DNA from: a virus
IMG/VR virus record: IMGVR_UViG_3300004242_000129
Span: 1-47,952 of that record
Reading direction: 5' to 3' (one strand)
Length of the DNA: 47,952 bases
Part shown: positions 1 through 47,952 of the stretch, piece after piece
How positions within the stretch are numbered: the stretch's first letter is position 1
How the letters are laid out: every line of letters begins with the position of its first letter
Translations under genes and position numbers: made by a program
The notes under the pieces: generated by a model
What the model was told of the DNA's origin: nothing
The model's input: the letters and a program-made list of their open reading frames with translations, nothing else
Databases searched by the model: none

Positions 1-1044
1 GCCTTCTTCCATCCGCTCGTGAGCCGTGTTCGGCCGAGCGGGAGGATCGTCGTGCTCGGCACGCCGCCGTCTGCTTGCGGTTTGGCCGAGCAGGCGGCTG
101 TGCAGCAAGGGCTCGATGGGTTCGTGCGCAGCCTCGCCAAGGAGGTGGGCAAGAAGGGGACGACGGCGGGGTTGGTGCAGGTCGATCCCGGTGCGGAGGA
201 GAACCTGGAGGGCATTCTTCGGTTCGTGCTGTCGACGAGATCGGCGTTCGTTACGGGGCAGACGATCCGGGTGCGATCCGTGCTGAAGGCGGGACCATGG
301 GTCTGGACCCGGCCTCTCGAAGGGCAAGTGGCGGTTGTCACCGGGGCGGCTCGCGGGATCGGGGCGGCGACGGTGCGCGCGCTGGCGGCGGAGGGGGCCC
401 ATGTGCTCTGCGTGGACCGCCCCGAAGACGAGGATGGTTTGCGTGACGTCGCCGCGCGTGTGGGCGGTTCGGCGCTTCCGCTGGACATCACCGCCCCCGA
501 CGCGGCGGACACGCTCGCAGCTCGATTGCTCGAGGGCCATGGCGGGGCGGACGTGCTAGTCCACAACGCGGGAATCACGCGCGACAAGACGCTTGCGCGC
601 ATGTCTGCGGACCGGTGGAACGCCGTCCTCGACGTCAACCTCGGGGCTGTCTTGCGGATCAATGCGAGATTGATGCAGGGGGTGCTGCGCGGCGGTGGGC
701 GCATCGTGTGCTTGTCGTCGATGGCGGGAATCGCGGGCAACCTGGGGCAGACGAACTACACTGCATCGAAGGCGGGAATCATCGGCTACGTGCGGCACCT
801 GGCTGAGCAAGTGGCGGACCGGGGAATTGCTGTGCACGCCGTGGCCCCCGGGTTCATCGAGACGCGGATGACGGCGGCGATCCCGTTTGCCATCCGCGAG
901 GTGGGCCGGCGGGCGAGCAGCCTAGGGCAAGGGGGACTGCCCGAAGACGTGGCCGATGTCATCACCTTCCTTGCCACCCCTTGCTCCCGGGGCATGACCG
1001 GCGCGGTCCTGCGCGTTTGTGGCGGGTCGCTGCTGGGCGCCTGA
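1..1044 (+). CDS. fabG: 3-oxoacyl-ACP reductase, two-domain FabG (5' end outside window)
   Basis: Short-chain dehydrogenase that reduces 3-oxoacyl thioesters with NAD(P)H in fatty-acid or polyketide-type metabolism. The reading frame is open from base 1 (AFFHPL...), so the gene starts upstream; the GTG at 19 is not a convincing start. The visible N-terminal part (GRIVVLGTPP, then VQQGLDGFVRSLAKEVGKK) matches the degenerate first Rossmann-like domain of high-molecular-weight FabG (FabG4 type). The second domain has the full SDR set: TGAARGIG cofactor loop, NAG, a catalytic Ser in LSSMAGIAG and YTASK. Known FabG4-type proteins prefer CoA-linked substrates. The following genes are not obviously co-transcribed with it. 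Confidence 0.9.
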   Translation, partial: AFFHPLVSRVRPSGRIVVLGTPPSACGLAEQAAVQQGLDGFVRSLAKEVGKKGTTAGLVQVDPGAEENLEGILRFVLSTRSAFVTGQTIRVRSVLKAGPWVWTRPLEGQVAVVTGAARGIGAATVRALAAEGAHVLCVDRPEDEDGLRDVAARVGGSALPLDITAPDAADTLAARLLEGHGGADVLVHNAGITRDKTLARMSADRWNAVLDVNLGAVLRINARLMQGVLRGGGRIVCLSSMAGIAGNLGQTNYTASKAGIIGYVRHLAEQVADRGIAVHAVAPGFIETRMTAAIPFAIREVGRRASSLGQGGLPEDVADVITFLATPCSRGMTGAVLRVCGGSLLGA

Positions 1045-1216
1045 CCTCGGAAACAACCAAAGAGGACGCAGAAGCCACAGACGGGGGAGGTGGCGTCGGG
1101 TGTCGATCGAAATCGTCACATGGAGGCGAGATCCTTTCCCAAGGTGACGCATCGGAACATGTAGACGACGGCACCTGAGCCGAAGACAAAGACCCAAAGC
1201 AAACGTGAGGAACACG

Positions 1217-1381
1217 ATGAACACTCTTGGAAACGGAATCCGCAAGACCTCTGCACGCCCCATCAAGATCCACGTCGCCGAGAACGGCGAGGTTTGGTAC
1301 TGCGACGCCGAAGTAAGCACCGAGAAAGGATTCGCCAACGCGGGTTGCACGCCCCTGAGCGAGTCTCCGCAGCACAAGTAG
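1217..1381 (+). CDS. Small hypothetical protein (54 aa)
   Basis: ATG start with an upstream GTGAGGA Shine-Dalgarno-like stretch, 54 codons, TAG stop. The product starts MNTLGNGIRKTSARPIKI, contains GEVWYCDAEVST and ends SESPQHK, with two cysteines and no membrane segment. It is followed 21 bp later by a strong hairpin, which supports an independent small transcript. I do not recognise a family; it could be a small secreted or regulatory peptide, or a chance ORF. The 172 bp upstream of it show no other feature. Confidence 0.4.
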   Translation: MNTLGNGIRKTSARPIKIHVAENGEVWYCDAEVSTEKGFANAGCTPLSESPQHK

Positions 1382-1402
1382 TCGATCCTCACGACTGCTC
1401 TC

Positions 1403-1449
1403 GCACGGGGTGGAACCGGAAACGTCCCCTTCCTGGTTCTACCCCGTGC
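1403..1449 (+). terminator. Strong stem-loop, probable terminator of the small ORF
   Basis: GCACGGGGTGGAACC (from 1403) pairs with GGTTCTACCCCGTGC (to 1449) through 15 pairs including one G-U. GGAA/TTCC extends the stem inside the loop. No long T-run follows (CCTATTTGG), so it may be an RNA-end-protecting hairpin rather than a classical intrinsic terminator. The rest of 1450-1655 shows nothing coding that I can support. Confidence 0.55.
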
Positions 1450-1655
1450 CCTATTTGGCGTCCCAAAGCTGAGAACACAACCCGTCGCCACGCAGCTACC
1501 CACATCCGCACAAGTAACGAAATCATCTGCGCCTCTCTGCGGAATCTGCGGCCAACTCCGATGGCTACGGATCTGGGTGAATGGCACGCGGTGGCCGCTG
1601 ACCCTGGCTTCGTGATACAAGAGCTCCTGGCGTCTGTTCGCCTTGGAGACGGGAC

Positions 1656-4097
1656 ATGCACCCAGGAGAGCCATCGGTCGTGGAGCGTGGATTGCTACAG
1701 GGGATTCGCGTGGTGGAGGTGGGGCCGCCCCTGGCTGTGCCGCTCGTCGGGATGATGCTCGCGGAGCAAGGCGCCGAGGTGGTCCGCGTGGTGAGTCGAT
1801 CCGACCGGGCCGTCGACCCCGTGCTCGACGCGATGCTCGCTCGCGGCAAGGCGGAGCTGGCGCTCGAGCCGGATGCGCACGCGGATGTTGCGCTGCTTGA
1901 GGGACTCGTGACGTCCGCCGACGTGGTCCTCGACGGGTGGAGCGCGGTCGACTGGTCGAAGGTGGGAATCGACCTCGAGGACGTGCGCAGCAACGCAAAC
2001 CCGACGCTCGTCGCGTGCCGGCTGACGGCGTTTCCCCTGGGGGATCCTCGGTCGGCGCTTGCACCCAGCGAGTCGGTGGCGGGGATGGCCGCCTTCCTGT
2101 ACGACAAGCCCTTGGGCAAGCCGCGCTATCACGAGTTCGCGGTTGGGTCGGTCATCAGTGCGCTATACGCGGCCAATGCGCTCGTCGCCGCCCTGATCGC
2201 GCGGGAACGCTGCGGGCTCGGCCAGCAGGTCGACGTGTCCCTGTACGAGTCGGACCTCTTCGCCCAGATCCTTCAGATCCTCGTGAAGACGGGGGTCCCC
2301 CGGGGGTTCTTGCCCCTCAAGATGGTGGGCACGCCTTTCATGAGTCCGTGGCAGTGCGCGGACGGACGGTACATCTACCTGCACATCACCCTTCCCGCGC
2401 ACAACGCACGAATCCTCGAGCGGTTGGAGGGCATGGGGTATGCGAGCGACGTGGCGCAGCTGCGGTCCATCTTGTCCGAAGACACGCGTCGGGACCCCAG
2501 CCAGGTGAAGAGCATCCCGGAGGCCAAGCGGATCCGGGCCGCCTACGAGCGAGTCTTTGCCACCAAGAGCGCGGACGAATGGGAGCGCGTCCTGGGCGAG
2601 GAGCTCTGCTGTATCAAGGTCCGCACCATCGACGAGTGGGTGCGAGACAGTCGGCAGGCGGGGATGATGGACGTCTGTGAGGTCCAGGACCCGGAGTTGG
2701 GGACGCTGGACGTGCTGGGGCCTGTGCTGACGGTGCCGGACCATCCGCCTGTGATGTGCGCCCGACGGCATGTGGAGGTGGGGGGCTTGCTCGAGCGGTG
2801 GCAGGCTGCTGCGGCGCGCAGCCGGGAGGCCTGGGACCGCACGGCGGCCGAGGGCAAGGAGCTTCGGCACCCGCTCGAGGGAATCCGGGTGCTCGACCTC
2901 TCCCGGGTCATCGCGGGCCCATGCGCGGGGAGGGTGCTTGCGGAGCTGGGCGCCGAAGTTGTCTCCGTGCAGAGCCCGACGAACCTGGATTGGGCTCTTT
3001 CCTTCCATCTGGTGTTCAATCCAGGCAAGAAGTCCGTCACGCTCGACTTTAGCGACGATGCGGGCAAGGAGCGGCTGTGGAAGCTCATCGAAGGGTACCG
3101 GCCTGACGTGCTGGTCCAGAACTACCGGCATCTCGACGTGGCCCGTGCGATCGGGATTGACCCGGAGGCGGTTCGCGCGCGGGTTCCGGGCATCGTCTAC
3201 ACCCATCTCAATGCGTACGGGAACGACGGGGGGTGGCGGGACCGGCCCGGGTTCGAGCAGGTGGTGCAGGCGGTGACGGGCGTGCAGATGGGCTATGCCC
3301 GGGGGCAGCGCCCGCGGCTGCTTCCCAGCCCGATCATCGACATAGGGTGCGGCCTTGCCGGGGCCCTGTCGACGTTGATGGGCTTGTTTCACAGGCAGCG
3401 AACGGGGGAGGGGACCTTCGGGACCACGCACCTCACCCGCATTGCCGTGTACTTCCAGGTAGCGGGGGTCGCCCGGGGCCAGCGGGGCGAACGGCTCAAG
3501 GAAGGGCTTCGCGCCGGGGTGAAAGCCTCGTTCGACCCGGGCCGTCAGACGGTAGCGGAGATCCTGCGCGCACGCGACGGGTATGCCATGGTAGCCGGTG
3601 CGCGCAACGACGTGGAGCGGTGGGCCCAGCGTGCGGGGTTGGTCCGCCATGGGCAACGAACACCAGAGGCGTTGTTCGAGGCGATCGGCAAGACCTTCTG
3701 GCTCCGGTCCGCGGAGCATTGGCACAAAACGGTCGTGCAAGCGGGGCTCGAAGGCCATGTGGTGGTGTTCGTCGGGGACTCCATGCGCAACCTCGTGCAC
3801 GACATCTGCAAGTACGACCCCGGTCCTCGTCCCGCCGTGCGTAAGGTGTCTTTCCCCGGGGTTCCGCAGCCCCTGACCTTCGTCCGCAGCCCGATGCACC
3901 TGTCGAGGACGCCGGTCGTGGACGTGGCGCCTCCGCCCGTGCGGGGGGCCGATACGAGGGAGTTTCTCGCGACGGTGGGGATCGAGGTTCCCGAGGGGGA
4001 AGGGGAGGTGGCCTATCCTAAGAACAAGCCCCTGGCGCTGTGGCTAGCGAGTTTTGCGCGGTGGGGTTACTTCGCCTGGCGATCGGGCAACATCTGA
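1656..4097 (+). CDS. Tandem CaiB/BaiF family III CoA-transferase (fused two-domain)
   Basis: 813 aa, about twice the usual 400 aa, because two CaiB/BaiF domains are joined head to tail. Domain 1 spans about residues 10-370 (LLQGIRVVEVG... GLGQQVDVSLYES) and domain 2 about 405-750 (LEGIRVLDLSRVIAGPCAG... NAYG). Family III enzymes move CoA between carboxylic acids through an aspartyl-CoA thioester. The catalytic Asp appears to be D562 in domain 2 (IIDIGCG), while the aligned position in domain 1 is Glu (E160, HEFAVG). I therefore infer that domain 2 is catalytic and domain 1 is structural or altered. The ATG at 1656 has TTGGAGACGG upstream; a GTG at 1680 is an alternative. Substrate unknown. 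Confidence 0.85.
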   Translation: MHPGEPSVVERGLLQGIRVVEVGPPLAVPLVGMMLAEQGAEVVRVVSRSDRAVDPVLDAMLARGKAELALEPDAHADVALLEGLVTSADVVLDGWSAVDWSKVGIDLEDVRSNANPTLVACRLTAFPLGDPRSALAPSESVAGMAAFLYDKPLGKPRYHEFAVGSVISALYAANALVAALIARERCGLGQQVDVSLYESDLFAQILQILVKTGVPRGFLPLKMVGTPFMSPWQCADGRYIYLHITLPAHNARILERLEGMGYASDVAQLRSILSEDTRRDPSQVKSIPEAKRIRAAYERVFATKSADEWERVLGEELCCIKVRTIDEWVRDSRQAGMMDVCEVQDPELGTLDVLGPVLTVPDHPPVMCARRHVEVGGLLERWQAAAARSREAWDRTAAEGKELRHPLEGIRVLDLSRVIAGPCAGRVLAELGAEVVSVQSPTNLDWALSFHLVFNPGKKSVTLDFSDDAGKERLWKLIEGYRPDVLVQNYRHLDVARAIGIDPEAVRARVPGIVYTHLNAYGNDGGWRDRPGFEQVVQAVTGVQMGYARGQRPRLLPSPIIDIGCGLAGALSTLMGLFHRQRTGEGTFGTTHLTRIAVYFQVAGVARGQRGERLKEGLRAGVKASFDPGRQTVAEILRARDGYAMVAGARNDVERWAQRAGLVRHGQRTPEALFEAIGKTFWLRSAEHWHKTVVQAGLEGHVVVFVGDSMRNLVHDICKYDPGPRPAVRKVSFPGVPQPLTFVRSPMHLSRTPVVDVAPPPVRGADTREFLATVGIEVPEGEGEVAYPKNKPLALWLASFARWGYFAWRSGNI

Positions 4098-4101
4098 GTC
4101 T

Positions 4102-4126
4102 CCCAGCTCACGGGCGCTTCGCTGGG
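4102..4126. terminator. Inverted repeat between convergent genes, possible bidirectional terminator
   Basis: CCCAGC (4102-4107) pairs with GCTGGG (4121-4126) across 13 nt in the 54-bp gap between the convergent CoA-transferase and transporter genes. There is no U-tract, so the assignment rests on position. Confidence 0.35.
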
Positions 4127-4151
4127 CTGCACCGCCGTGCCGGACCGAGCC

Positions 4152-5693
4152 CTACGGAGACACCGGCTTCGGAAGCTCGTACGTCAGACCCGCACCAGGA
4201 CCGAGGGGAAGACCCAGCTGGATCCACCCGATGAGCAGGAGCACCCAGCCAATGGAGAACGCAATCGAGTAGGGGAGCATCGTGGAGACGATGGTCCCGA
4301 TGCCGGCCTTCGCGTCGTACTTCTGGAAGTAGGCAATGATGAGGGCGAAGAAGCTCATCATCGGGGAGATGACGTTGGTGACGGAGTCCCCGACCCGGAA
4401 AACGGCCTGGGAAAGCTCGGGAGAGTAGCCGAGGAGCATGAACATGGGGACGAAGATGGGGGCCATGATGGCCCACTTCGCGGACGCGCTGCCCATCACC
4501 AAGTTGATCAAAGCCGTGAGCACCACGAACAGCAAGATCAACGGGATCACGCCGAGGTCGGCGGCGACAAGGACCTCCGCCCCCCGGACGGCCAGGATCA
4601 CCCCGAGGTTGCTCCAGCGGAAGTACGCCACGAACTGCGCCGCGAAGAACACGAGAACCATGTAGCCCGAGAGGGCCTTGAGGCTGCCCGTCATCCCGTG
4701 GACGACGTCGCTGTCGTTCTTGAACTTCCCTGTGACGAAGCCGTACACCACCCCCATGGTGGCGGCGGTGACGAAGAGGGTGGCAATGACTCCCTTGAGG
4801 AGGGGAGAAGAGAGCAAGCCGCCGTCGGCGCCGCGCAGGACGCCGTTTTCGGGAAGAAGCCCCGCGGCCACGACGGCCAGCCAGGCGACGAGCGCGAGGG
4901 CGCTCCAGCGAATGCCCTTCTTCTCTTGGTCGGACAGCCGTTCGATGGTCTCTTGCTCTCCCTTGTAGTCGCCGCAGCGGGGGGCGACGATCTTCTCCGT
5001 GACCCACGTTCCGATGAGCACGATGAGGAACGTGGAGACGAACATGAAGTAGTAGTTGGCGGTCGGGTTCACGCGGTAGTACGGGTCGAGGATGTGGGCG
5101 CCCTCCTCGGTCAGGCCTGCGAGCAAGGGGTCGATGGTCCCGAGGACCAGGTTCGCGCTGAAGCCCCCGGACACGCCAGCGAACGCCGCCGCCATCCCCA
5201 CGATGGGGTTCCTTCCGACGGCGGAGAACACAACGCCAGCAAGGGGAATGAGCAGTACGTAACCGATGTCGCTGGCCGTGTTGGAGAGCACGCCGGCCAG
5301 CACGATCACGAGGGTCATGGCGCGCTTGGGGGCAGAGAGCACGAGCATCCGGATGACGGCGCTGATGAGGCCGCTGCTCTCGGCGATGCCGATGCCGAGC
5401 ATGGCCACCATCACGACCCCGAGGGGAGCGAAGCTGGTGTAGGCGGGGACCATCTCCTCGATGATGCGGGCGACTCCGCTTTTCGACAGAAGGTTCAGCG
5501 GGGTCACGATCTCGCCGGTGGCAGGGTGCTTCGCCTGCCACCCCAGCCAGCTGCCCAAGGCCGACAAGGCCAGGGTGAGCAGCGCAAAGATGGCGAACAG
5601 CGAGGCGGGGTTGGGAAGCGCGTTGCCTACCCGCTCGACCGTGTTGAGGAAGCGGTCGACGAGGGTAGTGCGCGCCGTCGGGGTGCTCGTCAT
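4152..5693 (-). CDS. abgT: AbgT-family transporter (p-aminobenzoyl-glutamate type)
   Basis: 513-aa polytopic inner-membrane protein of normal AbgT length (about 500-520). Family hallmarks include NALPNPASLFAIFALLTL near the N-terminus, VVMVAMLGIGIAESSGLI, SNTASDIGYVLLIPLAG, AAAFAGVSGGFSANLV and the C-terminal GSASAKWAIMAPIFVPMFML. The family contains p-aminobenzoyl-glutamate importers and proton-driven sulfonamide/antimetabolite exporters; the substrate here cannot be read from sequence. The ATG at 5693 has AAGGAAG upstream. An upstream in-frame ATG (5765) would add 24 non-family residues and is rejected. It is divergent from the xth gene across 94 bp. Confidence 0.9.
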   Translation of the reverse strand: MTSTPTARTTLVDRFLNTVERVGNALPNPASLFAIFALLTLALSALGSWLGWQAKHPATGEIVTPLNLLSKSGVARIIEEMVPAYTSFAPLGVVMVAMLGIGIAESSGLISAVIRMLVLSAPKRAMTLVIVLAGVLSNTASDIGYVLLIPLAGVVFSAVGRNPIVGMAAAFAGVSGGFSANLVLGTIDPLLAGLTEEGAHILDPYYRVNPTANYYFMFVSTFLIVLIGTWVTEKIVAPRCGDYKGEQETIERLSDQEKKGIRWSALALVAWLAVVAAGLLPENGVLRGADGGLLSSPLLKGVIATLFVTAATMGVVYGFVTGKFKNDSDVVHGMTGSLKALSGYMVLVFFAAQFVAYFRWSNLGVILAVRGAEVLVAADLGVIPLILLFVVLTALINLVMGSASAKWAIMAPIFVPMFMLLGYSPELSQAVFRVGDSVTNVISPMMSFFALIIAYFQKYDAKAGIGTIVSTMLPYSIAFSIGWVLLLIGWIQLGLPLGPGAGLTYELPKPVSP

Positions 5694-5787
5694 GCCCACT
5701 TCCTTGTCTCGACAGCGTGAAACGTCCAGCACTTCAGGTCGGATTGGGGATCTTCTCCCCCACACCTCCGTGCGCTACGGTGGCCGC

Positions 5788-6606
5788 ATGCCCCCGACGA
5801 GCAAGAAGACGAAGTCCTTCCGTGTCTACTCCTGGAACGTCAACGGCCTGCGAGCCGCCTCCACGAAGGGGTTCACCGAGTGGCTGGGAGACTGCAAGGG
5901 GGACGTGGTCGGTCTGCAGGAGACCCGCGTCCGCCCGGACCAGTTGGAGGCCTCGCTGCTATCTCCGAACGGCTGGCACGCGGACTACGTTGCGGCGGAG
6001 CGGTCGGGCTACAGCGGAGTCGGCCTTCTCGCGCGCAATCGCTGGACCACCCTGCAGACTTCGCTCGGTGTGAAGGCGTTCGACGTCGAGGGTCGCTTGC
6101 AGATTGCGCAGTTCGGGAAACTCTGGGTGGTGAACGGGTACTTCCCGAACGGCAGTGGAAAGGAGAGGGACAACGGGCGGGTGCCGTTCAAGCTTTCGTT
6201 CTACCGCAAGGTGTTCGAGGTGCTGGAGCCGTTGCGGGCGAACGGGGGCAGGGTGCTGGTGATGGGGGACTTCAACACGGCGCACCGGGAGATCGACCTG
6301 GCGAGACCGAAGCAGAACGAGAAGACGAGCGGGTTCTTGCCCGAGGAGCGAGAGGAGCTCGACCGATGGGTTCGGGCGGGGTGGGTGGACACGTTTCGAC
6401 GGTTCGAGCCCGGGCCGGGGCACTACACGTGGTGGAGCCAGCGGTTCGGGGTGAGGGAGAAGAACATCGGATGGCGGATCGACTACGTGCTGGCGAGCGA
6501 GGGGGCGATGGGGTTCGTGCGGGGGGCGGGGATCCTGCCGCAGGTGATGGGGAGCGACCACTGCCCGATCTGGGTGGACCTGGACCCTGGCGTGCTCGAG
6601 GCGTGA
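5788..6606 (+). CDS. xth: Exodeoxyribonuclease III / AP endonuclease
   Basis: 272-aa EEP-superfamily nuclease for base-excision repair (AP-site incision and 3' end cleaning). Motifs in order: YSWNVNGLRA, LQETRV (metal-binding Glu), VNGYFPNG, VMGDFNTAHREIDL, and C-terminal SDHCPIWVDL with the catalytic Asp-His. Length is normal for Xth/ExoA. The ATG at 5788 matches the family N-terminus. No Shine-Dalgarno is visible, but TACGGT lies 7 nt upstream, as at 28147, so translation may be leaderless. Last host protein gene before the integration site. Confidence 0.93.
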   Translation: MPPTSKKTKSFRVYSWNVNGLRAASTKGFTEWLGDCKGDVVGLQETRVRPDQLEASLLSPNGWHADYVAAERSGYSGVGLLARNRWTTLQTSLGVKAFDVEGRLQIAQFGKLWVVNGYFPNGSGKERDNGRVPFKLSFYRKVFEVLEPLRANGGRVLVMGDFNTAHREIDLARPKQNEKTSGFLPEEREELDRWVRAGWVDTFRRFEPGPGHYTWWSQRFGVREKNIGWRIDYVLASEGAMGFVRGAGILPQVMGSDHCPIWVDLDPGVLEA

Positions 6607-6614
6607 CGTAGGGC

Positions 6615-6642
6615 TTGCCACCGTCGTCGAATCGGCTATCAT
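6615..6642 (+). promoter_or_regulatory. Promoter for tRNA-Arg
   Basis: TTGCCA (6615-6620), 16 bp, then TATCAT (6637-6642). The predicted start is near 6649, about 40 nt before the tRNA. Confidence 0.5.
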
Positions 6643-6687
6643 GCGCCGCCGCCCTTTCGTGGGGCCGGTTTGACAACCAAAGCCTTT

Positions 6688-6760
6688 GCCCCCGTAGCTC
6701 AGAGGATAGAGCAGCGGTTTCCTAAACCGTTGGTCGCAAGTTCGACTCTTGCCGGGGGCG
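6688..6760 (+). tRNA. tRNA-Arg(CCT)
   Basis: Complete cloverleaf. Acceptor GCCCCCG pairs with CGGGGGC (6753-6759) and the discriminator is G6760. D-arm is GCTC...GAGC. Anticodon stem GCGGT/ACCGT has loop TTCCTAA, anticodon CCT (reads AGG). T-arm is GCAAG-TTCGACT-CTTGC. CCA is not encoded. It carries its own upstream promoter and abuts the phage integrase, the usual arrangement for tRNA-targeting tyrosine integrases. Confidence 0.95.
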
Positions 6761-6773
6761 CAGCGTTTCCCGT
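6736..6773. other. Probable left prophage attachment junction (attL)
   Basis: The T-arm and 3' end of tRNA-Arg lie directly beside the stop codon of the integrase gene. By analogy with tRNA-integrating phages, the crossover core should lie within the tRNA 3' half. The matching attR is outside the window, so core length and exact edge are unknown. Confidence 0.55.
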
Positions 6774-7985
6774 CTACCCAGTGGGCTTACCGTGGGCTTG
6801 ACGCGCCGGACGCACCTCAGCCGAGGGCAACGCCATCGCGGCCCGCGTCTCCTCCGCAGCTCTGACCACGGCGGACCGTGCCAGGTGAGCGTACCGCTGC
6901 GTGGTCGTGATCGAGCGGTGCCCCATGAACTCGCGCACCTCCTCGAGTGACCAGGCACGCCCCCAGGAGCCGGAGACGAGCATCGAGGCGCAGGTGTGCC
7001 GGAGCGAATGCCACGTCACCGGAGTCCCGGTCTGCCCACGCACGATGGACACGCCTCTAGCCCACCACAGCGGAGGAGGACCTGGGCACCTTGTCGCGCG
7101 TCGTGACCCTCGGAGCGGAGGGAAGGCAACTCCGGTATCCGCGATCTTGCGGGCGACGGTGGGGTGCGAACTCCACCGCTCCCAGGCCTCGTCGGCTCCG
7201 GGCAGGAGAGGGACGTACCGGATGCGGCGCGTCTTCGTCGGCCCGTCGGACGTGCCACGGCGCACCACAACGTGAGGGTGTGGGGAGTCGGCATGCACGT
7301 CCACGCTCCGCAGCGCCCATTGTTCCCCCTCTCTCATCCCCGTCCATACCGCCCACTGCACGAGCCACCGATACGGCTCCGCGATGCCTTCCAGGAGCGT
7401 CATCTGCTCGCCAAGGTCCAGCCACGTCCACGGCTCCACGATAGAGCGCTTGAGGTCTTCCTGGCGCTTGGGAACCGTCACTCCGGCGGCCGGGTTCACC
7501 GCGATGAGCCTGTCGTTGACGGCAGAGGCCAGGCACGAGCGCATGAGGTTCAGCGCGTTGCGAATCGTCTGTGGGGACAGTAGGCCGTTGTCCCCGGTCC
7601 GGTGGCGGTTGCCTCGTCGCCTTCCAGATCTGGCTACTCGTTCGACCCACGAGCGCACGTCGTACGGCTCGATCGCTCGCACGGGCAGATCTGCGATGGG
7701 ATGCGGCGCGATGTGCACGTTCCAACGACTGCGCTCGTCGACGAGGCCTTGCTCGTCTCTTCGGTCGAGCCAAAGCGCACCGTACTCGGACAGCGTTGCT
7801 CCCACCGCAGGGCGGACGCGTGCCTTTGCGAGGTCGTCGGCTGCGGCTGCCAGGATGGCGCTTGCTTCCTCGATGGTGTCGACGATGCCGAGGCTACGCC
7901 TGACGCCTAGGTCGTCGGTTATCCGGATCCGGTACCTGCCCCGGTGCGCCTCGATCGTGCCTGTCCCGCGTGGTCGTCGTTGCAT
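6774..7985 (-). CDS. int: Tyrosine-type phage integrase
   Basis: 403 aa. N-terminal arm-binding-like region (GTIEAHRGRYRIRITDDLG), then a core-binding SAM-like domain at about residues 60-170. The catalytic domain carries the first Arg in WTGMREGEQW, HSLRHT (His-x-x-Arg), MGH and the nucleophile Tyr in QRYAHL. All R-H-R-H-Y residues are present, so it should be active in site-specific integration at tRNA-Arg. The start at 7985 has CAGGAGTG upstream. It is the last gene of the leftward operon; its 5' end overlaps the preceding small ORF by 67 bp, which suggests translational control. Confidence 0.95.
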   Translation of the reverse strand: MQRRPRGTGTIEAHRGRYRIRITDDLGVRRSLGIVDTIEEASAILAAAADDLAKARVRPAVGATLSEYGALWLDRRDEQGLVDERSRWNVHIAPHPIADLPVRAIEPYDVRSWVERVARSGRRRGNRHRTGDNGLLSPQTIRNALNLMRSCLASAVNDRLIAVNPAAGVTVPKRQEDLKRSIVEPWTWLDLGEQMTLLEGIAEPYRWLVQWAVWTGMREGEQWALRSVDVHADSPHPHVVVRRGTSDGPTKTRRIRYVPLLPGADEAWERWSSHPTVARKIADTGVAFPPLRGSRRATRCPGPPPLWWARGVSIVRGQTGTPVTWHSLRHTCASMLVSGSWGRAWSLEEVREFMGHRSITTTQRYAHLARSAVVRAAEETRAAMALPSAEVRPARQAHGKPTG

Positions 7986-8173
7986 CGGATGTGCACTCCT
8001 GATCGTGCCAGCCTACGCCTGGCTTCGTCCCTCGCGCCAGGGTCAATCGAGGCCGGGTCGGGCGGCGGCACGGGCCCACGCCTTCTCGGCTTTCGAACTC
8101 GACCCGCACGCAGCTCCACGAGCAGTTGCTCGAGCAGCTGGGCGATGAGGTCGAGTCGCTCCGAGTCGGTCAC
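7919..8173 (-). CDS. Small basic protein, possible excisionase-like or integrase leader
   Basis: 84 aa starting at a GTG that overlaps the methyltransferase stop as GTGA, with GGAGATG upstream. The N-terminus is helical (SERLDLIAQLLEQLLVEL), followed by a basic stretch (RVRKPRRRG), a proline turn and a C-terminal tail that overlaps the integrase start. Position between a phage gene and int fits a recombination directionality factor, but no winged-helix excisionase motif is clear. Function unassigned. Confidence 0.5.
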   Translation of the reverse strand: MTDSERLDLIAQLLEQLLVELRAGRVRKPRRRGPVPPPDPASIDPGARDEARRRLARSGVHIRCNDDHAGQARSRRTGAGTGSG

Positions 8174-9582
8174 GCCGTCATCTCCCTTCGGCGCTCCATC
8201 ACGTTCGCGGCAACGATCGCCTCGGCCACCTGCGGGCAGACCGAGTTGCCGGCGAGCGCGATCTGAGCCGTCTTCGTCAGTGGCTTACCGTTGGACTCCG
8301 GGGCAATGACGTAGTCGCTCGGGAAGCCCTGCGCGGCGAACAGCTCGTGGGGCTGGAGCATGCGCATGCCGATGTCCACGATCTGGTATGCCTGCCCGGA
8401 GACCATCACCAGGCCGACGTGCCCGCCTCCACGGCCACCGCCAGCCGTGATGGTCGGAAGCGGCTGCTGGCAATCCGAGCCCGTGCTGGTCCCGTAGAAC
8501 TTCGTGAGGAAGGCAGCGGTCAACGCGTGGTGGTCCTTCGACGTGACCGTGCCGAGCGTCCGGTCGACGCGATGCCCGACCATCCCGCCGTAGTGCTTCG
8601 TGATGACGGGAGCGACTAGGTGCTTGTCGTTCGTGGCGCAGACCGTACCGAGCGGGATGCGGAGTTGCTGTCCTCGGAACGTGCCGGCTCCGCACCCTTC
8701 ACGCAGACCCGCACCGGTGATGGTCGAGTAGTGTCCGTGGCGAACGAGGAACGGGGTTACGAGGCCGAACCGATCTCGCGTGGTGGCGGTCGGCAATGGT
8801 GCGCCAATCTCCCGCCCGACTGACTGGCCGTAGTAGCTGACGATGAACGGCTCCGCCGCGTCGATCACGTAGCGCTGAATTCCAGCCGCAATCCGCTTGA
8901 GCGTCGCCTCAGCAAGCGGGCGCTGGCGATCAAAAATGCTGGGGCACGGGAGGCTCCAGTCGATGATGCCGGACGCCGCGCGCCACGGATTCTGCCTGCC
9001 GGTGCCGTGGGTCGGCGAGGGCCACAGGCACGGCTCCCCGTCCCGACGCGCTACCAGGAAGAGCCGCTTGCGGGTCGTGGGAGTGCCGTAGTCCGCTGCC
9101 ACGAGCGAACGAAACTCTACCTCGTAGCCAAGGCTCGTAAGCTTGCCGAGCCACGCACGGAAGGTCTTCCCTACGCCTCTCGGATCCGGCCTTCCGTCGA
9201 CAACCGGGCCCCACGTCTGGAACTCCTCGACGTTCTCGAGGACGATGACGCGGGGGCGCACGGTAGACGCCCATCGAATGACGACCCAGGCGAGGCCACG
9301 GATCGACTTCTTGACAGGCTGGGTGCCCTTTGCCCGGCTGAAGTGGGTGCAATCTGGGCTGAACCATGCGAGCCCCACGGGCCGACTCCCGCACGCCTCC
9401 CGCGGGTCGACCTCCCAGATGTTCTCGCAGAAGTGCTTCGTCCCCGGGTGGTTTGCCCGGTGCATGGCGATCGCCTCGGGGCTGTGGTTGATCGCGATGT
9501 CCACGGGGCGCCCGATCGCGGCCTCGATGCCAGTCGAAGCCCCTCCGCCTCCGGCGAAGTTGTCGACGACGAGTTCGATCAC
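8170..9582 (-). CDS. DNA (cytosine-5) methyltransferase
   Basis: 470 aa. Motif I is FAGGGGAS (about residues 9-16). The catalytic Cys is C78 in SPDCTHFS, the phage-type variant of the PC motif. Then come ENVEEF (116-121), TPTTRKRLFLVAR (motif VIII), a long target-recognition region, and C-terminal MLQPHELFAAQGFP and GNSVCPQVAEAIV (motifs IX-X). It transfers methyl from SAM to C5 of cytosine, probably protecting phage DNA from host restriction; no cognate endonuclease is adjacent. The GTG at 9582 overlaps the upstream stop as GTGA with GTGGAGGC before it. The frame stays open further upstream, but that stretch is the SbcC-like gene in another frame. Confidence 0.92.
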   Translation of the reverse strand: MIELVVDNFAGGGGASTGIEAAIGRPVDIAINHSPEAIAMHRANHPGTKHFCENIWEVDPREACGSRPVGLAWFSPDCTHFSRAKGTQPVKKSIRGLAWVVIRWASTVRPRVIVLENVEEFQTWGPVVDGRPDPRGVGKTFRAWLGKLTSLGYEVEFRSLVAADYGTPTTRKRLFLVARRDGEPCLWPSPTHGTGRQNPWRAASGIIDWSLPCPSIFDRQRPLAEATLKRIAAGIQRYVIDAAEPFIVSYYGQSVGREIGAPLPTATTRDRFGLVTPFLVRHGHYSTITGAGLREGCGAGTFRGQQLRIPLGTVCATNDKHLVAPVITKHYGGMVGHRVDRTLGTVTSKDHHALTAAFLTKFYGTSTGSDCQQPLPTITAGGGRGGGHVGLVMVSGQAYQIVDIGMRMLQPHELFAAQGFPSDYVIAPESNGKPLTKTAQIALAGNSVCPQVAEAIVAANVMERRREMTA

Positions 9583-12014
9583 GCCTCCACCCTCACCTTC
9601 CCATCCGAGATGACGATCCGCGCGTCGGCAAGCTCCTGGACGTCGATCGAATGCGACACGAAGAGCACCTGGCTCGCTCCGACGATGTCTGCTGCCCTGC
9701 GGAGCATCGCCACGTACGCCCGCCCGTTTGCTGGGTCGAGCGCCGCGCCCGTCTCGTCTCTGATCAACGAGCCGCCCTCCACTCCCGCCCGCCTGCACGC
9801 CAGCATCGAGAGCGCGAGGGCCACAGCCTCGCCGACCAGCACGCGCTCCCCACCGGACAGCGACTCGGCAGAGGCCTCTCTTCCCCGCTCCGTGTCGATT
9901 ACCCGGACGTCGCAATCCTCGAGCACCTTCTTCCCGTCGGCGCTGTTGCGCTGAGTTTCGATCGAAACGGTCCAGCGTGGCCCGACGCAACTGCGCAGCA
10001 AATCGTTGACGAGCTCCGTCAGTTCTGGCCCCACGGCGTCGATCTCGTAGGCCTGCAGCCCGTTTCGCCCGAGGTCCGCGGCAAGCTTCGTCCAGTCGGC
10101 GAGCTCGCACTCGAGGGCATTGCGGTCCTGCTCGAGCTGGGCCGTGCGCTCGGCCGACTCCCTCGCCTGTCGGAGGGCGTGTTCGCGAACTGGGGGCGCC
10201 GCGTGCGCGTCTCGCGCCGCCCGCTCTGCCTGGCGGAGGGCCAACCGGGCGCCCTCGATGTCCGGCGCCCGCGGAACCTCGGGCGGGGGACCGAGCGCGG
10301 CGACGACGCGCCCAGTCTCGACCACCTCGGCAGTCGCTGCGTCAAGCTGCGGCGTCAGTTCCTCGATCCGGGCCTGCGCGGTGTCGAGGTGGGATGCCCG
10401 GAGGGCTACGCGCTCGACGTCCCGGAGGCGTGCGTCTCCCTCCTGGATCGCAGCGTGGAGTCGACCACGCTCCTTCTCCGCCTCGCCTGCCCGCTTGCTC
10501 GCGTCTTCGTGCCGGGCAATGGCGTAGTCGCGATCGGTCTCTGCCTGTTCCAGGTCGCGTCGTGCCGCGGAGAGGTCCTGGTGTGCAAGGTCCAGGTCGG
10601 GAGCACGGGAGGCGAGCCTCTCGCAGGCTTCCAGTGCCCTGCGTTCGCGTTCGAGCGCCATGAAGGCGTCGGCCTGCGCGCGAGACGCGGCGTTGATCTG
10701 GTCGGGAAGCTCCTTCGCCTGCGCCACCACGTCGTCATCGTCGAGGAGAGCGTGGGCCGCGATCTGCCTTGCGTGCCCCCAGTCCTCAGCTTGAGGAATC
10801 CTTTCTAGCCCTCCACGCAGACCTCCGATCCGCTCCTCCGCCCCCGCCACCCGCTGGCCCATCAGCGCTTCGTGCGCTTCCTTCGCCTCCAGGTGCTTCG
10901 CAGCGGCGACTCCCACGGCGTCCCTGAGCCTCTCCAGGTCTGCAACGGCGGCCTCGATGGCCTTCCGGTCGGCGAGACGGCGGACAGCGGCGGCTTCGCG
11001 CTGGCGTGCGGCGTCTGCCTGGCGCTTCGCGTTCGCTGTGCGATCGCGCCATTGCTTCGCCGTGCGTCGGTGTTCTTCTGCGTCGCGAATTACCGCGTCA
11101 CGGGCGGCGGAAAGCTCGTCCACCTCCTTGCGGAGCCTCTCGAACTCCACCACTGCCCGGCGAATGGCTTCCGCGTCGTCGAGGACGCGACGGTTGTTGT
11201 CGATTCGCCGGTTCAGATCGGCGATGCGCTCGGTCAGCGCGACGTGCTTCACGTCCAGCCTGGCTCGCTCCGCGGAGTAGAGCGCAGCGGCTTGGAGCGA
11301 GTCTTCCCTCTTGCGAGCCTCTTCCTCGGCCTTCGCCAAGGCCTCCTTGGCGATCTCCAACTCGGCGTCGGCCTCTTCAGCGTTGCCCTTCGCCACGCGT
11401 AGCTCGAACTCCGCCTCCTCCACGTCGAGCCCCCTGGCCCTCCCGTCCTCCAGCCGCGCCTGCACCACGGCGAGCGCCTGGCGCGCATCCCTCTCGCGCT
11501 CCCGGGCCTTCTCGGCCAGGCCCTCGAGGTGCTCGATTCCAAGCGCTCTCAGCAGCACAGCTTTCCTGTCCCCGGGCTTCATGTCGAGGAATCCACCGCT
11601 GCCCTGCGCTGAGAACACGGAGCTGAAGAACACCTCGGGGGATGGGAGGTGCTGCGCGGCCCACCGGTCGAACTCCGCCACCTTGCCGGAAGGCAACATC
11701 GGAGCTCCGGAGGCGTCGAGCACGAGGGACTCGCCCTTGCGGGATGCGGCGTCGACCGTGTGGCGAATCGTGTACGCTGCCCCGTTGACTGCTCTGACCT
11801 CAAGGTAGGAGTCCCGGCCCGTCGCCAGGTCGGACAGTCTCCCGCGGGTCGGCGTGGTGCGGTAGAGGCCGGCGGCGAGCAGCTCGAGGAGCGTGCTCTT
11901 CCCAGCACCATTCGCACCCGCGATGGCAACGATTCGTCCCGGGACGCCCGACAGGTCCAGCAATACGTCTCCGAATGGGCCGAGGTTTCGGACTGCGATG
12001 GATTCGAATCTCAT
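9579..12014 (-). CDS. SbcC/Rad50-like ATPase
   Basis: 811 aa SMC-type protein. Walker A GANGAGKST lies at residues 33-41, a very long charged coiled-coil region follows (about 170-650), and the C-terminal lobe has signature LSGGERVLVGEA, a Walker B-like LIRDETGAALD and H-loop VLFVSHS. The region between the coils has no CxxC, so the Rad50 zinc hook is not evident. It should partner the SbcD-like nuclease encoded two genes upstream in DNA end processing, as T4 gp46/gp47 do. The start at 12014 has a perfect AGGAGG and overlaps the preceding gene as ATGA. Confidence 0.88.
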   Translation of the reverse strand: MRFESIAVRNLGPFGDVLLDLSGVPGRIVAIAGANGAGKSTLLELLAAGLYRTTPTRGRLSDLATGRDSYLEVRAVNGAAYTIRHTVDAASRKGESLVLDASGAPMLPSGKVAEFDRWAAQHLPSPEVFFSSVFSAQGSGGFLDMKPGDRKAVLLRALGIEHLEGLAEKARERERDARQALAVVQARLEDGRARGLDVEEAEFELRVAKGNAEEADAELEIAKEALAKAEEEARKREDSLQAAALYSAERARLDVKHVALTERIADLNRRIDNNRRVLDDAEAIRRAVVEFERLRKEVDELSAARDAVIRDAEEHRRTAKQWRDRTANAKRQADAARQREAAAVRRLADRKAIEAAVADLERLRDAVGVAAAKHLEAKEAHEALMGQRVAGAEERIGGLRGGLERIPQAEDWGHARQIAAHALLDDDDVVAQAKELPDQINAASRAQADAFMALERERRALEACERLASRAPDLDLAHQDLSAARRDLEQAETDRDYAIARHEDASKRAGEAEKERGRLHAAIQEGDARLRDVERVALRASHLDTAQARIEELTPQLDAATAEVVETGRVVAALGPPPEVPRAPDIEGARLALRQAERAARDAHAAPPVREHALRQARESAERTAQLEQDRNALECELADWTKLAADLGRNGLQAYEIDAVGPELTELVNDLLRSCVGPRWTVSIETQRNSADGKKVLEDCDVRVIDTERGREASAESLSGGERVLVGEAVALALSMLACRRAGVEGGSLIRDETGAALDPANGRAYVAMLRRAADIVGASQVLFVSHSIDVQELADARIVISDGKVRVEA

Positions 12015-12457
12015 TGCTGCCTCCTGCTCCACTCTCGGCATTCTCGGCACATGTGGTGACCGTCGCCGTTGCAGTCCCCGCCAGGCAGACCCGAAACGAA
12101 GCGGTCGCAGCCTTCGCGAGCCCCCCTCGGTGTGTCCGGCCCCGCGAGCATGTCCCTGATCTCCCGCAGCGCGGCAGGTCCGTCGTGGATGCCCTGCTCA
12201 CACTCGTAGGCGTACTGCTCGCACGCGTGGGCGATCTCGTTGCGTTCGCGCTCCAGTTCGGCCACCTTCGCGCGCCACGCGTCCGCCACTGTCTTGTCGT
12301 AGCCCTCTCGGATCCTGACGTGCATGTCGGCCTCGCGCTCCTCCGCCACGACATGAGCGCATTCGTTGCAGTACCTCGTCGGCTCCTGATCTGGCTCCGT
12401 CATGAGATACTCTTCACCGCATCGAGCACAGACGGGCGGGTCTTCAATCGTGCTCAC
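12011..12457 (-). CDS. Zinc-ribbon protein within the SbcCD-like operon
   Basis: 148 aa. N-terminal CARCGEEY and CNECAHVV form one likely zinc ribbon. A helical centre follows (AWRAKVAELERERNEIAHAC), and the C-terminus has a second Cys/His cluster (CNGDGHHMCRECREW). It overlaps the SbcD-like stop by GTGA and the SbcC-like start by ATGA, so it is translated with both. Conserved placement between the two subunits would suggest an accessory DNA-binding factor; no family recognised. Confidence 0.65.
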   Translation of the reverse strand: MSTIEDPPVCARCGEEYLMTEPDQEPTRYCNECAHVVAEEREADMHVRIREGYDKTVADAWRAKVAELERERNEIAHACEQYAYECEQGIHDGPAALREIRDMLAGPDTPRGAREGCDRFVSGLPGGDCNGDGHHMCRECREWSRRQQ

Positions 12458-13596
12458 GCCGCCACCTCCTCTTCGATCTGGCTGGCCTTCCCGAGCAGGG
12501 ACGGCTCGCGCTCCCCGAGGTCCTCTCCCTTGGCCTTCCAGTACGCCCGGAGCTTGTCGGTCAGGGTCTTGGCTTCCGCCACCTCTGGCGCCCTGGCACG
12601 CACCGAGGTCTCGACGACTTCTTCGAGTTTCACCACCGCCCCCCTCGCCAGGGCTGTTGCGCGGTATTCCTCCGCTCGCGCCCGGGCCGCTTCCCGATGC
12701 TCTCCGGGGACCACGTAGCGAAGTCGGACCTCAGCACCCGCGACGTCCGTGAGGCGGTGAAGACCGAAGAGGATTCCGTGCTCCGCATCCCAGACGGCTT
12801 CGAGCAGGAGCATCGGGGTGGCGGGAGTCTCGATGAACCTCCAATCGAAGTCGCGGAATGGGTCGCCGTCGGAGAACTCGGCCACGAGGTACCCCTTCCG
12901 CTCGAGTTCTCCGAACGCGGTGCGCCTCGGGGAGCCTGGATAGACGAGGGATGCGCCGTCGGAACTCTCAAACCGCTGGTGCTGGTGGATGTGTCCGAGG
13001 GCGACAAGGTCCGCCCCCGCTAGCGCCAGGTCATCCACTCCAACGGACATGTCACATCCAACGAGGGGCTGGCCTGAGCTGGTGGTACTGCCGTCCACCA
13101 TGGCGTGTGTGAGCAGCACCCGGGGACCGTCGTGCTGCTCGAGCTGCTGTCGAAAGCTGAGGAGTACGGCCCGGAGGGCTTCCGAGGCAGCCGTTGAGCT
13201 GTCGGCACCAGCGTCGACCCTCGCCATGAGTTCGGCCTTCCGCGGCCATGCGAGGCAAGCCACCGCGGCCCCAGCGACGTAGTGCACTCCCGCTGCCTCC
13301 TCGACCGTGATCGGGTGACGCGCCTTGAGCCTGCCCATCAGTGGCAAGTCGCCCAGGGCGTCGTGATTACCCCTCACGATGACGACGGGGGCCGCCGCTG
13401 CGACTCGCTGCAGCCAATCGGCCACCGCCTTCCGTTCTGTGGGGGTGGACTTGGCGTCGAACAGGTCCCCGGAGTGCAGGACGAGGTCCACATCGCGTCG
13501 TTGCATGTCCTGCGCGATCCACTCGTGGATGCGCACGCATTCGTCGAATCGGCTTCGCTCGGAGAAGTGGCTATCGGCGATGATTGCGATTCTCAT
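12454..13596 (-). CDS. SbcD/Mre11-like metallophosphoesterase nuclease
   Basis: 380 aa. Calcineurin-type metal-binding motifs in order: IIADSHF (D8, H10), HSGDLFD, VRGNHDAL, LLTHAM and LGHIHQHQ. The C-terminal third is a capping domain of the SbcD type. With the SbcC-like ATPase it should form an ATP-dependent exo/endonuclease acting on DNA ends. The ATG at 13596 has GAGGTG upstream; a GTG two codons earlier is possible. The stop overlaps the zinc-ribbon gene as GTGA. Confidence 0.9.
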   Translation of the reverse strand: MRIAIIADSHFSERSRFDECVRIHEWIAQDMQRRDVDLVLHSGDLFDAKSTPTERKAVADWLQRVAAAAPVVIVRGNHDALGDLPLMGRLKARHPITVEEAAGVHYVAGAAVACLAWPRKAELMARVDAGADSSTAASEALRAVLLSFRQQLEQHDGPRVLLTHAMVDGSTTSSGQPLVGCDMSVGVDDLALAGADLVALGHIHQHQRFESSDGASLVYPGSPRRTAFGELERKGYLVAEFSDGDPFRDFDWRFIETPATPMLLLEAVWDAEHGILFGLHRLTDVAGAEVRLRYVVPGEHREAARARAEEYRATALARGAVVKLEEVVETSVRARAPEVAEAKTLTDKLRAYWKAKGEDLGEREPSLLGKASQIEEEVAA

Positions 13597-13608
13597 GTTC
13601 ACCTCGGT

Positions 13609-13677
13609 GGGGCGCCCGGGAGTCGAACCCGGCTAGGCCTGCTGGTCCCGCTTCGGAATTCCCAGCTCCATCGCCCC
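13609..13677 (-). other. tRNA-like element with T-arm but no anticodon arm
   Basis: Read on the minus strand, CCGGG-TTCGACT-CCCGG forms a canonical T-arm, followed by GCGCCCC and A. GGGGCG at the 5' side (to 13677) pairs with all but the last base of that acceptor strand. The total is only 69 nt, and no stem-loop with U33 and an anticodon can be drawn between. It sits in the 128-bp gap between the annealing-protein and SbcD genes. It may be a decayed tRNA, a tRNA mimic or an mRNA-processing element. Confidence 0.35.
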
Positions 13678-13724
13678 AGGGCCCTCGGTCTTGGGAGAGG
13701 GCCGTGCTGTCTGTTGTCCTGGGC

Positions 13725-14528
13725 TCACCTCCTCTCTCGGCACCGACCGGGGACGGGCGCAATGGGCGCGAGCTGCGGAGCCTGCGCCGCCTGTCCGGAA
13801 GGCAGGGCGACCGGAGGGCCGTAGAGGGCGGACCTGGCGCCGAGCGCGTTCTTGAAGATCATCATCTCGAACACCGCTTGGGTCCTCGGGTCGTCGGTCT
13901 CCCCTGTGAGCTGGATCTTGAAGACGATCCACGGACGGGCGATGTCCTTCTGGTTCATGGCGCGAAGGCCGATTGCCTTGCGGAAGGCTCGCGCCCTGGC
14001 CTTGGACTCTGCGATGCTGAGGATGTGCTGCCGCTGCTGACGCAGTTGCTTGGTCTTCAGTTCCCCCTTCTCGTCTCGGAACCCCTCAGCCTGGGCGGAC
14101 CCGTCACGCAAGTCCGTCTTGTTGGTCCCGCTCAAGGGAATCGGCATTCCGTCCGGGCCCATGTAGCTCCCCACCGCAAGGTAGCTGCACAGGTACGGGT
14201 GGGAGCCATCATCTAGCCGCCCGGAACGGGTGGAGTCCCACGTCACCCCGAACGCCGCAGCCAGGCGGTCCAGCGTGGTCGCAGTGAGGGTGTAGCCTCC
14301 CTGGACGTTGTAGACGTCGCCTCCATCCCGGACCGCCCGCTTGTCGACGTCCACCTCTCCCCAGACGACCGAGAAGCCGTTGGGCAGGCGGACGCCAGCG
14401 AGCCCCGGAGGGGCCACCACGTTGCAGTCTTGGCGGAGCCCCTCGAGCACCCTCGCTACCTGCTGCGGGTCCCGGCTTTTGCCGCTCTTCGGGAACGTGT
14501 CTCGCTGCTGAATTGCACTCTGTGCCAT
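13725..14528 (-). CDS. Putative single-strand annealing (Rad52/Erf/RecT-like) recombination protein
   Basis: 267 aa starting at an ATG preceded by GAGGAGGAAG. A mixed alpha/beta core (VRLPNGFSVVWGEVDVDKR, YTLTATTLDRLAAAFGV) is followed by the helix HILSIAESKARARAFRKAIG. This resembles the AET-R-A-I/K-RALR helix common in phage annealing proteins. The C-terminus is Pro/Ala/Gln-rich. The family call is an inference from this helix and from operon context with SbcCD-like genes, as annealing proteins usually work with a resecting nuclease. No catalytic motif is expected. Confidence 0.6.
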   Translation of the reverse strand: MAQSAIQQRDTFPKSGKSRDPQQVARVLEGLRQDCNVVAPPGLAGVRLPNGFSVVWGEVDVDKRAVRDGGDVYNVQGGYTLTATTLDRLAAAFGVTWDSTRSGRLDDGSHPYLCSYLAVGSYMGPDGMPIPLSGTNKTDLRDGSAQAEGFRDEKGELKTKQLRQQRQHILSIAESKARARAFRKAIGLRAMNQKDIARPWIVFKIQLTGETDDPRTQAVFEMMIFKNALGARSALYGPPVALPSGQAAQAPQLAPIAPVPGRCRERR

Positions 14529-14542
14529 CGTCTTCCTCCTCC

Positions 14543-14746
14543 TCAGTTCGTCGCTGCCCGGTGCAGCTCGTCCTTCGCCCGCTCGAGCCATTCGAGCTCG
14601 TCCTTCGCCCGCTCGAGCCATTCGAGCTGGCGCGTGTCTCCTGTTCTCACGGCCCGGCACGCGGCCCGCCGCCTCGCCCGCTCCCACGCGAGCCAGACCG
14701 AACGGGCGGGCGGCAGATGCCTGTTGATCAGTCCTACGATTCGCAT
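14543..14746 (-). CDS. Small protein with duplicated 10-residue helical repeat
   Basis: 67 aa; ATG at 14746 with GGAGGGCC upstream. The N-terminus is basic (WERARRRAACRAVRTGDT). The C-terminus carries two identical copies of ELEWLERAKD followed by ELHRAATN, created by a 30-bp tandem DNA duplication. Its start overlaps the end of the next upstream gene by 13 nt. Unknown function. Confidence 0.6.
   Translation of the reverse strand: MRIVGLINRHLPPARSVWLAWERARRRAACRAVRTGDTRQLEWLERAKDELEWLERAKDELHRAATN
14565..14628. repeat. 30-bp tandem duplication inside a coding region
   Basis: Period-30 perfect repeat over 64 nt (2.1 copies), beginning AGCTCGTCCTTCGCCCGCTC. It keeps the reading frame and duplicates ten residues of the encoded helix. 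Confidence 0.9.
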
Positions 14747-14871
14747 AGGCCCTCCAGCGCGGCTTCAGCCGCTGTCTCATCCTCCCCGAGCTGGGCGAGC
14801 AGATCTCCCATGCCCAGCCAGATCAGCGTCTCCTTGATCGCGCACAACGTCTCGAAGCTGTCTTCGTTCAT
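14734..14871 (-). CDS. Small acidic protein (45 aa)
   Basis: ATG at 14871 directly after AGGAGGAGGAGCG, an excellent ribosome-binding site. The product starts MNEDSFETLCAIKETLIWLG and ends AALEGLCES, is strongly acidic and probably one helical hairpin. Acidic small early phage proteins often bind host proteins or mimic DNA, but nothing specific is visible here. Confidence 0.6.
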   Translation of the reverse strand: MNEDSFETLCAIKETLIWLGMGDLLAQLGEDETAAEAALEGLCES

Positions 14872-14889
14872 CGCTCCTCCTCCTGAAGC

Positions 14890-15090
14890 TCAGATCCCGA
14901 GATCGGCCCACGACGAGGCTGGAGGGGGAGCGCTCCCCGTCGCAGGCCGATCTCGAGACATCAACATCGCGTGGATGCGCTCCTCGAGGGCCAGGAGGAA
15001 CACGACGTCCTCCTGGGTCCCGTGCCTTGTCGCCTCGTCAGCTTCGGCATGGGCGAGTCGAGCGAGGGCTAGCAGGATGGTGGGGGTCAT
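14890..15090 (-). CDS. Small early phage protein (66 aa)
   Basis: ATG at 15090 overlaps the preceding stop as ATGA. The product starts MTPTILLALARLAHAEADEA, continues with helical TQEDVVFLLALEERIHAML, then has a Pro/Ser-rich tail ending WADLGI. Unknown function; its place in the leftward operon suggests an early accessory role. Confidence 0.6.
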   Translation of the reverse strand: MTPTILLALARLAHAEADEATRHGTQEDVVFLLALEERIHAMLMSRDRPATGSAPPPASSWADLGI

Positions 15091-15329
15091 TGTCCTGCCC
15101 CCTGAAGCGCGGAGGCCAGGGCCAGGACGTACGACACCGTGTCCGCGATGGCAGTCACGCGGTCCACGTGGTCCTGCACCCGCACGGCGCCAGACCCGTA
15201 GTCGTGCATCTCCTGCACGGTGCAAGACGCCGGCGTCACCGCGTTTCGGAGTTCCGCCGCCACTACCGCGGCGACCTCCGGCGAAAGCTCCCGCAGGATG
15301 CGGGCCGCGTCGATCCCGGCCTGACTCAT
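15087..15329 (-). CDS. Small early phage protein (80 aa)
   Basis: ATG at 15329 follows GGAGGAGGGTGG and overlaps the upstream stop (ATGA). Largely helical: IDAARILRELSPEVAAVVAAEL, then VQDHVDRVTAIADTVSYVL. No recognised domain. Confidence 0.6.
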   Translation of the reverse strand: MSQAGIDAARILRELSPEVAAVVAAELRNAVTPASCTVQEMHDYGSGAVRVQDHVDRVTAIADTVSYVLALASALQGAGQ

Positions 15330-15826
15330 GCCACCCTCCTCCCGATCCCCAGAGCAGCCACGCACCCATCAGGGTCTCGCTGGATGTCGGCCAGCTCGTG
15401 GGCGTCCCACTGTCCCGGGTCGACGGTCACGGAGAGCGTGGACCCACAGGTGCAATTCCTGAGCTCCAACCGCTCGCCCCACTCCATCCTCTGCTCACCG
15501 ATGCTCGGCAGGTCGCCCCACCGGTGGGACAGCCCGCAGGCGCAGCGGACCCGCGACTGCTCGAGGGCCCGCCGAGTCACCTGCCGAACCGCGGCGATCT
15601 TGTCCCCTCCGAGGACAGGCACGGAAGCGATGACGGAGCCTCCCACGTAGACCTTGGCGCGGCCGTTGGAGATGGCGACGCCCGGATGGTACAGGACGGG
15701 CTCCAACGTCTCCTGAGCGGCATCCAGAGCCCGCGTGAGCGGGTTCGGCGGGAGCGTCTCCCCGCACTCTGGGCAAGGCGTGTCCGTTCCGCCGCCACCG
15801 CAGAGGGAGCAGGGGAGGCGTTTCAT
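15326..15826 (-). CDS. Zinc-ribbon protein (166 aa)
   Basis: N-terminal CSLCGGGGTDTPCPECG is a four-cysteine zinc knuckle resembling the DnaJ/rubredoxin type. A central beta-rich stretch (VAISNGRAKVYVGGSVIASV) follows, then a second Cys set (CACG... CTCGS). ATGA overlaps on both sides. Nucleic-acid or protein binding is likely; specific role unknown. Confidence 0.6.
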   Translation of the reverse strand: MKRLPCSLCGGGGTDTPCPECGETLPPNPLTRALDAAQETLEPVLYHPGVAISNGRAKVYVGGSVIASVPVLGGDKIAAVRQVTRRALEQSRVRCACGLSHRWGDLPSIGEQRMEWGERLELRNCTCGSTLSVTVDPGQWDAHELADIQRDPDGCVAALGIGRRVA

Positions 15827-16020
15827 GCCCCCACCGCCTGGCGAATCTCGGCCACCTCATCCATGTCGGACGCTGCGATCCGGTAGGTCACGTCGCCACC
15901 GTGACGGTGACGGGTCACGTCCTCCGAGTAGACGGTGGAGAGGGCGCGCTCGACGTGCGCATGCTCGGGCGTGTGCTCCTCGACGGTGAGGACGACCGTG
16001 TGGGTGATTTGGACCTTCAC
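15823..16020 (-). CDS. Small beta-rich early protein (65 aa)
   Basis: GTG start at 16020 in a GTGA overlap with the preceding stop. The product starts MKVQITHTVVLTVEEHTPEH and ends ASDMDEVAEIRQAVGA; predicted beta-alpha-beta fold with several His. Unknown function. Confidence 0.55.
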   Translation of the reverse strand: MKVQITHTVVLTVEEHTPEHAHVERALSTVYSEDVTRHRHGGDVTYRIAASDMDEVAEIRQAVGA

Positions 16021-16232
16021 GCTGCCACCTCCTCGATCCAGTCGTTGCGGAGCGCGACCCGAACAGCCAGGTCACGGGAGGGCACCTTGGCGACGCAGAC
16101 CGGGCCGCGGTTGGTCGGGCGCATGACGCGGAAGCCGCCCGCTCGGGCCATGCGGCCAGGGGCCTTCTGGGGCCGAGTCATCGCGTCGATGTTGAAGTCC
16201 AGGTCAGAAGCTTCGATCTCGCGGGTCACCAT
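16017..16232 (-). CDS. First gene of the leftward early operon (71 aa, hypothetical)
   Basis: ATG at 16232 preceded by CAGGAGGAAC. Downstream of the leftward promoter at 16253-16280, it is the first gene transcribed. The product (MVTREIEASDLDFNIDAMTR ... ALRNDWIEEVAA) is basic in the middle (RMARAGGFRVMRPTNRG). No family recognised; first genes of such operons often act on the host or as antiterminators. Confidence 0.6.
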   Translation of the reverse strand: MVTREIEASDLDFNIDAMTRPQKAPGRMARAGGFRVMRPTNRGPVCVAKVPSRDLAVRVALRNDWIEEVAA

Positions 16233-16252
16233 GTTCGTTCCTCCTGACGCAC

Positions 16253-16280
16253 ACTATAGCGATAGCGCGTATCGAGTCAA
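16253..16280 (-). promoter_or_regulatory. Leftward early promoter (PL-like)
   Basis: On the minus strand TTGACT (16280-16275), 16-bp spacer, TATAGT (16258-16253). Strong sigma70 match. The spacer is filled by an inverted repeat CGATA-GCGCG-TATCG (16260-16274), the ideal place for repressor occlusion. The start site should fall about 15 nt upstream of the 16232 start codon. Confidence 0.75.
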
Positions 16281-16306
16281 GAGGATGGTTATCGTTTTTG
16301 TGATAA
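16260..16306. promoter_or_regulatory. Operator-like inverted repeats, left control region
   Basis: Two inverted repeats: CGATA/TATCG at 16260-16274 inside the promoter spacer, and TTATC/GATAA at 16289-16306 just upstream of the -35. The first contains GCGATAG, also present in both operators at 18078-18129. Likely CI/Cro binding sites. The remaining 16307-16425 stretch is AT-richer than its surroundings and probably holds the promoter of the rightward ImmA-like gene, which I cannot place exactly. Confidence 0.6.
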
Positions 16307-16425
16307 TTCTTTGCGCACAGTGTGCTACCAGATCATTCGGTGCGCGCGGCTTGACTCCGTTCCGTTTCGTTTGAAGCGAATCAGGAAAAGTGGACCGAGC
16401 GGCTCCATGGAGCGATCATCCGTCC

Positions 16426-17076
16426 ATGACGTGGCAGCGAATCGAGGGCGAAGCCGAGCATGTGCTGCGAACGGCAGGCCTTGATGACTTCGTGCGGGTC
16501 CCTGTCCGCCCCGCGGTCGAAGCTGTACTCGGACGCGGCGCGCTTCGGTTCGTGTCGAGGAGGGAGCTTCGTGGGATGGCGGAGCTGGGGAGCGACGGCG
16601 GGCGCGCGGTCATCCGCGTCGCCCACGGGCTTCCGATCGCGGCAGGCCGGTTTGCCGCCGCGCACGAGCTCGGGCATGCCGTTCTTGGGCACGACCTTCG
16701 CAGGAATGATCGGATCGAGGCAGAAGCCGACCGGTTTGCGGCGGCTCTGCTGATGCCGTGGCGAGCCCTTCACTGCCTGCGGGCCGAACTTGGAGACGAC
16801 CTCGAGGCCTTGGCCGACACCTTCCTCGTCACCCAGACGGCGGTGGCGCTACGCCTGGGGGAGGTTGGTGAGGTAGCGGCGTCCATCGTGGTGGCTCCAG
16901 GGGCGGTGCGAGCACGCTCGATCGGAGAGATTGTCCTTCCGACCGAGGAGGACCTTCGGTGGCTCGCGCGGGCATCGGATGACGAGCTCGAGCGGGTCGG
17001 GCCCGGGATCAAGAAGGCGACGCTGACAGACGACCCTCGGCGCGTCGCCCTGGTGTTGAAGGACGAGGTTGGGTGA
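16426..17076 (+). CDS. ImmA/IrrE-family metallopeptidase
   Basis: 216 aa from the ATG at 16426; a GTG at 16390 with AGGA just before it would add 12 residues and remains possible. Zinc site H80-E81-x-x-H84 in AAHELGHAVLGH, with the downstream Glu in RIEAEADRFAAALLMP. In phages and ICEs this family cleaves or inactivates the CI-type repressor, allowing induction. The CI-like gene lies two genes away on the other strand, which fits that role. The C-terminal third (EDLRWLARASDDELERVG) is extra, possibly substrate recognition. Confidence 0.85.
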   Translation: MTWQRIEGEAEHVLRTAGLDDFVRVPVRPAVEAVLGRGALRFVSRRELRGMAELGSDGGRAVIRVAHGLPIAAGRFAAAHELGHAVLGHDLRRNDRIEAEADRFAAALLMPWRALHCLRAELGDDLEALADTFLVTQTAVALRLGEVGEVAASIVVAPGAVRARSIGEIVLPTEEDLRWLARASDDELERVGPGIKKATLTDDPRRVALVLKDEVG

Positions 17077-17516
17077 TGCGCAAGGCCTTGCTCGCGGTCG
17101 CCATCGTCGCGGCTGGGTGCTGCAAGGACGCGCCAGCCGACCCGAAGGAGCAGAAGCCGGCTACTCCGCCACCAACGTCGGCCGTCCAGGCTCGCAAGAT
17201 GAAGGTGGAAGCCTCCGAGATCCTGTCCGACTACGAGAGCAACGAGGTGAGGGCGGACGGGTGGTATCGCGGCAAGCGCATGGAGGTGACGGGCAAGGTT
17301 TCCGAGGTCGCCAAGGACATGTCCGATGAGATCATGGTCGTCGTCGGCACCGGCAAGCCGAACGAGGTTCTGAAGCTGCGGTGCATGTTCAGCGACCGAT
17401 GGACGTCCCAGGTGGCTGCGCTGTCGAGGGGAAACGTCGTCACCGTCGATTGCAGGTGCGAAGGCATGTCGATCTTTCGGGTCGTGATGTCCGACTGCTC
17501 ACTGGTCAATCGGTAG
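17076..17516 (+). CDS. Lipoprotein with OB-fold-like domain, candidate superinfection-exclusion factor
   Basis: 146 aa. Signal peptide MRKALLAVAIVAAGC with lipobox VAAG-C, so membrane-anchored. A Pro-rich linker is followed by a beta-rich domain (ADGWYRGKRMEVTGKVSEVA ... RGNVVTVDCRCEG) resembling the tRNA_anti-like OB-fold of small lipoproteins. The ATG overlaps the peptidase stop as TGATG; a GTG one codon earlier is in frame. Located in the lysogeny module and probably expressed in the lysogen; envelope lipoproteins in this position commonly block related phages, but that is inference. Confidence 0.7.
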   Translation: MRKALLAVAIVAAGCCKDAPADPKEQKPATPPPTSAVQARKMKVEASEILSDYESNEVRADGWYRGKRMEVTGKVSEVAKDMSDEIMVVVGTGKPNEVLKLRCMFSDRWTSQVAALSRGNVVTVDCRCEGMSIFRVVMSDCSLVNR

Positions 17517-17519
17517 CCA

Positions 17520-18053
17520 TCACCGATCCAACGGCGGGTCGAGCTCGTCGCCAACGTCCACCTCCCCGCGAAGACGCTTCGCCTCGACCTCCCCGACCGA
17601 CACCTCGAACTGCAGCGCGTTCTGAGCGGCCACGAGCTGCTCGAGGAGCTGTTTAGCCGGCATCCGTGTCCCGCCCTTGCACAGTGTCATCGCTCGATCA
17701 ACAGCTTCCTGCTGCACGCCCAGCCACTTCGTTGCGAACGCGATGGTCTCGGCGGTCTCCGCGTCGTCGTCGAGATGTGAGGGGACCGTCAGCGTTCGTT
17801 CCCCGCGCAGCACCTCATCGATGGTCCATCCGAGGTACTTGGCCAGTCCGTTGAGCACGCGAACCCCGGCGCCCCGCTTCGGCGGGTCGGCGATGAACTC
17901 GTGGAGCATCGACTGCGAAATCCCGAGCGCGCGCGCCGCGGCCGACTCGTTCTTGTCGAACTGCTCCTTGACGATCCTGCGAGCGATCGCGCGCACCGTC
18001 TCGTTCTGAGACTTCTCGAGGGCCTTGGTCTTCGCTGTCATTTCGTCGTGCAT
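17520..18053 (-). CDS. CI-like phage repressor
   Basis: 177 aa. N-terminal helix-turn-helix at about residues 34-60 (ESAAARALGISQSMLHEFI), then GVRVLNGLAKYLGWTIDEVL of the XRE type. The C-terminal half is helical and has no S24 peptidase Ser-Lys motif, so it is not LexA-like self-cleaving. That agrees with a separate ImmA-type peptidase nearby. The ATG at 18053 has GAGGTGG upstream. Divergent from the Cro-like gene across an operator region, convergent with the lipoprotein gene. Confidence 0.8.
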   Translation of the reverse strand: MHDEMTAKTKALEKSQNETVRAIARRIVKEQFDKNESAAARALGISQSMLHEFIADPPKRGAGVRVLNGLAKYLGWTIDEVLRGERTLTVPSHLDDDAETAETIAFATKWLGVQQEAVDRAMTLCKGGTRMPAKQLLEQLVAAQNALQFEVSVGEVEAKRLRGEVDVGDELDPPLDR

Positions 18054-18077
18054 CGTACCACCTCGGCGGAATCACCT

Positions 18078-18129
18078 TTGCGATAGACGCAAGCCACTTG
18101 ACAGGTGGTCGAACGATTGCTATCGCAAT
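18078..18129. promoter_or_regulatory. Right operators and PR-like promoter
   Basis: Two perfect inverted repeats: TTGCG-ATAGA-CGCAA (18078-18092) and ATTGC-TATC-GCAAT (18116-18129). Rightward promoter: TTGACA (18098-18103), 17 bp, TATCGC (18121-18126), so the second operator covers the -10. The predicted transcript would start only a few nucleotides before the Cro-like ATG at 18136. TTGCGATAG is common to both sites. Confidence 0.7.
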
Positions 18130-18135
18130 AGTGAG

Positions 18136-18396
18136 ATGAACGGACCAGAGATGTTGGCAGGGTGGCGCCTCACCCAAGGGCTCTCGCAGACCGCTGCGGG
18201 GGACCTGGTCGGGGTCAGCCAGGTGACGTGGAGCGACTGGGAGAGCGGCAAGAAGTGTCCGCACGTTGGGCAGGCCGTGAAACTCGAAAGAGTGACAGGC
18301 GTGCCGTGTGAGGCATGGGAGGCCATCGCCGACGAACAGCGGAGACGCTTGCAGCAACGTCGCGCCGCAACCGTCGACCCGAAGGAAGCAGCGTGA
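18136..18396 (+). CDS. Cro-like XRE-family regulator
   Basis: 86 aa helix-turn-helix protein: MLAGWRLTQGLSQTAAGDL then GVSQVTWSDWESGKK and a recognition of the PSVGQAVKLE type (PHVGQAVKLERVTGV). The C-terminus is basic and Gln/Arg-rich. Divergent from the CI-like gene and directly behind the PR-like promoter. There is almost no leader and no clear Shine-Dalgarno, so it may be translated leaderless. Probable antagonist of the repressor. Confidence 0.8.
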   Translation: MNGPEMLAGWRLTQGLSQTAAGDLVGVSQVTWSDWESGKKCPHVGQAVKLERVTGVPCEAWEAIADEQRRRLQQRRAATVDPKEAA

Positions 18397-18569
18397 CGCC
18401 TCCCCGTTTCCACATGCGCCGTCTCTCGCTGCCGGAGTACGCCCGAGAGCAGGGCCGACTCGGCGACTACCGGGCGTTCGTCCGCGAACTCCGGGAAGAC
18501 TCCGCCGTGCGTCTCGTCATGCTCGACGGCGGCAATGGGTGGGCGATTCCTGGTGTGGAGGTGCTGTAG
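18393..18569 (+). CDS. Small basic protein behind Cro (58 aa)
   Basis: GTG start in a GTGA overlap with the Cro-like stop, GAAGGAAG upstream. The product contains MRRLSLPEYAREQGRLGDYR and RLVMLDGGNGWAIPGVEVL. Translationally coupled to Cro; unknown function. Confidence 0.55.
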   Translation: MTPPRFHMRRLSLPEYAREQGRLGDYRAFVRELREDSAVRLVMLDGGNGWAIPGVEVL

Positions 18570-18577
18570 ATGCACTC

Positions 18578-18648
18578 GCCGCTGCAGCACGATGGTCGTG
18601 CCCCCGGTTTGTACCCGGGAGGTCCCGGTTCGACTCCGGGCGGCGGCT
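18578..18648 (+). tRNA. Phage tRNA-Thr(TGT)
   Basis: 71-nt cloverleaf. Acceptor GCCGCTG/CGGCGGC is fully paired with one G-T. D-arm GCAC-GATGGTC-GTGC. Anticodon arm CCCGG-TTTGTAC-CCGGG has U33 and anticodon TGT. T-arm CCCGG-TTCGACT-CCGGG. Discriminator T18648; CCA not encoded. Position 8 is C and the D-loop lacks A14, so it is slightly divergent. It would read ACA, a codon expected to be rare in such GC-rich DNA. Confidence 0.7.
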
Positions 18649-18677
18649 CCGTGGGCTGACGGCCTACAAAAACCAAA

Positions 18678-18697
18678 CGCCCGGGTGGAGCCGGGCG
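18678..18697 (+). promoter_or_regulatory. Hairpin directly upstream of the CII-like gene's ribosome-binding site
   Basis: CGCCCGG-GTGGAG-CCGGGCG, 7 perfect pairs, ending two bases before AGGAGGG. Without a T-run it is unlikely to be a terminator. It could stabilise mRNA after tRNA processing or modulate initiation. Confidence 0.45.
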
Positions 18698-18710
18698 CAG
18701 GAGGGTTGTG

Positions 18711-19298
18711 ATGTCGATGCGAAACGTAGCTTTCATTGGGATGGATGTCAACGGGCATGCCTCTGAAGATGACGCGTGCCGAGAGGGCCCGACAGTCCGC
18801 AGAGTGCGAAAGCCCGCTGCCTGGACAGTCGAGCAGTGCAAAGCGAAGGCGGCACAGATCGTGGCCACCGCCCTTGCGACCGCCGGCCTTACGAGGCAAT
18901 CCGCCGCCGACGCCGCAGGCGTGTCCAGGTCGATGGTGGACAGGTGGATGGGCGCCGACATGCCTCGGACCATGCCCATCGGACGCCTACTCGTCATGGG
19001 CTCGTCGAGCGCGAGGGGGCGAGATGCAGCTCGTCTCATTTTGACGTCGGCCTTAGCGTACCTCGATGGGCCCGACCCGGTCGAGTCGTGCCGTACCCTC
19101 CGAGACCGGATCGACGACTTGCACGCGGAGGTTGGTGACGTCTCCTCGGCGTGGAGGGCTGCGATGGTCGATGGGTGCATCTCAGCTTCTGAGGCTCGTG
19201 ACTTGATGCGGGAAGTACACGAGGTCGAGATCGCGTGCGCGAAGATTCGCCACGAAGCTGCGAAGCTGGCTTCGGGGGAGGTGAGCAATGTCCGCTAA
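18711..19298 (+). CDS. CII-like (phage CP76-type) DNA-binding regulator
   Basis: 195 aa; ATG at 18711 six bases after AGGAGG. HTH at about 60-85 (LTRQSAADAAGVSRSMVDRWM). The C-terminal helical domain DLHAEVGDVSSAWRAAMVDG then CISASEARDLMREVHEVE resembles the phage CII/CP76 regulator family. Likely influences lysogeny or early transcription. It overlaps the next gene by 11 bases. Confidence 0.65.
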   Translation: MSMRNVAFIGMDVNGHASEDDACREGPTVRRVRKPAAWTVEQCKAKAAQIVATALATAGLTRQSAADAAGVSRSMVDRWMGADMPRTMPIGRLLVMGSSSARGRDAARLILTSALAYLDGPDPVESCRTLRDRIDDLHAEVGDVSSAWRAAMVDGCISASEARDLMREVHEVEIACAKIRHEAAKLASGEVSNVR

Positions 19299-19788
19299 CA
19301 TCCTTGCTTCTACGACTCAAGTCCTCGACTTGCTCGTTCCGCTCGAGGGACACGACCGGGCGCGTGTGCTGCGAGCTGTCCAGGCGGCTATCGACCTGAC
19401 GGTTGAAGTCGGAGCCCCAACATCCAGCCAGATCATGATCAACGGCGAACTGACGACCATCCCCGGCGTGGTCGAGATCGTGTTCTCTGAGAAGGAGTCG
19501 AGCAAGGGACCAGATCGCAAGCAGAAGGAGAAGCCGCCAACAGCGGCCCCAAAAGCCCGAAATCCGAACGAGAAGGGTGCGCTTCGCCTCGCGCTCTTCG
19601 ACCAGATCCCGGCGCTGATTCGGCAGCAGGGCCGGCCATTGCGCCCCGTGGAGATACTCCGCCTACTGTCGGTCCCGAGCCGCCAGGTGTCCACCCTCTC
19701 GACCGCGCTGAAGGACCTGTTGGACGCGGGGAAGCTCTGCGCATCGGGGACAACGGCGAGTCGGTACTACGACGTGGTGAGCCCGTGA
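19288..19788 (+). CDS. Early protein with C-terminal winged helix (166 aa)
   Basis: N-terminal helical region (HDRARVLRAVQAAIDLTVEV), a Lys/Pro-rich linker around residues 70-95, then a winged-helix-like C-terminus (RPLRPVEILRLLSVPSRQVS ... ALKDLLDAGKLCASGTTASR). The wing resembles that of the protein encoded at 19949, suggesting related DNA-binding modules. GGGGGAGGTGAG precedes the ATG. Confidence 0.6.
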   Translation: MSANILASTTQVLDLLVPLEGHDRARVLRAVQAAIDLTVEVGAPTSSQIMINGELTTIPGVVEIVFSEKESSKGPDRKQKEKPPTAAPKARNPNEKGALRLALFDQIPALIRQQGRPLRPVEILRLLSVPSRQVSTLSTALKDLLDAGKLCASGTTASRYYDVVSP

Positions 19789-19946
19789 TCGCGTCCCGCG
19801 GCAAGAGGCGTGTCGGCATGTATCCGAGCCTGGACGAGGCTTTGGACCGAAAGCATCGGCACGTGTGCGTGGTGGGGACTGAACTGCACCGGATTCGCGA
19901 CGGCGCGCTGCTCGCGCGGTTCGTCGCTGTGAAGAAGGAGAGCTGA
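19785..19946 (+). CDS. Small basic early protein (53 aa)
   Basis: GTG in a GTGA overlap with the preceding stop. The product starts MIASRGKRRVGMYPSLDEAL and ends LLARFVAVKKES; rich in Arg, Lys and His. Unknown function. It lies 2 bp before the next start. Confidence 0.5.
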   Translation: MIASRGKRRVGMYPSLDEALDRKHRHVCVVGTELHRIRDGALLARFVAVKKES

Positions 19947-19948
19947 AG

Positions 19949-20713
19949 ATGCTACGGAATCTGAAGGTCGCATTGACGGAGAGCGAGATCGCGGAGAAGG
20001 CCATCAAGGCAAGCCGCATCCACCGAGAAATCACGCTGGAGAAGGAGAAGAAGAAGGCCGTCGTCGACGGCTACAAGACGGCTATCGCCAAGCTCGAAGT
20101 CGAACGCGACAGCCTACTCGAGTGCGTGCGAGACGGCGCCGAGTCGCGCATGGTCGCGTGCAAGGCGAAGCGCGATTGGAAGGCCAAGAAGGTGACCATC
20201 GTTCGGACCGACACGGACGAGGAGGTCGAGACGCGGGAGATGACGTCCGAAGACCTCCAGATGAAGCTCAACGAGGACGTCAAGAAGCTGGACGCGACTC
20301 CGGTTCCCGACGTCGACGTGGACCAGATCTGGCTCATGGATGGGCAACTCTGCCGCGTGGTCGAAGTCACGGACGTCGGAGTCATCCTACGAGCCCCCGA
20401 CGGCGTGACCAAGTCGATGCAGCGCGCGAACTGGCCGGGGGCGTGCAAGTTCGCCTCGATGCCGATCAAGACTGTGCTTGTCGAGCGGTCCAAGAAGGGC
20501 GCCAGTGACGAAGCCACGAAACGAGTGCTCGACGTGCTCACCTCAGAGCCCATGGGGATGGGCGACATCATCCGAGCGCTGGCGGACGCCGGCGACGAAG
20601 AGATCGATGCGTCGCAGATTCGAAAGGCGCTCAAGGCGCTGATCGACTCCGGCGCCGTCGCGAGCGAAGGCGAGAAGCGGGGGACGAAGTACTGGCTGAC
20701 GGGTGCGTCGTGA
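19949..20713 (+). CDS. Coiled-coil protein with C-terminal winged helix (254 aa)
   Basis: The first half is a charged coiled coil (ASRIHREITLEKEKKKAVVD, KTAIAKLEVERDSLLECV). A middle beta segment follows (DQIWLMDGQLCRVVEVTDVG), then a winged-helix domain (DIIRALADAGDEEIDASQIR ... SEGEKRGTKYWLTG). Looks like an early DNA-binding or regulatory protein; no named family. GGAGAG lies upstream of the ATG. Confidence 0.65.
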   Translation: MLRNLKVALTESEIAEKAIKASRIHREITLEKEKKKAVVDGYKTAIAKLEVERDSLLECVRDGAESRMVACKAKRDWKAKKVTIVRTDTDEEVETREMTSEDLQMKLNEDVKKLDATPVPDVDVDQIWLMDGQLCRVVEVTDVGVILRAPDGVTKSMQRANWPGACKFASMPIKTVLVERSKKGASDEATKRVLDVLTSEPMGMGDIIRALADAGDEEIDASQIRKALKALIDSGAVASEGEKRGTKYWLTGAS

Positions 20714-20784
20714 CCCGCCTGCTCTGCTTCATCGCGGCCGTGGTCTTCGTCGAGTTCGGCCTGAACCCATGGATGCGGCTGTAG
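20710..20784 (+). CDS. Very small hydrophobic peptide (24 aa)
   Basis: GTG in a GTGA overlap; codes for a peptide starting MTRLLCFIAAVVFVEFGLNP and ending WMRL. It ends exactly one base before the methyltransferase ATG. A single short membrane-inserting segment is possible. It may simply be a coupling leader for the next gene. Confidence 0.4.
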   Translation: MTRLLCFIAAVVFVEFGLNPWMRL

Positions 20785-21582
20785 ATGATCCATCACGGGG
20801 ACAACCTCGACGTCATGCGCCAGCTCGTGGCCGACGGGACGCGTGTCACGCTCGCCTACCTGGACCCACCATACATGACGCAGCGCAAGCACGTCACGAG
20901 CGAGGGAGTAGAGGCGTTCGACGACCGGTGGACATCGTATGCCGAGTACATATCCCACCTGACACCCCGCATCATGGCCGTACGCGATCTGCTCGCCCCG
21001 TGGGGGTGCTGCGTCATCCACGTCGACTGGCACATATCCGCGCACGTGCGGTTGCTCGGAGACGACGTGTTCGACCGGACTGCTTTTGCGAGCGAGATCA
21101 TCTGGCGGTACCGCCGCTGGCCCGCGAAGACCCGCAACTTCCAGCGCGTGCATGACACGTTGTTTCGGTGGGTCCGCGACGCGTCCGCTCCGTCCCGATG
21201 GAACCAACTCTACGAGCCCTTGGCGCCTTCCACCATCAAGACTCATGGGGGACGGAGGCAGAAGCACTCTTGGCAAGGCGACAGGAGGACGACGGTGCAG
21301 TACTTGCCGGAGCAGTCTCCAGGGTGCCCCCTCGGCGACGTCTGGGACCTCCCCATCATCGCCCCATGTGCGAGGGAACGTACCGGGTACCCGACGCAGA
21401 AGCCCGAGGCGTTGCTCGAGCGACTCATCCTCGCCACCACTGACCCCGGCGATCTCGTGCTGGATCCGTACATGGGCAGTGGGACGACGATTGCCGTCGC
21501 GCGGCGTCTCGGCCGCATCGGCATCGGGATCGACTCAAGCCCTGAGGCGGTGCGTGTGGCATCGGCGAGGCTGGCGTCATGA
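20785..21582 (+). CDS. DNA adenine/N4-cytosine methyltransferase (beta-class)
   Basis: 265 aa. DPPY (motif IV, about residues 27-30) precedes the SAM-binding LDPYMGSGTT (about 226-235), the order of beta-class N6-adenine/N4-cytosine methyltransferases. GYPTQKPEALLERLI is the family's motif X-like segment. No restriction endonuclease is adjacent, so it is probably solitary and protective or regulatory. Overlaps the next methyltransferase by ATGA. Confidence 0.92.
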   Translation: MIHHGDNLDVMRQLVADGTRVTLAYLDPPYMTQRKHVTSEGVEAFDDRWTSYAEYISHLTPRIMAVRDLLAPWGCCVIHVDWHISAHVRLLGDDVFDRTAFASEIIWRYRRWPAKTRNFQRVHDTLFRWVRDASAPSRWNQLYEPLAPSTIKTHGGRRQKHSWQGDRRTTVQYLPEQSPGCPLGDVWDLPIIAPCARERTGYPTQKPEALLERLILATTDPGDLVLDPYMGSGTTIAVARRLGRIGIGIDSSPEAVRVASARLAS

Positions 21583-22160
21583 CTCCATTTCGCGTCGTGC
21601 TTGCCGATCCCCCGTGGCGATTCGGGGACCGTCTGCCAGGCAATGGTCGTGGCGCGTCAAAGCACTACCGCACCATGACGACGCGAGACATCTGCGCCAT
21701 TCGGTTGCCACAGATCGCGCCAGACTCTCTCCTGTTCCTCTGGCGGGTCTCTGCGATGCAACAGGCCGCGCTGGATGTGATGCAGGCCTGGGGGTTCACC
21801 CTCAAGAGCGAGTTGGTGTGGGTGAAGACGAAGACTGCCGGGGGGCGCGAGAACGGGCGGATGGGCATGGGTCACTACGTCCGCCTCGACCACGAGGTAT
21901 GCCTCATCGGGGTCCGAGGACGTGGCGCCCAGCTCGTCACAGACCACGGCGTGAGGTCGGTGGTCTTCGCCCCCCGCGGCCCTCACAGCGCGAAGCCTGG
22001 TGCGACATACGACGTCATCGAGAGGCTCACGGCTGGAGCGGTGCCGCGTCTGGAGATGTTCGCCCGGAGGGCAAGACCGGGGTGGGAGTGCTGGGGAAGC
22101 GATCTGGGGGTTGAGATTACGTTTGGACTGCTGGGAGGTGAGCATGCCGATCCGGGCTGA
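21579..22160 (+). CDS. MT-A70-family adenine methyltransferase
   Basis: 193 aa. VVLADPPWRFG (catalytic DPPW), SKHYRTMTTRDIC, LLFLWRVSAMQQAALDVMQA, GFTLKSELVWVKTK and GHYVRLDHEVCLIGVRGRG are all typical of phage MT-A70 N6-adenine methyltransferases. C-terminal RLEMFARRARPGWECWGSD is the usual end. ATGA overlap with the preceding methyltransferase; the pair may methylate different targets. Confidence 0.93.
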   Translation: MTPFRVVLADPPWRFGDRLPGNGRGASKHYRTMTTRDICAIRLPQIAPDSLLFLWRVSAMQQAALDVMQAWGFTLKSELVWVKTKTAGGRENGRMGMGHYVRLDHEVCLIGVRGRGAQLVTDHGVRSVVFAPRGPHSAKPGATYDVIERLTAGAVPRLEMFARRARPGWECWGSDLGVEITFGLLGGEHADPG

Positions 22161-22506
22161 AGCGCGGGCGCTGTACCCGACGAACTGGCGCGAACTGTCC
22201 AAACGCATCCGCTTCGAGAGGGCGGGAAACCGCTGCGAGTGGTGCGGAGCCGAGAACTACCAGCCCCACCCTGTCACGGGATCGAAGGTCATCCTGACGG
22301 TCGCGCACGTCGACCACGACCCGACGCACAACGACGAGGAGAACCTCGCCGCTCTGTGCCAGCGATGTCATCTCCGTCACGATGCGAAGGAGCACGCGTC
22401 GAACGCGAGGCGGACGAGGGCTCGAAAGTCAGGCCAGCTCGAGCTTTTCACCGAGTCGTGGGACGCGACGGTGGAGGAATCTGTTTTTGCTGGGAGGAGA
22501 GGCTGA
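22144..22506 (+). CDS. HNH endonuclease
   Basis: 120 aa. CEWCGAEN supplies the first zinc pair; LTVAHVDHDPTHNDEENL and ALCQRCHLRHD complete the HNH core with H-D, N and C-x2-C-H. It may nick DNA at a recombination or packaging site; here it sits with early DNA-modification genes rather than beside the terminase. The ATG at 22144 follows GGGAGGTG and overlaps the MT-A70 gene by 17 bp. Confidence 0.88.
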   Translation: MPIRAEARALYPTNWRELSKRIRFERAGNRCEWCGAENYQPHPVTGSKVILTVAHVDHDPTHNDEENLAALCQRCHLRHDAKEHASNARRTRARKSGQLELFTESWDATVEESVFAGRRG

Positions 22507-23510
22507 TGTCGTGGCTCAAGCTGCACGATGGGTGGAATCGTCATCCGAAGTTCGCCGGGATGGATCGGGACGCCCGGTTGCTCTGGGTCGACCTTCTGAC
22601 CTACGCCCGCGAGCAGCTCACGGATGGCGTGATCACTTCCCAAACGTTGACCGTTGCGGCCATGGATCTGCCAAGGAAGAGCCAGTTTAGGCACCTCAAA
22701 ACTCTCGTAGACCGCGGGTTGCTCCATGAAACTGAACCAGGAAAGCAATGGGTTATCCACGAGTTTACGAAGTGGAACGAGGACAAAGAGACGGTTGAGA
22801 AGGCAAGGGCCAATTCGCGCGAAAGGCTGCGTAGATTCAGGGAAAAGCAAGCCAGCAAGGGCAGCAAAAACGCGGAAGAGAAACGCTCATGTAACGCCGT
22901 TTCAACACCGTTGCTGCAACGCGTTTCAAACGCTGGTGTAACGCTACTAAACCCAACCCAACCCAACCCAACCCAACTTAAAGAGATCTCTCCGAGGGGT
23001 GCTGGCGCACCGGACCCCGGTTCGGAATCCAGAGAACCGGAACCGTCCCAGCCCATCTTGTCTCAAGACCCACCAGCCTCTCGAAGGCAGAGGGTGAACG
23101 GGAAGCAACTGCCGATGAAGCCCGCCGCCCCTAAGGGTCTCTGCTGGAAGCTGTGGCGGGACATGTACTCGAGGTCTCGCCGCGGATACGGCAAGTACGT
23201 CGAGAACCCCGCGAGCGCCAAGGCGATCGAGGCGCTGGCGGAGCGGGCACTGTCCGAGGCGATCTCGGAGTTGACCGACCGGGGGCAGCCCGGCGCGAAC
23301 CCCGAGCCACTGGTCGAGGAGATCTTGCGCCACTGGTTCGCGAGCTTTCTGCGCGACGACGGCTTCAACGACTTTCTCGCCACGAAGCGCCATGCCGTCG
23401 AGTACCTGCTCAAGAGCCTGAGCGAGTACGGTCTCCCGAAGGGATGGGGCGAGGCGGCAAAGCGTCGAGCTCAGGAGAGCATGGCGCAGATCGGGGTGCT
23501 CGATGTCTGA
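22506..23510 (+). CDS. Phage replication initiator / helicase-loader-like protein
   Basis: 334 aa. An N-terminal winged-helix region (WLKLHDGWNRHPKFAGMDRD ... RHLKTLVDRGLLHET) resembles replisome-organiser proteins. A basic helix (SRERLRRFREKQASK) and a low-complexity linker with NPTQPNPTQ follow. The C-terminal helical domain (residues about 210-334) is probably the DnaB-contacting part. It directly precedes the helicase gene and overlaps it by 8 bp. TGATG overlap with the HNH gene. The linker DNA carries repeats that may be the replication origin. Confidence 0.65.
   Translation: MSWLKLHDGWNRHPKFAGMDRDARLLWVDLLTYAREQLTDGVITSQTLTVAAMDLPRKSQFRHLKTLVDRGLLHETEPGKQWVIHEFTKWNEDKETVEKARANSRERLRRFREKQASKGSKNAEEKRSCNAVSTPLLQRVSNAGVTLLNPTQPNPTQLKEISPRGAGAPDPGSESREPEPSQPILSQDPPASRRQRVNGKQLPMKPAAPKGLCWKLWRDMYSRSRRGYGKYVENPASAKAIEALAERALSEAISELTDRGQPGANPEPLVEEILRHWFASFLRDDGFNDFLATKRHAVEYLLKSLSEYGLPKGWGEAAKRRAQESMAQIGVLDV
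22753..22976 (+). other. Candidate phage replication origin inside the initiator gene
   Basis: Contains TTATCCACG (8/9 match to a DnaA box, 22753-22761), direct repeats TGTAACGC (22890, 22937), GTTTCAA (22899, 22923), perfect inverted repeats at 22910-22920 and 22921-22933, and five CCCAA units (22952-22976). Base composition is AT-richer than the flanks. The arrangement, repeats inside the initiator's linker codons, copies lambda O and many temperate phages. Confidence 0.5.
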
Positions 23511-24858
23511 CCGAATTCCTCCCAGCGACGTCGAGGCGGAAGCCGCGGTGTTGTCGGCCCTGCTGCTCAAGCCAGACGTGATCGCGGAGGTCGTGCCGAT
23601 CATGTCGCTGGACGACGTGTCCACCAGTGCGCACCGCGCCATCTACGAGGCGATTCTCGCGCTGGACGAGGAGAACAAGACGATCGATGTGCTGACGATC
23701 AAGGGTTGGCTCGAGGACCGGGGCCAGATGCCGAAGGTCGGAGGGGCGACGTACCTGGTCGAAATCATGGACAAGGTCCCGAGCATCGCGAACGTGGGCG
23801 AGTACGCGCGACGTGTGCGCGACAAGGCGAGGCTCCGACGGCTGATCTCCGAAGCGCAGCGCATGGCGGCGGAGGCGTACGGCACGGTGGAGGACGTGCA
23901 GAAGTTCATCGATGGGGCGGAGCAGTCGATCTTCGAGATCTCGGAGGCCCGAGCGGCCTCGGTTCCCATGGTGCTCAAGGAGCTTGTGTCCGAGAGCTTT
24001 GCGAACCTGCAACAGCGCATCAAGGCTGACCGCACGCGAAGAGCCATCTCCGGGCTTGCGAGCCTGGATGAGGTGCTTGTGGGCACTGACCCAGGCGACG
24101 TCACTGTGGTGGCAGCACGGCCCGGAATGGGCAAGACGGCGTTGGGGGTCAATTGTTTCGCACTCAACACCGCGAGGGCCGGAAGGGCTGTCGCGGTGTT
24201 TTCGCTCGAGATGCGGCGCGAGCGCCTTGTGCAGCGCGTTGCGTGTAGCGAGGGTCGAGTCAACAGCAGGCTCATGGACCAGGACCGTTTGCAGCCAGAC
24301 GACTGGAGGCGGCTCACTGCGGCGGCGCAGAACATCCGATCTCTGCCAGTGTTCATCGACGACGAAAGCGGCATGACGATGGCGACGATTCGCGCGAAGG
24401 CCCGGCGCGTTGCCTCGATCGCGAGAAAGAAGCTCGGGCTCGACCTGGGACTCGTGCTGATCGACTACCTGCAATTCGTCGCGACCGATCCGAAGTACCG
24501 CTCTCGGGAAGAGGGCGTGGCGGCGATCTCTCGAGGGTGCAAGCGGTTGGCTCAGTCGCTCGATGTGCCTGTGGTCGTGCTCGCCCAACTCAACCGCGAG
24601 GTCGAGAAGCGAGGCAAGAAGCCGAAGCCGAAGCTCTCGGACCTGCGGGAGTCCGGTGCCATCGAGCAAGACGCCGACGCGATCGTGTTTTTGAGCGAGG
24701 AAGCGGAACAATCGGACCCGTACAAGCCGACCGTGATCAACGCCGACGTGGCGAAGGGGCGGCACCGCGGCACTGGTGCGGCGCAGATCGCATTCACGAA
24801 GGCGTTCACACGGTTCGACGACTTGGAACCCGGATACGAACCCGATGGGAGGTACTGA
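23503..24858 (+). CDS. dnaB: Replicative DNA helicase, DnaB family
   Basis: 451 aa hexameric 5'-3' helicase. N-terminal primase-interacting domain (PPSDVEAEAAVLSALLLKPD), linker, then RecA core with Walker A ARPGMGKTA (about 205-213), VFSLEMRRERLVQR, Walker B LVLIDYLQFV, VVLAQLNREVEKR and DLRESGAIEQDADAIVFLS. Full length and all motifs present, so the phage supplies its own helicase. Confidence 0.95.
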   Translation: MSDRIPPSDVEAEAAVLSALLLKPDVIAEVVPIMSLDDVSTSAHRAIYEAILALDEENKTIDVLTIKGWLEDRGQMPKVGGATYLVEIMDKVPSIANVGEYARRVRDKARLRRLISEAQRMAAEAYGTVEDVQKFIDGAEQSIFEISEARAASVPMVLKELVSESFANLQQRIKADRTRRAISGLASLDEVLVGTDPGDVTVVAARPGMGKTALGVNCFALNTARAGRAVAVFSLEMRRERLVQRVACSEGRVNSRLMDQDRLQPDDWRRLTAAAQNIRSLPVFIDDESGMTMATIRAKARRVASIARKKLGLDLGLVLIDYLQFVATDPKYRSREEGVAAISRGCKRLAQSLDVPVVVLAQLNREVEKRGKKPKPKLSDLRESGAIEQDADAIVFLSEEAEQSDPYKPTVINADVAKGRHRGTGAAQIAFTKAFTRFDDLEPGYEPDGRY

Positions 24859-25043
24859 TGGCGATTTGCTCGACAGCTCATCAGGCGGCCAAGCGCATCG
24901 TGGCGGCGGCGGAAGAGGGGCGCAAGATTGACAGGACCGACGCCATTACCGTCGCGATCGAGCTGCTGGCGGCGGAGGCTCTACAGCGGACGCGCGATCG
25001 GATTCGCGAGTGGCGAGAGAACGACGACGCGAGGCAGCGATGA
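24858..25043 (+). CDS. Small helical early protein (61 aa)
   Basis: Start overlaps the helicase stop as TGATG, GGGAGGT upstream. Sequence: MAICSTAHQAAKRIVAAAEE, then AITVAIELLAAEALQRTRDR and a charged end. Unknown function. Confidence 0.6.
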   Translation: MAICSTAHQAAKRIVAAAEEGRKIDRTDAITVAIELLAAEALQRTRDRIREWRENDDARQR

Positions 25044-25270
25044 CCCCCACCGACCGAATTGAGAAGCTGTCCCAGCGCCTACGCGAGGGGGCCGAACGGC
25101 GGCGGCGGCTCATCGAGGAAGCGCGCCGGCTCAAGATCGGCTGGACGCTGCGGCAGCAAGGCAGCCTCATCGCGCTGCGACAGCGTATTGCCGAGGAGTC
25201 ACGCAAGCAGCGGCAGCGAGCAAAGATGCTTGCGTGGGCGGCAACGTCCGGAGGGCGCGTCGATGGGTAA
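25040..25270 (+). CDS. Small basic coiled-coil protein (76 aa)
   Basis: ATGA overlap on the 5' side. Very Arg-rich helical sequence: MTPTDRIEKLSQRLREGAER, RQQGSLIALRQRIAEESRKQ. Overlaps the next start by 8 bp. Unknown function. Confidence 0.55.
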   Translation: MTPTDRIEKLSQRLREGAERRRRLIEEARRLKIGWTLRQQGSLIALRQRIAEESRKQRQRAKMLAWAATSGGRVDG

Positions 25271-25745
25271 GCGATTCGCACTCACCGGCCCGCTCGAGAA
25301 GGACATCCAAGCCTGGATCCTGGCCTCGCTTGGTGCCGAACGGCGCCGATACGAGGTATCCAGGAAAACAGGTAAGGGCTCGTGGGTCCGAACCGGGCTC
25401 TACGTTTCGCGCGACGGGCAAGCGTACTGGTGGCGCGCGAACAGCGGCAGGCGCGTGTACGACTACACCACGAAGGCCGGGGAGACTGGCCGAGGGCTGT
25501 TCAAGGCGGCTCCGAAGGGAACCGCGGACATCCTCGGCGTGGTGTGCGGTCGGTCGGTGGCTCTCGAGGTCAAGCGCTACGACGAGCAGCAGAGCGCGGA
25601 GCAACGCGAGTGGCAGGCGATGCACGAGGCCGCCGGCGGCGTGTACGCCGTCGTGACGAGCCCGAGCGAGGCGCGCGGTGTGGTGGCGCGGATTCGAGAG
25701 CAGGCTGAGAGGCTTTCCGCGTCGGTATTCGGGGTGGCAATGTGA
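25263..25745 (+). CDS. VRR-NUC domain nuclease (Holliday-junction resolvase-like)
   Basis: 160 aa. LEKDIQAWILASLGAERRRY at the N-terminus, then the VRR-NUC core KGTADILGVVCGRSVALEVK with catalytic Asp and Glu-x-Lys, then QREWQAMHEAAGGVYAVVTS. The family is a PD-(D/E)XK branch that resolves branched DNA or cleaves flaps in phage replication. A Trp/Tyr-rich insert before the core (DGQAYWWRANSGRRVYDYTT) is not usual. Confidence 0.85.
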   Translation: MGKRFALTGPLEKDIQAWILASLGAERRRYEVSRKTGKGSWVRTGLYVSRDGQAYWWRANSGRRVYDYTTKAGETGRGLFKAAPKGTADILGVVCGRSVALEVKRYDEQQSAEQREWQAMHEAAGGVYAVVTSPSEARGVVARIREQAERLSASVFGVAM

Positions 25746-25948
25746 CCGGCGCAAAGCTCACCCCCGACGAGATCGCGCGGCAGGCTCGCGACACGTCACA
25801 CCTGGAGCCCGATCCCATACTGTGCCGGGGCGAAGAGTTCGTCTGCACGGCGTGTGGTGACTCCGAGAAGGTGGATGCGGATTGGGGCCTGCCTTGGGAG
25901 TGGATGGGGAAGCACCGTGGGCGAAAGTGCCATGAGGGCAAGCGATGA
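25742..25948 (+). CDS. Small zinc-binding protein (68 aa)
   Basis: GTG in a GTGA overlap. CTACGDSEKV and CHEGKR form a possible single zinc knuckle, with C28 upstream. WGLPWEWMGKHRGRKC is Trp-rich. Overlaps the next gene as ATGA. Unknown function, coupled to two nucleases. Confidence 0.55.
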   Translation: MTGAKLTPDEIARQARDTSHLEPDPILCRGEEFVCTACGDSEKVDADWGLPWEWMGKHRGRKCHEGKR

Positions 25949-26706
25949 AGGAAACCGACCTAGCAGCCACCGTGCTGCAATTCCTATCCGGTGATGGCTG
26001 GGAGACGTGGCAGGAAGTCACGCTCCCCGACGGCGGGAGAGCCGACATCGTGGCCCGTCTGCGCCCGCTCGTCTGGGTCATCGAGACCAAGACGAGCCTA
26101 TCCCTAGATTTGATCGAGCAAGCCTTTGCTCGGACGCACTACGCTCACCTCGTCAGCGTCGCAGTCCCGCAAGCGAGGGAGCCGCGACACTTCGCCCGGA
26201 GCCTGCTGGCGCACGAGGGGGTTGGGCTGCTCGAGGTGAGGCAAGATCGATGGGCTGACGGTATGCGGGTGCAGCAGACGCGCCGGGCCAACCTGCATCG
26301 CCGCGCAACCACCCGGTGGACCAAGGATCTCTGCGACGAGCACCGCACCGCTCTTGCCGCGGGTTCCCAAGCCGGTGGGCAGTGGACGCCGTTTCGCGAG
26401 ACGTGCCGGCGTGCCGCCGATCATGTCCGGCACCGCCCCGGATGCACACTCCGCGAGCTGTTCGACAGCATCGACCACCACTACCACAGCGCGATGACGG
26501 CCCGCGGCGCGTTCGCCAAGCGCATCGAAGAGGGGCTCGTCCCGGGGCTGGAGATCAGAAGGGACGGGAGGCGTCTCACGGTGTGGCCCAGCCAACCCCT
26601 TGCCACAGCCAGCGCGCCCGTGGACCTCCCGACGGGCAAGGAGACGGCCCGGGGCGGTCTACGCGTTCTAGGCGGCAAGGATTCGAAGGACGGAGGTCCA
26701 ACGTGA
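25945..26706 (+). CDS. PD-(D/E)XK nuclease-like protein with helical C-terminus
   Basis: 253 aa. N-terminal core GGRADIVARLRPLVWVIETK has Asp, then Glu-x-Lys at normal spacing; DLIEQAFARTHYAHLVSVAV completes the fold. The C-terminal half (residues about 135-225) is a basic helical domain ending with a wing-like LEIRRDGRRLTVW. It resembles a restriction-endonuclease-like DNA-binding protein; specificity unknown. No adjoining modification gene. Confidence 0.65.
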   Translation: MKETDLAATVLQFLSGDGWETWQEVTLPDGGRADIVARLRPLVWVIETKTSLSLDLIEQAFARTHYAHLVSVAVPQAREPRHFARSLLAHEGVGLLEVRQDRWADGMRVQQTRRANLHRRATTRWTKDLCDEHRTALAAGSQAGGQWTPFRETCRRAADHVRHRPGCTLRELFDSIDHHYHSAMTARGAFAKRIEEGLVPGLEIRRDGRRLTVWPSQPLATASAPVDLPTGKETARGGLRVLGGKDSKDGGPT

Positions 26707-26900
26707 TTGAAATCCGCAAACGAGGACAGGTGACCGAGATCCACATCGACCACGCGTCGGCTCGCCGTCTCGCCGGGGCAATCGTGCGAGCGTGCCCGCA
26801 AGGCGAGGAGTTGATCGACCTCGGATGCGCCGTTAGGCTCGTCGTGCATGGGACGCCTGCGGAGCCGACGACCCCTCATGTGCCGGTGGAGGCGAAATGA
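26703..26900 (+). CDS. Small protein (65 aa)
   Basis: GTG in a GTGA overlap with the nuclease stop. MIEIRKRGQVTEIHIDHASA then RRLAGAIVRACPQGEELIDL; beta-beta-alpha-like. Overlaps the next gene as ATGA. Unknown function. Confidence 0.55.
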   Translation: MIEIRKRGQVTEIHIDHASARRLAGAIVRACPQGEELIDLGCAVRLVVHGTPAEPTTPHVPVEAK

Positions 26901-27490
26901 GCACGGACGACCTGCTGGAACTCGAGTGGTACTTCGGCGGAGGGGCCGAGGCGGATCTTGGCGTGCGGAGCGTCCAATCTGGGTTCGAAGCGTCGATGGA
27001 TCGCATGGCGCTTTCCGGGCGAAGGCTTGAGGCGCGAGAGGTGTGGTCGCAGGGGGCACCTGAGTGGCTGGAAGCGCAGCAACCGGCCCGAGAGACCCGT
27101 TCGACATGCTCGGCAAGCGACGACGCCATCGAGCGGCTCCACGCTCGCCGTCGCAAGCTGGCCGATGCCCGCCGGATCTTCGCCCGCGTCCGGCAGCTCT
27201 CCCCCACTGACCGCGCCGTGCTCGAGCTTCAGTTCGGCGATCAATCGCGCCTGTGCGGGATCTCGGTCGCCCTGCTCTGCCAGCTCGACACGGTGCAGCA
27301 GGCCGTCGCCGTCATCAACGCTCGTCGGGCCCGCCGGCACCGCCCGCCCCTCGGGCCCCGCGGCGCCCTCGAAATGCTCTCGATGTCCACGAGTCAAGCG
27401 GACTCCTCGATCGTCGACGAGCTCGTGCAAAGGGCGAGGGTCATGCTCTCCGCTGCGCTGGAGGCGTACTATGCGCGATCTCGCGGCTGA
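26897..27490 (+). CDS. Putative late-gene regulator, sigma-region-4-like helix set
   Basis: 197 aa. The central segment ADARRIFARVRQLSPTDRAV then LELQFGD resembles the LSP-x-x-RAVLEL-F/Y-GD pattern of sigma factors and phage late activators. A Cys-containing helix and C-terminal VDELVQRARVMLSAALEAYY follow. It is the second-to-last early gene, just before the non-coding gap preceding terminase, where lambda Q or ArpU-like regulators usually lie. The functional claim is inference. Confidence 0.5.
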   Translation: MSTDDLLELEWYFGGGAEADLGVRSVQSGFEASMDRMALSGRRLEAREVWSQGAPEWLEAQQPARETRSTCSASDDAIERLHARRRKLADARRIFARVRQLSPTDRAVLELQFGDQSRLCGISVALLCQLDTVQQAVAVINARRARRHRPPLGPRGALEMLSMSTSQADSSIVDELVQRARVMLSAALEAYYARSRG

Positions 27491-27812
27491 AGTGCTCGAG
27501 GAGTTCTGCGACGCGGGGGCCGTCGCGAGGCAGGAACGGTTCGAGGCCGAGGCCCGGTACGTCGCAGAGCGGACCGAGGAGGAGCGAGAACGGGATCGGG
27601 AGCGCAAGGCAGACCAGCGCGACATTCGAGCGATTCTTGCCGAGATTCGGAGGCTCGAGGGGATCGAAGAGCGGTTCTGCGCGTGCGGGTGCGGCATCAT
27701 GTTTCCGGTCGCGCATGGCCCCGGGCGGCCCCAGGAGTACGCGACGGTGATGTGTCGCGTGCGCGCGTGCATACGAGCGAAGTTGGAAAGACGGAAAAGC
27801 GAGGGAACGTAA
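27471..27812 (+). CDS. Cys-cluster protein closing the early operon (113 aa)
   Basis: ATG at 27471 with GGAGG upstream, overlapping the previous gene by 20 bp. A long charged helix (YVAERTEEERERDRERKADQ) is followed by CACGCGIMFPVAHGPGRPQE and CRVRAC, a CxCGC-type zinc knuckle. Unknown; similar short HNH-like or zinc proteins often precede terminases, but no HNH histidines are present. Confidence 0.55.
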   Translation: MRDLAAEVLEEFCDAGAVARQERFEAEARYVAERTEEERERDRERKADQRDIRAILAEIRRLEGIEERFCACGCGIMFPVAHGPGRPQEYATVMCRVRACIRAKLERRKSEGT

Positions 27813-28146
27813 TTGTGTCCCACCCTTACAGTAGGACTTCGTGTCTCTGGGAGAGGGGGTAGGGGGTGAGGGCAACCGGACGGGCGGAGCCCGGACGGAG
27901 TAACTCGCGATTCAGCGAAGCTGAGAGCGAAACGGCGTCAACCTCAGCGCAGACACGATCGCGCGCGAGGCCCCGAGGACGTGTGGCGAGCCGTCTTCGT
28001 TTCGGCTGGTCTCTCGTCCCCGGCGCCTCATCACCGTCGGGCCTCCTTCCCCCTCCTGAGGGTCGTGCCAGGCCGGCCCCGACCGCGCGGAACCTCCCCG
28101 TTGCGGAGCCTGGCGTTGACGCTTCTCCGCTGCTACGGTTTGGCCG
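27813..28146. other. 334-bp non-coding gap between early and late genes
   Basis: No credible ORF on either strand. It holds the G-rich motif at 27849-27872 and GC-rich imperfect repeats (CGGACGGGCGGAGCCCGGAC near 27880). Its place just before the terminase region makes it the natural site for a packaging signal (cos/pac) and for late-promoter control; neither can be proven from sequence. Confidence 0.5.
27849..27872 (+). other. G-quadruplex-forming motif
   Basis: GGG-AGA-GGGGG-TA-GGGGG-TGA-GGG: four G-runs with loops of 3, 2 and 3 nt on the plus strand, a textbook four-tract motif, in non-coding DNA 36 nt after the last early stop codon. Confidence 0.7.
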
Positions 28147-28365
28147 ATGGCCGTGTTCGAGCAGGACGTGGAAGTAGGCTTCGCGTGCAGGTGCGTCGCA
28201 TGCAAGGCGGAAGCTGACCTAGACCGGCTCAAGGCGGCCGGGGCGAGAATCTCGAGGGAGATGAAGGTAGACGGACGGACCGTGTTCGAGCTCGAGGTGC
28301 CGGACCCGCTCACGGCGTGCCGGTGCGGGAGCATGCGGTTCGTCTTTCGGTGGTCGTGGGGTTGA
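28147..28365 (+). CDS. Small zinc-type protein before terminase (72 aa)
   Basis: MAVFEQDVEVGFACRCVACK, then a helix and TACRCGSMRFVFRWSWG. Two Cys pairs (CRCVAC and CRCG) suggest a zinc ribbon. No Shine-Dalgarno; TACGGT sits 7 nt before the ATG, compatible with leaderless transcription. First gene of the late cluster. Unknown function. Confidence 0.55.
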   Translation: MAVFEQDVEVGFACRCVACKAEADLDRLKAAGARISREMKVDGRTVFELEVPDPLTACRCGSMRFVFRWSWG

Positions 28366-28387
28366 CGTACGGGCAGGTTTACGGGTC

Positions 28388-28891
28388 ATGGCGAAGAAGC
28401 AGGCGGCAAAGGTCCAGACGACCAAGGTGACGCCGCACAGGATCCGAGCTCGTGACCGGTCTACGATGGCGCTCGAACTTCGACGGGACGGCATGAGCTA
28501 CGACGCCATCGGGCGGACTCTCGGTATCACGCGCCAGGGCGCCTGGAAGCTTGTCCAGGCCAGGTTCGCGGAGCTTCGAGAGCAGACGGCGGAGACAGCC
28601 ACGGACGTTCGAGACCAGCAGATCCACCGACTCGACGCGATGCTGTACGCGCTGCGAGGCAAGGTGAAGCGAGGAGACCCGCGGGCCATCGACTCCGCGC
28701 TCCGTATCGAGGACAGGCGCGCCAAGCTGCTCGGACTGGACGCCCCCTCGCGAGCAGAGGTGAGTGGCCCAGACGGTGGAGCAATCGAAATCGAGGATGC
28801 CCGTGGACAGCTTGCCGACGCGCTTGCGCGACTTGCTCCGCAAGATGAGCCCGGGGCAGGTTCGCCAGGCGATAGCGACGCTCCCGGATGA
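28388..28891 (+). CDS. terS: Terminase small subunit
   Basis: 167 aa. HTH of the TerS type (MALELRRDGMSYDAIGRTLG-ITRQGAWKLVQARF), a central oligomerisation helix and the common RAKLLGLDAP segment, then an acidic/Pro tail. Recognises the packaging site and regulates the large subunit. Overlaps the large-subunit ORF by up to 128 bp. Confidence 0.85.
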   Translation: MAKKQAAKVQTTKVTPHRIRARDRSTMALELRRDGMSYDAIGRTLGITRQGAWKLVQARFAELREQTAETATDVRDQQIHRLDAMLYALRGKVKRGDPRAIDSALRIEDRRAKLLGLDAPSRAEVSGPDGGAIEIEDARGQLADALARLAPQDEPGAGSPGDSDAPG

Positions 28892-30155
28892 GACGGCGCG
28901 AGCCCTCCTGTACGATTGGAAGGGAGTCTGGGCCAGAGAGCAGCAGCTGCCGCCCGTGTGGGCGTGGGTCATATGGCTCATTCTTGCCGGACGAGGGTAC
29001 GGCAAGACGCGAACTGGCGCAGAGTGGGTTCGTGACAGGGTAGAATCTGGTCAAGGCAAGCGACTCATCATCGCAGGTCCAACGTCGGACGACATTCGGG
29101 ACATCATGATCGAGGGCGAGTCGGGCCTGTTGGCCGTCTCGCCTCCATGGAACAAGCCGTTATATCTGGCGAACAAGAGCCAGGTTGTATGGCCGAAGTG
29201 TGGGGCGAAGGCGCTTTGCATCACTGCGGAGAAGCCAGACAGATTCCGCGGCAAGCAGTGCGATTCGTTCTGGGCCGACGAACTCGCGAGCTGGCGGTAC
29301 CCGGACGCGTGGACGCAGTTGCAGCTCGGATTCCGGCTGGGGTCGAACCCACAGGGCATCGTGACCACGACGCCAAGGCCGACGCCGCTCATCAAGGCCC
29401 TTGTCGCCCGAGGCGGGCAGGATGTCGCGCTGACGAAGGGCACGACATACGACAATCGAGCCAACCTGGCAAAGCAGTTCCTGGAACAGATCATCCGCGA
29501 GTACGAGGGTACGAGGTTGGGACGGCAGGAACTCGAGGCGGAGATTCTCGAGGACAACCCAAACGCTCTATGGGTCCGGACTCGCATCGACGACTTGCGG
29601 GTCATGTCGCGGGAGAATCTCCCGCAGATGCGGCGGGTCGTTGTCGCAATCGACCCGGCGGTCTCGACCAACCCGAAGTCGAACGAGACCGGCATCATCG
29701 TCGTGGGGCTGGGAGAGGACGGGCACGCTTATGTGCTGGATGACCTCTCTGGGGTCTACTCGCCAGCGCAATGGGCCGCTCGAGCCCTCGAAGCATTTGA
29801 CCGCTGGGAAGCGGATTACATCGTCGGCGAGGTCAACAACGGCGGAGACCTCGTCGAGCGAAACGTGCAGGTGGAGCGCGACGACGCCCCTCCGTTCAAG
29901 TCGGTGCACGCGTCGAGGGGCAAGGCGGTTCGGGCGGACCCAATCTCGACCCTCTACGAACAGGGCCGGGTACATCACCTCGGGATGCTTGGGCGCCTGG
30001 AGGACCAGATGTGCGGATGGGACCCGGCGAACGATGAGACGTCGCCTGATAGGGTCGACGCGCTGGTGTGGGGCATCTCGTTCCTGGACGTGAACAAGAA
30101 GCTCCAGGACTACGACGGAATTCGCAGAGGCAGACGCAGCGCAAGAGGACGATGA
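28764..30155 (+). CDS. terL: Terminase large subunit
   Basis: 463 aa from the GTG at 28764 (GAGGTGA upstream); ATGs at 28797 and 28845 are possible shorter starts. ATPase: Walker A AGRGYGKT (about 75-82), Walker B region DSFWADELASW, TTTPRPTPLIKAL coupling motif. C-terminal RNase H-like nuclease starts at VVVAIDPAVSTNPKSNETGI, with later acidic residues in VGEVNNGGD and SPDRVDALVW. Motor and headful/cos nuclease for DNA packaging. Overlaps the portal gene as ATGA. Confidence 0.95.
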   Translation: MAQTVEQSKSRMPVDSLPTRLRDLLRKMSPGQVRQAIATLPDETARALLYDWKGVWAREQQLPPVWAWVIWLILAGRGYGKTRTGAEWVRDRVESGQGKRLIIAGPTSDDIRDIMIEGESGLLAVSPPWNKPLYLANKSQVVWPKCGAKALCITAEKPDRFRGKQCDSFWADELASWRYPDAWTQLQLGFRLGSNPQGIVTTTPRPTPLIKALVARGGQDVALTKGTTYDNRANLAKQFLEQIIREYEGTRLGRQELEAEILEDNPNALWVRTRIDDLRVMSRENLPQMRRVVVAIDPAVSTNPKSNETGIIVVGLGEDGHAYVLDDLSGVYSPAQWAARALEAFDRWEADYIVGEVNNGGDLVERNVQVERDDAPPFKSVHASRGKAVRADPISTLYEQGRVHHLGMLGRLEDQMCGWDPANDETSPDRVDALVWGISFLDVNKKLQDYDGIRRGRRSARGR

Positions 30156-31975
30156 ACTGGCGAAACGCTACGAGCAACACCCTCACTCAGGTGGGGAGGC
30201 GTGTGCTCGCAATCGCGGCCGCCGTGAGCCTTGCTTCGTCGCCTGCCCCCAGAGCCCCCAAGGCCGCCTCGTTTGCCGAGGAGCCTCCTCGCGCGTCCGC
30301 GATCGAGTGGACCCCGCGCCTGATCAAGCAAGCCGAGCGGATGGCCGACTCCGGCTCGCTTCGGCTCGCTGCCCAGCTCTGCGACCAGATCCTCGCCGAT
30401 GACCGCCTGTCCGGGTGCCTGCGTGAGGTACGCATCCGCGGGCTGCTCGGCCTACCGATCACGTTCGAGCCCCCGCAGCAGGACGCCAAGTCTCCGGTCG
30501 ACGAACTCGCCGAAGACTGGTGGGAGATGGTTCCCGAGGACACGCTGTCCGAGTGGATGGAGTGGGGCATCATCCTCGGCATCGGCGTCGGCAGGGTGGC
30601 GAGCTGGGAGCGTGTCGAACAGCCGAGCGGGGTCAGGCTCCTTCCACATCGGGACGATGGGTCGATCGGATTCGACGTCATCCACCCGTCTGCTCTGCGC
30701 TACGACCACGAGCAGAAGGCCTGGTTCGCCAAGCAGCGGGCCGGGTCGGAGGTGCGTGTCACTCCGGGCGACGGCACCTGGATCGTCTACATGCCGTATG
30801 GCGCGAAGCGGCCATGGGCTCGCGGCGCGTGGCGCAGCCTGTCTCGGTGGTGGCTGCTCAAGAGCTATGCTGTAGACGACTGGGGGCGGTACTCGGAGCG
30901 TCACGGCCAAGGCGTGCTCGTGGGCATCGCACAAGCCGAGACGAAGAAGGAACACCGCGACGAACTCGCGGCGGACCTGCAGGATCTCGGGCGCGAGACG
31001 TCGATTGCTCTGCCGCCCGGCTACGACCTGAAGCTCATCGAGGCGGAGGCCAACACCTGGGAGACCTTCAAGGCCCAGGTGGAGATGGCGAACACGGCCA
31101 TCACCATTCGCATCCTCGGGCAGAACCTCTCCACCGAGGTGAGCGGCGGAAGCTACGCCGCGGCCGAGGTGCACAAGGCCGTAGCGGCGTCGATCATCCG
31201 AGCCGACGACGAGACGAGCGCCACCACGCTGCGGTCCCAGCTCATCTGGTGGTGGGCCTCTTTCAACTTCGGAGACGGCAAGAAGGCCCCGTGGCCGAAG
31301 CGCGACACGACGCCGCCGGCGGACACCGCGGCCCTCGCGAAGACCCTCATCGACGCGGCTGATGCACTGCAGAAGTGGACGGCGCTCGGCGCTCCCGTGG
31401 ACAACGAGGCATACGCTCGGATGTTCAGGCTCCCAGTGGTCGACGGGAAGGAGTGGGAAGAGCCGGTCGGGCCTGAGCCTAAGCTGGCGCCCGAAACCGA
31501 AGCCGAAGACAAGCCTGGCGACATCAAGGCGAGCCGTCAGCGCCCTGTCTGGGACGCAGTTGTCGCTGATGCAGTGGCGATGACAGAACAACGCTTCCTG
31601 GTTGCGATGCAAGCCGAAGTGCCACGCATCGTTGGGCCCATCCTTGAGGCGAAGCTCTCGGCGCGTTCCATCGCCCTGGCCTCAGGAGACGACCCATCGG
31701 AAGCGGCCGGAGCGATCCGCGGGCAGTCCTTCGTGGATACCGCGTCCGCCGGTGCGGTGCAGTCCGCGGCGGCGGCGATCGAGCCCGACGTGGCAGCTCT
31801 TCTCGAGCTCATCGACGGCTTGGAAGACGGCGGCGACTGGCCTGGAAGGCTGAGGGCCGAACTGGCGAAGCACTACGAGAACACCACCAACCCATCTGCC
31901 CTCGAGTCGCTGGTGCACAAGGCGACAATCTTGGCGGAGCTTGCCGGCAGGGCATCCGTCGTCGAGGACCTGTAA
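30152..31975 (+). CDS. Portal protein, DUF935 (Mu gp29-like)
   Basis: 607 aa. Typical DUF935 features: RLAAQLCDQILADDRLSGCL near the N-terminus, a wing/clip core, WGRYSERHGQGVLVGIAQAE, ETSIALPPGYDLKLIEAEAN and ITIRILGQNLSTEVSGGSYA. Forms the dodecameric DNA gateway at one capsid vertex. It carries an extended C-terminal region (residues about 460-607), longer than many homologues. Start coupled to terL by ATGA. Confidence 0.85.
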   Translation: MNWRNATSNTLTQVGRRVLAIAAAVSLASSPAPRAPKAASFAEEPPRASAIEWTPRLIKQAERMADSGSLRLAAQLCDQILADDRLSGCLREVRIRGLLGLPITFEPPQQDAKSPVDELAEDWWEMVPEDTLSEWMEWGIILGIGVGRVASWERVEQPSGVRLLPHRDDGSIGFDVIHPSALRYDHEQKAWFAKQRAGSEVRVTPGDGTWIVYMPYGAKRPWARGAWRSLSRWWLLKSYAVDDWGRYSERHGQGVLVGIAQAETKKEHRDELAADLQDLGRETSIALPPGYDLKLIEAEANTWETFKAQVEMANTAITIRILGQNLSTEVSGGSYAAAEVHKAVAASIIRADDETSATTLRSQLIWWWASFNFGDGKKAPWPKRDTTPPADTAALAKTLIDAADALQKWTALGAPVDNEAYARMFRLPVVDGKEWEEPVGPEPKLAPETEAEDKPGDIKASRQRPVWDAVVADAVAMTEQRFLVAMQAEVPRIVGPILEAKLSARSIALASGDDPSEAAGAIRGQSFVDTASAGAVQSAAAAIEPDVAALLELIDGLEDGGDWPGRLRAELAKHYENTTNPSALESLVHKATILAELAGRASVVEDL

Positions 31976-31987
31976 AGGAGCGCACCA

Positions 31988-32404
31988 ATGGCCGACAAGA
32001 CCGCAACGTTTTCGCTCTCGCTGTCCTACCCGAACCCCGGCGGCGCCGTGGCTGCCGCCCCTACCCAGGTCGTCTCGGTTCCCTACCAGGCCATGACCTA
32101 CGGTGAACTTGACATTCCCGACGCGACGGCGGCCAGCACCGAGTTGCCCATTTCCCTCGCCGGGATCGGCACGGCTGCCACCGGGATCGCGCTCAAGAAC
32201 GAGTCGGGTCAGGAACTCGACGTGGAGTTCAACGATGGTACCGAGAAGCCGTTCTCCATTCCGACCGGAGGCATGGTCATCATCGCCTTCCCGACCGAGC
32301 CTTCCGCGACCCCGATCACCGCTCTCACCGTGACGACCAGCGCCGAGCAGTCCGGAGACGGCATCGTGAAGTACTGGGCCTTCGGCGACCCGACCGGGGT
32401 GTGA
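31988..32404 (+). CDS. Small beta-rich virion protein (138 aa)
   Basis: Starts MADKTATFSLSLSYPNPGGA with AAAGGAG upstream. All-beta composition rich in Thr, Ser, Pro and Ala (ALTVTTSAEQSGDGIV near the end). Position between portal and MuF suggests a head decoration or connector component. No family named. Confidence 0.55.
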   Translation: MADKTATFSLSLSYPNPGGAVAAAPTQVVSVPYQAMTYGELDIPDATAASTELPISLAGIGTAATGIALKNESGQELDVEFNDGTEKPFSIPTGGMVIIAFPTEPSATPITALTVTTSAEQSGDGIVKYWAFGDPTGV

Positions 32405-32407
32405 TGA

Positions 32408-34003
32408 ATGACTGCGCCGTGGGCCGCATCGACTGACGTGGAGGAGTTCTCCGCTGCGGCCGCATGGCTCCTGGCTCGGGTGCCTGTACCAAAGTCGGTG
32501 TGGGACACCCTCGACGAACAAGCGCAGCGCAAGGCGTTCACCGTCGCAGGCGTGGCGCAAGCCGACCTTCTGCGTGACGTGCTTCTCGCTCTTGACCGTG
32601 CCGTTGCGAACGGCACGACGCTCGAGGACTTCAAGCGCGACGTAGGACAACAGCTCATCGACGCATGGGCTGGGAGCGTGCCGAACCCGGCGTGGCGACT
32701 CGAGACCATCTTCCGCACCAACGCGCAAGCCGCGTACAATGCGGGTCGGCACAAGCAGCAGTCCGACCCGGCCATCGTGAAGGTCCGGCCGTTCTGGCAG
32801 TTCGATGCCATCCTCGACAACCGCACCTCGCTGATGTGCGAGAAGTCGGACGGCACCATCCTGCCTCACGACGACCCGTGGTGGAAGACCCACTACCCTC
32901 CGCTGCATTTCGGGTGCAGGTCGATCGTCCGGTCACTCAGGCGGTCGCAGGCCGAGGCCAAAGGCGTCACGAAGAAGCCTACGGACGAGCCGGCGCAAGA
33001 CGGATTCGGGCTAGAGCCTGGGGCTTCGGAGTGGAAGCCCGACACGAAGAAGTACCCGCAGGACATCCGCAAGGAGCTTGAGGGGAGGCTCAAGAGGACG
33101 GGTAAGCCCCGTTCGACTCCCAAGCCGAAGGCCGAGAAGCCGAAGGCCGCTCCCAAGGCCAAGGCGCCAAAGCCCGAGCACACGGCGGCGCACTGGGAAA
33201 AGAGCTTCGCCCACCTCGGAGACGCAGCGAAGGCGGCGGCCTGGGGCAGAGCGGCTCAGGAACGAGGCCTCGACATGACGGCAGAGCGCGCGGCCGAGCT
33301 CGTTCGGGCGCACGGGCTGGCAAAGCACGTCGGAGCCGGTGACAAGTTCGCCAAGATCGAGGCGCTCGCCAAGTCCTTCCCGAACACGCCGGTCCGGGAC
33401 CTGGCATCCTCGCTCGACTTCTTCGGCGTGAAGTACGCAGACCCGATGGCTGCCATCCTCGGGCACCTCGACGGTGTCAAGGCGAAGCCTGGCACCGCGG
33501 CGATGGTGAAGGTGATCGGCAAGGGCCCCTCCGGCGAGCTCGAGGCGGCGAAGGCCTGGCTGGACGCCCACCTCGACAGCGGCCTCACGACCAAGTCCGT
33601 GCTGCGGTGGCTCAAGCCGTCGTCGAGGGCGTCCTGTGACGTCTTCGCTTCGACCCCGATCGTCAAGGCGTACAGCCTCCGGTCGATTCTGCACGAGTGG
33701 GGCCACGCTATCGAGGTGAGCAACCCCGCGATCCTCAAGTCCGCCAAGGCGCTGTTCGAGGCGAGGACCGCGGGAGAGATGCTCAAGAGCCTCCGGTCGC
33801 TCACTGGCAAGTCGTACAAGCTCAACGAGCTGGCGAAGCGAGACATGTGGTTCGACCCGTACTGTGGGAAGGTGTACGGCTTCGACGCCACGGAATTGCT
33901 CTCGATGGGCATCGAGTACCTGGCGCTCGACCCATTCTGGACTTACCATCTGGATCGTGAGCACTTCTGGTGGGTGCTCGGGTGCCTGGGAGGCTCGGCG
34001 TGA
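32408..34003 (+). CDS. MuF-type minor head protein fused to an HEWGH metallopeptidase-like domain
   Basis: 531 aa. Residues 1-190 are the Mu gpF/SPP1 gp7 head-morphogenesis domain (LETIFRTNAQAAYNAGRHKQ, FGCRSIVRSL). A Lys/Pro/Ala linker follows (about 235-258), then a helical region. The C-terminal domain has H429-E430-W-G-H433 and a downstream E496 in DATELLSMGIEYL, consistent with a zincin active site. MuF proteins enter the host with DNA in some phages, and C-terminal toxin or enzyme domains on MuF are established. Here the peptidase could process virion proteins or act in the host; which one is not visible. Confidence 0.8.
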   Translation: MTAPWAASTDVEEFSAAAAWLLARVPVPKSVWDTLDEQAQRKAFTVAGVAQADLLRDVLLALDRAVANGTTLEDFKRDVGQQLIDAWAGSVPNPAWRLETIFRTNAQAAYNAGRHKQQSDPAIVKVRPFWQFDAILDNRTSLMCEKSDGTILPHDDPWWKTHYPPLHFGCRSIVRSLRRSQAEAKGVTKKPTDEPAQDGFGLEPGASEWKPDTKKYPQDIRKELEGRLKRTGKPRSTPKPKAEKPKAAPKAKAPKPEHTAAHWEKSFAHLGDAAKAAAWGRAAQERGLDMTAERAAELVRAHGLAKHVGAGDKFAKIEALAKSFPNTPVRDLASSLDFFGVKYADPMAAILGHLDGVKAKPGTAAMVKVIGKGPSGELEAAKAWLDAHLDSGLTTKSVLRWLKPSSRASCDVFASTPIVKAYSLRSILHEWGHAIEVSNPAILKSAKALFEARTAGEMLKSLRSLTGKSYKLNELAKRDMWFDPYCGKVYGFDATELLSMGIEYLALDPFWTYHLDREHFWWVLGCLGGSA

Positions 34004-34335
34004 TTCATCGGTGGCGGTTCGAAGACGGCACATCGGTCCGGTGGACGGACCGCGGGAGCGTGCTTGTCTCCGGGGCCGGGCCGATGGCAGAGATCGTCAG
34101 GGTAGGCATCGACCTCCGCGCCCCTGTGGGAGTGGGACCAGCTCCGGATGGTGGTGTCCGGCTTGACCCGCTGAGCGTCTGGCTCCTGCACAAGTTCCTG
34201 GAGCAGGAGGCCCGTCGGCTCGGAGCGAACCTCGTGGAGACGAGCTACGTGCCAGCCGAGCAAGACATCCCGTCGGAAGCGGCTGCGATCCTGCAGAGGG
34301 ATTCCGGGGAAGACTCCCCCGGCGCCGTGTACTGA
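34000..34335 (+). CDS. Small partner of the MuF-metallopeptidase gene (111 aa)
   Basis: GTG in a GTGA overlap with the MuF fusion, so translated with it. Beta-rich start MIHRWRFEDGTSVRWTDRGS, then LDPLSVWLLHKFLEQEARRL and an acidic tail. If the metallopeptidase is toxic to the producer, this coupled gene is the natural immunity candidate; alternatively it is a small head protein. No family recognised. Confidence 0.55.
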   Translation: MIHRWRFEDGTSVRWTDRGSVLVSGAGPMAEIVRVGIDLRAPVGVGPAPDGGVRLDPLSVWLLHKFLEQEARRLGANLVETSYVPAEQDIPSEAAAILQRDSGEDSPGAVY

Positions 34336-34357
34336 CGGCCAATCGCAAGAGATGACT

Positions 34358-34406
34358 CCGCCCGGCCGCAAGCTGGGCGGCGTGCGTTTGTGCGGCTGAC
34401 GCCGCA
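34358..34406 (+). promoter_or_regulatory. Two tandem hairpins upstream of the prohead protease
   Basis: CCGCCCGGC-CGCAA-GCTGGGCGG (34358-34380, 9 pairs with one G-T) and TGCGGC-TGAC-GCCGCA (34391-34406, 6 perfect pairs). The second ends 12 nt before the protease ATG. Possible attenuator or RNase-protection pair that tunes expression between head genes. Confidence 0.5.
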
Positions 34407-34417
34407 ACGGAATCACC

Positions 34418-35746
34418 ATGAAGAAGAAGCGCTACTTGCTGGCGAAGGAGCTGGCGGGGACGGCTCCGTCCGAGATCCTCGTGTTCCGGGCCGGCACGAA
34501 TCCGTCCTACAGCGGGCCCATCGTCTTCGACGCAGAAGCTGCGGCCGCGGTCATGGCAGCGTTCGAGGAGCGTGGCATCCGCCTGCACTTCGACTACGCC
34601 CACGCCCGCCCGCATGCGCTAGAGTCGGCAGACCCCGACCCTCAGCACCAGAAGGCGGCCGGATGGTTCGACCTCGAGGTGCGAGACAGCGAGTCCGGGC
34701 CCGAGCTGTGGGCGGTGCGCATCACGTGGACCCCCGCAGCGAAGAAGGCAATCGAAGACCTCGAGTGGGGGTACTTCTCGCCCTGGTGCGACGTCGAGGT
34801 GGCCACGGGCCGTGTCGTCGAGATCCGAAACATCGCCCTGACCAACGACCCGGCAATGCTGGGCATCGCGCCTGTCGCAGCCATCGCGGACCGGCGTCTC
34901 GAGGCCGGCCTGTCCTTCGACGTCATCGTGCGAGCGATTGACCGAGCGCTTCGGGTCAGGATGCCGGAGGAATACCCGTGGGTCGAGGCCGTCTACGACG
35001 ACTCGGTCGTCTACGAGGTGGCTGGCAAGCTGTACCGCCGCGGGTACGTGCTCGAGGGGCAGGAAGCGAAGCTCGCGGACGACGCGCAGGAAGTCATTCG
35101 CACCTACGCGCCCCTCACCCAGCCCCTCGCCGCGGCGCGCCCCCTCGATCAGAGAAGTTTCCGTGCGCCGAGTGCCACGGAGGATTCCGCCAAGGCGGAG
35201 AAAGGAAGTTCCCTAATGGAACGCACAGCTCTCATTCTGGCGCTCGGCCTGAAGTCCGACGCCACCGACGCCGAGGTGAACGCGGCGATCAACTCGGCAA
35301 TCCATGCGACTCGCAGCATCCTGTCGCTGACCAGGGCCAACACCGTGAGCGAAGCGATCGGCAAGCTCGAGGGGTGGTCGGAGGCGGCCAAGAAGCTCGA
35401 GGAGTCCCAGGCGAAGATCGTGGAGCTCGAGAAGGGCGCCAGCGAGGCTCGCGTCAACGACCTCATCACCAGGGGCATCTCCGAGAAGAAGGTCACCGTC
35501 GCGATGGAGGCGAACCTCCGCGCCATCGGACTGGACGACCCCGACCGGCTCAAGGGCCTCATCGACACCCTCCCCGTCGTTCTGGCCTCCAAGCCGAACC
35601 ACACCGACGAGAGCGCGGCTGGGGCGACCGCCAGCGGCAAGAAGTGGGAGGAGCTGTCTTACACGCAGCGCGCTGTGCTCAAGCGCACCAACCCTGAACT
35701 CGCGAAGGCCCTCAAGGCCGAGCATCTGGCGCGGACTTCGGTCTGA
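34418..35746 (+). CDS. Mu gpI-like prohead protease with C-terminal scaffold
   Basis: 442 aa. Residues 1-190 match phage I-type proteases: ILVFRAGTNPSYSGPIVFDA, RLHFDYAHARPHALESADPD (likely catalytic His region), AAGWFDLEVR, ELWAVRITWTPAAKKAIEDL and EWGYFSPW. The C-terminal part is a long charged helix (SEAAKKLEESQAKIVELEKG) typical of scaffold proteins. Cuts scaffold and possibly capsid during maturation. An internal start at 35216 can give scaffold alone. Confidence 0.83.
   Translation: MKKKRYLLAKELAGTAPSEILVFRAGTNPSYSGPIVFDAEAAAAVMAAFEERGIRLHFDYAHARPHALESADPDPQHQKAAGWFDLEVRDSESGPELWAVRITWTPAAKKAIEDLEWGYFSPWCDVEVATGRVVEIRNIALTNDPAMLGIAPVAAIADRRLEAGLSFDVIVRAIDRALRVRMPEEYPWVEAVYDDSVVYEVAGKLYRRGYVLEGQEAKLADDAQEVIRTYAPLTQPLAAARPLDQRSFRAPSATEDSAKAEKGSSLMERTALILALGLKSDATDAEVNAAINSAIHATRSILSLTRANTVSEAIGKLEGWSEAAKKLEESQAKIVELEKGASEARVNDLITRGISEKKVTVAMEANLRAIGLDDPDRLKGLIDTLPVVLASKPNHTDESAAGATASGKKWEELSYTQRAVLKRTNPELAKALKAEHLARTSV
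35216..35746 (+). CDS. Nested capsid scaffold (internal in-frame start)
   Basis: ATG at 35216, in the protease frame, is preceded by GGAGAAAGGAAG at ideal spacing. The product (176 aa, MERTALILALGLKSDATDAE...) is the helical scaffold domain alone. Lambda C/Nu3 and Mu I/Z use the same nested design; expression here is inferred from the ribosome-binding site. Confidence 0.6.
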   Translation: MERTALILALGLKSDATDAEVNAAINSAIHATRSILSLTRANTVSEAIGKLEGWSEAAKKLEESQAKIVELEKGASEARVNDLITRGISEKKVTVAMEANLRAIGLDDPDRLKGLIDTLPVVLASKPNHTDESAAGATASGKKWEELSYTQRAVLKRTNPELAKALKAEHLARTSV

Positions 35747-35761
35747 AGGAGCTGAAACACC

Positions 35762-36646
35762 ATGACAACGAAGATCACGGATCTGGTCGATGTGGAGGAG
35801 CTCACCGAAGCTGTCTCCGCTCGTTTCGCGGCTGGCGTCAACGCCCTGTGGGGCACCGGCGCTGCCATTCTCAACTCGTCCTTCCCCGGCGGGCCTGACG
35901 CCGTCGGCACGAAGGTCAAGGTCCCCTACTTCGGCTCGATCGGAGAGTGGGAGTCGCTCGCCGACGGTTCCGCTTTCACGCCGACCAAGATCACGCAGAC
36001 CGAGGAGGAAGCCACGGTCCACCGGATCGGCAAGGCGTTCTCCATCACGGACTGGGCTCGCATGGCCGGGGCCAAGGGCGAGGGCGGAAAGGACCCGTAC
36101 GAGGAGGCCGCCGAGCAGGCCGTCGCGGGATTCGAAGGCGCGATCGATCGCATGCTCATCCTATCCTTCGTGGCGAGCCTGCCCGCGATGACGGTGGACG
36201 TCTACAGCGCCACCACGCCCCGGACGATCGACAGCGACCTGGTCATCGACGGCCGCGCCAAGTGGGGAGACGAAGCGGGTGCCCGCTCCTTGCTTATGGC
36301 CCACAGCAAGGTCGAGAACGACATGTGGAAGCTCAAGGACGCCACGGGGCGCAACCTGCTCGTCAGTCCACAGACCGGCGGGCTGAGCACGTTCGTGGGC
36401 TACCCGGTCGGCATGAGCGACCGTCTCGCCGCCGCCGCGGGCATCACCCCGGCGAAGTACACCACGGTCCTGGCAAACCCGGGAGCCGGGGTGTGCTGGT
36501 ACAACGGCACGCCCGAGGTCGAGACTGGCCGCGACATTCTTGCTGGCGCCGATGTCATCGTGGTCTCGACCTACGCGGTCGTGCACCGTTACAAGCGCCT
36601 GCCCGGCAAGACGAAGCCCGGCGTCGCTCTGCTCACCCACAACTGA
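35762..36646 (+). CDS. Major capsid protein
   Basis: 294 aa, HK97-fold type by composition and position. Features include TDLVDVEELTEAVSARFAAG, VKVPYFGSIGEWESLADGSA, a helix with AEQAVAGFEGAIDRMLILSF, WGDEAGARSLLMAHSKVEND and the C-terminal YAVVHRYKRLPGKTKPGVAL. Directly follows the protease/scaffold gene with AAGGAG upstream, as capsid genes do. No N-terminal delta domain, so the separate scaffold makes sense. Confidence 0.85.
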   Translation: MTTKITDLVDVEELTEAVSARFAAGVNALWGTGAAILNSSFPGGPDAVGTKVKVPYFGSIGEWESLADGSAFTPTKITQTEEEATVHRIGKAFSITDWARMAGAKGEGGKDPYEEAAEQAVAGFEGAIDRMLILSFVASLPAMTVDVYSATTPRTIDSDLVIDGRAKWGDEAGARSLLMAHSKVENDMWKLKDATGRNLLVSPQTGGLSTFVGYPVGMSDRLAAAAGITPAKYTTVLANPGAGVCWYNGTPEVETGRDILAGADVIVVSTYAVVHRYKRLPGKTKPGVALLTHN

Positions 36647-36654
36647 GGCACGGC

Positions 36655-36945
36655 ATGGCGAACGAGTCGATGCTGCTGCACCACCGGCGGGTGCTCACCA
36701 TGCAGTCGCACGGGGCAGACGAGCGCAAGTCGGAGCTTGGCGGCGTGTACCGCAAGATCCGGGACACCGAGGTGCCTGGCACCGACTTGCCCGCCGACTT
36801 CCCCCGCCGGGAGGATGTCCTGGCTGCCGGATACGCGGCGGTCGAGGACCTCCAAGACGCAACCGAGGACGAGCTCGTCCGCAGGGGCATGTCCCGGCGG
36901 GCGGCGAAGTCTGTCCTGTCCGCCCTCGCGGCGATGGAGACCTGA
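36655..36945 (+). CDS. Small head-completion-type protein with helix-hairpin-helix (96 aa)
   Basis: MANESMLLHHRRVLTMQSHG ... the C-terminus DLQDATEDELVRRGMSRRAA-KSVLSALAAMET resembles a helix-hairpin-helix. GAGG lies upstream. Located after the capsid gene; probable connector component. Function unproven. Confidence 0.55.
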   Translation: MANESMLLHHRRVLTMQSHGADERKSELGGVYRKIRDTEVPGTDLPADFPRREDVLAAGYAAVEDLQDATEDELVRRGMSRRAAKSVLSALAAMET

Positions 36946-36947
36946 CC

Positions 36948-37310
36948 ATGGGATCGTACAAGAACGAACGGACCCGCCGCCTGGAGCACTTCGACGAGAT
37001 CGTGCTGGACAGCGGCAAGGAAGTCGACGGGGCAAGCGGCGACGGCACCACCGTGGAGGTGGGCGCCAAGGGCACGCTTCTTCTCGACCTGACCGTGGCC
37101 GCCCTCGGGGCAGGCACCACCCTCACCGTGACGGTCTACACGTCCAAGGACGCCACCACGTGGCGCAGCCTCGGCGCGTTTGCCGCCGCCAACGCCACCG
37201 GAGCCGAGCGCAAGTCCTTCCCCGGCTGCGACCGGTACGCGCGCGCCAACTGGGCGCTCGCCGGGGGCACCACCACCGCCACGTACTCCGTGAGCGGGGA
37301 AGCCGTCTGA
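36948..37310 (+). CDS. Beta-sandwich virion protein (120 aa)
   Basis: Predicted all-beta: TTLTVTVYTSKDATTWRSLG, FPGCDRYARANWALAGGTTT then ATYSVSGEAV. The same pattern (LTVTV-TS-D--TWR, G-DRY-RA-WTLAG) reappears in the N-terminal half of the protein encoded at 39219, so the two share a duplicated domain. Possible decoration or adhesion-type domain. Confidence 0.6.
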   Translation: MGSYKNERTRRLEHFDEIVLDSGKEVDGASGDGTTVEVGAKGTLLLDLTVAALGAGTTLTVTVYTSKDATTWRSLGAFAAANATGAERKSFPGCDRYARANWALAGGTTTATYSVSGEAV

Positions 37311-37354
37311 TCAACACATCCGCCGCCCATTGCGGCTGAAAGGCAGAACCATCC

Positions 37355-38101
37355 ATGTTCTCTCCCTACGGGTTTCCGCAGAACGGCGCCCGGCTGCTGC
37401 TCACCGTCATCGCGGCCAGCACCGGGAACGTCGCCGACCTCGCCTCCTGCTCCACCACCATGGACGGGGTCACCCTCGTCGAAGGCAACCTCGTCCTGCT
37501 CAAGAACCAGACGGCGACCGAGGACAACGGCGTCTACAAGGTCGGCAAGGTCGAAGGCGCCCATGCACCTATGACGCGGCACGATCTGTCCGACCTCGCC
37601 ATCGCCAACGGCGGCGGCGTGCACCTGTTCGTCGCGACGGGCACGGCCAACGCTGGACTCGAGTACGCGCTGACGACCTCCGGCAGCATCACCGTCGGCA
37701 CGACCTCGCTGACCTTCACGCAGCGACCGACGCAGTCCGCGGTCGCCTCTCTCGAGACCCGCCTGTCGGCTGACGAGAGCGTGGGTGAGCTCAGTTCGGC
37801 TTCCTCCTACGAGTCGCTGACCACGCGGCTGAGCACCGAGGAGAGCACGCGCACCAGCGCAGACTCTTCCCTCACGGCGAAGGACTCGGTCAACCTGTCC
37901 ACCGCGCTGAGCACGATCGCATCGGGTGACGCATCCCTCACCGCCAAGGATTCCGTGAATCTGTCGACGGCGCTGAGCACCACGGCGTCCTCTGCGGCTT
38001 CCATCACCGCGGTCGCATCCGTCGTCCTGTCGACGGAAGTGGCGGACGTCGCCTCCATTGATGCGGCCATCTCCTCGCTCATCGCCTCGATCGACGCCTG
38101 A
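37355..38101 (+). CDS. Fibre-like protein with 22-residue Ser/Thr-rich repeats
   Basis: 248 aa. Residues 1-125 carry the phage-fibre element DGVTLVEGNLVLLKNQTATE-DNGVYKV that recurs in tail-fibre proteins. Residues about 172-237 form three 22-residue repeats (SLTAKDSVNLSTALST... twice nearly identical, the third diverged), preceded by two SL-TRLS--ES units. Extended trimeric stalk likely. Very rich in Ser and Thr, with no Cys in the repeats. The stop overlaps the DUF2827 gene (TGATG), so both are co-translated. Confidence 0.7.
   Translation: MFSPYGFPQNGARLLLTVIAASTGNVADLASCSTTMDGVTLVEGNLVLLKNQTATEDNGVYKVGKVEGAHAPMTRHDLSDLAIANGGGVHLFVATGTANAGLEYALTTSGSITVGTTSLTFTQRPTQSAVASLETRLSADESVGELSSASSYESLTTRLSTEESTRTSADSSLTAKDSVNLSTALSTIASGDASLTAKDSVNLSTALSTTASSAASITAVASVVLSTEVADVASIDAAISSLIASIDA
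37868..38065 (+). repeat. 66-bp tandem coding repeats
   Basis: Three 66-bp units; the first two differ mainly at synonymous or third positions and encode near-identical residues. The third is more diverged. Unit loss or gain would keep frame and change stalk length. Confidence 0.75.
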
Positions 38102-39222
38102 TGAGAGACCGCCCAAACGTAGCGGTGACCTTCTTCCTCCACGGGGACAAGCGTCACAGCATCTGGGACAACGGAGCGGCGCAGAACTGCGTCTTCCTGG
38201 TCCGGTTGCTGCGAGCCTCTGGCCTCGTGGGGAAGGTCTTCGCCGTCAACGGAGGGCACGAGGCCGAGCCCCATCCAGCGCTCATGCTTGACGGGCTCGA
38301 ACTCGAGTTCGTGCGCATGGGGGAGGTCCTCGACCAGGTAGACGTGCTCATCGAAGCCGGGGCCCAGGTCTCGGCGGATAGCATCGCATCGGTCCGGTCG
38401 CGCGGCGGCCGCGTGGTCGCCTACAAGTTCGGGAACGCATACGTCATCGACATGGAGCGTGTCCTGTTCTCCCGTGACGCAGGCGCGATCTTCAATGGCG
38501 CCGTTTACGACCAGGTGTGGACGACCGCGCAGCACATGCGCACGAACGCAGCCTGGTGGCAGACGATGTACCGGGCCCCCGTTCTGCATCTCCCTCACAT
38601 CTGGGAGCCCCTCTTCGTCGACAAGGCCATCACGGAGCTTCCAGACGGTGCGTGGGGATACAAGCCTGGGGCGAAGGCAAAGCGCATCGGGGTGTTCGAA
38701 CCGAACATCAACGTCGTGAAAAGCTCGTTCATCCCGGCGTGCGTGATCGAGCAGGCGTACCGCCTTCGGCCAGACCTGGTGGAGCACGTCTACCTCACCA
38801 ACACCTTCCACCTCAAAGAGCACCTCACGTTCAACTCGTGGGCCTCCGCGCTCGACCTGTGGAAGGCGAGGAAGTGCAGCTTCGAGGGCCGCTTCAACAC
38901 GCCCTACTTCCTGAGCACGCACACGGACGTCGTGGTCAGCCACCAGTGGGAATGCGGGCTGAACTACGCCTACTACGACGCCCTGCACGGCCACTACCCG
39001 CTCGTGCACAACTCGGAGCTTCTGCCCGACGGCATAGGCTACCGCTACGACGGCTTCGACGCGGTCGCGGGGGGGCGCCTACTCGCGTCCGTCCTGCAAG
39101 TGCACGACTCGCAGCACGAGGCGTACAGCAAGCGGTGTGACGACTTCCTCGCGACCGTGCTGGCGACGTCCCCGCAGAACATCCAGGCGCACGAGAGCGC
39201 GATCAAGGGCCTGTGGCAATGA
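38101..39222 (+). CDS. DUF2827 glycosyltransferase-like protein
   Basis: 373 aa. Matches the DUF2827 pattern throughout: HSIWDNGAAQNCVFLVRLLR, DQVDVLIEAGAQV, RSRGGRVVAYKFGNAYV, VLHLPHIWEPLF, RIGVFEPNINVVKSSFIPAC, VYLTNTFHLKEHLTFNSWAS, DVVVSHQWECGLNYAYYDAL and YPLVHNSELL. DUF2827 proteins are found in polysaccharide and glycosylation loci and look like GT-B enzymes; activity has not been read from motifs here. Unusual in a virion gene block. Coupled to the Ser/Thr-rich fibre-like gene, so I infer glycan modification of a virion protein. Confidence 0.8.
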   Translation: MRDRPNVAVTFFLHGDKRHSIWDNGAAQNCVFLVRLLRASGLVGKVFAVNGGHEAEPHPALMLDGLELEFVRMGEVLDQVDVLIEAGAQVSADSIASVRSRGGRVVAYKFGNAYVIDMERVLFSRDAGAIFNGAVYDQVWTTAQHMRTNAAWWQTMYRAPVLHLPHIWEPLFVDKAITELPDGAWGYKPGAKAKRIGVFEPNINVVKSSFIPACVIEQAYRLRPDLVEHVYLTNTFHLKEHLTFNSWASALDLWKARKCSFEGRFNTPYFLSTHTDVVVSHQWECGLNYAYYDALHGHYPLVHNSELLPDGIGYRYDGFDAVAGGRLLASVLQVHDSQHEAYSKRCDDFLATVLATSPQNIQAHESAIKGLWQ

Positions 39223-39929
39223 ACAAGCTGTCCATCACCCTCCAGCCGGTCACGACGGTGTCCTCGGCGGGAAGTGGCGAGGTGGTCGACATTGCTGCGA
39301 CCCGATCTGCCGCGAAGCTGCGCGTGGTCGTGGCGGCGCTCGAGGGAACCGATCCATCGCTCACCGTGACCGTGGAGACGTCGCCCGACGAGCTGACCTG
39401 GCGACCAGTGGACTCGGTCACGATGGAGGCGGCTGGGTCGGCGGAGCTCGTCGTGGTCGGGCTGGACAGGTACGTCCGAGCGTCGTGGACGCTGGCGGGG
39501 ACCTACGCCACCATCGCGGTGGCGGGAGCGGCTCGGCAACTCTTCGCCACGGCAAAGGACCTGGAAGCTCTGAGCCTTGGGCCTTCGATCCTCGATGGCG
39601 TGGACGCCCAGAAGCTGAACCGGGCGCTCGTGCACGGCAGCGATCTGGCCGCGGGCTACCTCGGGGGTCAGTACGACCTTCCGCTCGTGAGCTGGAGTGA
39701 CGACCTGTCCGGGCACACCGCGGCGGTCGCGGCCTACCGGTTCATGGCGTCGATCGGCTACGCTCCGGAGGGAAGCGACGAGCACATCCGCACGATGTAC
39801 GAGGACGCCATCCGATGGTTCGAGCGCGTCTCGGAGGGGAAGATCTCGCCGGACGGCATCGTGGACAGCACGCCAGAGGAGAGCTCTGGCGGCGCGTTCG
39901 TCTACACCAAGTCTCTTCGGGGGTGGTGA
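39219..39929 (+). CDS. Mu gp36-like (DUF1320) protein with N-terminal beta-sandwich
   Basis: 236 aa from the ATG at 39219 (ATGA overlap; an ATG-A-M start two codons earlier via GTG is possible). Residues 1-110 repeat the beta-sandwich of the 36948 product (LTVTVETSPDELTWRPVDSV, LDRYVRASWTLAGTYATIAV). Residues 110-236 follow the DUF1320/gp36 pattern (TAKDLEALSLGPSILDGVDA, LGGQYDLPL, AAVAAYRFMASIGY). Head-tail connector role inferred from family and order. Confidence 0.7.
   Translation: MNKLSITLQPVTTVSSAGSGEVVDIAATRSAAKLRVVVAALEGTDPSLTVTVETSPDELTWRPVDSVTMEAAGSAELVVVGLDRYVRASWTLAGTYATIAVAGAARQLFATAKDLEALSLGPSILDGVDAQKLNRALVHGSDLAAGYLGGQYDLPLVSWSDDLSGHTAAVAAYRFMASIGYAPEGSDEHIRTMYEDAIRWFERVSEGKISPDGIVDSTPEESSGGAFVYTKSLRGW

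Positions 39930-47952: not shown

Follow-up and report, generated by a model that had tools for sequence, protein, structure and literature searches.

A candidate lambda-type operator switch with a convergent ImmA/IrrE-type protease gene in the immunity region of a temperate phage

Introduction

The locus described here raises the question of how a phage could silence its two early operons together, and how this silence could be broken, when two control regions with shared sequence elements are separated by genes for a metallopeptidase, a lipoprotein and a proposed repressor. In the original prediction, this arrangement had been read as a lambda-like two-promoter switch built on three inverted repeats with a common GCGATAG. 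The DNA analyzed is a virus record of 47,952 bases, which is called the window in the following. Judging from its sequence, we consider that the region is likely to be a temperate-phage immunity region, with an OL/OR switch of the lambda type in which an ImmA/IrrE-type protease would be the probable means of release. The two-promoter switch is well supported by a shared operator that is conserved in relatives and has a parallel in the phage record MW202476, but this operator is not the set of three repeats as they had been drawn.

The prophage and its relatives

The window is taken to comprise a prophage and its left bacterial flank, because bacterial genes, a tRNA-Arg and an integrase gene lie at the left and phage genes at the right. 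The left end (window 1-6761) begins with bacterial flank genes, including those for a CoA-transferase and an AbgT-family transporter, after which come the tRNA-Arg (6688-6761) and, adjoining it on the minus strand, a gene for a tyrosine integrase (6774..7985; Pfam Phage_integrase 4e-15, PHROG integrase 3e-45). The tRNA-Arg beside the integrase gene is a likely attachment site; no 14-mer of 6660-6800 is repeated elsewhere within the window.

The integrase gene occupies the far end of a leftward early block that also holds a cytosine methylase gene and two recombination-type genes on the minus strand, one for an SbcC-like ATPase (9579-12050; Pfam SMC_N/AAA_23) and one for an SbcD-like phosphoesterase (12454-13602; Pfam Metallophos), the SbcC and SbcD names of the genes in 9579..13602 being presumptive. 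The integrase and recombination gene content of this block is established, and its status as a single operon is assumed. Its first gene (16017..16232, minus strand) encodes 71 residues and is preceded by an AGGAGG ribosome site; the product has no Pfam or PHROG match, and a 42% identical gene exists in a relative (G002, see below). The rightward block includes, after the Cro-like gene, a gene for a CII-like regulator (18708..19298, plus strand; PHROG 101 CII-like 8e-10, Pfam Phage_CP76 5e-4, which is under its cut-off), and the rightward part continues with genes for a DnaB-like helicase, terminase, portal, head, tail sheath and tape measure proteins. Soon after cro, ARAGORN calls a tRNA-Thr (anticodon tgt) at 18578-18650. 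The best matches of the portal protein are found in Meiothermus, Thermus and Myxococcus phages, with 35-44% identity.

Three related records were found in IMG/VR. G001 (IMGVR 3300027739_000157) is identical to the window over the 4300 bases compared and is thus approximately the same phage, so that independent support comes from G002 (3300037045_000348), G003 (3300008255_000163) and MW202476. In G002, the repressor is 79% identical and the Cro-like protein, over the whole alignment, 87% identical; in G003, the latter is 81% identical; the G003 contig ends inside the repressor gene, and its left region was sought at the contig start and not found. A search of genome contigs yielded no relative of the repressor and only two weak HTH matches to Cro.

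Genes of the switch

The gene immA (16426..17076, plus strand) starts at the left control region and reads toward the repressor gene. It encodes an ImmA/IrrE-type metallopeptidase with the motif HELGH (Pfam Peptidase_M78, PF06114, 9e-14), whose best PADLOC match is CapP (1.2e-17) and for which a PDB search gave no match. This protease is proposed to act as an anti-repressor. Behind it, and overlapping its end, lies a cargo gene (17076..17516, plus strand) for a lipoprotein that resembles superinfection exclusion proteins (PHROG 8545 'superinfection exclusion Sie-like' 1.5e-14; Pfam tRNA_anti-like 1e-20). The proposed repressor gene (17520..18053) is on the minus strand and encodes a 177-residue HTH protein with weak HTH_26/HTH_3 matches. 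A match to Peptidase_S24, which would indicate a self-cleavage domain, was not obtained for it in Pfam up to E 1. Its predicted model is helical throughout and of low confidence (mean pLDDT 60), and a PDB search returned one weak match (E 0.19). On the other side of the right operators, and divergent from the repressor gene, is the gene for the Cro-like HTH protein of 86 residues (18136..18396, plus strand; Pfam HTH_3 1e-9; 81-87% identical in the relatives). The immA and repressor genes are therefore convergent, with the cargo gene between them, and do not form one operon.

The shared operator

The three inverted repeats of the original prediction are present, namely CGATAGCGCGTATCG at 16260-16274, TTGCGATAGACGCAA at 18078-18092 and ATTGCTATCGCAAT at 18116-18129, and each includes GCGATAG. 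This 7-mer alone is, however, not enriched (5 copies in the window against 3.1 expected, with at least 5 in 24/100 shuffles), and its offset from the dyad differs each time, so that the repeats, in the form drawn, do not make up a single operator. Repeats of this kind are together only weakly unusual: three with 5-bp arms occur in the two intergenic regions (275 bases), where the shuffle mean is 0.75 and at least three are reached in 165/3000 shuffles. In G002, the first repeat loses its right arm (TATCG to GAACG) and the second does likewise (CGCAA to CATGG); the third repeat is intact in G002 and has one arm base changed in G003. The three inverted repeats as a single operator were therefore rejected, as GCGATAG is placed differently per dyad and two arms are not conserved, and GCGATAG alone was rejected as a motif as well.

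The conserved unit is instead the near-palindromic 12-mer CTATWGCGATAG with a flanking CAC. An exact match, OL, is located at 16254..16265 (CTATAGCGATAG, plus strand) and is the same in G002; a second exact match, OR1, is located at 18120..18131 (CTATTGCGATAG, minus strand) and is the same in G002 and CTATAGCGATAG in G003. A weaker copy, OR2 (CCTTTGCGATAG, 18075..18086, plus strand), has 2 mismatches to CTATWGCGATAG and lies on the repressor side; its GCGATAG core is retained in G002 and G003, and in none of the three phages is its second half perfect. G002 retains CACTATAGCGATAGCG at PL and TTGCGATAG at OR2. Exact copies of CTATWGCGATAG number two each in the window, G001 and G002, one per control region, and one in G003, whose contig stops before the left region, inside the repressor gene. 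OL and OR1 lie 1866 bp apart in the window and 2516 bp apart in G002.

The motif search over the rest of the prophage that had been envisaged earlier returned, at up to 2 mismatches, just four places, which are OL, OR1, OR2 and 34340. The last of these (CTCTTGCGATTG, 34340-34351, 2 mismatches) is distant from the switch and probably a chance match. The shuffle figure for the 12-mer (0/100) counts palindromic places on both strands. The best 15-mer common to both intergenic regions matches at 14/15 positions, which was attained in 2/3000 dinucleotide shuffles; among 236 control pieces of the window, one attains 14/15, and it matches 18054-18068 and not the operator. The best common 19-mer reaches only 15/19 (attained in 33/2000 shuffles), so that about 15 bases account for most of the similarity. 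In a three-way alignment of the PR region, 21/24 operator columns are invariant as compared to 26/58 other intergenic columns. With TTGACA and the four columns that follow 18131 excluded, 16/48 other columns are invariant, with a Fisher p of 1.4e-5 for this choice. Sequence and conservation show the shared element and its restriction to the two control regions, as they do the gene layout and the protease motif.

In a search for a wider family with this operator, the pattern TTGACN{15,19}CTATCGCWATAG matched 25 IMG/VR stretches, of which three lie before a Cro gene and are the known relatives; the remaining 22/25 have, as judged by eye, no Cro-like ORF after them and were taken as chance. The pattern CACTATAGCGATAGN{4,20}GTCAA matched four stretches, which are the PL of two relatives, OR1 of G003 in reverse and one unrelated stretch.

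Promoters and neighboring sequence

The leftward block is predicted to be driven by PL (16253..16280, minus strand), in which TTGACT and TATAGT are separated by 16 bp. It is the sole promoter-like match in 15800-18700 (1 against 0.2 expected), and both hexamers are conserved in G002. It had been claimed that the first repeat fills the spacer of this promoter. TTGACT and TATAGT do flank the repeat, but as the conserved unit is the 12-mer and not the repeat, the operator site covers the -10 and is not purely within the spacer.

PR, which is proposed to drive cro, occupies 18098..18126 on the plus strand. The claim that the third repeat lies over a -10 behind TTGACA was borne out, in that TTGACA at 18098-18103 is followed after 17 bp by TATCGC at 18121-18126 inside the repeat, and OR1 thus lies across the proposed -10. 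TTGACA and the spacing are kept in 3/3 phages and a TGC precedes the -10, which itself agrees with the consensus in 3/6 positions; the promoter scan does not call PR. The distance from the -35 to the operator is 9 bp at PL and 16 bp at PR, so that the element is not merely a fixed promoter core. The cro ATG (18136) follows the proposed -10 by about 10 bp, and if this -10 is right, it would probably lie within a few bases of the transcript start, the position of which is itself deduced. The cro transcript is therefore probably leaderless or nearly so. The bases 18132-18155 after OR1, including the first cro codons (ATGAACGGACCA), are identical in the three phages, wobble positions too, which suggests that the 5' end of this transcript is under constraint.

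Just upstream of PL is an AT-rich palindrome, GTTATCGTTTTTGTGATA (TTATC-N8-GATAA, 16288..16305, plus strand), that is identical in G002 at 18/18 positions. A search with GTTATCGTTTTTGTGATA matched four stretches, two of them the relatives and two unrelated. A second conserved palindrome, GCACA-S-TGTGC, is seen at 16315-16325, between PL and immA. Both palindromes are possible UP element, activator, second-regulator or immA control sites. For the repressor and immA genes, no promoter was recognized in the window, so that control of immA from OL is deduced from position.

A parallel arrangement in MW202476

The ImmA protein matched 8 annotated phage records. Among the 4 examined, MW202476.1 (Caudoviricetes sp., Manatee Spring) has the convergent layout, and the other 3 do not have it in the stretches shown. 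The ImmA of MW202476 is 36% identical over 81% of the query. The gene order is the same as in the window, with leftward recombination genes, including one for an exodeoxyribonuclease, then ImmA reading rightward, an HTH ORF that faces it, and a Cro-like gene. The repressor candidate is this 174-residue ORF (L054 4495-5019), which is unannotated in the record and lies under two doubtful annotated genes. Its HTH matches are weak and under the Pfam cut-offs, and BLASTP gives no significant similarity between it and the repressor of the window.

As in the window, one operator family is confined to two regions, but it differs in sequence and position. The 16-bp palindrome GTCMAANGTGNTKGAC, a pattern written after its sites had been inspected, has exactly 3 copies in 77,056 bp even when 2 mismatches are allowed; the left region holds one and the right region two, and the reversed control gave 0. 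The palindrome overlaps the -35. Between the two regions, the best common 19-mer matches at 17/19 (1/2000 shuffles) and the best 15-mer at 13/15 (19/2000). For cro and the first leftward gene of MW202476, the start codons given in the record fall inside operators and are probably too early.

Regulation and release

On this basis, the following mechanism is proposed. The HTH repressor (17520-18053) and the Cro-like protein (18136-18396) would both bind the 12-bp near-palindrome CTATWGCGATAG. The operator over the -10 of PL would govern the leftward early genes for integration and recombination, and that over the proposed -10 of PR the rightward early genes for Cro, the CII-like protein and replication, so that both early operons would be off with the repressor bound. 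OR2, on the repressor side, probably tunes the promoter of the repressor itself. The immA gene and the exclusion-type cargo gene are read rightwards from the left control region, toward the repressor gene. Upon a DNA-damage signal, the ImmA/IrrE-type protease would cut the repressor and thereby release both operons. As the repressor has no detectable RecA-cleavable domain, this protease is the most likely route of release. Which proteins bind, where the -10 of PR lies, that proteolysis induces, whether the two regions loop together and when immA is expressed are parts of this scheme that we infer.

The part of the scheme that leaves most room for an alternative is the shared use of the element. 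The repressor might bind it while the Cro-like protein uses other sites, for example the palindromes at 16288-16305 and 16315-16325, which are conserved in G002, and the two proteins do differ in sequence around the HTH. No copy of either palindrome was seen in the OR region, however, and the sharing of sites by repressor and Cro is the usual scheme in lambda, as stated in the available portion of PMC11077077. We therefore regard separate Cro sites as rather unlikely and prefer binding of both proteins to the 12-mer. A somewhat smaller chance is given to the view that ImmA serves another element and that induction of this phage requires a different factor. The convergence of immA and the repressor gene, in place of the one operon of ICEBs1 or TP-J34, would fit such a view, and so would the P2-like phage ACA1, in which an IrrE-type gene is likewise kept apart from the repressor. 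Against it, the genes for ImmA, the repressor and Cro are kept together in the window as in G002 and MW202476, and the lack of a detectable S24 domain in the repressor also points to ImmA as its probable antagonist.

It is less probable still that the shared sequence is an extended promoter element, reflecting a preference of a host sigma factor or activator near the -10, rather than an operator. Both full copies do lie on a -10 in the same orientation relative to transcription, and the leftward one contains a good TATAGT, but PL and PR differ by 7 bp in the distance to the -35, a third copy is found at OR2 at no recognizable promoter, and the MW202476 element has another sequence and overlaps the -35 instead. 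That the repeats are mere chance matches in AT-rich promoter DNA is hardly credible: the shuffle results for GCGATAG and for the inverted repeats by themselves would allow it, but the operator reading is favored in that G002 and G003 conserve the element, that exact sites number two per genome, and that MW202476 offers a parallel case.

Comparison with known systems

The likeness to lambda lies in operators common to PL and PR, in a repressor gene and an exclusion-type gene between the two regions, in a spacing of about 2 kb, and in a leftward recombination and integration block opposite rightward cro and CII-like genes. In lambda, each region has three operators, whereas here one is evident at the left and two at the right (at up to 2 mismatches). 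The repressor, moreover, has no detectable self-cleavage domain, a protease gene lies inside the interval, and the exclusion-type cargo gene faces the repressor gene and follows the protease gene rather than the repressor gene. The separation of the left and right regions had been presented as a departure from lambda, but this does not hold, since repressor and exclusion genes lie between OL and OR in lambda as well; in the portions of the sources at hand, the distance from OL to OR is about 2.3 kb (PMC5880393) and the rex genes adjoin cI (PMC11077077). The unusual part is what the interval contains.

An HTH repressor and an M78-type protease in one module are also found in ICEBs1 (ImmR/ImmA) and in the CI-like/MpaR-type pairs of prophages. 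In the excerpts of PMC8960796 and PMC6872733, these pairs are described as cotranscribed, with the protease gene just downstream of the repressor gene, whereas here the two genes converge, with the start of the protease gene at the left operator region. Cleavage of HTH repressors by M78 proteases is known from ICEBs1, Listeria elements and Deinococcus, according to the same excerpts and that of PMC10904395. With two lambda features and one ImmR/ImmA feature (the same operon) absent, the locus is therefore a variant and a member of neither group.

The lysogeny module of Streptococcus thermophilus phage TP-J34, given as int, ltp, metalloprotease, crh and cro in the part of PMC3952083 available, has the same gene set of exclusion lipoprotein, metalloprotease, repressor and Cro. 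According to that part, the lipoprotein, protease and repressor genes of TP-J34 are read together as a single leftward set beside the integrase, whereas here the leftward recombination block has its own operator and protease and lipoprotein genes run toward the repressor gene. The best PADLOC match of the protease leads further to CapP/CapH, a regulator of CBASS. CapP and PprI (IrrE) cut an HTH repressor (CapH and DdrO, respectively) and respond to single-stranded DNA, as reported in the accessible parts of PMC10904395 and PMC13373217, but CapP/CapH and PprI/DdrO govern immune or repair genes and not a phage switch. The neighbors of the window protease are phage genes, with no CBASS or other immune operon beside it, and among six selected proteins scanned with PADLOC, none matched a CBASS core gene.

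For a convergent ImmA/repressor layout, no description was found in the literature searched, in the portions available, which is not proof of absence. With the same limitation, an OL/OR circuit with a convergent protease operon that starts at OL is a variant not found described. It would combine the lambda two-operator plan with another induction module, and DNA damage may then be sensed through direct proteolysis as opposed to RecA-driven self-cleavage. We would also suggest, tentatively and with clearly less confidence than the immunity region itself, that a recurring design could be represented, in which the left operator region of an OL/OR circuit separates the leftward early operon from an opposed protease operon, so that the element controlling PL also adjoins the gene of the putative repressor-destroyer. 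In such a design, induction would be RecA-independent and driven by single-stranded DNA that acts on ImmA, and the interval between the protease and repressor genes would be a landing site for interchangeable genes of exclusion or defence, as with the lipoprotein of one phage and the HSDR_N-type protein of another.

From the sequences compared, phages that look unrelated and differ in their operators seem to share the layout, so that a search for shared operators in regions flanking a convergent ImmA/repressor pair offers a route to further examples. A scan with an ImmA profile returned 4 loci, of which two are the known relatives and two distant ones (L063 and L064) have the ordinary order of repressor then ImmA on one strand. 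The interval between immA and the repressor gene can be regarded as a cargo site and a possible place to find new genes for exclusion or defence. At the cargo place of G002 (L006 3307-4383), an HSDR_N-type protein of 358 residues, for which PADLOC gave no match, is encoded instead of the lipoprotein.

Follow-up and report, generated by a model that had tools for sequence, protein, structure and literature searches.

DUF2827 proteins as most likely cytoplasmic glycosyltransferases for Ser/Thr-rich coiled-coil stalks of a probable phage head fibre and of bacterial adhesins

A fibre gene and a DUF2827 gene in the late region of an integrated prophage

The window analysed here, meaning the whole stretch of 47,952 nucleotides, corresponds to positions 1 to 47,952 of IMGVR_UViG_3300004242_000129 (IMG/VR). 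It is an integrated prophage with a left host arm, a tRNA-Arg(CCT) gene and an integrase (Table 1), and therefore not a free virus contig. Chromosomal-type genes in the 1-6.6 kb region encode a short-chain dehydrogenase (SDR), a CoA-transferase III and an AbgT transporter. Following the integrase, the modules run from replication with a DnaB helicase through terminase, a Mu-type portal, an F-like protein, protease/scaffold and the major head protein (MCP) to the fibre and enzyme genes P0001 and P0002, and then on to gp36- and gp37-like proteins, sheath, tube and tape measure. An earlier note on this DNA, made from the sequence alone, had referred to a Mu-like phage. This description suits the head/tail genes, with Mu-type matches for the portal, F-like, gp36-like and sheath proteins, but not the mode of integration, which is by a tyrosine integrase beside tRNA-Arg, and we observe no transposase among the window proteins scanned (a subset of the ORFs). 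The prophage combines Mu-like head genes with integrase-based insertion at tRNA-Arg and is not a transposing Mu phage.

Table 1. Features of the window relevant to the fibre-enzyme pair and to prophage integration.
Feature	Position	Strand	Evidence
tRNA-Arg (CCT), probable prophage attachment site	6688..6761	+	ARAGORN; integrase gene begins 12 bases away
Tyrosine integrase	6774..7985	-	Pfam Phage_integrase E 4e-15
Major head protein (MCP)	35762..36646	+	phrog_247 E 1.6e-22
P0003, small decoration-like protein	36948..37310	+	phrog_9522, as for the N-terminal part of the gp36-like protein
P0001 residues 1-128, N-terminal virion domain (fibre attachment domain)	37355..37738	+	phrog_2647 head decoration E 3e-14 and eight other PHROGs; kept alone in L226
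P0001 residues 130-248, Ser/Thr-rich helical stalk, proposed glycosylation substrate	37742..38098	+	Repeat statistics; AF2 helix; module common to the L012 fibre
Two successive 22-residue repeats, residues 171-192 and 193-214, 18/22 identical	37865..37996	+	
TGATG stop-start overlap of the fibre and enzyme genes	38099..38103	+	Also in L003, L009, L010, L011, L012
P0002, DUF2827 protein, predicted GT-B glycosyltransferase, 373 aa	38101..39222	+	PF10933 E 9.8e-125; AF2; Foldseek
Mu gp36-like head-tail adaptor	39219..39929	+	PF07030 E 7e-15; phrog_195

The fibre gene P0001 spans 37355-38101 (248 aa), in agreement with the ORF coordinates given earlier, and the pair sits within the structural gene block as had been stated, flanked by the MCP and the gp36-like adaptor. 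The reported overlap of the fibre stop with the DUF2827 start codon can be read directly in the sequence, where the TGA of P0001 (38099-38101) runs into the P0002 ATG at 38101. On the other side, the P0002 stop overlaps the start of the gp36-like gene by ATGA. With these overlaps on either side, the enzyme gene is therefore embedded in the late operon. A glycosyltransferase-type gene of the phage is here linked to a virion protein gene, the gene arrangement expected of phage virion self-glycosylation.

Two further features lie in the early part of the prophage. A tRNA-Thr(TGT) gene is found at 18578-18650 in the phage early region, and the minus strand beside the integrase (8170-13602) encodes a C-5 cytosine methylase, an 823-aa SMC/RecN-like ATPase and a calcineurin-like phosphoesterase. 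The latter two resemble an SbcCD-like pair, and together with the methylase they are possible defence or recombination cargo.

The C-terminal half of the fibre is a Ser/Thr-rich helical stalk

The N-terminal ~128 residues of P0001 form a domain that is common to many phage virion proteins, as seen from its PHROG matches. The C-terminal 119 residues have a different composition, with 38% Ser+Thr (45/119) compared with 21% in the N-terminal part and 9-21% in other proteins of the structural block. Self-identity at a lag of 22 residues is 0.49, while the maximum in shuffled sequences averages 0.21 (0/500 shuffles reach 0.49). The 22-residue repeats crowded with Ser and Thr that were described from the sequence are thus real, but they do not form a strict 22-mer array, as the spacing mixes 18 and 22 residues in the manner of a hendecad/heptad coiled coil. 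In the AlphaFold2 model, residues 149-247 form a single long helix (pLDDT about 75-93). The N-terminal domain, with its shallow alignment, is modelled at pLDDT <50, and its proposed attachment to the head therefore draws on the PHROG matches and gene position, by which P0001 is most likely a fibre of the head and not of the tail. Around the pair, phrog_9522 is matched both by P0003 (36948-37310) and by the N-terminal part of the gp36-like protein (39219-39550), placing a duplicated decoration-like domain on either side.

P0002 is predicted to have a GT-B fold

The assignment of the 38101-39222 product to DUF2827 is confirmed, with a match of 416.6 bits to profile positions 2-361 of 362 in Pfam PF10933 (gathering cut-off, 25 bits). 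No other family in Pfam or NCBIfam matches P0002, and sequence and profile searches of solved structures return no match to a glycosyltransferase. The AlphaFold2 model (mean pLDDT 94.8, pTM 0.92, 51 relatives in the alignment) gives the glycosyltransferase-like fold that had been supposed. The best solved structures in Foldseek are GT-B enzymes of the GT4 type, led by BshA (3mbo, E 1.8e-10, TM 0.62), and BshA, HepE, WaaG and others match over both domains and the whole length (E 1e-10 to 1e-7, TM 0.5-0.63). O-GlcNAc transferases, including GtfA (4pqg, TM 0.46), appear as more distant matches, and a weaker one is the sugar-nucleotide epimerase fold (UDP-GlcNAc 2-epimerase 1v4v).

Family positions that are at least 90% conserved and present in P0002 are G25, Q28, N29, E200, N202, K207, R264, H281, N288, H303 and N304. 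The GT4 EX7E motif is not plainly recognised, while the region 281-304 (HQWE...N288...H303 N304) is conserved; we therefore infer the catalytic activity of P0002, as a GT-B/GT4-like glycosyltransferase, from its predicted fold and from conservation. P0002 has no obvious membrane segment, which fits cytoplasmic action. In the literature searched, we found no biochemical or mass-spectrometric data on DUF2827 proteins, one passing mention aside.

Stalk and enzyme travel together among phages

Searching with DUF2827, we obtain 13 viral loci, and no relatives of P0002 are found among 50,697 annotated phage records. Throughout the Mu-like-head group of these loci (window/L007, L003, L008, L009/L010, L011/L012 and L013), a Ser/Thr-rich repeat protein is encoded upstream of DUF2827; the two genes are adjacent except in L013, where ~400 bases lie between them. 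A search with the fibre only returns seven contigs, all within this set, and in 7/7 the DUF2827 gene comes straight after the fibre, so that the proposed co-occurrence of repeat fibre and enzyme in related phages holds for every contig from the fibre search. The phage evidence comprises about six lineages of assembled metagenome contigs.

The pair occupies three different genome positions, all in head modules: between the MCP/decoration genes and gp36 in the window, between the Mu portal and the head protease/MCP in L012, and behind a Mu-F-like protein in L013. The fibre N-termini are unrelated across the three positions, and in the L012 fibre, an N-terminus unrelated to that of P0001 precedes a stalk module that is 47% identical over ~150 residues (E 4e-30). 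Between the window and L008, DUF2827 is 63% identical versus 39% for the MCP and 30% for the sheath, the pattern that exchange of a cassette would produce. In L009, the MCP and the gp35-like protein are 98% and 97% identical to those of the window, but identity falls to 63% for DUF2827, 72.5% for P0003 and 49% for the tape measure. Both comparisons suggest that the cassette is exchanged or diversifies rapidly.

A further comparison is with a sister phage (L226) that has the gene order of the window and an MCP that is 76% identical. Its homologue of P0001 keeps the N-terminal domain (63%) and ends in a non-repeat domain with no Ser/Thr stalk, and DUF2827 is absent both from the locus, where gp36 starts about 13 bases later, and from the rest of its 17.6 kb record; since this record is a fragment, the absence of DUF2827 along with the stalk is certain for that locus only. 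DUF2827 is likewise not found in the records of seven further viral relatives of this homologue, all of which lack the Ser/Thr-rich helical stalk. It is therefore the stalk, and not the attachment domain, with which the enzyme is associated, and these stalk-less relatives led us to reject the reading that DUF2827 belongs with the fibre N-terminal domain. When counterexamples were sought, stalk-like repeats without DUF2827 were found in L112, L113 and L115, all fragments of <15 kb. In the record of an 81 kb phage (L114, G033), very long fibres with SLxTRLSxEE repeats occur together with a distant DUF2827 that lies far from the fibre, and the pairing therefore need not be adjacent in larger phages.

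Among the remaining viral loci, DUF2827 is found behind a protein of SIDSLE repeats (L015), behind an S74-type tail fibre with repeats (L017), as two copies behind tail-type proteins (L016/L018), and among other glycosyltransferases (L014). The DUF2827 tree requires at least four changes between viruses and bacteria. The enzymes of the Mu-like-head phages form one group (96/73) beside those of Haemophilus, Acinetobacter and other Gammaproteobacteria, and several of these gammaproteobacterial neighbours are single-copy.

Bacterial DUF2827 genes lie mainly beside Ser/Thr-rich adhesins

In bacteria, one to four DUF2827 genes are found next to very large proteins that are rich in Ser/Thr. Across 20 bacterial genomes that were chosen only for having DUF2827, a YadA anchor domain lies within 2 kb of 19/27 DUF2827 clusters, whereas 0.18 would be expected (P about 2e-38), and the earlier description of DUF2827 as a family of polysaccharide loci thus gives way to one of mainly adhesin loci. 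The median number of residues in Ser/Thr-rich windows is 1112 in the 22 adhesins near DUF2827 versus 0 in the 67 others (p 6e-9). Two of the 22 near-adhesin fragments (L190 and L192) were probably read out of frame, an error that would weaken this difference. DUF2827 adjoins the adhesin richest in Ser/Thr in 12 of 15 genomes, against 4.2 expected. No Ser/Thr-rich trimeric adhesin adjoins the Collimonas and Paludibacterium DUF2827 genes. The location of DUF2827 beside Ser/Thr-rich trimeric autotransporter adhesins in bacteria provides independent support for the reading that the phage enzyme glycosylates its fibre.

The stalk sequences differ by genus, with SLSTSTST in Burkholderiales, ASSSANA or SAANSAT in Haemophilus and SATASAS in Acinetobacter; (SAANSAT)n-type stalks recur beside DUF2827 in Haemophilus species. 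The common feature is therefore Ser/Thr on a coiled coil rather than any single sequon. A universal LST sequon was considered and rejected: LST occurs in Burkholderiales and in P0001, but the Haemophilus, Acinetobacter and L013 partners are without it, the stalk motif of the last being SLTV.

In Haemophilus aegyptius (L027), the gene order is adhesin, DUF2827, GT4-type gene, DUF2827. Within this locus (11147-14727), the DUF2827 genes alternate with the GT4-type glycosyltransferase and a 408-aa protein without a family. In previous work, H. aegyptius F3031 was found to encode TabA1, whose stalk has 90 repeats of the AASSSAS type, followed by an additional gene, HIBPF06250; this gene, called conserved hypothetical, has homologues in the tandem pair downstream of the adhesin Cha. 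In contrast, TahA1 of strain F3047, with AETAKAG repeats, is without a gene of this type (Strouts et al., PMC3309571). Because L027 has DUF2827 in the matching place, HIBPF06250 is probably a DUF2827 gene. For a Burkholderia cenocepacia adhesin, Ser/Thr repeats were suggested to be O-glycosylated by an enzyme that was not named (PMC7142374).

Two other Haemophilus loci show variation in the family. In G028 (L221/L216), a third tandem DUF2827 copy contains two stop codons and is apparently a pseudogene. In G024 (L218), DUF2827 is preceded by a 3849-codon open frame for an adhesin that is 40% Ser+Thr, and a second DUF2827 remnant is present in the genome.

A proposed mechanism and its alternatives

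From these observations, DUF2827 is most likely a cytoplasmic glycosyltransferase for Ser/Thr-rich coiled-coil stalks, which belong to a probable head fibre in the phage and to adhesins in bacteria. For the window, we consider it probable that P0001 is a virion fibre and P0002 a soluble GT-B enzyme glycosylating its stalk. P0001 would join its N-terminal phage domain to a Ser/Thr-rich helical coiled-coil stalk of about 100 residues and would most likely decorate the capsid. Through translational coupling, P0002 would be synthesised immediately after the fibre; acting in the cytoplasm during late expression, it would transfer a sugar from a host nucleotide-sugar to Ser/Thr residues in the stalk repeats, either while the virion assembles or earlier. 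For the virion, such a glycan might bear on protease resistance, stalk stiffness, adsorption or masking. We see no sugar-synthesis genes near P0002, which is a single enzyme in the phage, and the phage would therefore draw on nucleotide-sugars of the host. Action in the cytoplasm on a just-translated stalk would suit both adhesins prior to export and phage fibres prior to assembly. Stalk and enzyme would be exchanged between phages as one cassette, the enzyme being a phage branch of a family that bacteria appear to use on the stalks of trimeric autotransporter adhesins.

As the bacterial relatives pair with host adhesins and the window is an integrated prophage, one could alternatively suppose lysogenic conversion, in which the phage DUF2827 mainly modifies a host adhesin or glycoprotein, with effects on adhesion or a block of superinfection, and the fibre is a mere neighbour. 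We regard this as unlikely, however, since stop-start overlaps with both neighbours fix the gene within the late head operon, and since it comes and goes with the stalk, not with other genes. Less probable again is that P0002 serves as a stalk-specific chaperone or pseudo-enzyme, keeping Ser/Thr-rich helices soluble or aiding trimerisation with no sugar transfer. HMW1C-type glycosyltransferases have been suggested to double as chaperones (reviewed in PMC8151025) and the GT4 catalytic motif is not obvious in P0002, but DUF2827 has many strongly conserved polar residues, a GT4-type gene is a partner in Haemophilus, and the factor common to the partners is Ser/Thr content, adhesins without it in the same genomes not being neighbours.

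That P0002 modifies phage DNA or makes a nucleotide-sugar, independently of the fibre, seems to us very improbable. The GT-B fold of P0002 is also common to phage DNA glycosyltransferases (H6WG44) as well as to UDP-GlcNAc 2-epimerases such as 1v4v, and the window contains DNA methylases; such roles are nevertheless difficult to reconcile with the location of the gene, its close linkage to stalk genes across different phages and the bacterial adhesin partners, which are unconnected to DNA. We give equally little credence to a chance neighbourhood of two ordinary late genes. The independent phage lineages are few, but the pairing is found at three genome positions in several lineages with Mu-like heads, the adhesin association in bacteria is far beyond chance, and both L226 and the fibre-only search contradict this explanation.

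Comparison with known glycosylation systems

When compared to known systems, stalk glycosylation by P0002 would have its nearest phage parallel in the mycobacteriophages, for which phage-encoded virion glycosylation is reported (Freeman et al. 2023, cited in PMC12619734). As in the account cited there, a phage glycosyltransferase would decorate a virion protein of its own phage. According to the same source, the mycobacteriophage glycans are on the C-termini of capsid and tail tube subunits, whereas the substrate proposed here is a Ser/Thr-rich coiled-coil stalk, and unlike in that case as cited, the enzyme is a DUF2827 protein, with stalk and enzyme moving together.

Among bacteria, two enzyme classes, NGT and BAHT, are known to glycosylate type 5 adhesins in the cytoplasm (PMC8151025). 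As proposed for DUF2827, the BAHT enzymes (Aah, TibC; PMC8151025) are dedicated cytoplasmic enzymes, often encoded beside a type 5 adhesin, and form O-linkages on Ser/Thr. However, P0002 has no BAHT family match, no BAHT structure is among its 50 best Foldseek matches, and the BAHT substrate is a β-helix passenger, whereas the partner of DUF2827 is a coiled-coil stalk, in adhesins with YadA anchors. The HMW1C-like NGTs (PMC8151025) are similarly dedicated and cytoplasmic, partly operon-linked to their adhesin, and have some trimeric autotransporters as substrates, but they act on Asn in NX(S/T), whereas the DUF2827 partners are Ser/Thr-rich repeats; P0002 has no match to the HMW1C-like NGT (GT41) family in Pfam or NCBIfam. 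The GtfA/GtfB system also combines a Ser-rich repeat adhesin with a dedicated O-glycosyltransferase, but it is a Gram-positive system, and GtfA, a larger protein, is only distantly similar in structure. A further likeness is to the Haemophilus Cha/TabA1 loci, in which one or more conserved hypothetical genes downstream accompany a Ser-rich heptad stalk; the difference is that no function for these genes was proposed there (PMC3309571).

We thus propose, as a reasonably likely though less secure extension, that DUF2827 represents a third class of cytoplasmic adhesin glycosyltransferase besides NGT and BAHT, directed to Ser/Thr-rich coiled-coil stalks and carried in a surface-glycosylation cassette that is portable between phages and bacteria. 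Its bacterial relatives beside giant adhesins suggest a role for a family previously without an assigned function, and the DUF2827 genes that are common beside such adhesins in Burkholderiales and Haemophilus would now have a testable one. In phages, this would be a new kind of virion decoration whose substrate and enzyme are encoded together in a small, transferable and easily reconstituted cassette, and possibly a compact tool for glycosylating coiled-coil repeats.

By far the closest viral fold match to P0002 in BFVD is A0A7L9AXF5, an uncharacterised protein of Pyramimonas orientalis virus (TM 0.82, 16% identity), and DUF2827-like enzymes may thus also occur in giant algal viruses.
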